Shown piece by piece: positions 1 through 57,074 of a stretch of 57,074 nt of DNA (the stretch's first letter is position 1; each line of letters begins with the position of its first letter). The stretch is from Chrysophaeum taylorii (Eukaryota; Sar; Pelagophyceae; Pelagomonadales; Pelagomonadaceae), in assembly GCA_029834535.1 (NCBI GenBank), contig JAQMWT010000241.1, positions 1-57,074 of the forward strand, in the 5' to 3' direction. The position numbers and the translations under genes are program-made. The notes beneath the pieces were generated by a model, which saw nothing but the letters and a program-made list of their open reading frames with translations, was not told the DNA's origin and did not search any database.

Positions 1-3000
1 TTAAGTGAAGTACAGTTTCTCATCTAACGCGCCCTCGTACGGCTATCGGCCCTGCCGTCAACGGTGACGCGGTAAAATTGCCTTATGGTACCTCGGAAAC
101 TTCTCGAACACCGTCCACTCACAGTCTGTGCAGGATGCCCAGGAGTTGACGGGGTGTATTAGGACCCGTGCCCTGCTGACGTTGCCAGTGGGTGTATGTG
201 AAAAGTTCACAGCCAGGCAGCTGATGAATAAATGTGCTTTGCAGTACTGTGCCACCCGCAAGCTATGACGCTGATCGCACTGAGGGATGAGCGGTGCATA
301 ATTCCCTGTGCGATCCTCCACTTGCGGGGAAATTTGGTAGTTGCTGAATGATTGCGGACGAGCTACGATTACAAAAACCCCTCCGACGCAATATTCCTAC
401 GTGTTGTCACGCCTTTGCTGGTAGGGCGCTGCATGTCCAACGCTCGACCCTGAACACATCGGCGTGCAGTGTGTCCTGGATCTCGCCCGGATGAACTATA
501 CATTGCCTGCGAGTTCCTGTGCAACCCCTCAGCTTCCGCCACGCACACGCAACCCGGTAGACGCCCGCCACCAGGACCCCGGCAAGCCACCCACCTTTGG
601 TACATCGGGCTGGGGGGACGGCTCAATCTATTTGCCAGGGGGGCACCGTCGCCGACTGCTTAACTGATGCAGAGCACCCAACTACAACCACACCACCACA
701 ACCGCCGAGAAGAGTGCACCGGCGAAGGAGCGCCGGTGCGTGTAGTTCACAATAATTGACGATGTTCCGTGGGCGGACGAGCCTCGCGACGAGCAGTGGT
801 CAACTTTGCCGGCGCGATACGGCCCGTCCTCATTTTTGCGGATCGAGGGGGGGGGGGGAGAGTCAGCGTGTGCATCCCTCTGACCGTGTCCGCAGTCGAA
901 GAGAGGGAGTGGATGTGCACTGATTTGGGTATTACAGGAGCAGCCTGGCTTTAAACGGGGGTATTGGGGTCCGGAGTGGGGGGCGATTTTCATGACGAGG
1001 AAAAGCTGATGATGGGGGGGGGATGTGTGTGTGGAGGGGGGAAGCATATATCTCGGTGCTGGTAACGCATTTTTTTCGATGGTATGTGATCGAAGGGAGG
1101 GACCTGTTGTGATTCCCGGAAGGGCCGACTCCGGGCTTCAAAGAGAGCCCCTACTCCCGTCACTCCCGCATATCTGTTGTCGAGGAAAAAACGAAAAAAA
1201 GGGGGATTGCTTGGCGGATGCAGTATTGAAAGGGGAATGGACCCGAAGACGGTGAGTTTTATTCGTGCCCGCAATTCTCCGTGGGTGTTCCTTTTTTGCT
1301 GTTGCCTAAGAACGGTGCTGAGCCTGGCACTTCCAGGACGCTGCGGTTCACAGGGCAGCTGTCCGACGCTGCGGCGCCTCAACGCATGTTATCGAGGAAT
1401 GATTGCGATCTTTCGCCGGAAACGTGAGCATGGCGTGCGCGTTGAGCGTTTCTCATCGACAAGTTCTGTCGTTCTGTCGGATTGGAGATTCGTTGGGCTA
1501 TCAGCTCATTTTACGATTGTCAGCTAGATTGCGCCAAAAATGTGGTTGACCGTTCACGTAGGCCCGTCTGGAGTTCGGTACACTACAATGCATCCTACCT
1601 TTTTTGTGAGTCAAACCGCCCGGAAAGTTTGTTTCGTAAGCAGTTGTGGCACTTGACTTGGTCCGAAATGGCTATGTATCGTGATGGCGTCGTGGCATAT
1701 ATTCGACGATCTCCTATCGGCCGGTCACTGTACCAAAGATCACGTTGCAGTGGCTGTGCCAAGTTAGGTACCCCATCGCCAGGTGTCGAAGCGCATTGGA
1801 AAGGGTAGCAGCGGCCAAAAAGATTTTGCCCAAAAAGATCCCACTTCGATGCAAGAAGAAAGAGAGGTCAAGTTGGTTTTTGGGCCATTCTGTCTACGCC
1901 GAACGGGACTTCTTCCATACAACGGAGGGGAGACGTCGATGTCTTTCAGGGGAAGAGGCGGTGGGAAGGGAGCGCATCAGGGAGGGCACACATTCCAATC
2001 CCGTCGAGCACCTTGTCGGAATGCTGACGCCTAATGAAAGCACGTGCGGGTCTTTCCTTGAATGGTGAGTTTCCCCTCGGCGTTATGAAGGGATAATTAT
2101 TCGAAGGTTGCAGGAGCCATGTAAACACTCGACGTGGCCGAGCCTGTAAATTCGCGATGGACGACACAGAGAGTGTCAGGAGCTTGGATGCCATAAATCG
2201 GTCGTGCTATTGTCACTGTCGAAAAGAACGAGGAAAGAACGGAAGAGAGAAAGAAGCTCACAGCCCAGAACGGACAAAAGGAAAAGACGACCGAAGAAAA
2301 ACGACTCAAAAACACGAAGCGAGGGCGTCCTACCATCCTGACTCGAACGTCGTGCGCCTTTCTATATTCGAACTGGGTGCTGGTCACCGCGGTCCGCGCA
2401 CGGAGTTGGGTTCTTGACCTATTTTCAACAAGTGTCACCATCGTTGACGACGTGGAAGGAAAAGAATAAAGAGAGAGCTTATGAAGTACGCTGGGTTAGT
2501 CGAACCCGTGTAACTTCGATGGGGTTGTATGATTCCCGTCGCGCAAAATTGGAACTGGCCCGCACGGTTACTCCTCTCGACTCTGTGGGAATTCGGATTT
2601 TATATCGAAGACAAGGGTGACTGAGCATGGATGGGATCGTAGGAGGGAACATGTCGCAGAGGAAGATTGGTCGAGGATCAAAGAAGTGTTATGCTTAGGG
2701 GAGTGACTCACAAAAGGATAGGTCATCGTATTTGGCCGTTTTTCTTCGGTGTCGAACCAGTACCGTCGCTGGACCGTTATGCGTCGATGAGGGCTATGCG
2801 CGTTCTGATGGATCAATCCGGGATGTTCTCGTAAAGCGATTTCGGGGAATTTCGGTCTTGCTGTGTGGGCGCATGGATCCTGATTTTCGTCCGAAAGAAC
2901 ATCCTTTTGATCGGGTACATGATTCGGAAAAAAACATACTGACATGGGGGATAGCCTATCATGACCTATTCTTGATATTCCTGGCTTGATTTTTTCGGTG

Positions 3001-3900
3001 TTTGAGCGACAACCTGGTTCACGTTCTCTTGATACGGTGGGACGCTATGTGGATTAGAACGACGGGCACGGCCATTATGGACCAACGGGGCGAGCCTGCG
3101 ATGACGGTATGGCAGTGTCGTGGCGGTGTAGCAAGAATGTAAGAGCCTCCAATTTCGTTTGGGGGTTCGGGGTGGGTGGGAGAGTCTGGCCCGCTGTCGC
3201 GACGGGTGGATCGGGGGGCTTGGCAGAGGAGGCGTTTTTAAACTTTTCGAATCAAGTTAGGATGAGATCTTTCCCGCTGAGAGAGCCGTAAGGAGCAAAA
3301 CGTGACTTGGAAGTTTGCTAGGATTTTCATATCGGAGGACATGGCAGGCAATTAGGACGAAGTATTTGGTTTTTCGGGAGAACCAACGGACAAGTTAGCT
3401 CTGGCCGATGAAGCAAGCGGCTTGATGGTTCACCGGGAAGGATGTAAGTTTGGAAGATTTCCCTGAATGCGCACCCTTTATAACGGGAACAGAACGATGT
3501 TGTGATAAGGTCGAGAAGCGGGGAGAAGATCAATGAAGCCTATTTGAATCCAGGAGATTCGATTGGAGTAAGAGCTGTTCAAAATTCTCCGGTGGAATCC
3601 TATAATTTGGATGGCCCACCGCAGCTATGACGTGATTGGACTGCGATCAGAACAACACCCCACTCGACGATAACGGCATCGAACGTGGGATGGATGGGAA
3701 GCTGAGGATGAGATCATTCTCGATGAGAGAGCGAAAGAAAGGCTGAAGATGACAGCAAGCGAATCAGCGAAATCAAGATTCTTAGCAGAAAGACCAAACG
3801 AAAGTCATCCGTACCGTAGTTAAAGTTGAAACAACGGTCATTAAGGTCGATGATTCGGACTCTCGACTGAGGTGTCAGTCGATGAGCGGCTGCAATCGCC
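1..3900. other. No recognisable gene; G-tracts and short ORFs only
   Basis: No conserved protein domain, RNA gene or splice-consistent gene was recognised on either strand. Open frames are short (all under about 130 codons) and overlap in several frames. Long G runs are visible at 847-858 and 1014-1022. A 28-bp near repeat occurs at 3259-3286 and 3705-3732 (25 of 28 bases match). Because a gypsy integrase relic starts at about 3.9 kb, part of 2.5-3.9 kb may be badly decayed upstream pol, but no reverse transcriptase or RNase H motif could be read. Confidence 0.5.
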
Positions 3901-3914
3901 ATGCATCACCGAGG

Positions 3915-4936
3915 ATTGTTCGGAGGCCATGTAGGAAGACTCCACAGCTTTAGAACGGTATTGGTGGCCAAACGTCTCATCGTCAGTTAATGAGGAGTGC
4001 CTGAGGTGCCGGAGATCGTCTGCCTAAGGTTTGTCTGGAATCGGAGTTGCTATTCTAGGTAGACCTTGTTGGACGAGTTGCCGACCTGTACACGCACATA
4101 CTCGCGATGTACGATGCAGCGTCGCATTTCTTAAAATTGGCTCTGATCAACACCAAGCACGATTACTCAATATTGAACGCGTTTGTGGACAAGATTTTGC
4201 TTGAGGGATGTCTCCCACGGTGCATAGTTACGTATAATGGAAATGAGTTGCGAACAAGTTATTTCGCACGTTCGTTCGTCAATTCAACGTACGTTATCGT
4301 ACTACCCTTCCGTATCACCCTCAGAGTAACCACACTGAACGTGTCAACCGATTTATCACAGCCTTCTTGAGAGCTGCGATCGACGAACAGCGTCAGCCAG
4401 ATTGGTCGAATTTCCTCCCATATGCTGCATTCATGTACAATAGGATGTACATTCCGGGAGCGAAGATTTCACCTTTCATGATGCGTACTGGCAAGCAGCC
4501 CCTGTTACCACCCGATTACAATCTTTTGAGTGAACAGCGCGATCTACCGCAATCGCGTCAGCAGATTTTGATGGACTTCGAGAACAAGTCTGAATTTTAC
4601 AGTCGACTCGTTACACGAGCTCACCAAAAGGCCCAGGAGAGCCAGAAACTCAACTATGATGCCCACCAAATTGACATCCAGTTTCCCCCAGGTGATTATG
4701 TTTTGCGTTTCGTGCCTAAGACGCGCCACAAGCTACGGCCTATTTGGCGCGGACCTTACATAGTTACCAGAAAGATCTCTCCCGTCGTTTACGAAATTCA
4801 GGACGTCAACGACGATGATGCTGAGTCGGTTGTAGTATCTGTACTGCAGATTGTGCCGTTGAAAGTGCCAACCATCGACACTTCCTCAGCCCCTCTGCAT
4901 TTACCTTCAGACCGCGACCGTTTCAAGCATGGCAAG
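3915..4936 (+). pseudogene. Ty3/gypsy integrase relic
   Basis: Reading across frameshifts gives an integrase in the right order. A GHVGRLHSF segment is followed by RYWWPN and a CLRC pair (HHCC zinc domain, about 3920-4020). Next come a degenerate core with SHFLKLALINTKH and IVTYNGNEL (4107-4250), then PYHPQSNHTERVNRF in a shifted frame (about 4310-4350), and an intact downstream part through 4936 with WRGPYIV, the GPY/F module. Integrases of this family join cDNA to the chromosome using D-D-E residues. Here the second aspartate (normally DNG) reads YNG, and there are stops and at least one frameshift, so the enzyme is dead. The end of the relic coincides with the insertion point of the gypsy LTR at 4937, so the two need not belong to one element. 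Confidence 0.85.
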
Positions 4937-5267
4937 TGTGGCAGTAACGCCCATCCCCCCACTTGCGTGCCTGCCACATGACTTACCCTGGTTGTTGCCC
5001 TGGTACTGACCTTGCAATTATGGGGAGGTGTCATCTTGACACCTTCACCTGCGCTTCCACTGGACCCAATGTACCGGGCATTTGTATTGCTTTCTTGTTG
5101 TGTCCTTGAAATTACCCTCAATTGAATGTTCGACAGCATGGCGTGAGCGGAGTGTGAGCGCTTGGTTGGACGTGTGGTGGAACCACCCGTGGTTCAGGAC
5201 AGTTGAGCGGTCACGTTGTGACCGACGGTTAGGCGAAGAGGGGCGGGTGAGCTGAGTTTCCACCACA
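4937..5267 (+). repeat. Gypsy LTR, 5' copy
   Basis: This is a 331-bp LTR beginning TGTGGCAG and ending CCACCACA, preceded by the duplication CAAG. It is the most diverged of the four closely related LTRs seen in the window, with extra changes in its second half (about 5085-5250). Confidence 0.85.
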
Positions 5268-5274
5268 CAAGTTC

Positions 5275-5661
5275 GTGATCTTCAGGGTCAAAGGACGATC
5301 CAACGCGTGGAAGAAGCGTATCTACGTTGCCGAAGTCTACGAAGAATATGACCACGATAATGACACCGTTGCGCTTCACTACTATACCGATTTGGGACCG
5401 CGCGATGATCCTCGTGTTGTTGATCCTACTAAGCCTCTGGCCGAGCGACGCTTAAGACCAGAATACAAAGACCCGGATGGAGGCAGTTTCACTCGCCTAC
5501 GGCCAAATATGGAGTGCTGTGAACCCTGTGTGACTGATTTTCGCCTGGATGAAATCGATGTCCTTGTCAGTAACTTCGGCCTCCACAGCAACAAAGTTCC
5601 TGCTAATGTAGCTGACCGAGCTTATCGTGCTATTCGCGAGCGTGACCTTCGTCACCCTTGA
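5275..5661 (+). CDS. 3'-terminal coding fragment of gypsy polyprotein
   Basis: This open frame of 129 codons including the stop fills the internal part of the short gypsy derivative. It has charged, aromatic-rich sequence (AWKKRIYVAEVYEEYDHDND; DEIDVLVSNFGLHSNKV) and ends RERDLRHP with a TGA just before the polypurine tract. The last 65 or so codons recur at 45462-45647 in the second gypsy copy, with mostly conservative changes, so this is the ancestral 3' end of the element's coding region. Position suggests a post-integrase tail. It has some look of a chromo- or tudor-like small beta domain, but that is only a guess. There is no convincing start codon context, and it is probably not expressed on its own. 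Confidence 0.6.
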   Translation: MIFRVKGRSNAWKKRIYVAEVYEEYDHDNDTVALHYYTDLGPRDDPRVVDPTKPLAERRLRPEYKDPDGGSFTRLRPNMECCEPCVTDFRLDEIDVLVSNFGLHSNKVPANVADRAYRAIRERDLRHP

Positions 5662-5696
5662 AGTCGAGGACGACTTCATCTCAAGTAGGGGGCTCC

Positions 5697-6015
5697 TGTG
5701 GCAGTAACGCCCATCCCCTCGCTTGCCTGCCTTCCACCTGACTTACCCTGATTGTTGCCCTGGCACTGACCTTGCAATTATGGGGGGGTGTCACCTTGAC
5801 ATCCTCACCTACTCTTCCAGCGGAACCAATGTACCAGGAATTTGTATCCACCTTTTTGCTATTACCCTCATTTGATTGTCCGATTTCGAGATGGCGTGCG
5901 TGTTCACGCGGAGATCGGGCGTGTGGTGGTTTCACCCGCGGTTGGGATTGGGAGAAAGGGCTTGTTGAGGCCTCTGGTCCGGCCAAGAGGGGCGGGTATC
6001 TGAGTAACCACTACT
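5697..6015 (+). repeat. Gypsy LTR, 3' copy
   Basis: This 319-bp LTR is preceded by a polypurine tract and followed by CAAG. It is closer to the LTRs at 44621 and 45683 than to its partner at 4937. That fits an old insertion, or recombination between copies. Confidence 0.85.
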
Positions 6016-6017
6016 CA

Positions 6018-6476
6018 AGCCTGGAACTGGCGACGAGGCTGGTCCCCGATGCTGCTGCCGCCGATGTGGGCGGCGGGAGGGAATCGTTAATTTCTAGCGT
6101 CAGTCATGGCAGCTCCGGCGGTGGCCGAAATGCGAACGTGAGAGCAGCTGAGATTCTGGCTAAGTCCATGTCGAAACCAAAAGAGACCCAATCGGCGAGG
6201 AAGTCTCGCCAGGGTTTCCGGGAGGAGCAGAAGGAAATGCACGATGCACAGAAGCAGTTCTTTCAAGCCGAGTTGAAGAAGGCGGCCGTCGAAGCGCGGT
6301 ACCTCGAAGCCGAGATGAAGAAAGCAACAGCCGAGAAGAAAAGGGTGGACGTCCTAGCCATAAGCACCACCGTTGCTGAACTTGAAAGTAGCACAAACCC
6401 GGAGGACCGCGCTCTTGCCGAAAAACTCACGGTCAAGCGCCGTAAACTTGCCGCGACTCTCCTTGACGACGAGTAG
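6018..6476 (+). pseudogene. Coiled-coil fragment, probable PIF/Harbinger accessory protein C-terminus
   Basis: The frame is open from inside the gypsy LTR to a TAG at 6474-6476, but only the part after the LTR is likely ancestral coding sequence. About 150 residues include a Gly/Ser-rich linker and a long Ala/Lys/Glu helix (AELKKAAVEARYLEAEMKKA). PIF/Harbinger elements carry, beside the transposase, a Myb/SANT-type DNA-binding protein whose C-terminus is often such a helix. The convergent transposase remnant at 6777-8021 supports that reading. The DNA-binding half is missing, cut off at the gypsy insertion. An unrelated host coiled-coil protein is the alternative. Confidence 0.5.
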
Positions 6477-6776
6477 GGCAGTATTGTCTGGTTCCTCATT
6501 ACCTTATCCCCTCGTCTTGTTCGCCTTGCACCTCGCATGGGCCCTCCTCATTCGTCGCTCTTCAGCGAAGGTTTCACTCGTTCATTTGATCTATTCCGCC
6601 ACTCCAATGGCGGAATACGCTAATTTATTTAATCAAGAACGAGCGGCTCGCGTCGACTTCGAGATGTGGGAGTTGTCACTCTCGATAGGTGCGCGGGCCA
6701 CAAGTCGAAACTTTAGCAACGAAATTTGGACCGGGCAGGACGTTTCAAGGCGGCAAGCTGTAGTGTGTTCGTGATT

Positions 6777-8021
6777 TCAGCCACGCCGAGGGCAGACATC
6801 GAGATCGGATCGCCGACCTTGAGTGCCATGCAAGGTCTGGTCAGCCCATAGCCGCCCCCCTGTTTCGAGAAGAGGCACACGCTCCGCCAAGATGCCACCG
6901 TCGCCTCGCATATACTCCACCTGCCTGCTGTCGAGGCACGCATCAATGCGCAAATTGTGCAGGATCATGCACGCGAAGACGACCTGCGTGGTCAAAGTCA
7001 ACGAGCAGTTAAGCGGCCGCCAGAGGATCCCCCACCGCACCGTCAGAATGCTAAAGGCACATTCGATGGTGATACGGGAGTTGGAATGCCAGAAGTTGAA
7101 ACTGTCTTTCCAGGTGTCAAGGTTACGCCCTGGCCAGGGAACGACCATGAACTCACTGGCGCGGTAGGCGGCGTCCCCGGCAATTCAGTACGGTCGCAAC
7201 ATCCGCCCAGCGTCGAGCTCCATGCCGAGCCAGCTCACGTCGAAAGCGGTGGAGTCGTGAGTACTCCCCGGTCACCGGATACTGCCGAAGAGAAACTTCT
7301 TCTTTGCATCGCAGACGGCCTGAAGGTTGACGGCGTAGAAGCCCTTGCGGTTGTAGTAGTGCGACGGTTTGCCGCCGCACTCTCGCGAATGCGGTTTGCG
7401 GATGCAAACCGCCATCCCACCGACGGCGCCTACGCAGCCACGGACGACGTTTCCGCTCCGCTCCGCGAACTCCGTCTCGAGCTGTTCAAGGCGCTCAGAG
7501 TTCATTGGGTCGAACTTGTCGAACGGGAACTGACGGTTGATTGCTCTCACCGTTTCGGCCACAATCGGCCAGACGGTGACGTCGGAGACATTTGCCATGT
7601 CCGCGACGCCGGATGGATCGCTACCAGCGAGCATCCGAAGAGTGATAGCGAGACGCCACTCCGGGGAAATGGCCGATCCACTGGATCGAATGGCTGCACT
7701 CTCGTTCTTGCGGAGTTCACTTTTCACGCGAGAGAGAACATAGTCGAACAACTGCCTATTCAAGCGGAACCGCCGCCCGAACTCGCGATCGTCGAGCATG
7801 GCCGCGAACTGATCGAATGGCTGGCGGTTACGCCTTCGGTCACCTCGCCGTTCGGGATTGCCAGTGATGAACATCGCGAAGGCTGCGACTATGCGACGAG
7901 CGGCCTCGTACTCGTCCGGACCGCCAGGATGAGTCGAACAAACCTCGCCAGGACCCGTCGAACAAACCTCGCACGCGAGCCAAACAGCTTTCGATGGATA
8001 TCCGCGGAATTTGGTGACCAT
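6777..8021 (-). pseudogene. PIF/Harbinger (HARBI1-like DDE) transposase, inactivated
   Basis: One continuous frame of 415 codons, near full length for the family, has two in-frame TGA codons. Read from 8021 down, it shows an N-terminal FDQFAAML/RFRLNRQLFDYVL segment, then MLAGSDPSGVADMANVSDVTV (helix-turn-helix-like). The DDE domain follows: GAVGGMAVCIRKP, PGSTHDST, GDAAYRASEFMVVPWPG and RITIECAFSILTVRWGIL, with ILHNLRID after it. The family cuts and pastes DNA with D, D and E. The second D (GDAAY) and the E (IECAF) are present, but the first D of the usual GxxDG box is Gly. Both TGA codons stand where Trp or an aromatic residue is expected (before PGSTHDS and before IAGDAAY), suggesting TGG-to-TGA transitions. 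The true start is unclear. Confidence 0.88.
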
Positions 8022-8109
8022 CCGACGCGAAGTAAGCCGCCGCTAGGCGGCCAGGAGGCCGAGACTTTAACAACATCAGATAGCGGGTTTAGTATTTGGG
8101 CGTTTCCTA

Positions 8110-9207
8110 ACTACTAATCGACAGATGTTTGTCTGTCTGTTTGTCCCTCGATTTAGGGTAAGGATCAGGTAGGCCCGAGAGTAAGGATCAGGTAGGCCCG
8201 AGAGTAAGGATCAGGTAGGCGCGAGGCCAGACAGTGATCCTCCAAGCCGTCTACGGCGACCTCGCAGACTATTTCCACGAGCCGCGGCGGCTCTTTCAGC
8301 GCGCCATTCTCACGCCCCGTCGAAACGATGTTGTCGATGCTGACAACGCGCGCATGACCGCGGCCTTTTTTTCCCGGAGACGAGGCGTCGGAGTTCTTTT
8401 CGGCTGACTAGGCTGGGTCGGAAGACGACGCCTCGCTCTTTACAGTAGAGTTTTCAACTCCCTGACAACCAACGGGATGCTGACTTTGAGCGCGAGCTTA
8501 AGGTCTTCGAAACCTCGACCCGTCGCACGGCCACTGCAACGGTACCAGATACATGATCGATCGTGTCGTTGTCACCGAGGCTCCTCCAACCTGTATCCCT
8601 CAAGCCCCACCGACGCCAAACGATCAACAAGAGCCAGAGGCAGACGCCCCGCAAGGTCGGCGTCCTCTTACCCAAGCCCGTCTTCTGCCACTTCCAGCTC
8701 TACGTGGCTCTCTGTCGATCGGCAACCCTGAGGATACGCTCTTCTGAGTCGACGACTCCGCCCTACCCCACACGTGCTGCGCAATACCTATAAGCCCCCT
8801 CCCGGCGTCTACACGCGCACTGTAGGTGAGCTTACTGGGCCAGGTGAACTTACTGAGGTTTGAGATTGGGACTAGGTGAACTTAGTGACCAGGTGAACTT
8901 ACTGGGATCAGGTGAACTTACTGGGGGTTTAAGAGTAAACTCAAAGGTTAGCGGCGTGTGCGGATCAAAGCGCCTTAGATTGGCGGAGGCGAGAGCGACG
9001 AGCTCGAAGGAGTGGGTGTGAGCTAGGTGAACTTACTGACCAGGTGAACTTATATGAAACTTACTGGACCAGGTGAACTTACTGGGGTTAGAGATTTGGA
9101 CTAGGTGAACTTACTGACCAGGTGAACTTACATGAAACTTACTGGGATTAGGTGAACTTACTGGGGTTAGAGATTGGGACTAGGTGAACTTACTGGCCTG
9201 CACTTGT
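8110..9207 (+). mobile_element. Helitron helicase 3' remnant with tandem repeats, copy 1
   Basis: The segment is shared end to end with 18392-19689: both begin ACTACTAATCGACAGATG and end GGCCTGCACTTGT. The coding part (about 8230-8800, frameshifted) reads VYGDLADYFHEPRRLFQRAILTPRRNDV early and TINKSQRQT, VGVLLPKPVF and QLYVAL late. These are the last helicase motifs of the PIF1-like domain of Helitron Rep-helicases, which unwind DNA during rolling-circle transposition. The Rep nuclease and Walker A/B parts are missing, so it is a 5'-truncated remnant. A tandem-repeat block follows. No canonical CTRR end was found, so the exact termini are uncertain. Confidence 0.75.
8822..9200 (+). repeat. 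AGGTGAACTTACTGG tandem and dispersed repeats, copy 1
   Basis: About a dozen copies of a 15-16 bp unit close to AGGTGAACTTACTGG are separated by short spacers such as GGTTAGAGATTGGGACT. A matching block lies at 19337-19680 at the same distance from the helicase remnant, so the array belongs to the element. The unit contains GGTGAACTTA, which resembles a splice-donor context, but no function is shown. Confidence 0.85.
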
Positions 9208-9325
9208 TCCAACTTAATTGCGTACGCACGTAGGAGAGACAGAGAGATGTTTTGAGTGGCCTTTAACGACCGTTTTGTGTTACGTTAGGGCATCAAAACT
9301 CAAACCGCAAGCCAAAATTTCGTGG

Positions 9326-9333
9326 TATATTTA
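9326..9333 (+). promoter_or_regulatory. Possible TATA-like box of MCM3
   Basis: TATATTTA lies about 43-50 bp upstream of the MCM3 start codon, in a stretch with no other feature. It is the only AT-rich box between the Helitron remnant (ends 9207) and the ATG at 9376. The spacing is short, so the leader would be very short; this is an inference. Confidence 0.3.
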
Positions 9334-9375
9334 TTTAGGGCCTTAGAGCGTCCCGTTACTTGACGCGACTAGACG

Positions 9376-12804
<3,429 letters not shown>

Positions 12805-13939
12805 AGTGGTTGGGCTAAGCGCGCTGATTAATCCAAGCAAATGACACAACTTGATCTGTCTCCCAAAATGTGTTATATCGAGTCTTAAGTTGATATGCAC
12901 CTGCAGACGTGCGAATTGTGCTGAGAGGTGCTAAAATATCTGCCTCAGATGAGGGAACTGCAGCAACAACAGCACACTACACTCTTCGATCTATTGTGTA
13001 ACAATATTGCAGTGTGAGCTCAGAAGCTAACCTCTGGTCGATTTATGCAAGCAGCTTTGTTGGGGAAAGTTCTCAACATCTCACATTACTCTGGTTCGTG
13101 TGTGAGATGGGCGACGTTGGGGTCTGCTATGGGCTTTGCATAATGACACATGTCGCCTTGAATTGCTTGGAAGTGCTTGATATTGTGCCCGACCCAAGTT
13201 GTGCTCATTTGGGTGGTAATCTATGTTTGTGAAGGAGTAGAAATGACAGACTCGAGAGCCCTCGGATTGGGATCGCGTCGACTTTTGCCTGTGTCTGTGT
13301 TTGGCTGATGTGTAGCGCGCGCAGAGCTCAGTAAGCTCACATTGGAGGGGGAGTGACCTCATTAACTTCACCAGCTTATTACCACGCAGGACGGCCACAA
13401 TCTCTCGCGGTGGGAAGGAAGTGCGAAGTCCCCCCTCTCCCCTTGTCACATTCCAAGTAACCTGAGAGTCCACAGCGTGGCCTTCTTCCGCCTCTCAACA
13501 CCAACAACCCCGCGCGTCCGCAAGACCACAAAATTGTACTGTACATAGCTGTAGGTTTTCGTCGTCTCTATGCCAGTATGAAGCCAGCAAATGATAGCTC
13601 GTCTGTGAAAGTAACGTCCTAATTAGCATGTGGGGAGGCGGATGGTTCTCATTCATCTCAGACAGCGTCGCGGTCTTTCCCGCTTTCTCGAGGTTATCCC
13701 GAGGGTTCTTAAGTTGCGTGTGGCAAACGACTGAAAGAATCATCCCGCCTCACCGAGTGCGTCTGGTAGTTTTACCTTCGGATAAACATGGTGTACACTC
13801 TCCTAGCCTCAACACCGGCAGACGCCACGTAAACATGGACATAGAGGTATGCGGTGTGTCTTCGTACCTACGGGACGCACTAAGCCAAGTCGGAGCCTAA
13901 AGCACCAGGGACAAAAACTATAGTCCTGGGAGGTAAGAG
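12805..13939. other. MCM3 downstream region, no recognised gene
   Basis: No domain was recognised on either strand. The longest open frame (13081-13473, minus, 130 codons) has no recognisable motif, and no clear polyadenylation hexamer was noted just after the MCM3 stop. The segment probably contains the MCM3 3' untranslated region and then decayed transposon flank leading into an LTR fragment. Confidence 0.4.
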
Positions 13940-14163
13940 GGAGAAGAAGGGGTTGCAGAGAAATCTGCAGTCCCCTTCGTCCGTTGAGAGCGCGATCTCT
14001 TCCTTATCCTTCTTCTTCCCTTTTCACCAAATCAAATAGTCCTCTGATTTGTGCTCACGCTCATCGTCATGGCCGAGCGCGGCCCGTAGGTACGTAGACT
14101 TACATCTTAAACTAGGCGTTGTTCTACGTGTCGTCTGTCCTTTAGTGACTTTATACCACTGCC
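13940..14163 (+). repeat. Copia family 1 LTR fragment
   Basis: The segment matches the LTR of elements C and M1. Shared blocks include TGCAGAGAAATCTGCAG, TCCGTCCGTTGAGAGCGCGA, CAAATAGTCCTCTGATTTG, GTACGTAG and a TACCACTGCC end. The 5' part is too diverged to place and an internal piece is missing, so it is an old solo or partial LTR. The next about 200 bp (14164-14370) holds nothing I recognise. Confidence 0.7.
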
Positions 14164-14370
14164 TCGTGGAATACTCTGCAGGTTATGGGCCCAGCGGGTC
14201 CGGAAGAATCATGTGTTGCATGCACGTAACCTATGGGTATTGGACTGCTACCGCACCAGTCTAGCCTCGCCATGCAACACGCTTGTGTACATGCTTATCA
14301 TGGGTTGTACATAGCTACACCACACACGTTAAGACCGCACAACTTTGTGTGTCTGGCTATATGTCCTCGT

Positions 14371-14863
14371 TGGAGAGATTTGACCCTCTCCGGGTGTACG
14401 GTAGAGACCGCGTGCGGTCTTAGGTGCGACTAGACCATTCCGCATGTCACGTGTTACTACACAAGGCAGGAATTAGCTCCTCACTTCCCCAGGCACAATA
14501 GGTCCCGTAGAAGCTTTCACACTGACAACGAGGCACAGAGCTGCTGCTATTCAAGCAACAGACTCAGGACCCTACGGCACGTAAGGGCGGATTTCTGAGG
14601 TCGGATGGATGAACCAGACGATCTCATTGTCTAGGTCAGTAGAAAGCGGACGGGAAGGGGCGAGGATGAGGGAAATCCGTATTAAGACGGAGAGAAAACC
14701 TTCATGAGAGAAAGAGGTGTGGTGTATGGTGCGAAGAGCTCCAGAGCGCCGTACATGTTATGAGTCAACTCTCTGGACCCCCTCAACGTGTGGGACATGT
14801 TTTCGACATGCCAGACGTTCTTGAAAGTGCACAGATTGTACACCAGACGTGAAACGTCGAACA
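14371..14863 (-). repeat. Copia family 2 LTR (element N1)
   Basis: This 493-bp LTR, read on the minus strand, starts TGTTCGACGTTTCACGTC and ends GGTCAAATCTCTCCA, so it has TG...CA ends. The plus-strand LTR of element B (37675-38155, 481 bp) and the interrupted one of N2 (16491-17400) are homologous. It follows the third ORF of N1 as a 3' LTR should. Confidence 0.85.
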
Positions 14864-14933
14864 ATTTTATTATAATTAATTAAAAACAAAACAAAACAAA
14901 CAAATAGACACAAGGGGACAAGGACTAGAACGT

Positions 14934-16488
14934 TTATGGCGAGCTGGAAGAATTGCGCGTGGTTGTATTACGCAAAGCCGTTTGGCCTACATTTGCAGGT
15001 GAACTGCAATCCAGTTCGTCTTCATCATCATCTTCTTCCAGTTTGCTGTCTACGTCACCAGCAGTATCATCTGGTTGCAGATTAGTCGCAATTTGAGGAG
15101 ATTTATCATCATCAGTGTCATCACCCGCATTTCCAACGTGATAGCGTACTGAGCGGAGGCATAATGGTAGACACATAAGAGACTGCAGCAGCTGCAGATA
15201 GTTGACGAAGATAGGAGACTAGTGTTATGACTCCATTAGCGTTTACTAGAGAGACTTGACGACTTCGAATAGCGTCTTCAAGCTGAATTTGTCGATTAGG
15301 GTCATCTTCTTCAACCTGTTGCATAGATCCCAGAATTCATTGGGAAACCAGCTGCGTTAGCTCGCAGATCACGGGCAAATAATTGTCTTGGAGGGTTTGT
15401 CGCGCAGATAAACGATCGTCTAAAAGAGCAAGATTCTTAGTATTCTGAACACAACGTTTTTTCTAAGTGTTCAGACTTTCCAGTGAGTTGGGCAATGATT
15501 TCGTGAGCAGAAGATAGCTGGCCTTGTGCGACCGAGAGCTGATTAGATAGTTCCACGATTTTGTTTCGAGAGCCTGCACTTTAGGCGTGCTATCAGAGAC
15601 TTCATCGGAAAAAAAGACACTTGTTGTCTTAGCAGGAGTAGTCATCACGTGTGTATCCAGGTTGAGATTAGAGAATGCTTTAATCTAAGTGGATGAGTAT
15701 GTGGCTTTTCAGAGTGCGTTAATGACATGTGTCTGATTTTCTGGATAATCCGGGGAAATATTCCAGAAAGGTGGGTGCAGCAGCAGAACCGGAAGATGAC
15801 TTTAATTCACGTTGTTTGACGGTGCACGACACGAATAAGTTAAGCAAAAGGTCAAGCAGTACTTCAGGGTTGCCAACGACAGCACATTCTTTTTGAATCG
15901 AATGAAGAAGCGACCAGAAGGTGATAAGATGTAACTTATGAGAGTCAACTGCGGAAGCTGGAGAAAGATAGATCCAGTGCCATCATTGGGACTCGTCAAA
16001 AAATAATCGCTGCTGATGTTTTGAGCATGTAACAGCGATAGGAGGGATTGTTTTAGTTGTTGATTAGTAGTGATGTTGTTGGAAAACCTGATGACTGCAG
16101 CGCGAAGATGCGCGAGGTAATCGTCCGAACATGGCAAGCGAGAAGTGTCCAGGCACGATTGAAGTAGTGGCGTGCCATGGGTTGACAAATTACAGATAGT
16201 ACACATTGTCAAATAGACTTGATGTGGCATATTAAACTTGTTCCTTTTGTGGCCATTGGAATTAAGATGGGTATGGACAAGTTCCATAGTTTCATCAGAA
16301 TTAACAACGTCCGTGGATCCAGTGGCGATTATAAAGGGTGTGCCAGAATCTTCCGGCGGGCATTTAGTACAGATAACAGACACCTTAGGAGTTGTGCCCA
16401 TAAAAGGAAAGTGAATGGCACGAATCCCGTTATTATTCGGTATAGCACTCAAATTCTGGACTAAATCAAAACCAGTACAGAAGAGTTC
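14934..16488 (-). pseudogene. Third ORF of copia-like element N1, truncated and frameshifted
   Basis: Minus-strand pieces align with the intact third ORF of element B. The N-terminal side (16488-15802) has CTKC, a HLNSNGHKRNKF zinc-like half and a second pair CTICNLSTHG, then HLRAAVIRFSNNI and FLQLP. The middle is broken by frameshifts at about 15650-15800. The C-terminal side has AAVSYVSTIMPPLSTL (15121-15324), an acidic run, and the end LRNTTTRNSSSS (14934). The N-terminus is cut exactly where the N2 LTR ends (16491). Function is unknown; see the intact copy at 35628-37640. Confidence 0.75.
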
Positions 16489-16490
16489 CT

Positions 16491-17400
16491 AGAGAGATTG
16501 ACCCTCTCCGGGTACATGGTAGAGGCCGCGTGCGGTCTTAGGCGTGTACAGACCATTCCGCTTGTCACATGCTACAACACAAGGCAGGGATTTAGGCTCC
16601 TAACTTCTCAGGGACATTAGATCCCATGGAAGCTTTCACACTGACAACGAGGGACAGAGCTTCTGCTAATTAAGCAAAAGACTCTGTGCCTGACGGCACG
16701 CACCTGGAGGATTTCTCCTTGTCAGAAGAGAAGCTCTAGATAATTCTCATACCTAGATAAGAAAACAATGCGGAAGGGGCGGGGTAAGCATGAGGGAAAG
16801 CCGTATTAATTCGGAGAGAAAACCCTCATGAAGATGGTGTGTGAGAAAAGGTGCGAAGTGCTCCAGAGTGTCATATACTAACTAACTAACTAATTAACTT
16901 CAGACCTCTCCCGAGCATGGGAGCCAGGCCGGACAGGCAGGAGCCGATCCGGAATCACAGAGGAAAATCGCGCAGTTGGGGCAGAGGCGAGGGACGAGGA
17001 CTCGTTGATGACGGACCGCCACTGCGCGCGGTCTTGTGCGAAGTCGTGCAAAAGCGTCGCAGGCCGCAAACGTGTTGGTCCACGAACAATCGACCTGTCC
17101 GTCGCGTTCTGCCCAACCGAGCGAACCCCATCCCAGCGCGGACTTTCCGGGTGCTAACCGGCCAGCCCGGGAGGCGAGCAGGCACCGTCTCACTCCGGGA
17201 CGGCCGGGACCGCCGCAGGGAGCAAGCGTGTTAGGCGCCGTCCTCCATCGCAACCAACGGTTAGCGATCGCAGGGTTAGTGATTGTCATATACATTACGA
17301 GTCAACTCTCAGGGCCCCCTCAACATGTGGAAGATGCTTTATGCATCCCAGACGTTCATGAGACTGCGAAGATTGTGCACTGGACGTGAAACGTCAAACA
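16491..17400 (-). repeat. Copia family 2 LTR (element N2), interrupted by a retroposon
   Basis: Outside the 405-bp insertion at 16879-17283 it aligns with the N1 LTR from end to end. It starts TGTTTGACGTTTCACGTCC (minus strand, 17400), and its far end reads GGTCAATCTCTC next to the truncated N1 ORF. N2 therefore inserted into N1. The other N2 LTR and the rest of N1 are not in the window. Confidence 0.85.
16879..17283 (-). mobile_element. SINE-like retroposon with (TTAG)n tail, copy 1
   Basis: A 405-bp insertion in the N2 LTR is flanked by the perfect 10-bp duplication TGTCATATAC (16869-16878 and 17284-17293). On the minus strand it begins near CACTAACCCTGCGATCGC and ends in TTAGTTAGTTAG, a short-repeat tail typical of target-primed retrotransposition. 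The body is GC-rich and open in several frames, but no known protein is encoded. A second copy lies at 22389-22790, and part of its sequence recurs in the macrosatellite. A truncated 3' end of a LINE is the other possibility. Confidence 0.8.
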
Positions 17401-17428
17401 ATTAAACAAAACTAAACTAAACATAGAG

Positions 17429-18312
17429 TTAAAGTTGTGGTGAAGGGGAGGCTGAATCGCGAGTGGCTATATTACGTAGCGCATTCCGATCCGTCATCGA
17501 AGGAGAGCTACAATCCAACTCTGTGTCTTCATCAGCTTGTTCAATTTTATCTGCGTTGTGATTCGGGGTCGCGGATTCATCTCTAACAGTACTGCCCAAA
17601 GCGGCAACATCATCAAAGTCGAACAGCTTGGAAAGCGGTGGCATAACAGATGACACATAGGAGAGAGCAGCAGCAGGTTGCATGACACGAAGATTAGATG
17701 CTAGAGTTAAGCTGTTAGTTGCATCGGACATGGCCTCATGCAGGCCAATAGCTGCGTTTTCGAGTTGAGCTCGTTGATCCTCATCAGTAACTTTATCGAT
17801 TGATTGTTCAAAGGATGACAGCATCGAACGCGAGACAGCATGAGTGAGTTCAGCAAGTGCGGGTAAGGTTGCACACAAGTGCACCTGCTGCTTAGACAGA
17901 CGATCATCTAGAAGCGTCTGATTCTTTGTAATGTTAGTGAACTGCGCATGAAATGACTCCGATTTAGCCTGTTGATCGTATACGCGACCGTGTAAGAGCT
18001 TCAAGGCCTTAGTATTGTCGGTAAGCTGAGCAACAGCTTGTTCCATTTTAACAGCAAATTGGCCCATGGAACCTTGCATTGTTGATAATTTATCTTGTAG
18101 TTCTTGCAGTGTTGATAGTTTATCTTGTAGTTCGGTGACGGTTTGAGACAGGTTGGTAACTTTGGTTTCAAGTGCCTCTATTGCATCAGAGGTACTGTCT
18201 GATGATTCGTCCGCAGAAAAGGTACTAAATTTAGCGTGTACCTGTTCATCTTCAGTCGGCTTTGAAGCAGCAAATGCGTCAATAATTATCGAAGGGTATC
18301 CAACTTGAACAA
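17429..18312 (-). pseudogene. Third ORF of copia-like element N2, C-terminal part
   Basis: The frame is open from about 18079 to a stop at 17429, with more homology up to 18312 (LKNVLVQVGYPSIIIDAF). It carries heptad-like sequence (EQAVAQLTDNTKALKLLHGR), then GLHEAMSDA and LSYVSSVMPPLSKL, an acidic stretch, and the end NALRNIATRDSASPS. All match the C-terminal half of the third ORF in element B. It is cut at 18312 by the AAGTTTGRTCA-rich element. Confidence 0.8.
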
Positions 18313-18391
18313 GAACATTTTTAAGAGGGATCGGTCAAGTTTGGTCAACAAGTTTGGTCAATTTCTTTCAAGTTTGCTCAATTTAATCCTT

Positions 18392-19689
18392 ACTACTAAT
18401 CGACAGATGTTTGTCTGTCTGTTTGTCTGTTTGTTTGTTTGTTTGTCTTTAAATGTCGACTGCTAAGAGGGGGGTGTGTGTGTGGGGAGCATGAAGGATG
18501 TGGGTGGGTTTGTGGGGTATGAGGGATGTGCCTGACGGGCGGAGATAAGTACGCGGGACCTAGTCGGGGTCATCGCCGAGGCGTGGGGTGGGCGAAGAGA
18601 GGACGGGCCCCGCCCGTAGGTCGTACGCATGCTGCCGCCGGACGTATGTGCGACGAAGGGTGACGTCCTGCTGGGATCGGGCGGCCTGGGTGGGGTTTGT
18701 TTGTTTGTCCCTCGATTTAGGGTAAGGATCAGGTAGGCGCGCGAGCCAGACAGTGATCCTCCAAGCCGTCTACGGCGACCTCGCAGACTATTTCCACGAC
18801 CCGCGGCGGCTCTTTCGGCGCGCCATTCTCACGCCCCGTCGAAACGATGTTGTCGATGCTGACAACGCGCGCATGACCGCGGCCTTTTTTTCCCGGAGAC
18901 GAGGCGTCGGAGTTCTTTTCGGCCGACTAGGTTGGGTCGGAAGACGACGCCTCGCTCTTTACAGTCGAGTTTTCGACTCCCTGACAACCAACGGCATGCT
19001 GACTTTGATCGCGAGCTTAACTTCGCAACCTCGACCCGTCGTACGGCCATTGCAATGGTACCAGATACATGATCGATCGTGTCGTGTCACTGAGGCTCCT
19101 CCAACCTGTATCCCTTAAGGCCCGCCTACGCCAAACGATCAACAAGAGCCAGGGCCAGACGCCCCGCGAGGTCGGCGTCCTCTTGCCCAAGCCCGTCTTC
19201 TGTCACGTCCAGCTCTACGTGGCTCTCTGTCGATGGGCAACCCCGTGGATATGCTCTTCTGCGTCGACGACTCCACCCTACCCCACACGTGCTGCGCCAT
19301 ACCGATAAGCCCCCTCCCGGCGTCTACGCGCGCACTGTAGGTGAACTTACTGGGGCCAGGTGAACTTACTGGGGTTTGAGATTGGGACTAGGTGAATATA
19401 GTGACCAGGTGAACTTACTGGGACCAAGTGAACTTACTGGGGTTTTTAGAGTGAACGCAAAGGCTAGCGGCGTGTACGGATCAAAGCAGCTTAGATTGGC
19501 GGAGGTGAGAGCGACGAGCTCGAAGGAGAGTGGGGTGAGTGGGTGTGAGCACGAGTGGGTTTACGCCGAACTTACTGGGGTTAGAGATTGGGACTAGGTG
19601 AACTTACTGACCAGGTGAACGTAACGGGACCAGGTGAACTTACTGGGGTTAGAGATTGGGACTAGGTGAACTTACTGGCCTGCACTTGT
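18392..19689 (+). mobile_element. Helitron helicase 3' remnant with tandem repeats, copy 2
   Basis: Both ends are shared with 8110-9207. This copy has about 270 bp extra near its 5' end (a GT-rich stretch, then 18530-18690). The helicase piece is better preserved. VYGDLADYFHDPRRLFRRAIL and TPRRNDVVDADNARMT are in one frame from 18753. After a frameshift, TINKSQGQTPREVGVLLPKP and VFCHVQLYVAL follow (19130-19230). These are motifs V/VI of PIF1-like Helitron helicases. The Rep domain and the ATPase Walker motifs are missing. Confidence 0.8.
19337..19680 (+). repeat. AGGTGAACTTACTGG tandem and dispersed repeats, copy 2
   Basis: Same unit and spacers as in copy 1, with a few changes (AGGTGAATATAGTG, AAGTGAACTTACTGG). 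The block ends at the shared terminus GGCCTGCACTTGT. Confidence 0.85.
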
Positions 19690-20825
19690 GTATGTTTAAG
19701 GAAAAATTCACAAGTGTGGTCACTTTCAATAGAAGTTTGATCAGCTAAGTCTGGTCACTCCGATGTTGCATTAAGTTTGATCAATCAGCCCTTCAAGTTT
19801 GATTAATAGCCTTGTAAGTTTGGTCAACAAGTTTGATCACGACTCCTCAAACTTCCACGGTATTGACCAAACTTTGGTTTTTAAAATCAAACTTAAGGAG
19901 GCTTTTTAAGGGGGCGCGTAAGCGCTTTTGGTGCGAAAGTGCTTTAAAAACGAGAGCTAGGTGGTGCAGCTACGCAGAATCTACCGTGGCGTTACACGCT
20001 CGGCATGGGACCCCCCCGTGACCGCCTTAGAAGGAGATCCTAAGACAGCGCGGCGATACGCCAGGAGAGCGGGTAGCGACGCGCGGCCTCGAGAGCAGAT
20101 TCCCACGGCTTGTTGTACTTAAGCTGGGCCCATTCTCGTACCTTCCATCGTTCGTAGAAGCCACCCAAACCGCGACTCACCACGGTGGTATTGCCGTGGT
20201 CGTACGTCATTCTTCAGCGACAAGCGGACATCAGACACCAGACTTACATGGTCTGCGTGAGACGGATCACCCCATTCTACATCCCGAAATCCGAGAGGGA
20301 GCGCGTCTTTGATAATCGACTCGGGGTCGAGAACGCGAAACTCGACGACCTCGAGAAACTGCGCGAGCAACGGCCCTGGCGCACCCAAAGATTGTAGTCC
20401 CACACTTGTGTGGGACCGTACAGGACCACGTTCAGGAGTTCCTCACCGTCGCGTACCCGATCCGGAGTTAGCTGCCCAGCTTGGACATGGGACAGCAACG
20501 CGAACACGTGCCGTTACGCCTGCATAAACAACTCGCACGACCGTAAGTGAACACCTCTCTATCCTCCTCCTCCTCCTCGAGCATCTCGACAACCCCGCCC
20601 CCGGCGCGAAGGGATGTCAAGATCCTCTCTCCGGAAGATCGCTGACACCAGTGTCACACCACCCCTGTAATTCTAACCCAGTCATCAGTACAAGCCTCAA
20701 ATATGACAAGTTTGATGTGATTGTTCGAAATTTGATCACACCAAATTGAATTAGGTTTGATCACGAAAAGCAAAGAGTCTTGTCACTTACATGCAAGTTT
20801 GATTACTCGCGCAGAGCATTTAGCA

Positions 20826-21232
20826 AGCAGTGGTAAAGTCACCTGGGAAACCATCCCGTCTCATCATGAACGTCTGGAAGTATTTAATTCGGGGAATGAA
20901 AAGGTATGTTCCCTATATCCTCAGAACACGACAGGCGGCATCTAGAACTACACGAGAAAGGAAAAGTGTATTGTGCTAAATACCTCGGGACGCGCTAGAC
21001 CATGATGATGAGCTTAAGCACAAATCAGAGGACTATTTGATTGTGTAGGAAGGAAGAAGAAGGGTAAGGAAGAGATCACGATCTCAACGGACGGATAAGG
21101 GTAAGAGGCAGCAGATTTTTCTGCCCCCCCCCTCGAGATGTCTCAAGCGCAAGGTGCGACTGTAGAGCATCTCTTGAGAATGATGATGATGAAGAAAAAA
21201 GAAATAGAAGGAATACAGTCTTGATGGTCACA
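20826..21232 (-). repeat. Copia family 1 LTR (element M1)
   Basis: This LTR of about 407 bp, read on the minus strand, starts TGTGACCATCAAG. It contains CATCTCGAGGGGGGGGG, TCCGTCCGTTGAGATCG and CAAATAGTCCTCTGATTTG, and runs to GAGACGGGATGG and TACCACTGC. It matches the interrupted LTR of element C (44260 to about 46040). The last few bases are ambiguous. It follows the M1 third ORF, as a 3' LTR should. Confidence 0.8.
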
Positions 21233-21909
21233 AATGTCACATACGAAGCATCAAGAGTATAGAAGGGTCTTAGGACTTGGACTTGGTGGAGCTGAGAGTC
21301 GATTTGACCCTTTTGAACAGAACATTAAGAAACGCAGATACAACAGACAGTGTGTTAGGATTATCAATCATCGTCAGCTTCTGCTGTAAGGTGGTGAACA
21401 CCAATAGCTGAATGATGTGGTGCCAAGAGAAGGGTGAGTGCAAGTAGAGCATTCAGTATGGATGGCGACAGAGAATCTAGTTGAAAGGTGTCCAGTTGGT
21501 TTTCCAAAAAAAGTTGGACTTGGCGAACGAAGATAGAAGAGTCTTCAGATTCACATGAGAGCGGACGGAATGCTCTGAAGCATGAGAGCAACTTGTCACG
21601 TAGATGAAGGAGGTGATCGTCCGGGGAGGAGTGGTTGGCAGCATGTTGGTCATGAGCGGTGAGTGTTAAGCGAGACAAGAGCTATGTGATCTTGTACAGT
21701 GTATAAGTAGCACGTGGGTGTTGGCTGTAGGATGGAAGAGCCGGTTCTCCAGGGAGGTGATTGAAGCAACGGCAGCCTCGGTAATATAGATTCGAAGAGT
21801 TTCCTGGAGTTGGTCGACTTGTTGGCACAAGACGTCGAAATCAGCAAGCGAAGCAGAAGACGTAGGTAACGATGGCGAAGATATCTCCAGAGTAGCGTCT
21901 AGCGTGGAG

Positions 21910-21930
21910 TAGTTTAACGACGTTTCGGTC
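21910..21930 (-). repeat. 21-bp motif, M1 copy 3 (inside third ORF)
   Basis: Minus strand GACCGAAACGTCGTTAAACT plus A, read as (T)ETSLNY in the third ORF. It is identical, synonymous sites included, to the copies at 40296 and 43460 in element C. Confidence 0.9.
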
Positions 21931-22388
21931 AACGTTAAAAAAAGGGGTGCAGGAAGTCTTAATGTTCTGCCTGAGTATAAGTGTGGCCGAACATTACATC
22001 CCGGAGTGATAGCGGTTCTGTATCTTCAGAGGATGATGCGTAGTCGTCAAGATGTTATACACGCGATCGAGCAACAGTAGTAATCAAATGCTGAATGGAT
22101 GGCTTGTATAGCCTGAGCTGTGCGACTCTGTGTTCGAACACGAGTCACAAGTAAACTGATCGGTGTTGTGACAATGGGGATGTGACCATTCTTCTTATGG
22201 TCGTCCGTGTTGAGGTGACTCAGCACTTCAGTGGGGAGTTCACGAGGTGTTTGTGCCTTGGAACTGTACGTGGTCGAGACTAGGAAAGTCGGTTATCAAC
22301 GATCATTGAGGCACTGCGCACAGAAAAGGAATGCGATAAAATGAAACGTTCGCGTTTGGGGCCTCTGTAATCAGTCGTAGAGTTGCTC

Positions 22389-22790
22389 CTAACCCTGCGA
22401 TCGCTAACCGTTGGTTGCGATGGAGGACGGCGCCTAGCACGCTTGCTCCCTGCGGCGGCCCCGGCCGTCCCGGAGTGAGACGGTGCCTGCTCGCCTCCCG
22501 GGCTGGCCGGTTAGCACCCGGAAAGTCCGCGCTGGGATGGGGTTCGCTCGGTCGGGCAGAACGCGACGGACAGGTCGATTGTTCGCGGACCAACACGTCC
22601 GCGGCCTGCGACGCTTTTGCACGACCTCGCACAAGACCGCGCGCAGTGGCGGTCCACCATCAACAAGTCCGTCCTCGTCCGTCGCCCTGCCCCAACTGCG
22701 TGATTTTCCTCTGTGATTCCGTACCGGCTCTTGCCGGTCCGGCCTGGCTCCCATGCTCGGGAGAGGTCTGAAGTTAGTTAGTTAGTTAGT
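22389..22790 (+). mobile_element. SINE-like retroposon with (TTAG)n tail, copy 2
   Basis: This is a second copy of the element at 16879-17283, here on the plus strand. It begins near CTAACCCTGCGATCGCTAACC and ends GAAGTTAGTTAGTTAGTTAG. It breaks the M1 third ORF between codons matching residues on either side in element C. A clear target-site duplication was not found, unlike copy 1. Confidence 0.75.
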
Positions 22791-23276
22791 AGCAGCCAAT
22801 AGAAGCAATAGCAGGAGCAGCTTCCCAAAGTATAGTAATGGGTAAGCGCATGGATATGAATGTGGTCAGGTCTACAAACAACGAAAAGTCAGTAGACTCA
22901 TAGGTCAGTGTGAGTTCCACTCGCATACAAGAAGAGAGAAATGGGGTGACAGGGTCACGGAAGTTCTCAAGGAGAGAGACTCGTCGCTCGTAAGCAGCAT
23001 AGTCAACACTGAGGCCGTCCTGGAACGTCAGCGACTGAGGTGAGATATGCACGGCTGGTGTCGGTGCAACCGCAGCAGCCAGTGTGGTAGCAGTAGTAGC
23101 AGTCATGGTTCGTTGCTTTTGCAACAACCTGGGGGAAGGTTCGGCCGTGGAGAGCGAGAAAGGACTGTCCTTCAACCGACTAGGGAGATGCCGCGGCCAC
23201 GGGAGTGCCAAGAAAAGACATGAGCAACACTCGCACGCGTACAAAAATTTGTGGCAAAAGAAGGTAAGGCCAGGGC

Positions 23277-23297
23277 TAGTTTAACGACGTTGCGGTC
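23277..23297 (-). repeat. 21-bp motif, M1 copy 2 (after pol stop)
   Basis: Minus strand GACCGCAACGTCGTTAAACT plus A, lying 18 nt past the M1 pol stop codon and in the same frame (TATSLN then TAG). It sits between pol and the third ORF, as in elements C and B. Confidence 0.9.
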
Positions 23298-23314
23298 ACT
23301 AGAGTTAGGCATCT

Positions 23315-26300
23315 TCAATCCTGTAAAGGCTTGTCGTCAGAGGCATGATGCATACCGAGTAGAGAACGAAAAGTGGAGAACTCAGCAGCAAGTGGCTTTG
23401 TAAAACCATCCGCCACGTTTAGCTTGCCGGGAACATGATGGACTCGTATTTTCTGTAGCGAGATGTACTCACGGATTTAAACCATCTGGTCGACAGTGCC
23501 TTGGATCGAGAGGACCCATCTGGGTTATTAGAGGTGTGAACAGCGGCAGCATTGTCAGACAAGAGAGGTAGGCTTCTGATGAAGCGCATATCTTCAGCAA
23601 TTGGGTTGTCATTGTCATCGAAGTCAACAGGGTCAGCGGTGTTCTCACCATTAGCATTGTTGACGTAGAAGGGGGGGGTTGACGACAAAGGAGAGTTCCA
23701 ACAACAGCTTGCGTAGCCAAACAGCTTCATCAGCACAAATACTGAGGGCAATCAACTCAGCTTCGTGAGTTGAGCAGGAGACAATCGGTTGAAGTTTGCT
23801 TTTCCAACCAATAAGGCAGTTGAAAAGATAGAAGACAAACCCGGTGGTAGATTTCCTATCTTCCTGTGCTAAGGAAGGGGCATTGTCAGCGTCAACCATG
23901 GCAACTAAGGGATCAAACTGTCCAGTAGATACATCCTGCGGTTGGTAGTCGACCACAGTGGATAGATCAATTCGATTAGCGGAGACAGTGCGAAGGTGAG
24001 CTTCAATGGCATTACCTTTAGGATGGAACCAGAGGCGAAGTGAGCGGTTTTCCGGCTTCTTGAGGTAGCGAAGCAAATGCTCTAGCATTTGGACGTGAAC
24101 ATACGTGGGTGCATGCATACCACGCGAACATCTGCCCAAGGCTTGCGAGAAGTCAGGTCTGCAGGCAACTTGCATGAACACCAGCTTGCCAAGGAGGGTG
24201 GCAAAGTGCGAATTGATGTACAACTCTGTTTCAGAGCTGGGAGTGCCATCTTTATACTTGAAGGACGATGACATAGGATATTTAAGCGGGGTCAGTTGCT
24301 GCAAGACTGGGTGATCAGCGAAGAGTTCATCCAGCTTGGCTTGCACATCCAGAGAAATGGAACCGTCAGATGTGCGACACACACGCATGCCGTTTGTGGA
24401 GGGCATCCTGTAATTCAGTACGAAGAGGGTCGTCATTGGACACAATAACAATGTCGTCTACAGACAGACTGCATACGACGAACTTAGCATGTGCGGATAC
24501 TCGAGCATATAGGCAAGAGTCCGAATGCAGGCGTTTGTAGCGAAGGCTACGGAAGAAGCCGTCTATCTCTTTGTTCCAAAGAGATGGTGATTGCCGAAGT
24601 CCATAAAGTGACTTCAGCAGTTTCGGTAGACGTCGGCCCTTGTACTTAGCGTCATCGGGGTCGATAAGCTTGATGCCGTCTGGTAACTGAACATAGACGT
24701 TGGCATCAATGTCAGACTGAACGAAGGCGTTCGGGACGTCTGCATGGTAGACAGGCAATTGCTTGTATGCTGCAATAGCTAGTAGTACCCGGATTGCGGT
24801 CATGGTGGCCATGGGGCTGAAGGTGCCAAAGAAATCGGCGCCAAGAGATGCTAGGAAGCCACGTAGCACGAGGCGAGCCTTGTGCTTGACGTATTTGCCT
24901 GCAGAGTCTGTTTTAATCTTCAGCACCATCCTGCTGTCAATAGGACGAGAGACACCGTCGGGTAAGGAAAGTTTGAAGCAGCCAAAGCGGATAATGTCGT
25001 GGAGTTCCTTGGCGATGGCCTTGAGGTAGGCGTGCCTGTTTTCAGGCGACAAACCGTGGAGGCACTTGAGTTTATATTCGTCAATGGAAACGTCAGCTTC
25101 TTGGACCTTATTCTCGTCAGGGAGACGTCGTCAGGACCAACAATGGCTGGTGAATTATAGTTTAGCGACGTTGCGGTCGAGGCAGTGTGCGCAACTTCGG
25201 GATAAGCGGAAACAGCGTCAGTAGGAGGAGTAGGAGAAGCAGATTCCAGTTGAATATGGATAGTAGGGTCGGTGTGTAAGACCTGGGTGATAAACTCTGT
25301 AGAGACCAGAAGGTATTCCTCCAAGTCAGCCAGAGATGCAGAAGTAGCGCCAAACTCGGAGGAGTTGTGATCAATAAAGCTGGTCGGGGCCAGGTACGTA
25401 AGTGCATATTGTAAGGAAGAAGTGCCAAAGGCAGCAGCGTGTTCAGTGAACGCAGATAAAAGGGGCTGAGGAATGGGGCACGTGGGTGAACCATCAGCAG
25501 TTAAAAAGGTTGCAGCTGGGATGCTGGATGCGCACTTGGCGTGGGCGAAGTAACCATCGACGTGCGGGTAGCGGGCAAGTAAGTCAGTACGCAACGGGAG
25601 AAGAAGACGAGCTAACAACGCATGTTCCCCCTCTGAGCAGATAGCAGACCAGAGGATACCACCACTGAGATGAAGGGCGGAGAGGGCGGGAGACTTGAAC
25701 GTAAGAAAGTGGTGGCGAAGATCCCAGCGGAAATCGGCGAGTTTGCAACCAGCGGCTTTGTAAGCACCAATAGTAGACGCTTGTAGCCGGGCTTGGATAG
25801 TTTTCATAGAAGTGGCCTTGAGGGTGTTGGGCTGTTTGGAACCTGGGACAAGAATGAGGTCATCTTGTGCAAAAAGGTCTTTGTAAGAAGGAAGCAAGGG
25901 CGGCGGTGACATAGAGCCAGAATCGTCGGCGAGAATGTTAGAAGAGGGAGAAGAGGCAGGAGCAGGGGACGAAGAAGGAGCTGAAGGAGGTGGGGAGTGC
26001 CCCCTCTGAGGATGAGGAGTCCGTGTCCCCCTCTGAATGACATGGTCGTGGATAGCGGTGTGGGGTGTGGGCGAGAAAGGCGCGGGAGGAGCGTGAGGCG
26101 GAGGAGCAAGTTCAGGATCAGGAGTAGGATGCTGAAGCATGTAGAGGAATTGCAGCTTGGACGAAACACGAATTTGTCCGTTTTCAGGGTTGAGGACGAC
26201 GTCAGCGAGATGGTCGACGCGTGGGGAGACGAGCGGGTTTTGCGCGTTGGCGCAACAGAAATACAGATATTTGCGGCGGCACGGTTCCCACTTGTGGTGT

Positions 26301-26350
26301 TCATGGGGCTCCAATAGAAGGTAACATTCAGAGCCAAAAACCTTGAGCAT
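23315..26350 (-). pseudogene. Copia-like pol of element M1: linker domain, RT, RNase H
   Basis: Read from 26350 down. It begins with an integrase tail (VFGSECYLLLEPHEHHKW, RKYLYFCC), then a Pro-rich stretch. The unassigned linker domain follows (AYKAAGCKLADFRWDL; about 25780-25250), then TATSLNY. Reverse transcriptase has KHKARLVLRGFLASLGADFF, YHADVPNAFVQ and CSLSVDDIVI; RNase H has VDADNAP, RKSTTGF and STHEAELIAL. The copia tail ends ALSTRWF and NVADGFTKPL. Reverse transcriptase copies the element RNA to cDNA. Frameshifts at about 25120, 24400 and 23690 inactivate it. It is family 1, closest to element C. Confidence 0.88.
25158..25178 (-). repeat. 21-bp motif, M1 copy 1 (before RT)
   Basis: Minus strand GACCGCAACGTCGCTAAACT plus A, read TATSLNY in pol between the linker domain and RT. 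The matching site in element C is at 40296-40316. Confidence 0.9.
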
Positions 26351-26351
26351 G

Positions 26352-27530
26352 TCATGTTGGGTTGTAGAGTGGCTGTGGCGGACTCAGGAAAGCATGATGA
26401 ATGCGTTCGAGCGTGGCGTTCGGGAGAAGGTTGTAGCTTTGAACGGTGTGTATCACCGCCCACGGAAACATGGTGGCTGGTTCCACGATCTTGGCGCCAC
26501 GATAGTGAGCTTTAAGGAGAGAACGAAGGCGAGTTGAGGTGGCGGAGGCGATGAAACCGATGGCGGACTCAACTTCAAAGTTAAAGTGGTGCATGTGCGG
26601 CGGGAAGGCGATGAGTTGAATGCCCTTATCGACGCGGTACGGGGAGGTAATGTGCTGGCTAAAGTAGGGCTTGAAGGCATCGGAGTAGAGGGTGCGCATG
26701 TGCACGTTGAGTTGTGTACGACAGAAGTCATACACAAAATCCAGAGCTTGAGTGAACTCCGTGGCGTTGGTGGTGCGTGTAAAGTACACCAAGAGAAATT
26801 TCGAAATGAGTTCCTTGAAGACGATGATACGTGTGAAGCCTCCCCATTCGGATGGGATGGTCACATAGCCGCCGTCGCACGCCCAGACGCGTCGGCGCGA
26901 CTGTCTGCTAGGGCTCCGGCTTTCTTTCCGCCGGCGCGGACGCGAGCTGTTACGGCTCTTGTCGCGGCGTCGGGGGCTCCGGCTATCTCGACGGCCCGGT
27001 CGTGTCGAAGACGATCGGCCGTGTTCATCTTTCAAGTGCTTCACGGAATCCATGACCGTGGTCAGCTGCGTGCCCATGTCGTTGAGTCTGCTCTGAATAT
27101 CATGAGCGGCCCTCGAACCGAGAGTGGCATCTGAAGTGCCATCATCGCGCGACTGGGTGTCTTTCTTCTGTCGACTCTCCCATCTGCCTCGAGAGAGAGG
27201 TTTCTTATCGTTTTCGATGTACTTGCACATCGCAGCATAGTAGTCATCGTGTTCGCGGGTGCAAATGACGCGGCTCCCATGTTCATGCTTGTTGTGGGTC
27301 GAGAGCAAAAATCCACAATCCTTGCATGTGAGCTCGTACCACTTTTTTGGATTCTCTTCTAAACGTAACGATTCAAATTCCGTCTTCTTATCTTTCGGTC
27401 CCGAAGCAAGCGCTCGGCCTCCGCGTCCAGACGGCGGTTTCTGCGGCTTCCCGCTCGACGGCGAATTGCGGTTGTTCCGCTCCGCCAACGCGGTCGCGAA
27501 ATCGTTCTCGAGCCGCGTAATCAGTGACAA
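26352..27530 (-). CDS. Chimeric ORF: gypsy-type Gag C-half fused to copia-like integrase core
   Basis: A single open frame of 392 residues. Residues 1 to about 215 continue the gypsy-like Gag of 27521-28873. They include a CKDCGFLLSTHNKHEHG zinc-like segment, a coiled coil and an Arg/Ser-rich tail (RRRDKSRNSSRPRRRKESRS). At VWACDGG it passes without a break into the copia-like integrase core, where homology to element C begins. The integrase part has D in ACDGGYVTIP, D in LYSDAFKPYF and E in NFEVESAIGF, so D-D-E is kept though the usual DNG is absent. It ends at a frameshift after PQPLYNPT, continuing in the M1 pol frame. The fusion probably arose by recombination or template switching. Whether it is translated is unknown. 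Confidence 0.75.
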   Translation of the reverse strand: MSLITRLENDFATALAERNNRNSPSSGKPQKPPSGRGGRALASGPKDKKTEFESLRLEENPKKWYELTCKDCGFLLSTHNKHEHGSRVICTREHDDYYAAMCKYIENDKKPLSRGRWESRQKKDTQSRDDGTSDATLGSRAAHDIQSRLNDMGTQLTTVMDSVKHLKDEHGRSSSTRPGRRDSRSPRRRDKSRNSSRPRRRKESRSPSRQSRRRVWACDGGYVTIPSEWGGFTRIIVFKELISKFLLVYFTRTTNATEFTQALDFVYDFCRTQLNVHMRTLYSDAFKPYFSQHITSPYRVDKGIQLIAFPPHMHHFNFEVESAIGFIASATSTRLRSLLKAHYRGAKIVEPATMFPWAVIHTVQSYNLLPNATLERIHHAFLSPPQPLYNPT

Positions 27531-28873
27531 CGTCGACGTAAACGTATATACGTAGTCGGGTGCCCGCTCCGCATGGTTCGCACGCGGGATTTTAATTCGT
27601 TGGACTCCAGTCCACGTATCAAATAAGAAATGATCTCAACGTCATTGAGGTCGCGATTGGCCACAGAGCAGTAGGCCATCGCCTCGCTCTGGAAATTGGT
27701 GCAATAAGTGTGCACGTGGCGTTCCCCAGGTCGTTTCGGAACGGTCGCCTGGGTCGTACCCTGTAGCTTTCGTAATAATTCCTCTGTCGTCATCGGCAAA
27801 GGGCAACTCGATCGGAAGTATCTAAAAATCTCGAGCCAGTACTCCCTGTTCAGTCGTCGTAGTCGTCGTACCACTGAACCGTACTCATCATCATCGATAT
27901 CCCGACGTAAATAAAAAGACGCCGGATGGTCGAGATCCCTGCACGCGTCGTTGGATTTCTTCAGGTGTTCCCGGAAAATCGGGGCGACTGTGTCGCGTAA
28001 GCTTACTGGCAGTAGGTACCGCAGCTTTTCCATGCTAAAATGGTCTTCGGCTAACGTACTCATCACTGCGTCTGCATCTAAATCGAACTGGTCCTGGTCG
28101 CGACCATCAAGAACCAATTTAAACGTTTCAGTCTTTAATCCGGAGGTTGATCGCCGATCCTTGCTGCGATCGTGTTTAGCTAGCGCGCTGGCGAACCGGT
28201 CAGTGAAGTCCATGAGGAACTTCTGGTTGTCGATCTTCCCGTCGTCATGCGTCTCCTCCTTAGTTTCGTAATCATCGTCATCATAGCGCGGCTTCCTAAC
28301 TTTCGCGCGTGTTCGTGTAGGCGGCGGCTCTTCCTCGGGTCGGGATCCCGGGCTGCTCGCTCGCCTCGATCGACTCGGCGTACGTAAATCGTCCCTTTCT
28401 CGGGTCAATAAATCTACTCGATCTTGAAGTTCCTCGGATCGAGCTTGGAGTTCTTCTGCTCGAGAGTTCGCTTTCCGCACTTGCTCTCGTAACTCTTCTG
28501 TCTCCTTCCGGCGTAGTCGTTCCTTTCGATCGCTTTCTTCCGCGATCTGCGGTAGAAGTTTCTCTTGCGAGCGTTCGTTTTCTCGACGCAACGCGCGTAG
28601 ATGAGCTTCATAAAACTCGTTCATGTTCGTTGCATCTGGGTTTCGCGCACGTGTTGATGGAGCTGTCGGTTGTCTCTCGGGCGGCGCTTCCACCGGTTTA
28701 CCATCGTCGTAGTCCAGCTCTTCTTCATCGCCATCACCCTCGGTAGCATAATCCTTACCATCATTATCATCAACTCCATCGTCATCATCATCGTTCCGCT
28801 CGTTCGTCCCCTCGGGACGACTTGAAGGTTCGGGTTCTCGTATCTGCTCGTCAGCAGCATCATCTTCCTCCAT
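27521..28873 (-). CDS. Ty3/gypsy-like Gag, main part
   Basis: This ORF of about 450 residues has an acidic N-terminus (runs of Asp/Glu, residues 20-60). A long coiled coil follows (ALRRENERSQEKLLPQIAEE; ETEELREQVRKANSRAEELQ, about 95-165), then a basic Ser/Arg linker. The capsid-like domain contains NQKFLMDFTDRFASALAKHD and, near the end, VHTYCTNFQSEAMAYC and NDVEIISYLIRGLESNELKS. That last block is the signature of retrotransposon Gag capsids (a helix, then FLxGL). At about 27540-27600 the frame shifts into the next ORF, whose first residues continue the protein. Gag would package the RNA in the cytoplasm. Confidence 0.7.
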   Translation of the reverse strand: MEEDDAADEQIREPEPSSRPEGTNERNDDDDDGVDDNDGKDYATEGDGDEEELDYDDGKPVEAPPERQPTAPSTRARNPDATNMNEFYEAHLRALRRENERSQEKLLPQIAEESDRKERLRRKETEELREQVRKANSRAEELQARSEELQDRVDLLTRERDDLRTPSRSRRASSPGSRPEEEPPPTRTRAKVRKPRYDDDDYETKEETHDDGKIDNQKFLMDFTDRFASALAKHDRSKDRRSTSGLKTETFKLVLDGRDQDQFDLDADAVMSTLAEDHFSMEKLRYLLPVSLRDTVAPIFREHLKKSNDACRDLDHPASFYLRRDIDDDEYGSVVRRLRRLNREYWLEIFRYFRSSCPLPMTTEELLRKLQGTTQATVPKRPGERHVHTYCTNFQSEAMAYCSVANRDLNDVEIISYLIRGLESNELKSRVRTMRSGHPTTYIRLRRRCH

Positions 28874-28904
28874 ATCGGCTCCGGCTCGCTCTAATCGGCC
28901 AAAG

Positions 28905-29462
28905 TCAGAACGGGTCCAAAATGGTTGAGTCGTCGTCGTTCTCGTGTTCCTTCGACTCTGGGACTTCTACTCGTCCACGACACGCGTAATATCGTCGCCG
29001 CGTGCGTCTTCCATCGACCGATTTATCAGTTCCGGTGGGCGGCAGATTTCGTTTCTGCCCGGCAATCAATGCCTCAGTGAGTTGCGATCTCACTCCGCTC
29101 GCCTGCAGCAGCGGTACCCGGGTTGCGCGTCGGCTCGAACCGATCCGCGCGTCGTCACCTCTGACGACTAACGTATCCGGCCGGGGAACATTCCCACGGC
29201 GATGGTCCCTCTTGAACTCTTCGTCGGCGCGCTTGATCAGGGCGCGCACGGATCTTCCGGACCGTGTAGAGAATGCAAGATGCACTCGTCCGCTGCGACC
29301 GATATGGTCGCTCGAATCTCGTATTCCTCCACCACCTGTAGCGTTAGGGGAAATTATGCCTACCTGGCGCACCTTCGAATCTAGGCTCGCCGCTCGCGTC
29401 CGTGCCATTGATGGAGTCACTGGACGAGGAAGGCCGTTCTCTCGCCACACAACCACAATCAA
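28905..29462 (-). CDS. N-terminal basic ORF of the gypsy-like Gag
   Basis: About 185 residues, rich in Arg and Ser, include FSTRSGRSVRALIKRADEEF and end DDSTILDPF. The other frame at this point reads TTQPFWTRSDFGRLERAGAD and runs straight into the start of the 28873 ORF. The two were therefore probably one Gag reading frame now broken by a frameshift near 28920. No known domain was recognised in this part. Confidence 0.55.
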   Translation of the reverse strand: MIVVVWRENGLPRPVTPSMARTRAASLDSKVRQVGIISPNATGGGGIRDSSDHIGRSGRVHLAFSTRSGRSVRALIKRADEEFKRDHRRGNVPRPDTLVVRGDDARIGSSRRATRVPLLQASGVRSQLTEALIAGQKRNLPPTGTDKSVDGRRTRRRYYACRGRVEVPESKEHENDDDSTILDPF

Positions 29463-29484
29463 CTTCCGTTCCTGGTCCTCACAA

Positions 29485-29672
29485 CTTGAGGATCGGCTGT
29501 TGCTTTATGATTAAGATATTATCGAAACACAGAAATCAGGGTGACACATGTCACGGAAATGGAAGATGATGTCACAGAGAAAACTGACATCATCAGAACG
29601 GAGTAGGGTGCCCCTGATAAGGGGGGACCCTAAATGAGGGGTAAGCCTTAGGAGGCGGGAGTTGCCGCCACA
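29485..29672 (-). repeat. Probable 5' LTR and leader of the gypsy-like element
   Basis: On the minus strand a boundary at 29672 reads TGTGGCGGCAACTCCCGCC, similar to the start of the gypsy LTRs elsewhere (TGTGGCAGTAACGCCC). It lies exactly where copia element M3 pol breaks off (after SSALMEH). Downstream, before the Gag ORFs, is GACCAGGAACGG, resembling the post-LTR sequence at 44942. The right boundary is clear; the other end is approximate. Confidence 0.5.
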
Positions 29673-31810
29673 TGCTCCATTAGTGCGGAGGACTGCGAGT
29701 AATACCATAGGCGAAGATTGCGATTCTCTGGTTTACGGAGATAGCGAAACATTCCAGCTAGTATCTGGACATGCAGGTGGGAAGGACCATGCATTCCACA
29801 AGAACAACGACTTAGACTTTGAGAAAGACCTGGTCTACAGGCTAGTTGTACAAAAGTTAATTTCCCGAGAAGTGTCGAGAAAGTGTGGAGGATGAACTCG
29901 CCCGTCTCAGTGGACGGCTCTCCAGTTTTACAAACAGTTGAAGGAGACATGGGGGTCGAAGATGGTCGTAATTTTAACGAGATAGAGCGCTCCTCAAAGA
30001 TGGCATCAAGTTTAGCTTGACAATCCAGTGAAATATAACCATCGGCAGTACGCGTTACTCGCATACCTAAGAGCGTGTGAACTTCTTCGAACTCGTCGAC
30101 GGAATACTCCTTTTTCATAGCTTGTTGAAACTCGAGACGGAGGACTTCTGAAGTGCAAATGACAACAACAACATCCACGGATAGAGTGCATAACAAGAAA
30201 GTAGCATCATCTCGGACTTTCGCATAAATACTTGTGTCCGTCCGAAAGCGATGATAGCCTAGTGCGTCAAAGAATCCATTCATTGTTTGATTCCAGAGCG
30301 CGGGAGTCTGTCGTAGTCCATAAAGCGACTTGAGCAGCTTGGGAAAACGACGTCCTTGGTATTTAGCATATTCAGGATCCATTGGACAAATGCCTTGCGG
30401 TAACTTGACATAGACGTGAGAGTCGATGGGGGCTCGGACGAACGCGTCGGGCACGTCTATATGATAGACGGGAAGCCGAAGATGCGCAGCGAGAGCTAGG
30501 ACACAGCGGATGCCTGTGAGCTGCGCCATCGGGCTGAACGTGTTGAAGAAATCGGCATGGAGGGAAGCGAGAAACCCCCTTAGCACCAACCTTGCCTTGT
30601 GCTTGAGATATTCGCCGGCGGCGTTAGTCTTTATACGTAACACCAGCCTGGTATCAATGGGCTTGGAGTTGGCCATCGGCAGCGATAACTTGAAGCAGCC
30701 GAACTTAACAATGTCGAAGATCTCCTTGGAAATCGCGGAGATGTAGGCCTTGCGATCAGCGTCTGAAAGACCTTTTATACAGGCCAGCTCATATTCATCG
30801 ATCTTGATGTCTTTAGCTTGGATCTTGTATTCATCAGGGCCGACGGTGCTAGGATCTTGATCTTGGGTTAAATAGGTGATCTCATAAGAATCAGCATCTG
30901 AGTGAGCGGGAGTATGGTCAGGAATTTCGACTAGTTGAACTACAAGTAGAGGATCAGCGTGGAGGTGAGACTCAATATAGTGCGCCTGCACGGTGATGTA
31001 GTCCTCGATGTCGGAGAGGTGGGGCTCTGAAGCTCCGTAGGAGGCTTCATTGTGTGCCATTGTTGCATGGGGAGTTAACAGCGCGTACGCGTATTGAGCG
31101 GGAGGAACTTGAAATGCTTGGGCATGTTCAGTGATTAAATGAACAAGAGCACGAGGTAGGTGGAAATCCGAGAGGCTGGGGTCATCAAGAAGGTGAACTG
31201 GCGTGGCAGCCGATGGATGGATGTGAATGCCTTGACACACACCTGAAGATGAGCGTGAAGAATATTGCGGTAGCGCTTGGTGAACGTGATGATGAAGAGT
31301 TGGTGTGAATTCCCCCTCTGGAGGCATAGCCATCCAGTGGATGCCATTAGCGGCATGTAGGGGGTGGAGGGTGAGGTCGAAGAAAGTGATATATTGCTTG
31401 GACAGATCATATTTAAAATCGGCGAGCGTACCACCAGCTTGTTTATAAGCAGCGATCGTTGGCGAGGCAATGCGAGCTTGTACAGGTTGAAGATTGGTTT
31501 TACGGCGAGGTTGAGGTTGATTAGCAGCCACAGTAGCTAACAATGAGTAAGCATTGTTTAGAGAGTCGTGGGATTGATGAATAGTATCCATCAATAATAC
31601 TTTAGGTGGCTTGGTAGCGGTAGTACCAGGGATATATGGAATCCATGATGCGGGTTTATCCAAGCATCGGTTAGATGAAAATTTGGTCTCATTATATATC
31701 TTTAACAAGAACTCCAATAACGGACGAACATCGTTAGGATCAACTAGCTTTAAAACTTCAGGATTGTGCGCGAGTTGTTCCCAGAGCGTGTCTCGTAGAG
31801 TTTGCACCAT
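29673..31810 (-). pseudogene. Copia-like pol of element M3 (linker domain and RT), truncated
   Basis: The open frame of family 2 starts in Gag-derived sequence and passes directly to the linker domain (PQPRRKTNL, AAYKQAGGTLADFKYDL, GIHWMAMPPEGE). Protease and integrase are missing. Reverse transcriptase follows with KHKARLVLRGFLASL, YHIDVPDAFVR, LYGLRQTPALWNQ and the catalytic box SVDV where relatives have SVDD. The second catalytic aspartate is thus Val and the enzyme is inactive. RNase H is lost: after LRKPENRNLRLWYY and SSALMEH the gypsy-like LTR begins at 29672, carrying the stop. The Gag-to-linker junction falls in sequence matching element B (CCTCAACCTCG), so a deletion at a short homology is likely. 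Confidence 0.85.
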
Positions 31811-32760
31811 TCCAATAAAGACTGAGAATAGCGCTCGTGATCAGAGGGATTAGCATATAGACGATAGATCTCCTCGTGAGCTTTGAGTGTGATTATGGAA
31901 TCATTAAATTGGATTGATGCTTCGTCATAATTTAATTGCTTTGCCTGAGTTTGGAAGGCAAGGAGTTGTTCGACAAATACATGAGCATACCAATTAACAT
32001 TTAAGGACATTCGATTAAACTGAGATTTAAGCTCAGTGACATCTGTACATGACACTGTCTCATAGTAATGGTAAGCTAAAAGCATTACTGCACGTAGTTT
32101 ATTAGGGTGTGCAGTAAGCGCATAAATCTTCTTTAATTGAGGCCACATGGCGAGGGCAGGGCGTTCTTGAGATTCTAGATTGAAGAACGTGTACAGGAAA
32201 CCGGCGTAAGTTTCACAATGTCTGATCCAATCGGCATTAGAGAGACCTGTAAAGGACATGTTAGTTAGAGATGGGTCATACACAATTGATTTAGTGAATC
32301 GGGTATCTACTAAAGTGAGGACACGCTTAACATCCTCATTTAATTCGGGACGAACAAGATTATATGACTCTTGAAAGAAAAGTCGTTCGAGATTATTACG
32401 AACATCAACTGATAGTTGATGGGAAGAGTTGACGTGCCAAGTCTTGAGATGATCAGGCAAGGCATCTTCATTAGATAATTGTAATTCGTTAGTTTTTTCA
32501 GCTTTCCATTGAGCGAAAATGATATCAACTTCGTGTTCGAGAAGTTGGTTATACTTTTTTTTTGCTCCGGAGCATTCCGGGCGTAAGCGTCGTACGAATC
32601 AAAGCAGAACAACGCGTCCACGTATGGGCTTGTCATATGCCTGCGAAGCATTTCAAGTTGTAAACTCACATTGGTCGAATTGTCTTGAAAGCGCAATCCG
32701 GAGTTGAGTTTATCAACGAGGATTTGTTCTTGTTTGCAAATATCAGTGGTGGATATTGGT
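31750..32760 (-). pseudogene. Copia-like Gag of element M3
   Basis: Helical, charged sequence upstream of the M3 pol frame is open from 32460 to 31750 and extendable upstream through a run of nine A at about 32551-32559, where the frame shifts. Segments include ICKQEQILVDKLNSG, EMLRRHMTSPYVDALFCF, YNQLLEHEVDIIFAQWKAEK and FVEQLLAFQTQAKQLNY. It stands where copia Gag is expected, and the helix pattern is like the Gag capsid of copia elements, but I see no CCHC knuckle. If right, family 2 has a normal upstream Gag, so the third ORF after pol is an extra gene rather than a moved Gag. It ends head to head with element B at about 32760. Confidence 0.6.
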
Positions 32761-32761
32761 C

Positions 32762-35514
32762 AGCACCCCCAATGATGCGGCGCAGAGGGGGAATGCTATG
32801 CCTACCGACACTGACCATGAGAGGGGACTCCTTCTTCTCATCTCCATGCTCCCTCTCCCGCCCCCGCATTTGCTCCAGCTGCTCCCGCGCCCGCTACTTC
32901 CACCACCACACCTACATCTGAAGTGTCGCCCGACACTCTGTCACTTTTACCATCTTATCGGTCTCTCTATTCCCAGTATGTCCTCCGTCTCACCCGTGGT
33001 CCTCATCACCCTCAACCTCGTCGCAAAACCAATCTCAAGGATGTTCTTACTCGTATTGCTTCGCCTACTGTTGCCGCTTATAAACAAGCCGGTGGTACGC
33101 TTGCCGACTTCAAGTATGACCTCTCCAAGCAGTACATAACGTTCTGCGACCCCACCCTCCACTCCCTTCATCTCGCTCATGGCATCCACTGGACGGCTAT
33201 ACCTCCAGAGGGGGAATTTACACCATCCCTTCATCACCATGCGCACCAAGCGATTTCACAGTCCTCTTCAGTTATGTGTCATAGGAGCCATAGCCACCCA
33301 TCGCCTGATGCTCCCCATGTTCACTTCTGCGACGACGTCAACCTTGCAGACTTTCACCTTCCTCAAGCTCTCGTTCATTTAATTTCTGAACATGCTCACG
33401 CCTTTCAAGTTCCTCCCGCTCAATATGCTTATGCTTAGTTCACGCCCCACTCCATTTTGGATCATAATGACGCTTCTTATGGTGCTTCCAAGCCTCATCT
33501 CTCCGCCATCGAAGACTATATCACCGTGCAATCGCATTACATTGAGGCCCACCTTGGTGATGCTCCTCTACTAGTCGTTCAACTCGTCGAAGATCCCGAT
33601 CACGCTCATCTGCCCGATAATGTCGCTTCTTACGCAATTACTCATCCGACGACGACTCATGACCCCAGCGCGGTTGGTTCGGACGAATACAAGATTCAAG
33701 CCATAGATATCAAAATTGATGAATATGAGTTGAACTGCCTCAAAGGTCTCTCAGACGCTGATCGCAAAGCTTATGTTGCTGCCATCTCCAAAGAGATTTT
33801 TGACATTGTTAAGTTTGGCTGCTTTAAACTAGCGCTGCCAATGGTCAACTCAAAGCCTATTGACACCCGTCTCGTCCTAAGTATAAAAACCAACGCTGCT
33901 GGTCAGTACATTAAACATAAAGCACGCCTGGTCCTACGAGGATTCTTAGCCTCTCTGGGCACCGATTTCTTCAACACATTCAGCCCTATGGCACAGCTTA
34001 CCGGCACCCGTTGTGTTTTGGCGCTAGCAGCTCATCTGCGACTTCCCGTCTACCATGTCGACGTCCCTAACGCTTTTGTTCAAGCTCCCATCGATTCTCA
34101 TGTCTATGTCAAACTGCCACAAGGCATTTACCTTCTCGATCCTGAAGATACTAAATACCAAGGCCGCCGTCTCCCAAAGCTACTTAAATGTCTCTATGGA
34201 TTGCGTCAGAGCCCTGCCCTTTGGAATCAAACTATAAACGGCTTCTTTGATTCATTAGGCTACACACGATTTCGAACAGACACATGCATTTACGCTAAAG
34301 TCCAAGCTGACGCTACATTTCTAATTTGCACGCTCTCAGTAGACGACGTCGTCATTACTTGTACTTCGGCAACTCTACGTCGTGAGTTCCAGCAAGCCCT
34401 GAAAAAGGAATACTCGGTCGACACCTTCGAGGAAGTCCATACTCTCCTAGGCATGCGCATAACGCGTACAACTGATGGCTCTATATCACTGGACTGTCAG
34501 GCTAAACTTGACGCATTTTTCGAAGAGTACCCCATTTTAATGCAGTTACGTCCCACTTCCACACCGATGTCACCATCAGCCACGTATAAAACTGGAGAGC
34601 CATCTTCTGATATGGACAAGTTCACCCTTCGTACCTTCTCTACTCTACTCGGCAAGCTCACGTTTGTCCAATTAGCCTGTCGCCCCGGTCTATCACAAAG
34701 TCTCAGTCGTTGCTCTCGAGGAATGCATAATCCAGCATTTCTACATGTTCAAGTACTAACAGGAACGCTCCGCTACTTGCGCAAACCCGAAAATCGCAAT
34801 CTTCGCCTCTGGTACTACTCTGGTTCTTCCGCTCTAATGGACCATCTTCGACTTCTTATCGGTAATCGTACTGACATGGCCACCATGTTGGACTACACTA
34901 ACGAACAAGTCAATTCAGGTAATTTTGATCCACTGGTCGCATTCGTTGATGCCGATAATGCACCCTCTTATGAACAAGACCGCAAATCTACAACCGGTTA
35001 CGCTATCTTTTTGTTTGGTTCTCTCATCACTTGGAAGTCTAAGCTGCAACCTATTACAGCTACTTCTACGCATGAGAGTGAACTTATCGCCCTTAATATG
35101 TGCGCCGATGATGTGGTCTGGTTACGCAAATTGCTAACGGAAATGGCATTCGTTATAAATCCTCACTTCTATCTCCGCCAACCTTCAGGGAAAGACCTGC
35201 TACTAGATTATGATGCTCACGACAATCCCCTCCCATCGGACATGTCGTTCATACGTAACAGTCCTATACTTGGAGATTCGGCCTCTGCTATTCATCTATC
35301 TAATAACCCCGACAGCGCGACTAAGGCTAAAGCTATCAGCACACGCTGGTTCCGTATACGCGACTACGTACAGTTGAAACGCATACGTCTACATCATGTT
35401 TCCGGCACCCATAATATCGCCGATGGATTTACCAAACCCTTTGGAGCTCCACTCTTCAGCAGATTTCGCACGTTACTCGGCTTACAACAACCCATAGCTC
35501 AACAAGATGGTTAA
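32762..35514 (+). pseudogene. Copia-like pol of element B: linker, RT, RNase H (one nonsense codon)
   Basis: This is family 2. The 5' part (Gag, protease, integrase) is missing. Sequence starts in the Pro-rich linker; the frame runs from 32923 to 35514, interrupted only by TAG at 33436-33438. The linker domain reads RIASPTVAAYKQAGGTLADF and GIHWTAIPPEGE. Reverse transcriptase has KHKARLVLRGFLASLGTDFF, YHVDVPNAFVQ and SVDD (34336-34347) in place of the usual YVDD. RNase H has FVDADNAP, DRKSTTGYAIFL and STHESELIAL; the end has LGDSASAIHLSNNP and NIADGFTKPF. Apart from one stop it is the best preserved RT/RNase H in the window. The third ORF follows after 113 bp. Confidence 0.9.
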
Positions 35515-35531
35515 TCATTACCCTTCATTAT

Positions 35532-35552
35532 GTCCGAAATGACTTTAAACTA
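35532..35552 (+). repeat. 21-bp motif, element B (after pol stop)
   Basis: GTCCGAAATGACTTTAAACT plus A matches the family 1 motif at 17 of 21 positions and sits at the same place: after the pol stop, in the pol frame, ending in a stop. With the preceding ATG it makes a tiny ORF, MSEMTLN then TAA. No other copy was seen in element B. Confidence 0.7.
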
Positions 35553-35627
35553 ACCCTGCTATGTAAAGGAATACTGGCTCGCTAAAATGTGAAATGCAAC
35601 AAAAGATGTGATGTGGAGATTCCTCTC

Positions 35628-37640
35628 ATGATGAATCCCACTAAAAACAAAGATGCTGCGAGCCGACGCCACTCTACCCTGAACCGTGGTCGCGGTGGTA
35701 CACTGTCACTATCCCCACCTTTTAATGCTCTAACTCCAAGCGTTGCACCGACTAGTTCCCCTAATCGGAAACATCAAACCTATTTGTCGGTGGCTCAAGG
35801 ACATCAATCTACGCCCGTGACGCCCAAGGCGCCCAAGGCAACTGCCCAACAACAGTCTAAATCGCAAGCAGCGAAGTCTGAGTATTTCCTGCTCAAACAC
35901 TGCAAATTTGACGTACTGGCGATGATGTCCGGGAACGTTACTGCTCTTGGTTCTTCGCCACCCAATTTTCTCATTCCGCAACATAAGGATCCCCAGTGCT
36001 GGCTTAAGTCTTTGCAGCAGCTGCTTACGGAAGCACAACAGACAGAGTTTGTAGATAACGTACAATATCTTAGTTCATTGCTGTGCGTCAAAGCAAAGCG
36101 CATTCGAAACGCCCCCGCTATATCTCCTAATGAGGGGATACGTTTTCATCGCTTCCCACCCATTAAAGGGGTTGTCAAAGTACATGTGACGTGTACAAAG
36201 TGCTACAATAAAACTGATATGCCGGGCACACCAGTCGTGCTCATCATCTGTAATGAAGATGAACTTAAAACTGACAGGATTCGCCAAATTATTGAGGATC
36301 ATCTCGCGTCTGAGCAACACGCATCGCACTGCTTTGACGTACCACGCCCTTTCTTTTTGTTGATTTGTGTGCTGTGCAATCGGTCACACCATGGGATAGC
36401 TTTAATTCGCAACAGTCAGCAACCCTTCCAACTCTCTTGTTTTAATGATCCGGCTGCCCACACAAGAGCTATAATCCTCCGCCTTGGAAAGTCAATTGCT
36501 ATTAACAAGCAGCTCAAAGAGGCAATCATGCAGACTGCAACATCCCTTAAAGTTGATGCCTCTAAAATCATTGTTAACCTTGACGATAACGCCATGCTCT
36601 TACTTCAGCTGCCCTTTATTTCGAGTGTAAATCTTGAGATTCTTGTAGCAGCTTGGTCTTTGTTACAGTCTGTTGAAGATAAAGTATGTGTAGTGACCAA
36701 CCCGGATGAGCTACTTAACGTGCTTGTCGAACGCTTCGTTAATGATGTTTCACACCAATTTGACGTAATTTCTTCCAAGACGTTACCGCCAATGCTTAAT
36801 TATTTTCGTCAACTATCACCTGAAATGCAAACTGCCTTTAAAAATGTGCTAATCCAGGTTGGCTACCCTTCGGACATAATTGATGTCTTTTCAGATGATA
36901 CTTCTTCTGAAGGTGTTTCACCAGCGCCGATCGACAATCCACCCGCGGAACCCACGCCAGATAAAGCTAACGACATTATGGCTGAATCTTTACACCAATT
37001 AAAAGAAGAGGTTCGGTCTTTATCCTTACGTCTCACTAATACCGAACAGCAATTGATGGCACGAGATCAACAACTATCGCTTGCACTAGCGTCTCTCACA
37101 CAGATGCAAGAGACTTACGAAAATTTAAACACTCAAGTGATCGAGAACATCAAGCATGTGTCTCTGTTAGACAACATCTTATCAAGTCTTCAGATGCATC
37201 AGGACATCATAATCCCGTCCTCTGCTGTATTTGTCCATATCATTTCTCGGTCGCTTATCTCATCTATTGGACAGCTCCCTCCAGATACGTATAATGAGGC
37301 ACAGCAAGTTCAAATCGACGCAGCAGCTCATCACCTCCACACAGCTATGTCTGATGCACATGATCGTGTTATTCCTGCATTGGATCTACACGCTCTTACA
37401 CCAGATGCTGCTATGTCGTTCCTTTCGTCTGTCATATCACCCTTGGTCACCTTGAGTGATGCAATGACTACGCACAATACCAACACTGCTAACGACCTAC
37501 CCTCTGATGATCATGATTCGTCTTCTCCAGAGTTAAAGGAACTGGACGATAATAGCGAAGATGAATTGGACCACACATCTGATGTTGTGGATACCGATAC
37601 AGCTTCTTTGCGTAACATCACAACACGTTCGACATCATAA
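35628..37640 (+). CDS. Third ORF of copia-like element B (intact, novel)
   Basis: A 670-residue intact ORF after pol; start chosen at the double ATG (35628). The N-terminus (1-100) is Ser/Thr/Pro/Gln-rich. The core (about 150-370) has CTKC (about 188-191) paired with HLASEQH about 33 residues on, then CVLCNRSHH, then HTRAIILRLGK and LLLQLPF. A Pro/Asp-rich hinge (420-450) leads to a coiled coil (about 455-530: LHQLKEEVRSLSLRLTNTEQ). Next come a helical domain (HLHTAMSDAHD, AMSFLSSVISPL), an acidic run, and the end SLRNITTRSTS. No signal peptide or clear membrane segment is seen, so a classical envelope is unlikely. Homologues of matching order follow pol in C, M1, N1 and N2. The Cys/His core suggests nucleic-acid binding and the coil suggests self-assembly, both inferences. 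Confidence 0.85.
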   Translation: MMNPTKNKDAASRRHSTLNRGRGGTLSLSPPFNALTPSVAPTSSPNRKHQTYLSVAQGHQSTPVTPKAPKATAQQQSKSQAAKSEYFLLKHCKFDVLAMMSGNVTALGSSPPNFLIPQHKDPQCWLKSLQQLLTEAQQTEFVDNVQYLSSLLCVKAKRIRNAPAISPNEGIRFHRFPPIKGVVKVHVTCTKCYNKTDMPGTPVVLIICNEDELKTDRIRQIIEDHLASEQHASHCFDVPRPFFLLICVLCNRSHHGIALIRNSQQPFQLSCFNDPAAHTRAIILRLGKSIAINKQLKEAIMQTATSLKVDASKIIVNLDDNAMLLLQLPFISSVNLEILVAAWSLLQSVEDKVCVVTNPDELLNVLVERFVNDVSHQFDVISSKTLPPMLNYFRQLSPEMQTAFKNVLIQVGYPSDIIDVFSDDTSSEGVSPAPIDNPPAEPTPDKANDIMAESLHQLKEEVRSLSLRLTNTEQQLMARDQQLSLALASLTQMQETYENLNTQVIENIKHVSLLDNILSSLQMHQDIIIPSSAVFVHIISRSLISSIGQLPPDTYNEAQQVQIDAAAHHLHTAMSDAHDRVIPALDLHALTPDAAMSFLSSVISPLVTLSDAMTTHNTNTANDLPSDDHDSSSPELKELDDNSEDELDHTSDVVDTDTASLRNITTRSTS

Positions 37641-37674
37641 TTAATTTGTCCTATTCTGTTGTTGTTTGTTCCAT

Positions 37675-38155
37675 TGTTCACTGTTTTTATGTATATTGCA
37701 CAAGTTCCTTCTCAAGAACGTCTGAAATGCATAAACCGTTTCCACACGTTGAGGGGGTCCAGAGAGCTACACTATTATGTGTGCGACACTGGGACATTTC
37801 ACACCTATCTCTACACGAGGGCTTTCTCTCAGTAATACGGCTTTCCCTTCTTCCTTTCTCCCTTACCCTTCCGCAATTATATTTTCGTGACTATGAAGAA
37901 CCCAGTCTGAAGCTCTTTTCCAACATGGAGTAGGCCTCCAGGTGCGTACCGTCAGGTACGGGGTTTTCTGTTTAATTAACAGAGGCTTCGTTCCTCGTTG
38001 TCAGTGTAAACGCTTCTATGGGATATAATGTCCTTAAGGAGTTAGGGCTTAAATCTCTACCTTGTGTAGTAGCATGTGGCAAGCGGAATTGTCTGTACAC
38101 GCCTAAGACTGCACGCCGGGTCTACCATGTACCCGGAGAGGGTCAAATCTCTCCA
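37675..38155 (+). repeat. Copia family 2 LTR (3' LTR of element B)
   Basis: This 481-bp LTR starts TGTTCACTG and ends GGTCAAATCTCTCCA. It is the reverse complement of the N1 and N2 LTRs and directly follows the third ORF (stop 37640). The frame starting at 38018 runs out of it into element C, but only the part after 38155 belongs to C. Element C is truncated exactly at this boundary. Confidence 0.88.
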
Positions 38156-41100
38156 GGAATAACACCTGAAGAAGCCCTCTCTACAACCCCCCCTGCTGAT
38201 GATGCGGACACTAGCGATGATCCTGATGCCCCATCACTAGATGCACCCACAGAACTCAAATTCAATGTCCGTCGGAAGAAACACATTCCGGTCAAGGCAA
38301 TTCCTCGCAAATCGCTCGCCCATGGTACCATCGAATACCAAAATGCCGAAGAACGCGCCAGCAGCTTCCATAACGCACATCACTGTCCTGACAACGTTGC
38401 TGCTAAAGCCCCAGACGTCCTTGCTCGCCCGGGCTTCTCAGCATCCGATATTCCATACAGGGATATGTGCATAGACTGCATTTGCCACAACAAAGGCCAC
38501 CGTCGCGCCCATAATAACGAAACCAAGCCCAATTTTGAACAGACCCACCGACCCGGTGAAGTCTGGGCTTGCGATGGTGGCTACGTAACCATACCTTCTG
38601 AATGGGGCGGCTTCACCCACATTATTGTCTTCAAAGAACTACTCTCGAAGTTCCTACTAGCCTACTTCACTCGCACTACTAACGCAACCGTATTTACGCG
38701 AGCACTAGACTAGTTACATGCCTTTTGCAAGACTCAACTCAACGTGCATCTACGCACAGTATACTCCGACGCATTCCGGCCGTACTTCAGCCAACACATC
38801 ACTACTCCCTACAGGGTCGAACACGGCATCAACCTTGTTGCTTTCCCGCCTTACCTTCATCATTTTAACCACGAAGTCGAACAGAGCATAGGCTTTGTCG
38901 GCTCCGCCTCCTCAACTCGCCTCCGTAACCTTCTCAATGCTCATTACCGTGGCGCCAAGATCGTGGAACCTGCAATCCACTTCCCGTGGGCTGTGATCCA
39001 CACCACTCAATCATACAATATCCTCCCAAATGCCTCGCTCGAACGCATTCACCATGCCATCATCAGCCCTCAGCAGTTTCTGTATAATCAACTAGCAGCA
39101 CCTCAGCATGATCTCCTCAGGATCTTTGGCAGCGAGTGCTTCCTCATCCTCGAGCCTCATGAACACCACAAGTATGGGCCCTCTCGGCGACGCTATCTCT
39201 ACCTGTGCTGCGCCAACTCCCAAAATCCACTTGTCTCTCCTCATGTTGACCATCAAGCTGATGTTGTCCTTAATCCTGAAAATGGCCAGCTTCGCATCAC
39301 CTCCAAACTGACCTTCACCTACATGATTCGCCGCTCCACCTTGGATCCTGAACATGCTCCTCCACCTGATGCTCCGCCAGTATCCTTCGACATTAACCCT
39401 CATCGAGATGAAGACCCCGATGATGCGTTGCAGAGGGGGATTCATACTGAGAGGGGGCACCCTCCCGCTCCTGCTCCGTTGCCGACTCCGCCCCATTCCC
39501 TTAAGCCTACATCAACAGCCTCACCTCCTGCTGACGACAATACTCCTGCTGACGACAATACCTTTCGCCACCGCCAATTCTTCCTTCTTACAAGGACTTG
39601 TTCTCTCAAGACAACCTTCGACTTGTCCCGGGGACTAAGCGCCCCAACCAGCGGAAAGCCTCCTCCATGACTTCTGTCAATGCTCGGCTCCAAGCTTCTA
39701 CGGTTGGTGCATATAAAGCCGCTGGTGGCAAACTCGCTGACTTCCGCTGGGACCTTCAACATCGCTTTCTCGATTTCAAATCACCCACCCTCACCGCCCT
39801 CAACACATCTGATGGCATCCACTGGACGGCTCTCTGCCCAGAGGGGGAACAGGCTCTGCTGGTCAAACACCTCCTTCCATCGCGCACCGACCTTCTGTCT
39901 CGCTATCCCCTTATTGATGGTGTTTTTTCGCAAACCAAATGCGCATCCAGCATTCCAGTAGCTACACACCTCATCACCGATGACACTCCGTGTGGCCACC
40001 TCCCGTCTTCACTTGTCGCTATGTTCGTGGAACATGCTTCAGCGTTTGGTGTCTCTCCATTGCAATGCGCTTACTGTTACCTGGCACCTACCAGTCTCAT
40101 CGATCACTCGCCATCTGAGTTCGGCGCTACATCCGCCGAACTGTCTGACCAGGAGGAATACCTCCTATGCTCTCCCGAGTACATGACCCAGGTACTTCAT
40201 GAGGAACCACTCCTTGTGGTTGCCTTGGAACCTGACAATTCTACCCCCTCCACTTGCGCCACTCACGCATATCCTGGAGTCCTTTACACTGCTTCGACCG
40301 AAACGTCGTTAAACTATGGCTCTCCAGCCACCGTAGGTCCGGACGAACACAAGGTCCAAGAGGCCGACGTATCCATTGATGAGTACAAGCTCAAGTGTCT
40401 TCAAGGCCTTTCTCCTGAAGACAGACAAGCCTACGTCAAGGCCATCGCAAAGGAACTACATGATATAGTGCGCTTCGGCTGCTTTAAGCTATCTCTACCT
40501 GATGCTTCTACTCGTCCAATTGACAGCCGGCTCGTCCTCAAGATCAAGACAAACGCGTCTGGCGATTACATCAAGCACAAGGCCAGATTAGTCTTGCGTG
40601 GATTTCTAGCCTCACTTGGCGCTGATTTCATTGCGACGTTCAGCCCTATGCCAACTATGACCGCCATGCGTGTCATCTTAGCAATTGCGGAGTACAAAAA
40701 ACCTACCGGTCTACCATAGTGACGTGCCCAACGCGTTCGTTCAGTCCGACATCGACGCACACGTCTATGTCCAACTCCCGGATGGCATCAAACTACTTGA
40801 TCCTCACGACGATAAATACCGTTGCCGCCGCTTACCCAAGTTGCTGAAATCCCCCTATGGACTCAGACAATCTCCCTCTCTCTGGAACAAAGAGATCGAC
40901 GGCTTCTTTCGGAGTCTCGAATACAAGCGACTCCATGCGGATACGTGTTTATATGTGCGCACATCCCACGCTCGCTTTGTCATTTGCAGTTTCATCAGTG
41001 GACGACATTGTTATAGTGTCAAATGATGACACTCTCCGCACAGAGCTACAAGGAGCGTTACACGAGCGCTTCTCTGTAGAACAATTCGAGCCAGTCCATA

Positions 41101-42172
41101 CTCTTCTGGGAATGCGTGTCTGCCGAACGTCGAATGGATCCATATCGTTAGATGTCGAAGCCAAACTAGAAGCATTATTTACCGACCATCCCATACAAAA
41201 AAAACTCACTCCACTACGGTATCCTATGTCATCTAATTTTCCTTATAAGAAGGCTCCCCTTCTACCGACGAGGAAATTTATATCCACGATCACTTCGCTA
41301 CTCTACTTGGTAAAATGGTCCTCATGCAAGTTGCTTGTCGCCCCGATTTCTCCCAAGCTCTAGGACGCTGTTCCCGAGGTATGCACTCTCCCACCTTTGT
41401 GCATGTCCATATGCTCTGTCACCTCCGAAGGTACCTCAGCAAACCTGCCAATCGAGCTCTTCGTCTCTGGTTTCACCCTAAAGGGGATGCTATCGAAAAC
41501 CATCTACGCGTTATTTCATCTAATAGAGATGACCTGTCAACAATAATCGACTACCGGGACAAAGACATCGCTGCTGGCAAGTTCGACCCTCTAGTTGCTA
41601 TGGTGGATGCCGACAACGCTCCTTCACTGGAACAGGAAGACAGAAAGTCCACTACTGGCTTTGTTTTCTGCCTGTTCAACTGCCTCATCGCTTGGAAAAG
41701 CAAACTACAACCCATAGTTTCGTGTTCTACCCACGAAGCTGAGCTTATCGCTCTCAGCATCTGCGCTGACGAAGCAGTCTGGCTCCGTAAGTTACTTCTT
41801 GAGCTCTCGTTTGTTGTTAATCCGACATTCTATATGAATACGCAAGCTGACCCTCCTTCCGATTTTGACGCTGATGACAATCCTATCGCCGAAGATATGC
41901 GCTTCGTCAGAAGCCTACCCCTTTTGTCTGATAATGCTGCAGCTGTGCACACTTCCAACAATCCTGACGGTTCTTCTCGTAGCAAAGCCCTTTCCACTCG
42001 ATGGTTCAAAATTCGCGAATATGTCGCACTACAGAAAATTCGTGTTCACCATGTCCCTGGCAAGTTAAACGTAGCTGATGGCTTCACAAAGCCTCTTGCA
42101 GCCGACTTTGCCACGTTCCGTTCTCTTCTAGGTATGCACCATGCTACCGACGCAGACCAAGAAGATACCTAA
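38156..42172 (+). pseudogene. Copia-like pol of element C: integrase, linker, RT, RNase H
   Basis: This is the longest pol in the window, family 1. The integrase zinc domain (FHNAHHC, CIDCICH) is at 38360-38500. The catalytic core has D in ACDGGYVTIP (38569), D in VYSDAFRPYF and E in NHEVEQSIGF, with no DNG box; then IFGSECFLILEPHEHH and RRRYLYLCC. A Pro-rich stretch follows (39350-39560), then the linker domain (AYKAAGGKLADFRWDL, GIHWTALCPEGE; 39690-40240), TETSLNY, and RT (KHKARLVLRGFLASL, YHSDVPNAFVQ, SVDDIVIVS). RNase H (VDADNAP, RKSTTGF, STHEAELIAL) ends before NVADGFTKPL. Defects: TAG at 38711-38713, frameshifts near 39600, 40700, 41000 and 41250. Gag and protease are missing, cut by the B LTR. 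Confidence 0.9.
40296..40316 (+). repeat. 21-bp motif, element C copy 1 (before RT)
   Basis: GACCGAAACGTCGTTAAACT plus A, read TETSLNY in pol between the linker domain and RT. Identical to the copies at 43460-43480 and 21910-21930. Confidence 0.92.
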
Positions 42173-42183
42173 TCTCTAGCCCT

Positions 42184-42204
42184 GACCGCAATGTCATTAA
42201 ACTA
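42184..42204 (+). repeat. 21-bp motif, element C copy 2 (between pol and third ORF)
   Basis: GACCGCAATGTCATTAAACT plus A, starting 12 nt after the pol stop and in the pol frame (TAMSLN then TAG). It contains the tiny ORF ATG TCA TTA AAC TAG, 41 bp before the third-ORF ATG at 42246. Confidence 0.9.
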
Positions 42205-42245
42205 GCCCTCATCTTTTGCCACTACCTTTTTTTTGTGCGTCGCCA

Positions 42246-44264
42246 ATGCATCACTGGCGCAGCAGCCACCCACGTGGAGTCACGCCCGCCCGTCGCGAAC
42301 TGCCTCGCACACTTACGCCCGCTGAATCGTCTACCAACACTCCTCCGAACCGCAGGAAGCCGAATCGCGACGACATTACCCGTTTGCTCTCGTCTTCTGC
42401 CGCTGCGATCCGTCCTGACTCCAACTCTCCAGCAACATTTGCCGACGCTGTGATGTTTAATGTCCCTCAGCAGGAACAAGGATTATCTATCCTGCCAGAC
42501 CAAAAATTCAAACCTCCTTTCACCAGTTTATTATCGTCCTTTTTACATACCAACCTGTCCAAAGCACTCGATTCTATCTACGCATCTCGCGATCACTTGG
42601 ACTACCAGGTCTTCATGGAACTGTCGAACTTTTGTTCAGTCAGGACACCAGTCGTCTTCCCTCTTCCCTCTGCACCTGCAATACATGCTACACTCTGTTA
42701 TCGAGGTCTCAAGAAGGAGACTCAGCAATCCACATTCCACTGTCTTCAGTGTTTCGACAAGGACGGCAAACCGCTCCAAATCTGTGTCTCCAATTACAAA
42801 CGGAAGATAGACGAGCTACCTGCCGCTGTCTTAGAACATCTCGCCAGCGAATCACATATTAGGAACGCCTTCATACCAGTTTCTGTTCCTACTATGGGTA
42901 TGTGTTGTGCATGTAGAAATTCCGACCACAATATCTTCTCGTTTCTTTTCTTCGTATGGGACGCACGTCTGGTCGTTTTTCCTTGTGAGTCATCACCCGC
43001 TGGTCACCTCCGTGCCACCATCATCCGTTTTTACTTTCTCCCAATGGATATGCACGCACTGCTACAAGAACTAATCAAGGAACACACTCTACCCGCTGAT
43101 ATAATTATGCCTTCCTCACTCTCAACAGATTCTCAACAAGTGGTGGCCTACCCCTTCAACCTCAATTTTATTTCTCGGCTTCATCTGGAACACTTGTCGC
43201 TTAATTTGACAATTGTTTGCACACATGCAAAGAAGCAGTCGATTATTAAGGCAAGTGCTTATCAGCCTTTGGTTCACGCTCTCTGCCGCTCCCTCGTACA
43301 GCACATTGCTGAGTACAACACACTAGCTGATGATGAACGACCACCGTCTATCTTTGACGAAATATCATCACCGACTACCTTCCACGATACCGATCGCAAA
43401 GATTTTGCTAAGCTCTTATCATCACGTTACCCTGATCTCCATGACGAACTTACCGGTGCGACCGAAACGTCGTTAAACTACCCACCACTGGTATCTACTG
43501 CCCCGGCACCAACACAGCCTATTACTACCACCTTCCCAGACCTTGAGGCATTATCTTCTTAAGTAACTCAACTTGCTCAACAGGCTCTGGCTCTCCAAAC
43601 GTCATATGGGCAACTGGATCAACGCCTCCACGCCTTAACTACCGAAAATGCAGCACTACGGTCTGACTTAAACACTGCTGCCACAAACCTCCGTGACATG
43701 GAAAATCGGCTATTTCCAGCCACTACTAATACCAATATTTTGCTGGTAACCCTATTCAAGGTGTGTGAGTTACTCAACAGACTCACTCTCGCTCTGAATG
43801 ACCAACACGACTTAATGTTTGGCATGCCTGATGATACTCTCATTCAACTCCGAAATGAGTTAATCCGCACGACTCATCATCCAGCCTTGCAACAAACTGA
43901 GTCTCTCCAAGACCCTTTCACAATCCCACAGTTCGTCGAGAATAACCTCGATGAACTACAATTGAGCAGTCTTGTCCCACAAATCTTACGTCAATTACTC
44001 GCTCTTACTCACCGAATCATACCTCAACATTGCTCCGCAAAGAGCATCAATCGTCCTTCCGAACCTGAAGATGATGACGTTCCCGCCATAGTGAGGTCCA
44101 AGAGGACCAAGCAATTTCCTCGCCGTTATCATGGACTTCTGCCTCACATTCACGTTCACTTCCCTCCTTCAAAGTTCCCCTTGCTAAAAGCATTCAGAGT
44201 GTTATCACCAATTCCAAGCCTTGACATATGTCGGCTGATGAACCTGTTGTGCCACTTTATGTGA
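42246..44264 (+). pseudogene. Third ORF of copia-like element C (one nonsense codon)
   Basis: One frame of 672 codons before the stop, from ATG 42246 to TGA 44262-44264, is broken only by TAA at 43560-43562. The length is almost the same as the intact copy in element B (670), though the sequences are far apart. Order is the same: Ser/Pro/Arg-rich start; CLQC (about 166) paired with HLASESH; CCACRNSDH; HLRATIIRF; then TETSLNYPP (43460); a coiled coil (about LALQTSYGQLDQRLHALTTE); ENRLFPATTNTNILLV; and NNLDELQLSSLVPQILRQLL. The stop codon lies inside the 5' end of the LTR. Strong divergence with kept layout suggests selection on a real protein. Its role is unknown. Confidence 0.82.
43460..43480 (+). 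repeat. 21-bp motif, element C copy 3 (inside third ORF)
   Basis: GACCGAAACGTCGTTAAACT plus A, read TETSLNY and followed by PP, lies between the Cys/His core and the coiled coil of the third ORF. Confidence 0.92.
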
Positions 44265-44620
44265 CCTCTGAAGTGCACTTGTTGATTATCCTGATCTCGC
44301 CCTCCGCCACATTTCTCAAGAGATGTCATGTTCCTCTGTCACAAGACATCTCGAGGGGGTGCAGAAAAATCTGCTAACTCCTACCCTTATTCCGTCCGTT
44401 GAGAACGCGATCTCTTCCTTACCCTTCTTCTTCCCTTTTACACAGTCAAATAGTCCTCTGATTTGTGCTCAAGCTCATCATCATGGTCTAGCGCGCCCCG
44501 CAGGTACGTAGTAATTACATGTTACACTGATATGTTGCTATGTGTCGTCTGTCGTGTGCCGAGGCTAGGGGGACCCCTACCTTTAATTCCCTGAAACCTA
44601 CCTTGCCAGACTCACGCGGT

Positions 44621-46000
44621 TGTGGCAGTAACGCCCATCCCCCCACTTGTCTGCCTGCCACCTGGCTTGCCCTGATTGTTGCCCTGGTACTGACCTTGCA
44701 ATTATGGGGGGGGGGTGTCATCTTGACACCCTCACCTGCGCTTCCACTGAACCCAATGTACAAGGCATTTGTATTGTCATCTTGTTATTACCCTCATTTG
44801 ATTGTCAGATTTTAAGATGGCGTGAGTGTTTACGCTGAGATCGGGCGTGTGGTGGTTTCACCCGCGGTTCGGGTTGGGAGAAAGGGTTGTTGAGGCCTCT
44901 GGCCCGGCAAAGAGGGGCGGGTATCTGAGAAAACCACCACAGTGGTCTCAGAAACGGGAATCGATAGTCCAACTCCCGGACTATCGATCTCCTGTTTTTC
45001 GGCGGCGAGTCGGTTCGCAGCGGTTGAGTGAGCGCAAAGCCGACGTGTTGGTAGGCGGTTTCGACGGATCGGAAGAGCGATTGAGTGCTCTTTACGTGAA
45101 TCGGAATAAACGGCCGACGGATTACTACTCGGACGTCGAGCGGACTTTCGTGGGTCTCAAGACAAAAAACGAGCCCAGGAGACCACCCGCAGTCTCTGAA
45201 AAGAGGCAGAAAGAAGGCCGGAGAGACCAACCATAGTCTCTGGCGAGGCAAAAGGCTGGTGCCGTGTAAGTCCGTCGCACCGGTCAACCGCGTGAGTCGA
45301 ACAGTAGCCGGCTGATTTTGCTGCTCGACGAGAAGTTTTGGTGTTCGAGATAACCGTTGATATCCGAGAGAAACTGCACCATGGAAACTAGAGGAGACTG
45401 ACGTTTGTTTTGCGACCGCTTCTGCTGAAGAACGACGCTTAAGACCAGAAGACAAAGACCCTTGACGGAGGTAGCTTCACTCGCCTACGAGCGAATATGG
45501 ACGGCTGTGAACCTTGTGACTGACTTCCGACCGGATGAAATCGATGTCATTGTCAGTAACTTCAGCCTCCACAGCAACAAAGTCCCTGCTGATGTAGCTG
45601 ATCGAGCTTATCGTGCCATTCGCGTGCGCGACCTTCGTCACCCTTGAAGTCGAGGACGACTTCATCTCAAGTAGGGGACTCCTGTGGCAGTAACGCCCAT
45701 CCCCCCACTTGCCTGCCTGCCACCTGACTTACCCTGATTGTTGCCCTGGTACTGACCTTGCAATTATGGGGGGGGTGTCATCTTGACACCCTCACCTGCG
45801 CTTCCACTGAACCCAATATACCAGGCACTTGTATTGTCCTCTTGCTATTACCTCATTTGATTGTCCGATTTTAAGATGGCGTGAGTGTTTACGCCGAGAT
45901 CGGGCGTGTGGTGGTTTCATCCGCGGTTCGGGTTGGGAGAAAGGGCTGTTGAGGCCTCTGGCCCGGCCAAGAGGGGCGGGTATCTGAGAAAACCACTACA
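44621..46000 (+). mobile_element. Short Ty3/gypsy derivative, copy 2 (two LTRs, CGGT TSD)
   Basis: LTRs 44621-44941 and 45683-46000 (321 and 318 bp, TGTGGCAG...CA ends) flank 741 bp. The direct repeat CGGT lies at 44617-44620 and 46001-46004. A possible primer site, TGGTCTCAGAAACGGG, starts one base after the first LTR. A purine-rich tract (about 45668-45682, AAGTAGGGGACTCC) precedes the second LTR. Inside are only a non-coding leader and the terminal 60 codons of the polyprotein (45462-45647). It is non-autonomous. The two LTRs are close to each other, so it is the youngest clear insertion in this part. Confidence 0.9.
45462..45647 (+). pseudogene. 3'-terminal fragment of gypsy polyprotein
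   Basis: About 60 codons (DEIDVIVSNFSLHSNKVPAD ... VRDLRHP) match the end of the frame at 5275-5661, with the same stop and the same sequence up to the polypurine tract. Upstream the frame is broken and the rest of the coding region is deleted. Confidence 0.7.
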
Positions 46001-46186
46001 CGGTGAGACGGGATGGTCTCTCAATGATCTAACCACTGCCTAGCGGAATTCGCTGCAGTTTCCATAATGAGTCTCGAAGGTCTATGAGGCCTCCACGCCC
46101 TCCAATGATGCCGCGGGGCCAGTCCACAGAGCCAACGAGAGTGGTTGATTGACATGCATAATGTGCGCGTCCCTGGAAGCGCTCAA

Positions 46187-46852
46187 TCAGCTCTGGAGGT
46201 CGCGGGCGAGGCTGTTGGCCTCGGCGTCGTTAAACGGGGCGTCAACAACGACTGCGGCTAAGGAGCCCGCAACGATGGTCCCATCACTCGAAGGAGGGGC
46301 AAGACCTCTGAGGTAGAGTTTTTGCGCTCGGGACGTATCACCACGTGAGGCTTGAGCTTTCGAGCAGCGCCGGGACGTTAGGGCGCCCTGCCGACCGCTT
46401 TCTGAGGGGGGCGGTCTTGTCGTACGATACGTTGTGGACATCGAGCTCGGCCCGGAGTTAGGCGGTGTTGTTGAACCAAGCGAACGGGAACTCACTTTTG
46501 AGTCTCGGCGAGACGACGGGCTCATCGGTCGGTCGGCACCCGGAGATTCTCGAACCTTTTGAAGCGGCGACCGCTTGGGCGGTCGGTCGGTCGGACCAAG
46601 CTGGTCGAAACTCGGCGACTCGTTCTGCTCGACACTTCCGGTTCGGCGAGACGACGGGCTCATCGGTCGGCACCGGGAGTTTCTCGAGCCTTTCGCAGCG
46701 GCGACGGCATGGGCGGTCGGACCAAGCTTGTTGGAACTCGGCGACCCATTCTGCAGCTCGACACTTCCGGTTCGCCGTCGCGGGCCGGGTTCGGTTGTGG
46801 TGTCTGCACTCGACGGCTCGGGCATTGTGTGACTCGACCGACGCGGTAGCAT
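46187..46852 (-). CDS. Hypothetical Ser/Pro/Arg-rich ORF with internal repeat
   Basis: An open frame of 221 residues starts with ATG at 46852. The first two thirds contain a repeated unit of roughly 45 residues built from RTGSVE, SPS, LGPT and PMSPSSRR (nucleotides about 46490-46790), visible also as DNA repeats (CGAGACGACGGGCTCATCGG). The end (KLYLRGLAPPSSDGTIVAG) is more ordered. No known domain was recognised. It could be a fragment of a retroelement Gag leader or a low-complexity frame opened by the repeats. The flanks (46041-46186 and 46853-47139) hold nothing else recognised beyond a T-rich tract at 47079-47099. Confidence 0.35.
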   Translation of the reverse strand: MLPRRSSHTMPEPSSADTTTEPGPRRRTGSVELQNGSPSSNKLGPTAHAVAAAKGSRNSRCRPMSPSSRRTGSVEQNESPSFDQLGPTDRPPKRSPLQKVRESPGADRPMSPSSRRDSKVSSRSLGSTTPPNSGPSSMSTTYRTTRPPPSESGRQGALTSRRCSKAQASRGDTSRAQKLYLRGLAPPSSDGTIVAGSLAAVVVDAPFNDAEANSLARDLQS

Positions 46853-47139
46853 CGGCGGCGTGGCGATGCACTTTGCCGAGAGAGGTTTGACGCCTGTTGG
46901 GAATATCGGAAGCGATAGTTGTACGACGGCGGTGGTGGTGCTGTGAGGTCAACAGCATCGTCGTCCCGCCTCTGCCCGTTTGCCAACGCGGCTCTGTATG
47001 AGTGTCCGCATTTCGGGCTAGAGCGAGCAGCACTCGTCGCAGGCTGCACGCGCGTCCGGGAAGGCCGACATATTGCCTTTTTTTTTCTTTTTTTTTTTTC
47101 CCGGACGCCCGTCCGCCGGCGAAAAAAAGAAAGACACAT

Positions 47140-48721
47140 GTCCACAATAATTAATTGGGAAACGTGTGTCCGTGTGTCACAGCACATCAACGGAACTATA
47201 CTTTCTGTTCTTTCGAGCATGTATGCTCGAAACGGGCCGAGAAAATCTGCGTTTTGTAAAGCCGATTTATTTCAAAACGCTTCACCCGCGGCCTACTTTC
47301 TGTTCTTTTGCTAATGTATGCGCCAAAAGCGTTGCTGTTTATAAAATGTTTTCTTCTTGGCAGCAGTGAGAGCCTTGTAGTATGGGAGAGACCGAAGAAC
47401 TTTGAGCGAGAATCTGGGGTGGTTGCGTTGCGTACGTCTCGAGTTCGGATCCTGGTCGTCGTAAAAAATCGAGAGTATTTCGAAGAAAAAAACCCTTATC
47501 CTTATTCCTTTTTTTCTGGCTATTTGCTACACAAACCCTCGGCCGATCTTTTTGAAGGTTGAAGGGACGCGTCCGCCAGCGCTTCGATACGATGCGTGCC
47601 GGCGTCTTCGTCGCCGCTGCGAGCGGCCACCGCCGTCGCGGACTCGGACTCGGACTCGCCCGCGGACTCGGACTCGCCCGCGGACTCGGACTCGCCCGCG
47701 GTGTCCAGTCGACCAACCCGAATAAAAACTCCGCGGCGCGGCGCGGCGCGCCGGCGCTCGACGCGTCTGCCAGCGCTTCGATACGATGCGTGCCGGCGTC
47801 TTCGTCGCCGCTGCGAGCGGCCACCGCCGTCGCGACCGCGGCCTCGGACTCTCCCCCGCCGGCGACAACGGCTCGCCGTAAAGTCGCGGCCTTCGTCGAG
47901 GCGTCGTCGACCTCGACGCGTCTGCGACATCGATTTCGCTTTGGTCGACGGTGGTCGCGCCACGTCCTGGGACTGGCCGCGCTCTGGCCATCGCAAGCCT
48001 CGCGACCTACTACTGGAACGCCTACGGATCCAAGACCAGGAACAACGCGGCGACGAGCGCGCCGCGCGCCCCCGCGCCCACGCGCCGACGACCGGCCGCG
48101 CGCCCGCGCGCGTCCACCACGACCGCCCGTGGCCATCGGCCATCGCCCACGGAGACGAAGACCTCCCCGCTCGCCTCTACGGCGAAGCCCGCTTCCACGG
48201 CCACGCCTCGCTCTTCCCGCTGCGGCCGTCCTCGCCGCGAGAACCTCTGGACCGTCGACCGCGACGGCGCGTCCGCTATCTATGGATTATGCGCGACGCC
48301 CTCCTTCTCACTACGCCCGCCGCCACCCCGGCGCCTATTGTCTATAATGAAATACTCCATTAAACAAAGCGGCCATCGGCCATCTCATAGTCCATCCGCA
48401 AAAAACGCAAAGCCGAAAATAAACAGGCATAACGCTAACCCCAGAACACTTCGCGCAACGGAAAGGAAGGAAAACGGTACACACCCTAACCAAAGAACGA
48501 AAGATTCACGGAAATCTTCAAGAACCGAAAAGACCGAATTTCCACGGCGTGCGACAGCGTTTTTCGTCGGCTCCCGAGACGCGACGGCCGTCGAGGCGGT
48601 GGGGGGTCCGGGGGTGTCCCCCGGCGGGGGGTTTGGGGGGCAGAGCCCCCCAATTCCCGGGGGGTTCGGGGGGCTTGCCCCCCGAGAAAAAGGCCGGAAA
48701 AAACCCGACTTGGCCTTACTA
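47140..48721 (+). repeat. Macrosatellite unit 1
   Basis: The unit begins GTCCACAATAATTAATTGGG. It runs through a moderately AT-rich part (TTTCGAGCAT hairpin, ACAAAATCTGCGTTTTGT, TTTATAAAATG), two GATACGATGCGTGCCGGCG modules, an 18-bp minisatellite (about 47636-47701), a CGCGCC-rich part, CTATTGTCTATAATGAAAT, and a G-rich hairpin cluster. It ends at TTACTA just before the next GTCCACAATAATTAATTGGG. Long frames are open in most reading frames because stop codons are rare at this GC content. No protein was recognised. Confidence 0.85.
48610..48683. repeat. G/C hairpin cluster of unit 1
   Basis: Three inverted repeats stand in a row: GGGGGTGTCCCCC (48610-48622), GGGGGGCAGAGCCCCCC (48635-48651) and GGGGGGCTTGCCCCCC (48668-48683). 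The same cluster occurs in unit 2 (51156-51227) and inverted in the last unit (55837-55902). Confidence 0.95.
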
Positions 48722-49317
48722 GTCCACAATAATTAATTGGGAAATGTCAGTCAGTGTGTGAGGATCAATTAACGGAACTCTACTTTCTGTTCTTTCGAGC
48801 ATGTATGCTCGAAACGGGCACACAAAATCTGCGTTTTGTAATCCACAATAATTAATTGGGAAATGTCAGTCAGTCCGTGAGGATCACTTACCGGAACTCT
48901 ACTTTCTGTTCTTTTCCCTATGTATGCTCGAAACGGGCCGACAAAATCTGCGTTTTGTGAAGCCGATTTATTTCAAAACGCTTCACCCGCGACCTACTTT
49001 CTGTTCTTTTGGTAATGTATGCGCCAAAAGCATTAATGTTTATAAAATGTTTTGTTCTTGCTATCTACGGCGAGCCTTGTAGTATCGGAGAGACCGTAGA
49101 AGTTTGAGCGAGAATCTGGGGTAGTTGCTGTACGTACGTCTCGAGTTCGGATCCTGTTAGTATTTCGAAGGAGAAAACCCTTAGTCGTGAGTATTTCGAA
49201 GAAGGAAACCCGTAGTATTCGTTGAAAAGAAAACCCTGTCGGATGGTCGATTTCTATGCTGGCTGTATGCTGGCGTAGTCGTAGATCGCGAGTATTTCGA
49301 GGAAGAAAACCCTAACC

Positions 49318-49493
49318 TTCCGTCTTCGCCCCCCGGCCATGCACCGTCCCACAGCGAACGTTCCGGCTGCCAACCGGCACGCCCGGGAGGCGAATAGGTG
49401 CCAACCTACGCCGGGAGGGCGGATGGCCCTCGCAAGGCTCAGGATTCGTGAGGCACCGTCCTCCATCGCCCGCAGTCAGCGATCAGGGTAAGG
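49318..49493 (+). repeat. Retroposon-related block in unit 2
   Basis: The block shares CCAACCGGC..GCCCGGGAGGCGA.AGG, GGCACCGTCCTCCATCGC and a GCGATCAGGGTAA end with the plus-strand sequence of the SINE-like copy at 16879-17283. It recurs in unit 3 (about 51757-51930) and, inverted, at about 56770-56950. The (TTAG)n tail is absent, so the macrosatellite has captured only one end of the element. Confidence 0.65.
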
Positions 49494-51155
49494 TTGTAGT
49501 CGTAAAAAAATTTTTTTGAAGTAAGGTTGTCGCGTGCGACGGCGATGGAGCCTTCGCCCGGCAAACGGGACGACGCGCTCGAGCCAGGGACGCTACGCGA
49601 GCCTCGACGCCGGCATCGCATGCCGGCGTTTTACGTTCGGGGTTCTTTCGGGGTTCTGGCGCGCGCAAAAATGCGACGCGATTTCGCCTTTATTCCGCGC
49701 GAACTCTTCGGTACGCGCGCGATGCTGCCCGGCGTCTTCGTCGCCGCTGCGACCGGCCACCGAAATCGACAACGGCTTGCCGCGCTCGCGTCTGCGGTCA
49801 AAGCCCGCTTCCACGGCCACGACTCGATCTTCCGACGGGCCGTCCTCGAGAACGCGCGCGACCGAACGAGACTCGACCGTCGACTCGGTGGATCGACCAC
49901 CGTTTAACCTTCGATACGATGCGTGCCGCCGGCTTCGTCGCCGCTGCGAGCGGCCATCGACGTCGCGACCGCGGTATCGGACTCGCCCGCGGGTTGACGT
50001 CCAGTCGACAAACCCGAAAAAAAACTCGGCGGCTCGCTCGACGGGCGGCGCACCGCGCCGCCGGGCAGCGCACCGCGCCGCCGGGCAGCGCTTCGATACG
50101 ATGCGTGTCGGCGTCTTCGTCGCCGCCGTCGCGACCGCGGGTTGACGTCCAGTCGACCAATCCGAAATAAAAACTCGACGGCGCGTCGAGCTCGACGCGT
50201 GCGCCAGCGCTTCGATACGATGCGTGCCGGCGTCTTCGTCGCCGCTGCGAGCGACCACCGCCGTCGCGGACTCGAACTCGGACTCGCCCGCGGACTCGGA
50301 CTCGCCCGCGGACTCGGACTCGCCCGCGGACTCGGACTCGCCCGCGGTGTCCAGTCGACCAACCCGAATGCAAACTCCGCGGCGCGGCGCGCCGGCGCTC
50401 GACGCGTCTGCCAGCGCTTCGATACGATGCGTGCCGGCGTTCGTCGCCGCTTCGATACGATGCGTGCCGGCGTCTTCATCGCCGCTGCGAGCGGCCACCG
50501 CCTTCGCGACCGCGGCCTCGGACTCTACGAGCGCGCCGCGCGCCCGCGCGCCGACGACCGGCCGCGCACGACTGCCCGTGGCCGTGGGCGATGGCCGCCT
50601 TCGCGACCGCGGCCTCGGACTCTACGAGCGCGCCGCGCGCCCGCGCGCCGACGACCGGCCGCGCACGACCGCCCGTGGCCATCGGCCATCGCCCACGGAG
50701 ACGAAGACCTCCCCGCTCGCGTCTACGGCGAAGCCCGCTTCCGCGGCCACGCCTCGCTCTTCCCGCTGCGGCCGTCCTCGCCGCGAGAACCTCTGGACCG
50801 TCGACCGCGACGGCGCGTCCGCTATCTATGGATTATGCGCGACGCCCTCCTTCTCACTACGCCCGCCGCCACCCCGGCGCCTATTGTCTATAATGAAATA
50901 CTCCATTAAACAAAGCGGCCATCCGCCATCTCATAGTCCATCCGCAAAAAACGCAAAGCCGAAAATAAACAGGCATAACGCTAACCCCAGAACGCTTCGC
51001 GCAACGGAAAGGAAGGAAAACGGTACACACCCTAACCCAAGAACGAAAAATTACGCAGAAATCTTCAAGAACCGAAAAGACAGAATTTCCACGGCGTGCG
51101 ACGGCGTTTTTGGTCGGCTCCCGAGACGCGGCGGCCGTCGAGGCGGTGGGGGTCC

Positions 51156-51227
51156 GGGGTGTCCCCCGGCGGGGGGTTTGGGGGGCAGAGCCCCCAATTC
51201 CCGGGGGGTTCGGGGGGCTTGCCCCCC
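51156..51227. repeat. G/C hairpin cluster of unit 2
   Basis: This is the same series as in unit 1, with GGGGGCAGAGCCCCC and GGGGGGCTTGCCCCCC intact and one or two bases lost in the runs. Confidence 0.93.
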
Positions 51228-51265
51228 GAGAAAAAGGCCGAAAAAAACCCGACTTGGCCTTACTA

Positions 51266-53359
51266 GTCCACAATAATTAATTGGGAAATGTCAGTCAGTC
51301 AGTCCCGACACATTAACGGAACTCTACTTTCTGTTCTTTTCCCTATGTATGCTCGAAACGGGCACACAAAATCTGCGTTTTGTAAAGCCGATTCATTTCA
51401 AAACGCTTCACTCGAGGCCTACTTTCTGTTCTTTGCTAAATGTATGAGCCAAAAGCATTAATGTTTATAAAATGTTTTGTACTTGCCATCTGCGGCGACC
51501 CTTGGAGTATCGAAGAGACCGTAGAAGTTTGAGCGAGAATCTGGGTGATTGCTGTACGTACGTCTCGAGTTCGGATCCTGGTAGTATTTCGAAGGAGAGA
51601 AAACCCTTAGGCGAGAGTATTTGAGAGTATTTCGAAGAAGAAAACCCGTAGTATTCGTTGAAAAGAAAACCCTGTCGGATGGTCGATTTCTATGCTGGCT
51701 GTATGCTGGTGTAGTCGTAGATCGCGAGTATTTCGAGGAAGAAAACCCGAACCTTCCGTCTTCGCCACCCCGGCCATGCACCGTCCCACAGCGAACGTTC
51801 CGGCTGCCAACCGGCACGCCCGGGAGGCGAATAGGTGCCAACCTACGCCGGGAGGGCGGATGGCCCTCGCAAGGCTCAGGATTCGTGAGGCACCGTCCTC
51901 CATCGCCCGCAGTCAGCGATCAGGGTAAGGTTGTAGTCGTAAAAAAATTTTTTTGAAGTAAGGTTGTCGCGTGCGACGGCGATGGAGCCTTCGCCCGGCA
52001 AACGGGACGACGCGCTCGAGCCAGGGACGCTACGCGAGCCTCGACGCCGGCATCGCATGCCGGCGTTTTACGTTCGGGGTTCTTTCGGGGTTCTGGCGCG
52101 CGCAAAAATGCGACGCGATTTCGCCTTTTTGCGCGCGAACTCTTCGGTACGCGCGCGATGCGTGCCGGCGTCTTCGTCGCCGCTGCGACCGGCCACCGAA
52201 ATCGAGAACGGCTTGCCGCGCTCGCGTCTGCGGTCAAAGCCCGCTTCCACGGCTACGACTCGATCTTCCGACGGGCCGTCCTCGAGAACGCGCGAGAGCG
52301 AACGAGACTCGACCGTCGACTCGGTGGATCGAACATCGTTTCACCTTCGATACGATGCGTGCCGCCGGCTTCGTCGCCGCTGCGAGCGGCCATCGACGTC
52401 GCGACCGCGGTATCGGACTCGCCCGCGGGTTGACGTCCAGTCGACAAACCCGAAAAAAAACTCGGCGGCTCGCTCGACGGGCGGCGCTCCGCGCCGCCGG
52501 GCCCGGCGCTTCGATACGATGCGTGCCGGCGTCTTCGTCGCCGCTGCCAGCGGCCACCGCCGTCGCGACCGCGGCCTCGGACTCTCCCCCGCTACGGATC
52601 GAAGACCACGAAAAACGCGGCGACGACCGCGACGAGCGTGCCGCGCGCGCGCGCGCCGACGACCCGGCCGCTCGATACGATGCGTGCCGGCGTCTTCGTC
52701 GCCGCTGCCAGCGGCCACCGCCGTCGCGACCGCGGCCTCGGACCCTCCCCCGCTACGGATCGAAGACCACGAAAAACGCGGCGACGACCGCGACGAGCGT
52801 GCCGCGCGCGCGCGCGCCGACGACCCGCCGCGCGCCCGCGCGCGTCCACCACGACCGCCCGTGGCCATCGGCCATCGCCCACGGAGACGAAGACCTCTCC
52901 GCTCGCGTCTACGGCGAAGCCCGCTTCCGCGGCCACGCCTCGCTCTTCCCGCTGCGGCCGTCCTCGCCGCGAGAACCTCTGGACCGTCGACCGCGACGGC
53001 GCGTCCCCTATCTATGGATTATGCGCGACGCCCTCCTTCTCACTACGCCCGCCGCCACCCCGGCGCCTATTGTCTATAATGAAATACTCCATTAATTAAA
53101 GCGGCCATCCGCCATCTCATAGTCCATCTCATAGTCCATCCGCAAAAAACGCAAAGCCGAAAATAATCAGGCATAACGCTAACCCCCAGAACGGTTCGCG
53201 CAACGGAAAGGAAGGAAAAGGGTACCCACCCTAACCCAAGAACGAAAAAATGCGCAGAAATCTTCAAGAACCGAAAAGACAGAATTTCCAGGGCGTCGCG
53301 ACTTCGTTTTTCGTCGGCTCCCGAGACGCGGCGGGCGTCGAGGCGGTGGGGGTCCGGGG
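51266..53359 (+). repeat. Macrosatellite unit 3
   Basis: The unit begins GTCCACAATAATTAATTGGG and is closest to unit 2. It has the same retroposon-related block and palindrome, GATACGATGCGTGCCGGCG modules at about 52347, 52508 and 52672, and an internal duplication (about 52520-52830, CTACGGATCGAAGACCACG twice). It breaks off inside the G-rich tail before the hairpins, joined directly to a 5'-truncated unit 4 at GGTCCGGGGG/TTCCCTATG. Confidence 0.85.
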
Positions 53360-54560
53360 GTTCCCTATGTATGCTCGAAACGGGCCGACAAAATCTGCGT
53401 TTTGTGAAGCCGATTTATTTCAAAACGCTTCACCGGCGACCTACTTTCTGTTCTTGGTAATGTATGCGCCAAAAGCAAAGCTCTTTATAAAATGTTTTCT
53501 TCTTGGAGTGCGGCGAGTGTTGTGTGTTCGGGAGAGAGCGCCGAACTTTGAGCGAGAATCTGGGGAGGGTGCGTACGCGTCTCGAGATCGGGTCCTGGTG
53601 GTCGTAAAAAATCGAGAATTATTCGAAGAAAAAAACCCTTACCCTGTTTTTTTTGCTATATACTATACAAACCTCAGCCCGATCCACTATGAAGCGGGTG
53701 ACGCGTGCGGCAGCAACGATGAGGCCTTCGCCCGGCAAACGGGACGACGCGCTCGAGCCAGGGACGCGAACTCGACGCCGGCATGGCATGCCGGGGCTCC
53801 ATCTTTTCTTTTCGGGGTTCTTTCGGGCTTCTGGCGCGCGCAAAAATGCGACGCGATTTCGCCTTTTTGCGCGCGAACTCTTCGGTACGCGCGATGCTGC
53901 CGGCGTCTTCGTCGCGCTGCGAGAAGGAGCCACCGAAATCGACAGCGGCACCGCTCGCGTCTGCGGTCAAAGCCCGCGCCGCGCTCGCGTCGCGGTCAAG
54001 CCCGCTTCCACGGCTGCGACTCGCTCTTCCGAGCGGGCCGTCATCTCGAACGCGCGAGCAGACGAGGCGACCGGTCGACTCGGTGGATCGACCGTTTCAC
54101 CTGGGCTGATACGTGCCGGCGTACCGTCGCCGCTGCGAGCAGCCACCGTCGTCGCGGCCGCGGACTCGGACTCCCCCGCCGGCGACAACGGCTCGCCGTA
54201 AAGTCGCGGCCGGCGTCGACGAAGGCCGCGACGACGTCTCCGGCGCGACGAGTCTTCGGGCTCGACGGCGTCTGCTACCCGCGATTTCGGCGGTCATTGA
54301 CGGTGGTCGACGTCCTCGGACTCGCCGCCACTCCGCCTGCCTTCACGACAGACGCCCCGTCGTCGCGCGACCAGCGCGCCTACGCGCCGACGAGCCGCCC
54401 GCGCGCGCGTCGACGACCGCCCGTGGCGCGGTCGGCATCGCCGAGGGAACGGAGCCCGCATCCACCACGCCTCGCTCTTCGCGCGGGTCGTCCTCGACCC
54501 GAACCGCTCGACCGTCGACCGCGACGGACGTCCGCTATCTACGTCTAGACCATCGGCCAC
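53360..54560 (+). repeat. Macrosatellite unit 4, degraded
   Basis: The unit starts within the first part (TGTATGCTCGAAACGGGCC) and carries recognisable but diverged versions of the palindrome region, the CGACTCGGTGGATCGACCG block and the 3' part ending in GTCCGCTATCTACG. Many small indels set it apart from units 1-3. Confidence 0.7.
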
Positions 54561-54676
54561 CGACGGCCACTGGATTAATCTCGTCGTGCTCCTTCGAAAC
54601 CACGCCCTGTCAACTCCAACGGTGCGCGCTCCATTCTCCACCGCCTCATCCCTGTCCACCTCCTCCAACTCGCACC

Positions 54677-54745
54677 ATGGATATTAATAAGACCTACACC
54701 CTTTATTCCCAAGGCCTAAAACTCCCAATGGGAGTCCGCCTCTAA
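54677..54745 (+). CDS. Possible 22-residue ORF ending at a polyadenylation signal
   Basis: ATG lies in a strong eukaryotic start context (CGCACCATGG), followed by 22 codons (MDINKTYTLYSQGLKLPMGV, then RL) and TAA. AATAAA starts directly after the stop (54746-54751). The sequence is much less GC-rich than its surroundings. It could be the last exon of a gene or a retroelement end; it resembles nothing I recognise. Confidence 0.3.
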   Translation: MDINKTYTLYSQGLKLPMGVRL

Positions 54746-54760
54746 AATAAAGTGTTGTCT

Positions 54761-55659
54761 CTGTCTTGTCGGCAAAGTGGTACAAAACGGGCGTTTCGGC
54801 GGCCGAAGGCACGACGAGATTAAAATCCATAATGACCGACGGTGACCGTGATCTGCAGGTAACAGACGACCCATCGCGATCGACAATCAGAACGAGATCG
54901 GAAGACAGCCCGCAAGCAGTAATGGTGATGCAGGCGCCTGACAGAGGCGATTAAGTGGAACGCGCGCCGAGCGCTTTCAATCGGCATCGGGGTTCTGATC
55001 ATGTCTATTGAAGGCAAGCGAAGCAGCCAGTCTGGGACGTGCGCTTGCCCCGTCGACCAAACCGAGTCGGCGAACGCGTCGGCTCAGACTCGTCGCGCCG
55101 GCGACGTCGTCGCGACCTTCGTCGACGCCGGCTACTCCCGTTAATCGTGCGAGAGATCAGACCCTGTCCTGATGACAACCACTCGCAGCAGCGGCGTCTC
55201 GGCATATCATATGAGGTCAAGCGTGGTCAATCACCGAGTCGACCGTCGTTCCCGGTCTGCGATGCGAGGACGGCCGTCGGAAGAGCAGTCGTAGCCGTGG
55301 TAGGCTTTGACCGGCACGGCTGGCGAGCGGGCACGGCGCAACAACCGTTGGCCTCACAGCGACGCCAGTTCGCGCTGCAAAAAGGCGTAAATCCGATTAT
55401 CCGAAGGACCCCCGAAAGAAAGATGGAGCTGGCTATACATGCGTCGTCGATTGCCGACAATATCGCATCGTCATTACTTCAAAAGATCGGCCGAGGAACG
55501 GTATCGAAGCAGATAACGAAAGAAGGAAAGAGCAGACTCTTCATCTGTCGATTTTACGGTAACGAGATCCGAACTCGATTTCGTAACCTTGCCCTCGAAT
55601 CTCGCTCGAGTCTGTCATTCTCTCGGAACGCACAACACTCTGCACTCCAGAAACGTTTA
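54761..55659. other. Spacer between direct and inverted repeat units
   Basis: No repeat-unit structure was seen here. The plus-strand frame 55039-55662 (207 codons) is open, Arg-rich at its start and more balanced later (MELAIHASSIADNIASSLLQ; SRLFICRFYGNEIRTRF), but matches no family I know. It may be a fragment of an unknown gene. Confidence 0.35.
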
Positions 55660-57074
55660 TGAAACGCTTTTGGCGCTGATACAAAGAACAGAGTCGAATG
55701 CGGTGGCGTTTTAATGTCGGCTGCAAAACGCGAATTTATTTCGAAACATACATGAGTGGAACGAAACAGAGTTCGTTATTTTCATGACGGTTTGGTGTGC
55801 GTGGACTAGTAGCCAAGTCAGGGTTTTCGGCGCCTCGGGGGCAAGCCCCCGACCCCCAGGTGGGGGGCTCTGCCCCCAAACCCCCGCCGGGGACACCCCG
55901 GACCCCCGCCTCGACGCCCGCCGCGTCTCGGGCCGACCAAAAGCAAGTCGCGGTGACGCCCTGCAAATTCTGCGCTTTTCCGGTTCTTGAAGATTTCTGC
56001 GCATTTTCGTTCTTGGGTTAGGGTGGGTACCTTTCCTTCCTTTCCGTTGCGCGAACCGTTCTGGGGGTTAGCGTTATGCCTGTTTATTTTCGGCTTTGCG
56101 TTTTTTGCGGATGGACTATGGATGGACTATGGACGCGGATGGCCGCTGTTGTGGTGTTTCATTATAGACAATAGGCGCCGGGGTGGCGGCGGGCGTAGTG
56201 AGAAGGAGGGCGTCGCGCATAATCATGGAATGGCGGACGCGCCGTCGCAGTCGAAACGGTCCAGAGGTTCTATGGCGAGGACGGCCGCAGCGGGAAGAGC
56301 AGGCGTGGCCGCGGAAGCGGGCTTCGCCAGACGCAGTGAGGTCTTCGTCTCCGTGGGCGATGAGGCGCATCGTATCGAAGGTGAAACGATGTTCGATCCA
56401 CCGAGTCGACGGTCGAGTCTCGTTCGGTCGCGCGTTCTCGAGGACGGCCGTCGGAAGATCAGTCGTAGCCGTGGAAGCGGGCTTTGACCGCAGACGCGAG
56501 CGCGGGAAGCCGTTGTCAATTTCGGTGGCCGGTCGCAGCGGCGACGAACGCCGGCACGCATCGCGCGCGTACCGAAGAGTTCGCGCGGAAAAGGCGAAAT
56601 CGCGTCGCATTTTTGCGCGCGCCAGAACGAAAGAACCCCAGACGTAAAACGCCGGCATGCGATGCCGGCGTCAGGCTCGCGTAGCGTCCTGGCTCGAGCG
56701 CGTCGTCCGTTTGCCGGGCGAAGGCTCATCGCCGTCGCACGCGACAACCTTACTTCAAAAAATTTTTACGACTACAACCTTACCCTGATCGCTGACTGCG
56801 GGCGATGGAGGACAGTGCCTCACGAATCCTGAGGCTTGCGAGGGCCATCCGCCCTCCGGCGTAGGTTGGCACCTATTCGCCTCCAGGCGTGCCGGTTGGC
56901 AGCCGGAACGTTCGCTGTGGGACGGTGCATGGCCGGGGGCGAAGACGGAAGGTTAGGGTTTTCTTCCTCGAAATACTCGCGATCTACGACTACGCCAGCA
57001 TACAGCCAGCCAGAAATCGACCATCCGACAGGGTTTCTTTTCAACGAATACTACGGTTTTCTTCTTCGAAATAC
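55660..57074 (-). repeat. Macrosatellite unit, inverted copy
   Basis: Read on the minus strand, the order matches units 2-3: TATTTCGAAGAAG, the retroposon-related block (56950-56770), AAAAATTTTTT, the CGCCGGCAT palindrome (about 56650-56672), the CGACTCGGTGGATCGAACATCG block, CTATTGTCTATAATGAAA, the hairpin cluster (55902-55837), and a diverged first part with CAAAACGC. Much of the middle (GATACGATGCG modules and minisatellite) is deleted. The window ends inside it. Confidence 0.8.
55837..55902. repeat. G/C hairpin cluster, inverted copy
   Basis: GGGGGCAAGCCCCC (55837-55850), GGGGGGCTCTGCCCCC (55862-55877) and CCGGGGACACCCCGG (55888-55902) are the reverse order and complement of the clusters in units 1 and 2. 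Confidence 0.93.

Follow-up and report, generated by a model that had tools for sequence, protein, structure and literature searches.

Copia elements are usually described as encoding Gag-Pol only. The reading frame that follows RNase H and precedes the 3' LTR in the elements described here, termed ORF3, is a genuine gene in its own right, the third in an algal Ty1/copia lineage. Complete elements that carry it are present in the genome and its open copies are under purifying selection, which bears out the proposal, made from the DNA letters before any search, that it is a real gene. ORF3 is a selected and so far lineage-specific member of a general kind that is already known, namely an extra ORF after pol. 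What is new is its motif content, its link to a methyltransferase-like pol domain and a common border word of 21 nucleotides.

ORF3 in the window and in complete elements

The window, meaning the whole stretch of 57,074 nucleotides that was analysed, holds ORF3 copies or relics of families B, C and D (Table 1). The family B frame is intact from the ATG at 35628 for the 670 codons that had been claimed, and from stop to stop it spans 35586-37640 (684 aa). Family C had been credited with an ORF of 672 codons, which is instead a damaged copy: its frame (42201-44264) contains an internal stop, and its final ~130 nt align with the related copy L039 in a frame other than that of the preceding part. 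An open C-type ORF3, 672 aa from stop to stop, is found elsewhere in the genome, in L039. Relics of ORF3 had also been reported, and three are present on the minus strand, which are not tied to the labels M1, N1 and N2 used for them at the time. The B element of the window is without its 5' part, and its pol remnant has one in-frame stop (33436-33438). Because all elements within the window are broken or truncated, complete copies were looked for elsewhere in the genome. The window also contains repeated GC-rich blocks of ~2.2-2.5 kb, partly 90-100% identical, at 47138-53149, and an ORF (9373-10221, plus strand) that we take to resemble part of the host gene for the MCM3 replication helicase.

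Table 1. Positions of the features discussed (window coordinates unless a locus is named)
Feature	Location	Strand	Basis or remark
B-like ORF3 relic, Cys/His core retained	15139..16500	-	
B-like ORF3 relic, C-terminal part	17450..18325	-	
Family D ORF3 relic, interrupted	21300..23216	-	border words 21910-21930 and 23277-23297
Family D pol relic	23351..26819	-	border word 25158-25178
B-like pol relic	29669-31630	-	combined Gag and pol span 29669..32759
B-like Gag relic	31445-32759	-	combined Gag and pol span as above
B-family pol remnant (end of IN region, RT, RNase H)	32821..35514	+	RVT_2 E 5.2e-41
21-nt border word, diverged (4 mismatches), B pol/ORF3 junction	35532..35552	+	same stretch in L008
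ORF3, family B, undamaged, 670 codons	35628..37640	+	reading frame, genome matches, dN/dS
Cys/His module 1 of B ORF3 (C189, C192, H225, H231)	36192..36320	+	invariant A1 columns
Cys/His module 2 of B ORF3 (C247, C250, C271, H278)	36366..36461	+	invariant A1 columns
Coiled-coil-type stretch of B ORF3, residues 453-530	36984..37217	+	weak Pfam FAM76 match
3' LTR, B element	37758..38157	+	93.6% identity to the 5' LTR of C509
C-family pol remnant (IN, RT, RNase H), broken	38276..42172	+	
Border word preceding RT in C	40296..40316	+	reads TETSLNY
Border word, C pol/ORF3 junction	42184..42204	+	3 mismatches
ORF3, family C, damaged	42246..44264	+	in-frame stop 43560-43562; frame change near end
Border word within C ORF3, directly ahead of coiled-coil part	43460..43480	+	reads TETSLNY
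Divergent C5-methyltransferase-like domain, PR to IN	L032:1935-4265; L044:2869-5148; L034:965-2985	+; +; -	

The host genome comprises 70.8 Mb in 697 contigs. There are 84 light-harvesting-family matches in it, and a search for phycobilisome proteins found none, which indicates a photosynthetic alga. ORF B has at least 69 scored matches in this genome, where 65 of 784 candidates were scored, and 12 of the 69, window copy included, cover residues 1-684 without a stop. The first 438 codons of ORF C give 99 genome matches, including family D at 34-37% identity; at least 17 of the D rows among the matches listed have an open frame of at least 640 aa and a match without a stop. When the relic core at 15805-16488 (minus strand) is used as query, at least 150 scored matches are obtained, the weakest with E 1.2e-21. 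Of 150 RNase H matches, the first 100 were compared with the ORF3 matches listed; at least 73 have one on the same strand within the next 2.5 kb downstream, and the other 27 have none listed there.

Complete B elements have the gene order LTR-Gag-PR-methyltransferase-like-IN-RT-RH-ORF3-LTR, so that ORF3 does lie after RNase H and ahead of the 3' LTR, where the sequence-only reading had placed it. In the copies on C509, C668 and C37 the LTR pairs are ~400 bp long (98.0, 99.0 and 98.0% identity), the ORF at the Gag place starts ~480-490 bp past the 5' LTR, and the 3' LTR begins ~120 nt past ORF3. The gene order is identical in a D copy on C44, whose LTR pair shows 89.2% identity. Common to B and D are TTATGGGCCCAG, located directly after the 5' LTR, and CGAGGGGG, located ahead of the 3' LTR, which we infer to be the primer site and the polypurine tract. 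The LTR ends are without TG...CA: those of B start with TCCAGAGAG and finish with CTCTCCAGG (L035:3311-3719), and those of D start near CTGCAGAG and finish with CTCTGCAG (L072:608-924).

Recognition of Gag, PR and parts of IN relies on characteristic motifs and on position. RT is assigned by Pfam, with PF07727 (RVT_2) matching at E 5.2e-41 in the window and 4.7e-42 in P0004. The integrase lies 5' of RT, an order seen from tblastn matches in L044 and from the reading frames of L031. Its assignment draws in part on characteristic motifs, and Pfam adds SH3_retrovirus in P0004 (E 6.6e-5, below its cut-off) and rve in a window relic (E 0.014). With an RVT_2-type RT, an integrase upstream of RT and paired LTRs, these elements belong to Ty1/copia. 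A single in-frame stop separates Gag-PR from the methyltransferase-like part in three of three B copies (L032:1932-1934; L033; L031), as if B pol were reached by stop read-through.

The ORF at the Gag place is common to B and D (34% identity). It has no Gag family match in Pfam, and no CCHC pattern was found in the forward frames of the five Gag-holding loci (L035, L032, L033, L044 and L034). The absence of a visible knuckle from this Gag, together with the coiled-coil, structural-looking nature of ORF3, could be taken to mean that ORF3 is a duplicated or displaced Gag. However, complete elements carry their own Gag upstream, which in the complete B elements is unrelated to ORF3, and hhalign of ORF3 against Gag gives a probability of 0.18% (B) or 0.08% (C/D). 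A displaced Gag is thus a very improbable explanation, and it was rejected.

That ORF3 is not merely a relocated Gag had been argued previously from the Gag-like region M3 upstream of pol. The conclusion stands and the argument does not. M3 (27521-28966, minus strand) overlaps an ORF that runs on into a D-type integrase (26352-27635), and in L044, a fuller copy of D, the Gag differs from M3 and is B-like (34% to B). M3 therefore resembles a gag from a different type of element that has been joined to D pol; it is not the Gag that bears on this question. The stretch 26352-28966 (minus strand), which holds M3 and the D-type integrase, has the appearance of a recombination product between two types of element.

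Homology and selection of ORF3

Identity between the ORF3 of family B and that of C/D is 16-19% in alignment A1 and 22-25% across local BLASTP stretches. In hhalign, the two align over 232 columns with a probability of 96.4, an E-value of 1.1e-9 and a score of 82.7, where the best of 25 column-shuffled controls scores 22.7. This comparison indicates that the ORF3 proteins of B, C and D are homologous, and the low identity with a shared CxxC...HLxSxxH / CxxC...C...HxRA core, noticed earlier, goes beyond chance. The columns that are invariant in the 15 rows of A1 include C189, C192, H225, L226, H231, C247, C250, C271, H278, R280, A281 and R285. B and C/D share two modules with eight Cys/His positions in all, and a coiled coil comes after them. 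The spacings in B are C-x2-C-x32-H-x5-H and C-x2-C-x20-C-x6-H, and they do not fit a CCHC zinc knuckle. Of 25 open copies, 22 have the complete joint pattern, the exceptions being L005, L025 and L050.

No Pfam family matches ORF B above its curated cut-off, and the best matches below it are FAM76 (residues 454-521, E 0.025) and Med21 (residues 55-160, E 0.079). Across the 15 A1 members the best Pfam matches are of the coiled-coil type (FAM76 in 6 of 15, best 2.2e-5; ATG16, 7.3e-6), and no zinc-finger family is among the best 25 families listed. Searches of 5.8 billion proteins, which depend on shared 5-residue words, found no relatives at the set E-value, either with a single-sequence query or with A1 as query (7999 candidates scored in each case). 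The PDB gave just one weak coiled-coil match (Max, E 0.047). None of 20 ORF3 pattern stretches in IMG/VR and none of 35 in GTDB genomes was confirmed, and no report of this gene was noticed in searches of open-licence PMC papers.

The dN/dS values were computed on open copies only. For family B, 16 of 31 fetched loci (L001-L030 and L056) had a long open frame and were codon-aligned, and 15 were excluded. The B set gives a median dN of 0.063, dS of 0.367 and dN/dS of 0.168 (120 pairs), rather than a dN/dS near 1. The median for D is 0.276 (7 copies, 21 pairs), the one C pair gives 0.245, and the RT-RH control gives a median of 0.109 (55 pairs from 11 B loci, a partly different set). Open ORF3 copies are under purifying selection. 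Values are higher among pairs with dS no greater than 0.1 (0.375 for 10 B pairs, 0.522 for 5 D pairs and 0.173 for 8 RT-RH pairs), as is expected if recent copies decay. Within B ORF3, dN/dS is 0.21 for residues 1-95, 0.10 for 96-160, 0.11 for 161-290, 0.20 for 291-420, 0.26 for 421-452, 0.16 for 453-530 (the coiled coil), 0.28 for 531-632 and 0.08 for 633-670. The Cys/His modules are located in residues 161-290, where constraint equals that of RT-RH. A chance ORF or a neutral relic is ruled out by the dN/dS values together with the full-length open copies.

A sense gene located between pol and the 3' LTR is at the place of env, and an envelope-like protein therefore has to be weighed. The usual hydropathy cut-off for a membrane span is ~1.6, and the peaks in a 19-residue window are slightly above it in B (1.74) and C (1.70). 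However, the maximum in D is 1.53, the peaks are found at non-homologous places (stop-to-stop residues 337, 511 and 581 in B, C and D) and contain charged or polar residues, and the acidic tail and the Cys/His pattern are unlike an ectodomain. We hold an envelope to be highly improbable. The prior statement that ORF3 is not an obvious env is upheld to the extent that hydropathy gives an envelope no support, and is to be qualified by the B and C windows of ~1.7.

A methyltransferase-like domain and a border word

The region between PR and IN holds a divergent C5-methyltransferase-like domain, which is also present in the marine metagenome pol proteins P0020, P0022 and P0023. The region is colinear with C5 methyltransferases from the same genome. 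A first, shallow hhalign comparison with these enzymes gave 19%. After P0020, P0022 and P0023 were added, hhalign gave 98.3% (E 1.4e-14, score 98.8), with scores of at most 21.1 in 60 shuffles. There is no match of PF00145 to P0003, P0020, P0022 or P0023 at E up to 1 and no PDB match for the region, hence the description of the domain as divergent. The motif-IV cysteine is found in five of five rows, four of which have PC (DC in P0023), and the place of ENV reads E-M/I-T. It is uncertain whether the domain has methyltransferase activity. The nearest pol relative is protein P0005 of the pelagophyte Aureoumbra lagunensis (49% identity), followed by marine metagenome proteins P0006-P0027 (32-38%) and then by plant proteins (~28%). 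The closeness to Aureoumbra suggests a pelagophyte-like host. The Aureoumbra and metagenome pols were compared as protein sequences, and no pol relative was confirmed in IMG/VR.

The 21-nt border word, GACCGaAAcGTCGTTAAACTA, is usually read as T-E/A-x-S-L-N-Y or stop. In family D it is found at Gag|PR, MT|IN, IN|RT, the pol stop and mid ORF3, and in family C at IN|RT, the pol/ORF3 junction and mid ORF3. The B copies examined have only a version with 4 mismatches at the pol/ORF3 junction and none inside ORF3. There are 6 matches at up to 3 mismatches in the window, versus 0 in 100 shuffles, and 1588 at up to 1 mismatch in the genome, versus 0 for the reversed control. When 12 element pieces are translated in six frames, SLNY is found 10 times, always on the sense strand and in a polyprotein or ORF3 reading. 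Within ORF3, six of the seven D copies have the word, as do L039, L052 and L054; L042 has an altered form. In the 1.4 kb located 5' of a D element (L072) there is no match at up to 6 mismatches, and a match in L036 is flanking DNA. In a different type of element, a gag-like, coiled-coil ORF resembling M3 has the word twice, 87 bp apart (L066-L069); one copy in L069 has a changed codon, and L070 has the word at least once.

A protease site as the sole meaning of SLNY is incomplete, given nucleotide identity at non-homologous places. A degenerate codon pattern for TETSLNY, which permits F in place of L, occurs at 353 places in the genome, and 82 of the first 100 listed are exactly ACCGAAACGTCGTTAAACTAY, a proportion for which the relatedness of copies accounts in part. 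Synonymous changes are present in three of the six D ORF3 copies that read TETSLNY (L047, L049 and L051; the seventh copy, L048, is without this reading), and these argue against a nucleotide-level constraint. A reading of the word as a -1 frameshift site, with G_UUA_AAC as the heptamer, was also considered. No consistent structure is predicted 3' of the word in six 90-nt stretches (z -2.42 to 0.50), and Rfam has no match to L044 or L045 at E up to 0.1. ORF3 lies in the pol frame behind stops in 5 of 7 D copies, the exceptions being L045 and L050.

One tentative suggestion is that the word punctuates the whole element as a cleavage or recoding signal, constrained as protein and as RNA, with ORF3 as a second polyprotein. 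If so, ORF3 would be part of the same programme and not an add-on gene. Since the word in C and D also separates the Cys/His half of ORF3 from its coiled-coil half, the ORF3 of these families is probably processed or expressed by the system that serves Gag-Pol.

Possible roles of ORF3 and comparison with known elements

The motifs and architecture of ORF3 suggest that its most likely role is a putative accessory one in nucleic acid binding. The sequence-only reading had likewise put forward, tentatively, an assembly or targeting protein that binds nucleic acid. We put at about even chances the fuller proposal that ORF3 is an accessory protein that evolves fast, binds nucleic acid and belongs to an algal copia lineage whose pol bears a methyltransferase-like domain. 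Such a protein would be soluble and bind zinc, may oligomerise via its coiled coil, and could bind the element's own RNA or DNA, thereby supplying a nucleocapsid-like or pre-integration-complex function. Perhaps it stands in for the CCHC knuckle not found in the element's Gag.

A less likely, though still credible, possibility is that ORF3 is a DNA-binding regulator, i.e. a zinc-motif coiled-coil factor that activates the LTR or counters host silencing beside the methyltransferase-like domain of pol. Cys/His modules together with a coiled coil would suit such a factor, as would the presence of that domain in the same element. ORF3 is also the fastest-diverging part between B and C/D (22-25%, with Gag at 34%, IN at 59% and RT-RH at 56%), as fits a host-facing protein. 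In B versus C and D, respectively, identities are 24.7 and 22.2% for ORF3, the lowest of the parts compared, 59.8 and 59.0% for IN, and 55.6 and 56.8% for RT-RH; Gag is 34.4% (B-D only). However, rapid divergence equally fits a flexible structural protein, and neither a DNA target nor, in Pfam, a known DNA-binding family was found. It is unlikely that ORF3 acts instead as an integration-targeting or nuclear-import factor that steers the pre-integration complex, a role for which its location after pol and its Cys/His plus coiled-coil composition can be cited, as can the nuclear roles proposed for some plant additional ORFs in the portion of the source available (PMC7264820).

As far as the available portion of that source goes, plant LTR retrotransposons can carry additional ORFs (aORFs) after pol and ahead of the 3' LTR, in sense (env-like) and in antisense (Grande, RIRE2 and Retand) (PMC7264820). 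Like them, the algal ORF3 occupies this place in many copies, is conserved and has no assigned function. It differs from them in belonging to an algal copia lineage, in having two Cys/His modules on the sense strand and in showing no conserved membrane segment by hydropathy, and no sequence relation to them was found. The ORF3 types listed in the accessible part of an account of bdelloid rotifer LTR retrotransposons are env, GDSL, DEDDy, coiled-coil CC and TM (PMC5408684). These resemble the algal gene, by description and not by sequence, in being family-specific, in being located after pol, in having a coiled coil in some cases and in not always being env. The bdelloid elements are retrovirus-like, and zinc-type modules are not mentioned in that part of the account, whose text has no occurrence of the word 'zinc'. 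A selected two-module third gene in several diverged families of one genome offers a concrete test of non-envelope third genes, and the lineage is suited to asking how elements handle host methylation and divide a polyprotein.

Methyltransferases have been described, in the sections of the two sources at hand, in Symbiodinium LINE and DIRS and Klebsormidium Gypsy elements (PMC5890265) and in LTR Copia and DIRS retrotransposons (PMC12344493). As in the algal element, the domain lies within the element in these cases. The algal copia lineage differs in that its domain is divergent, lies between PR and IN and is unmatched by PF00145, and in that ORF3 is also present. PF00145 itself has 124 matches in the genome, one of which is in a long frame of L060 (E 1.1e-9). 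Other long ORFs that resemble retroelements, in L059 and L060, have a C5 methyltransferase domain that can be recognised as such.
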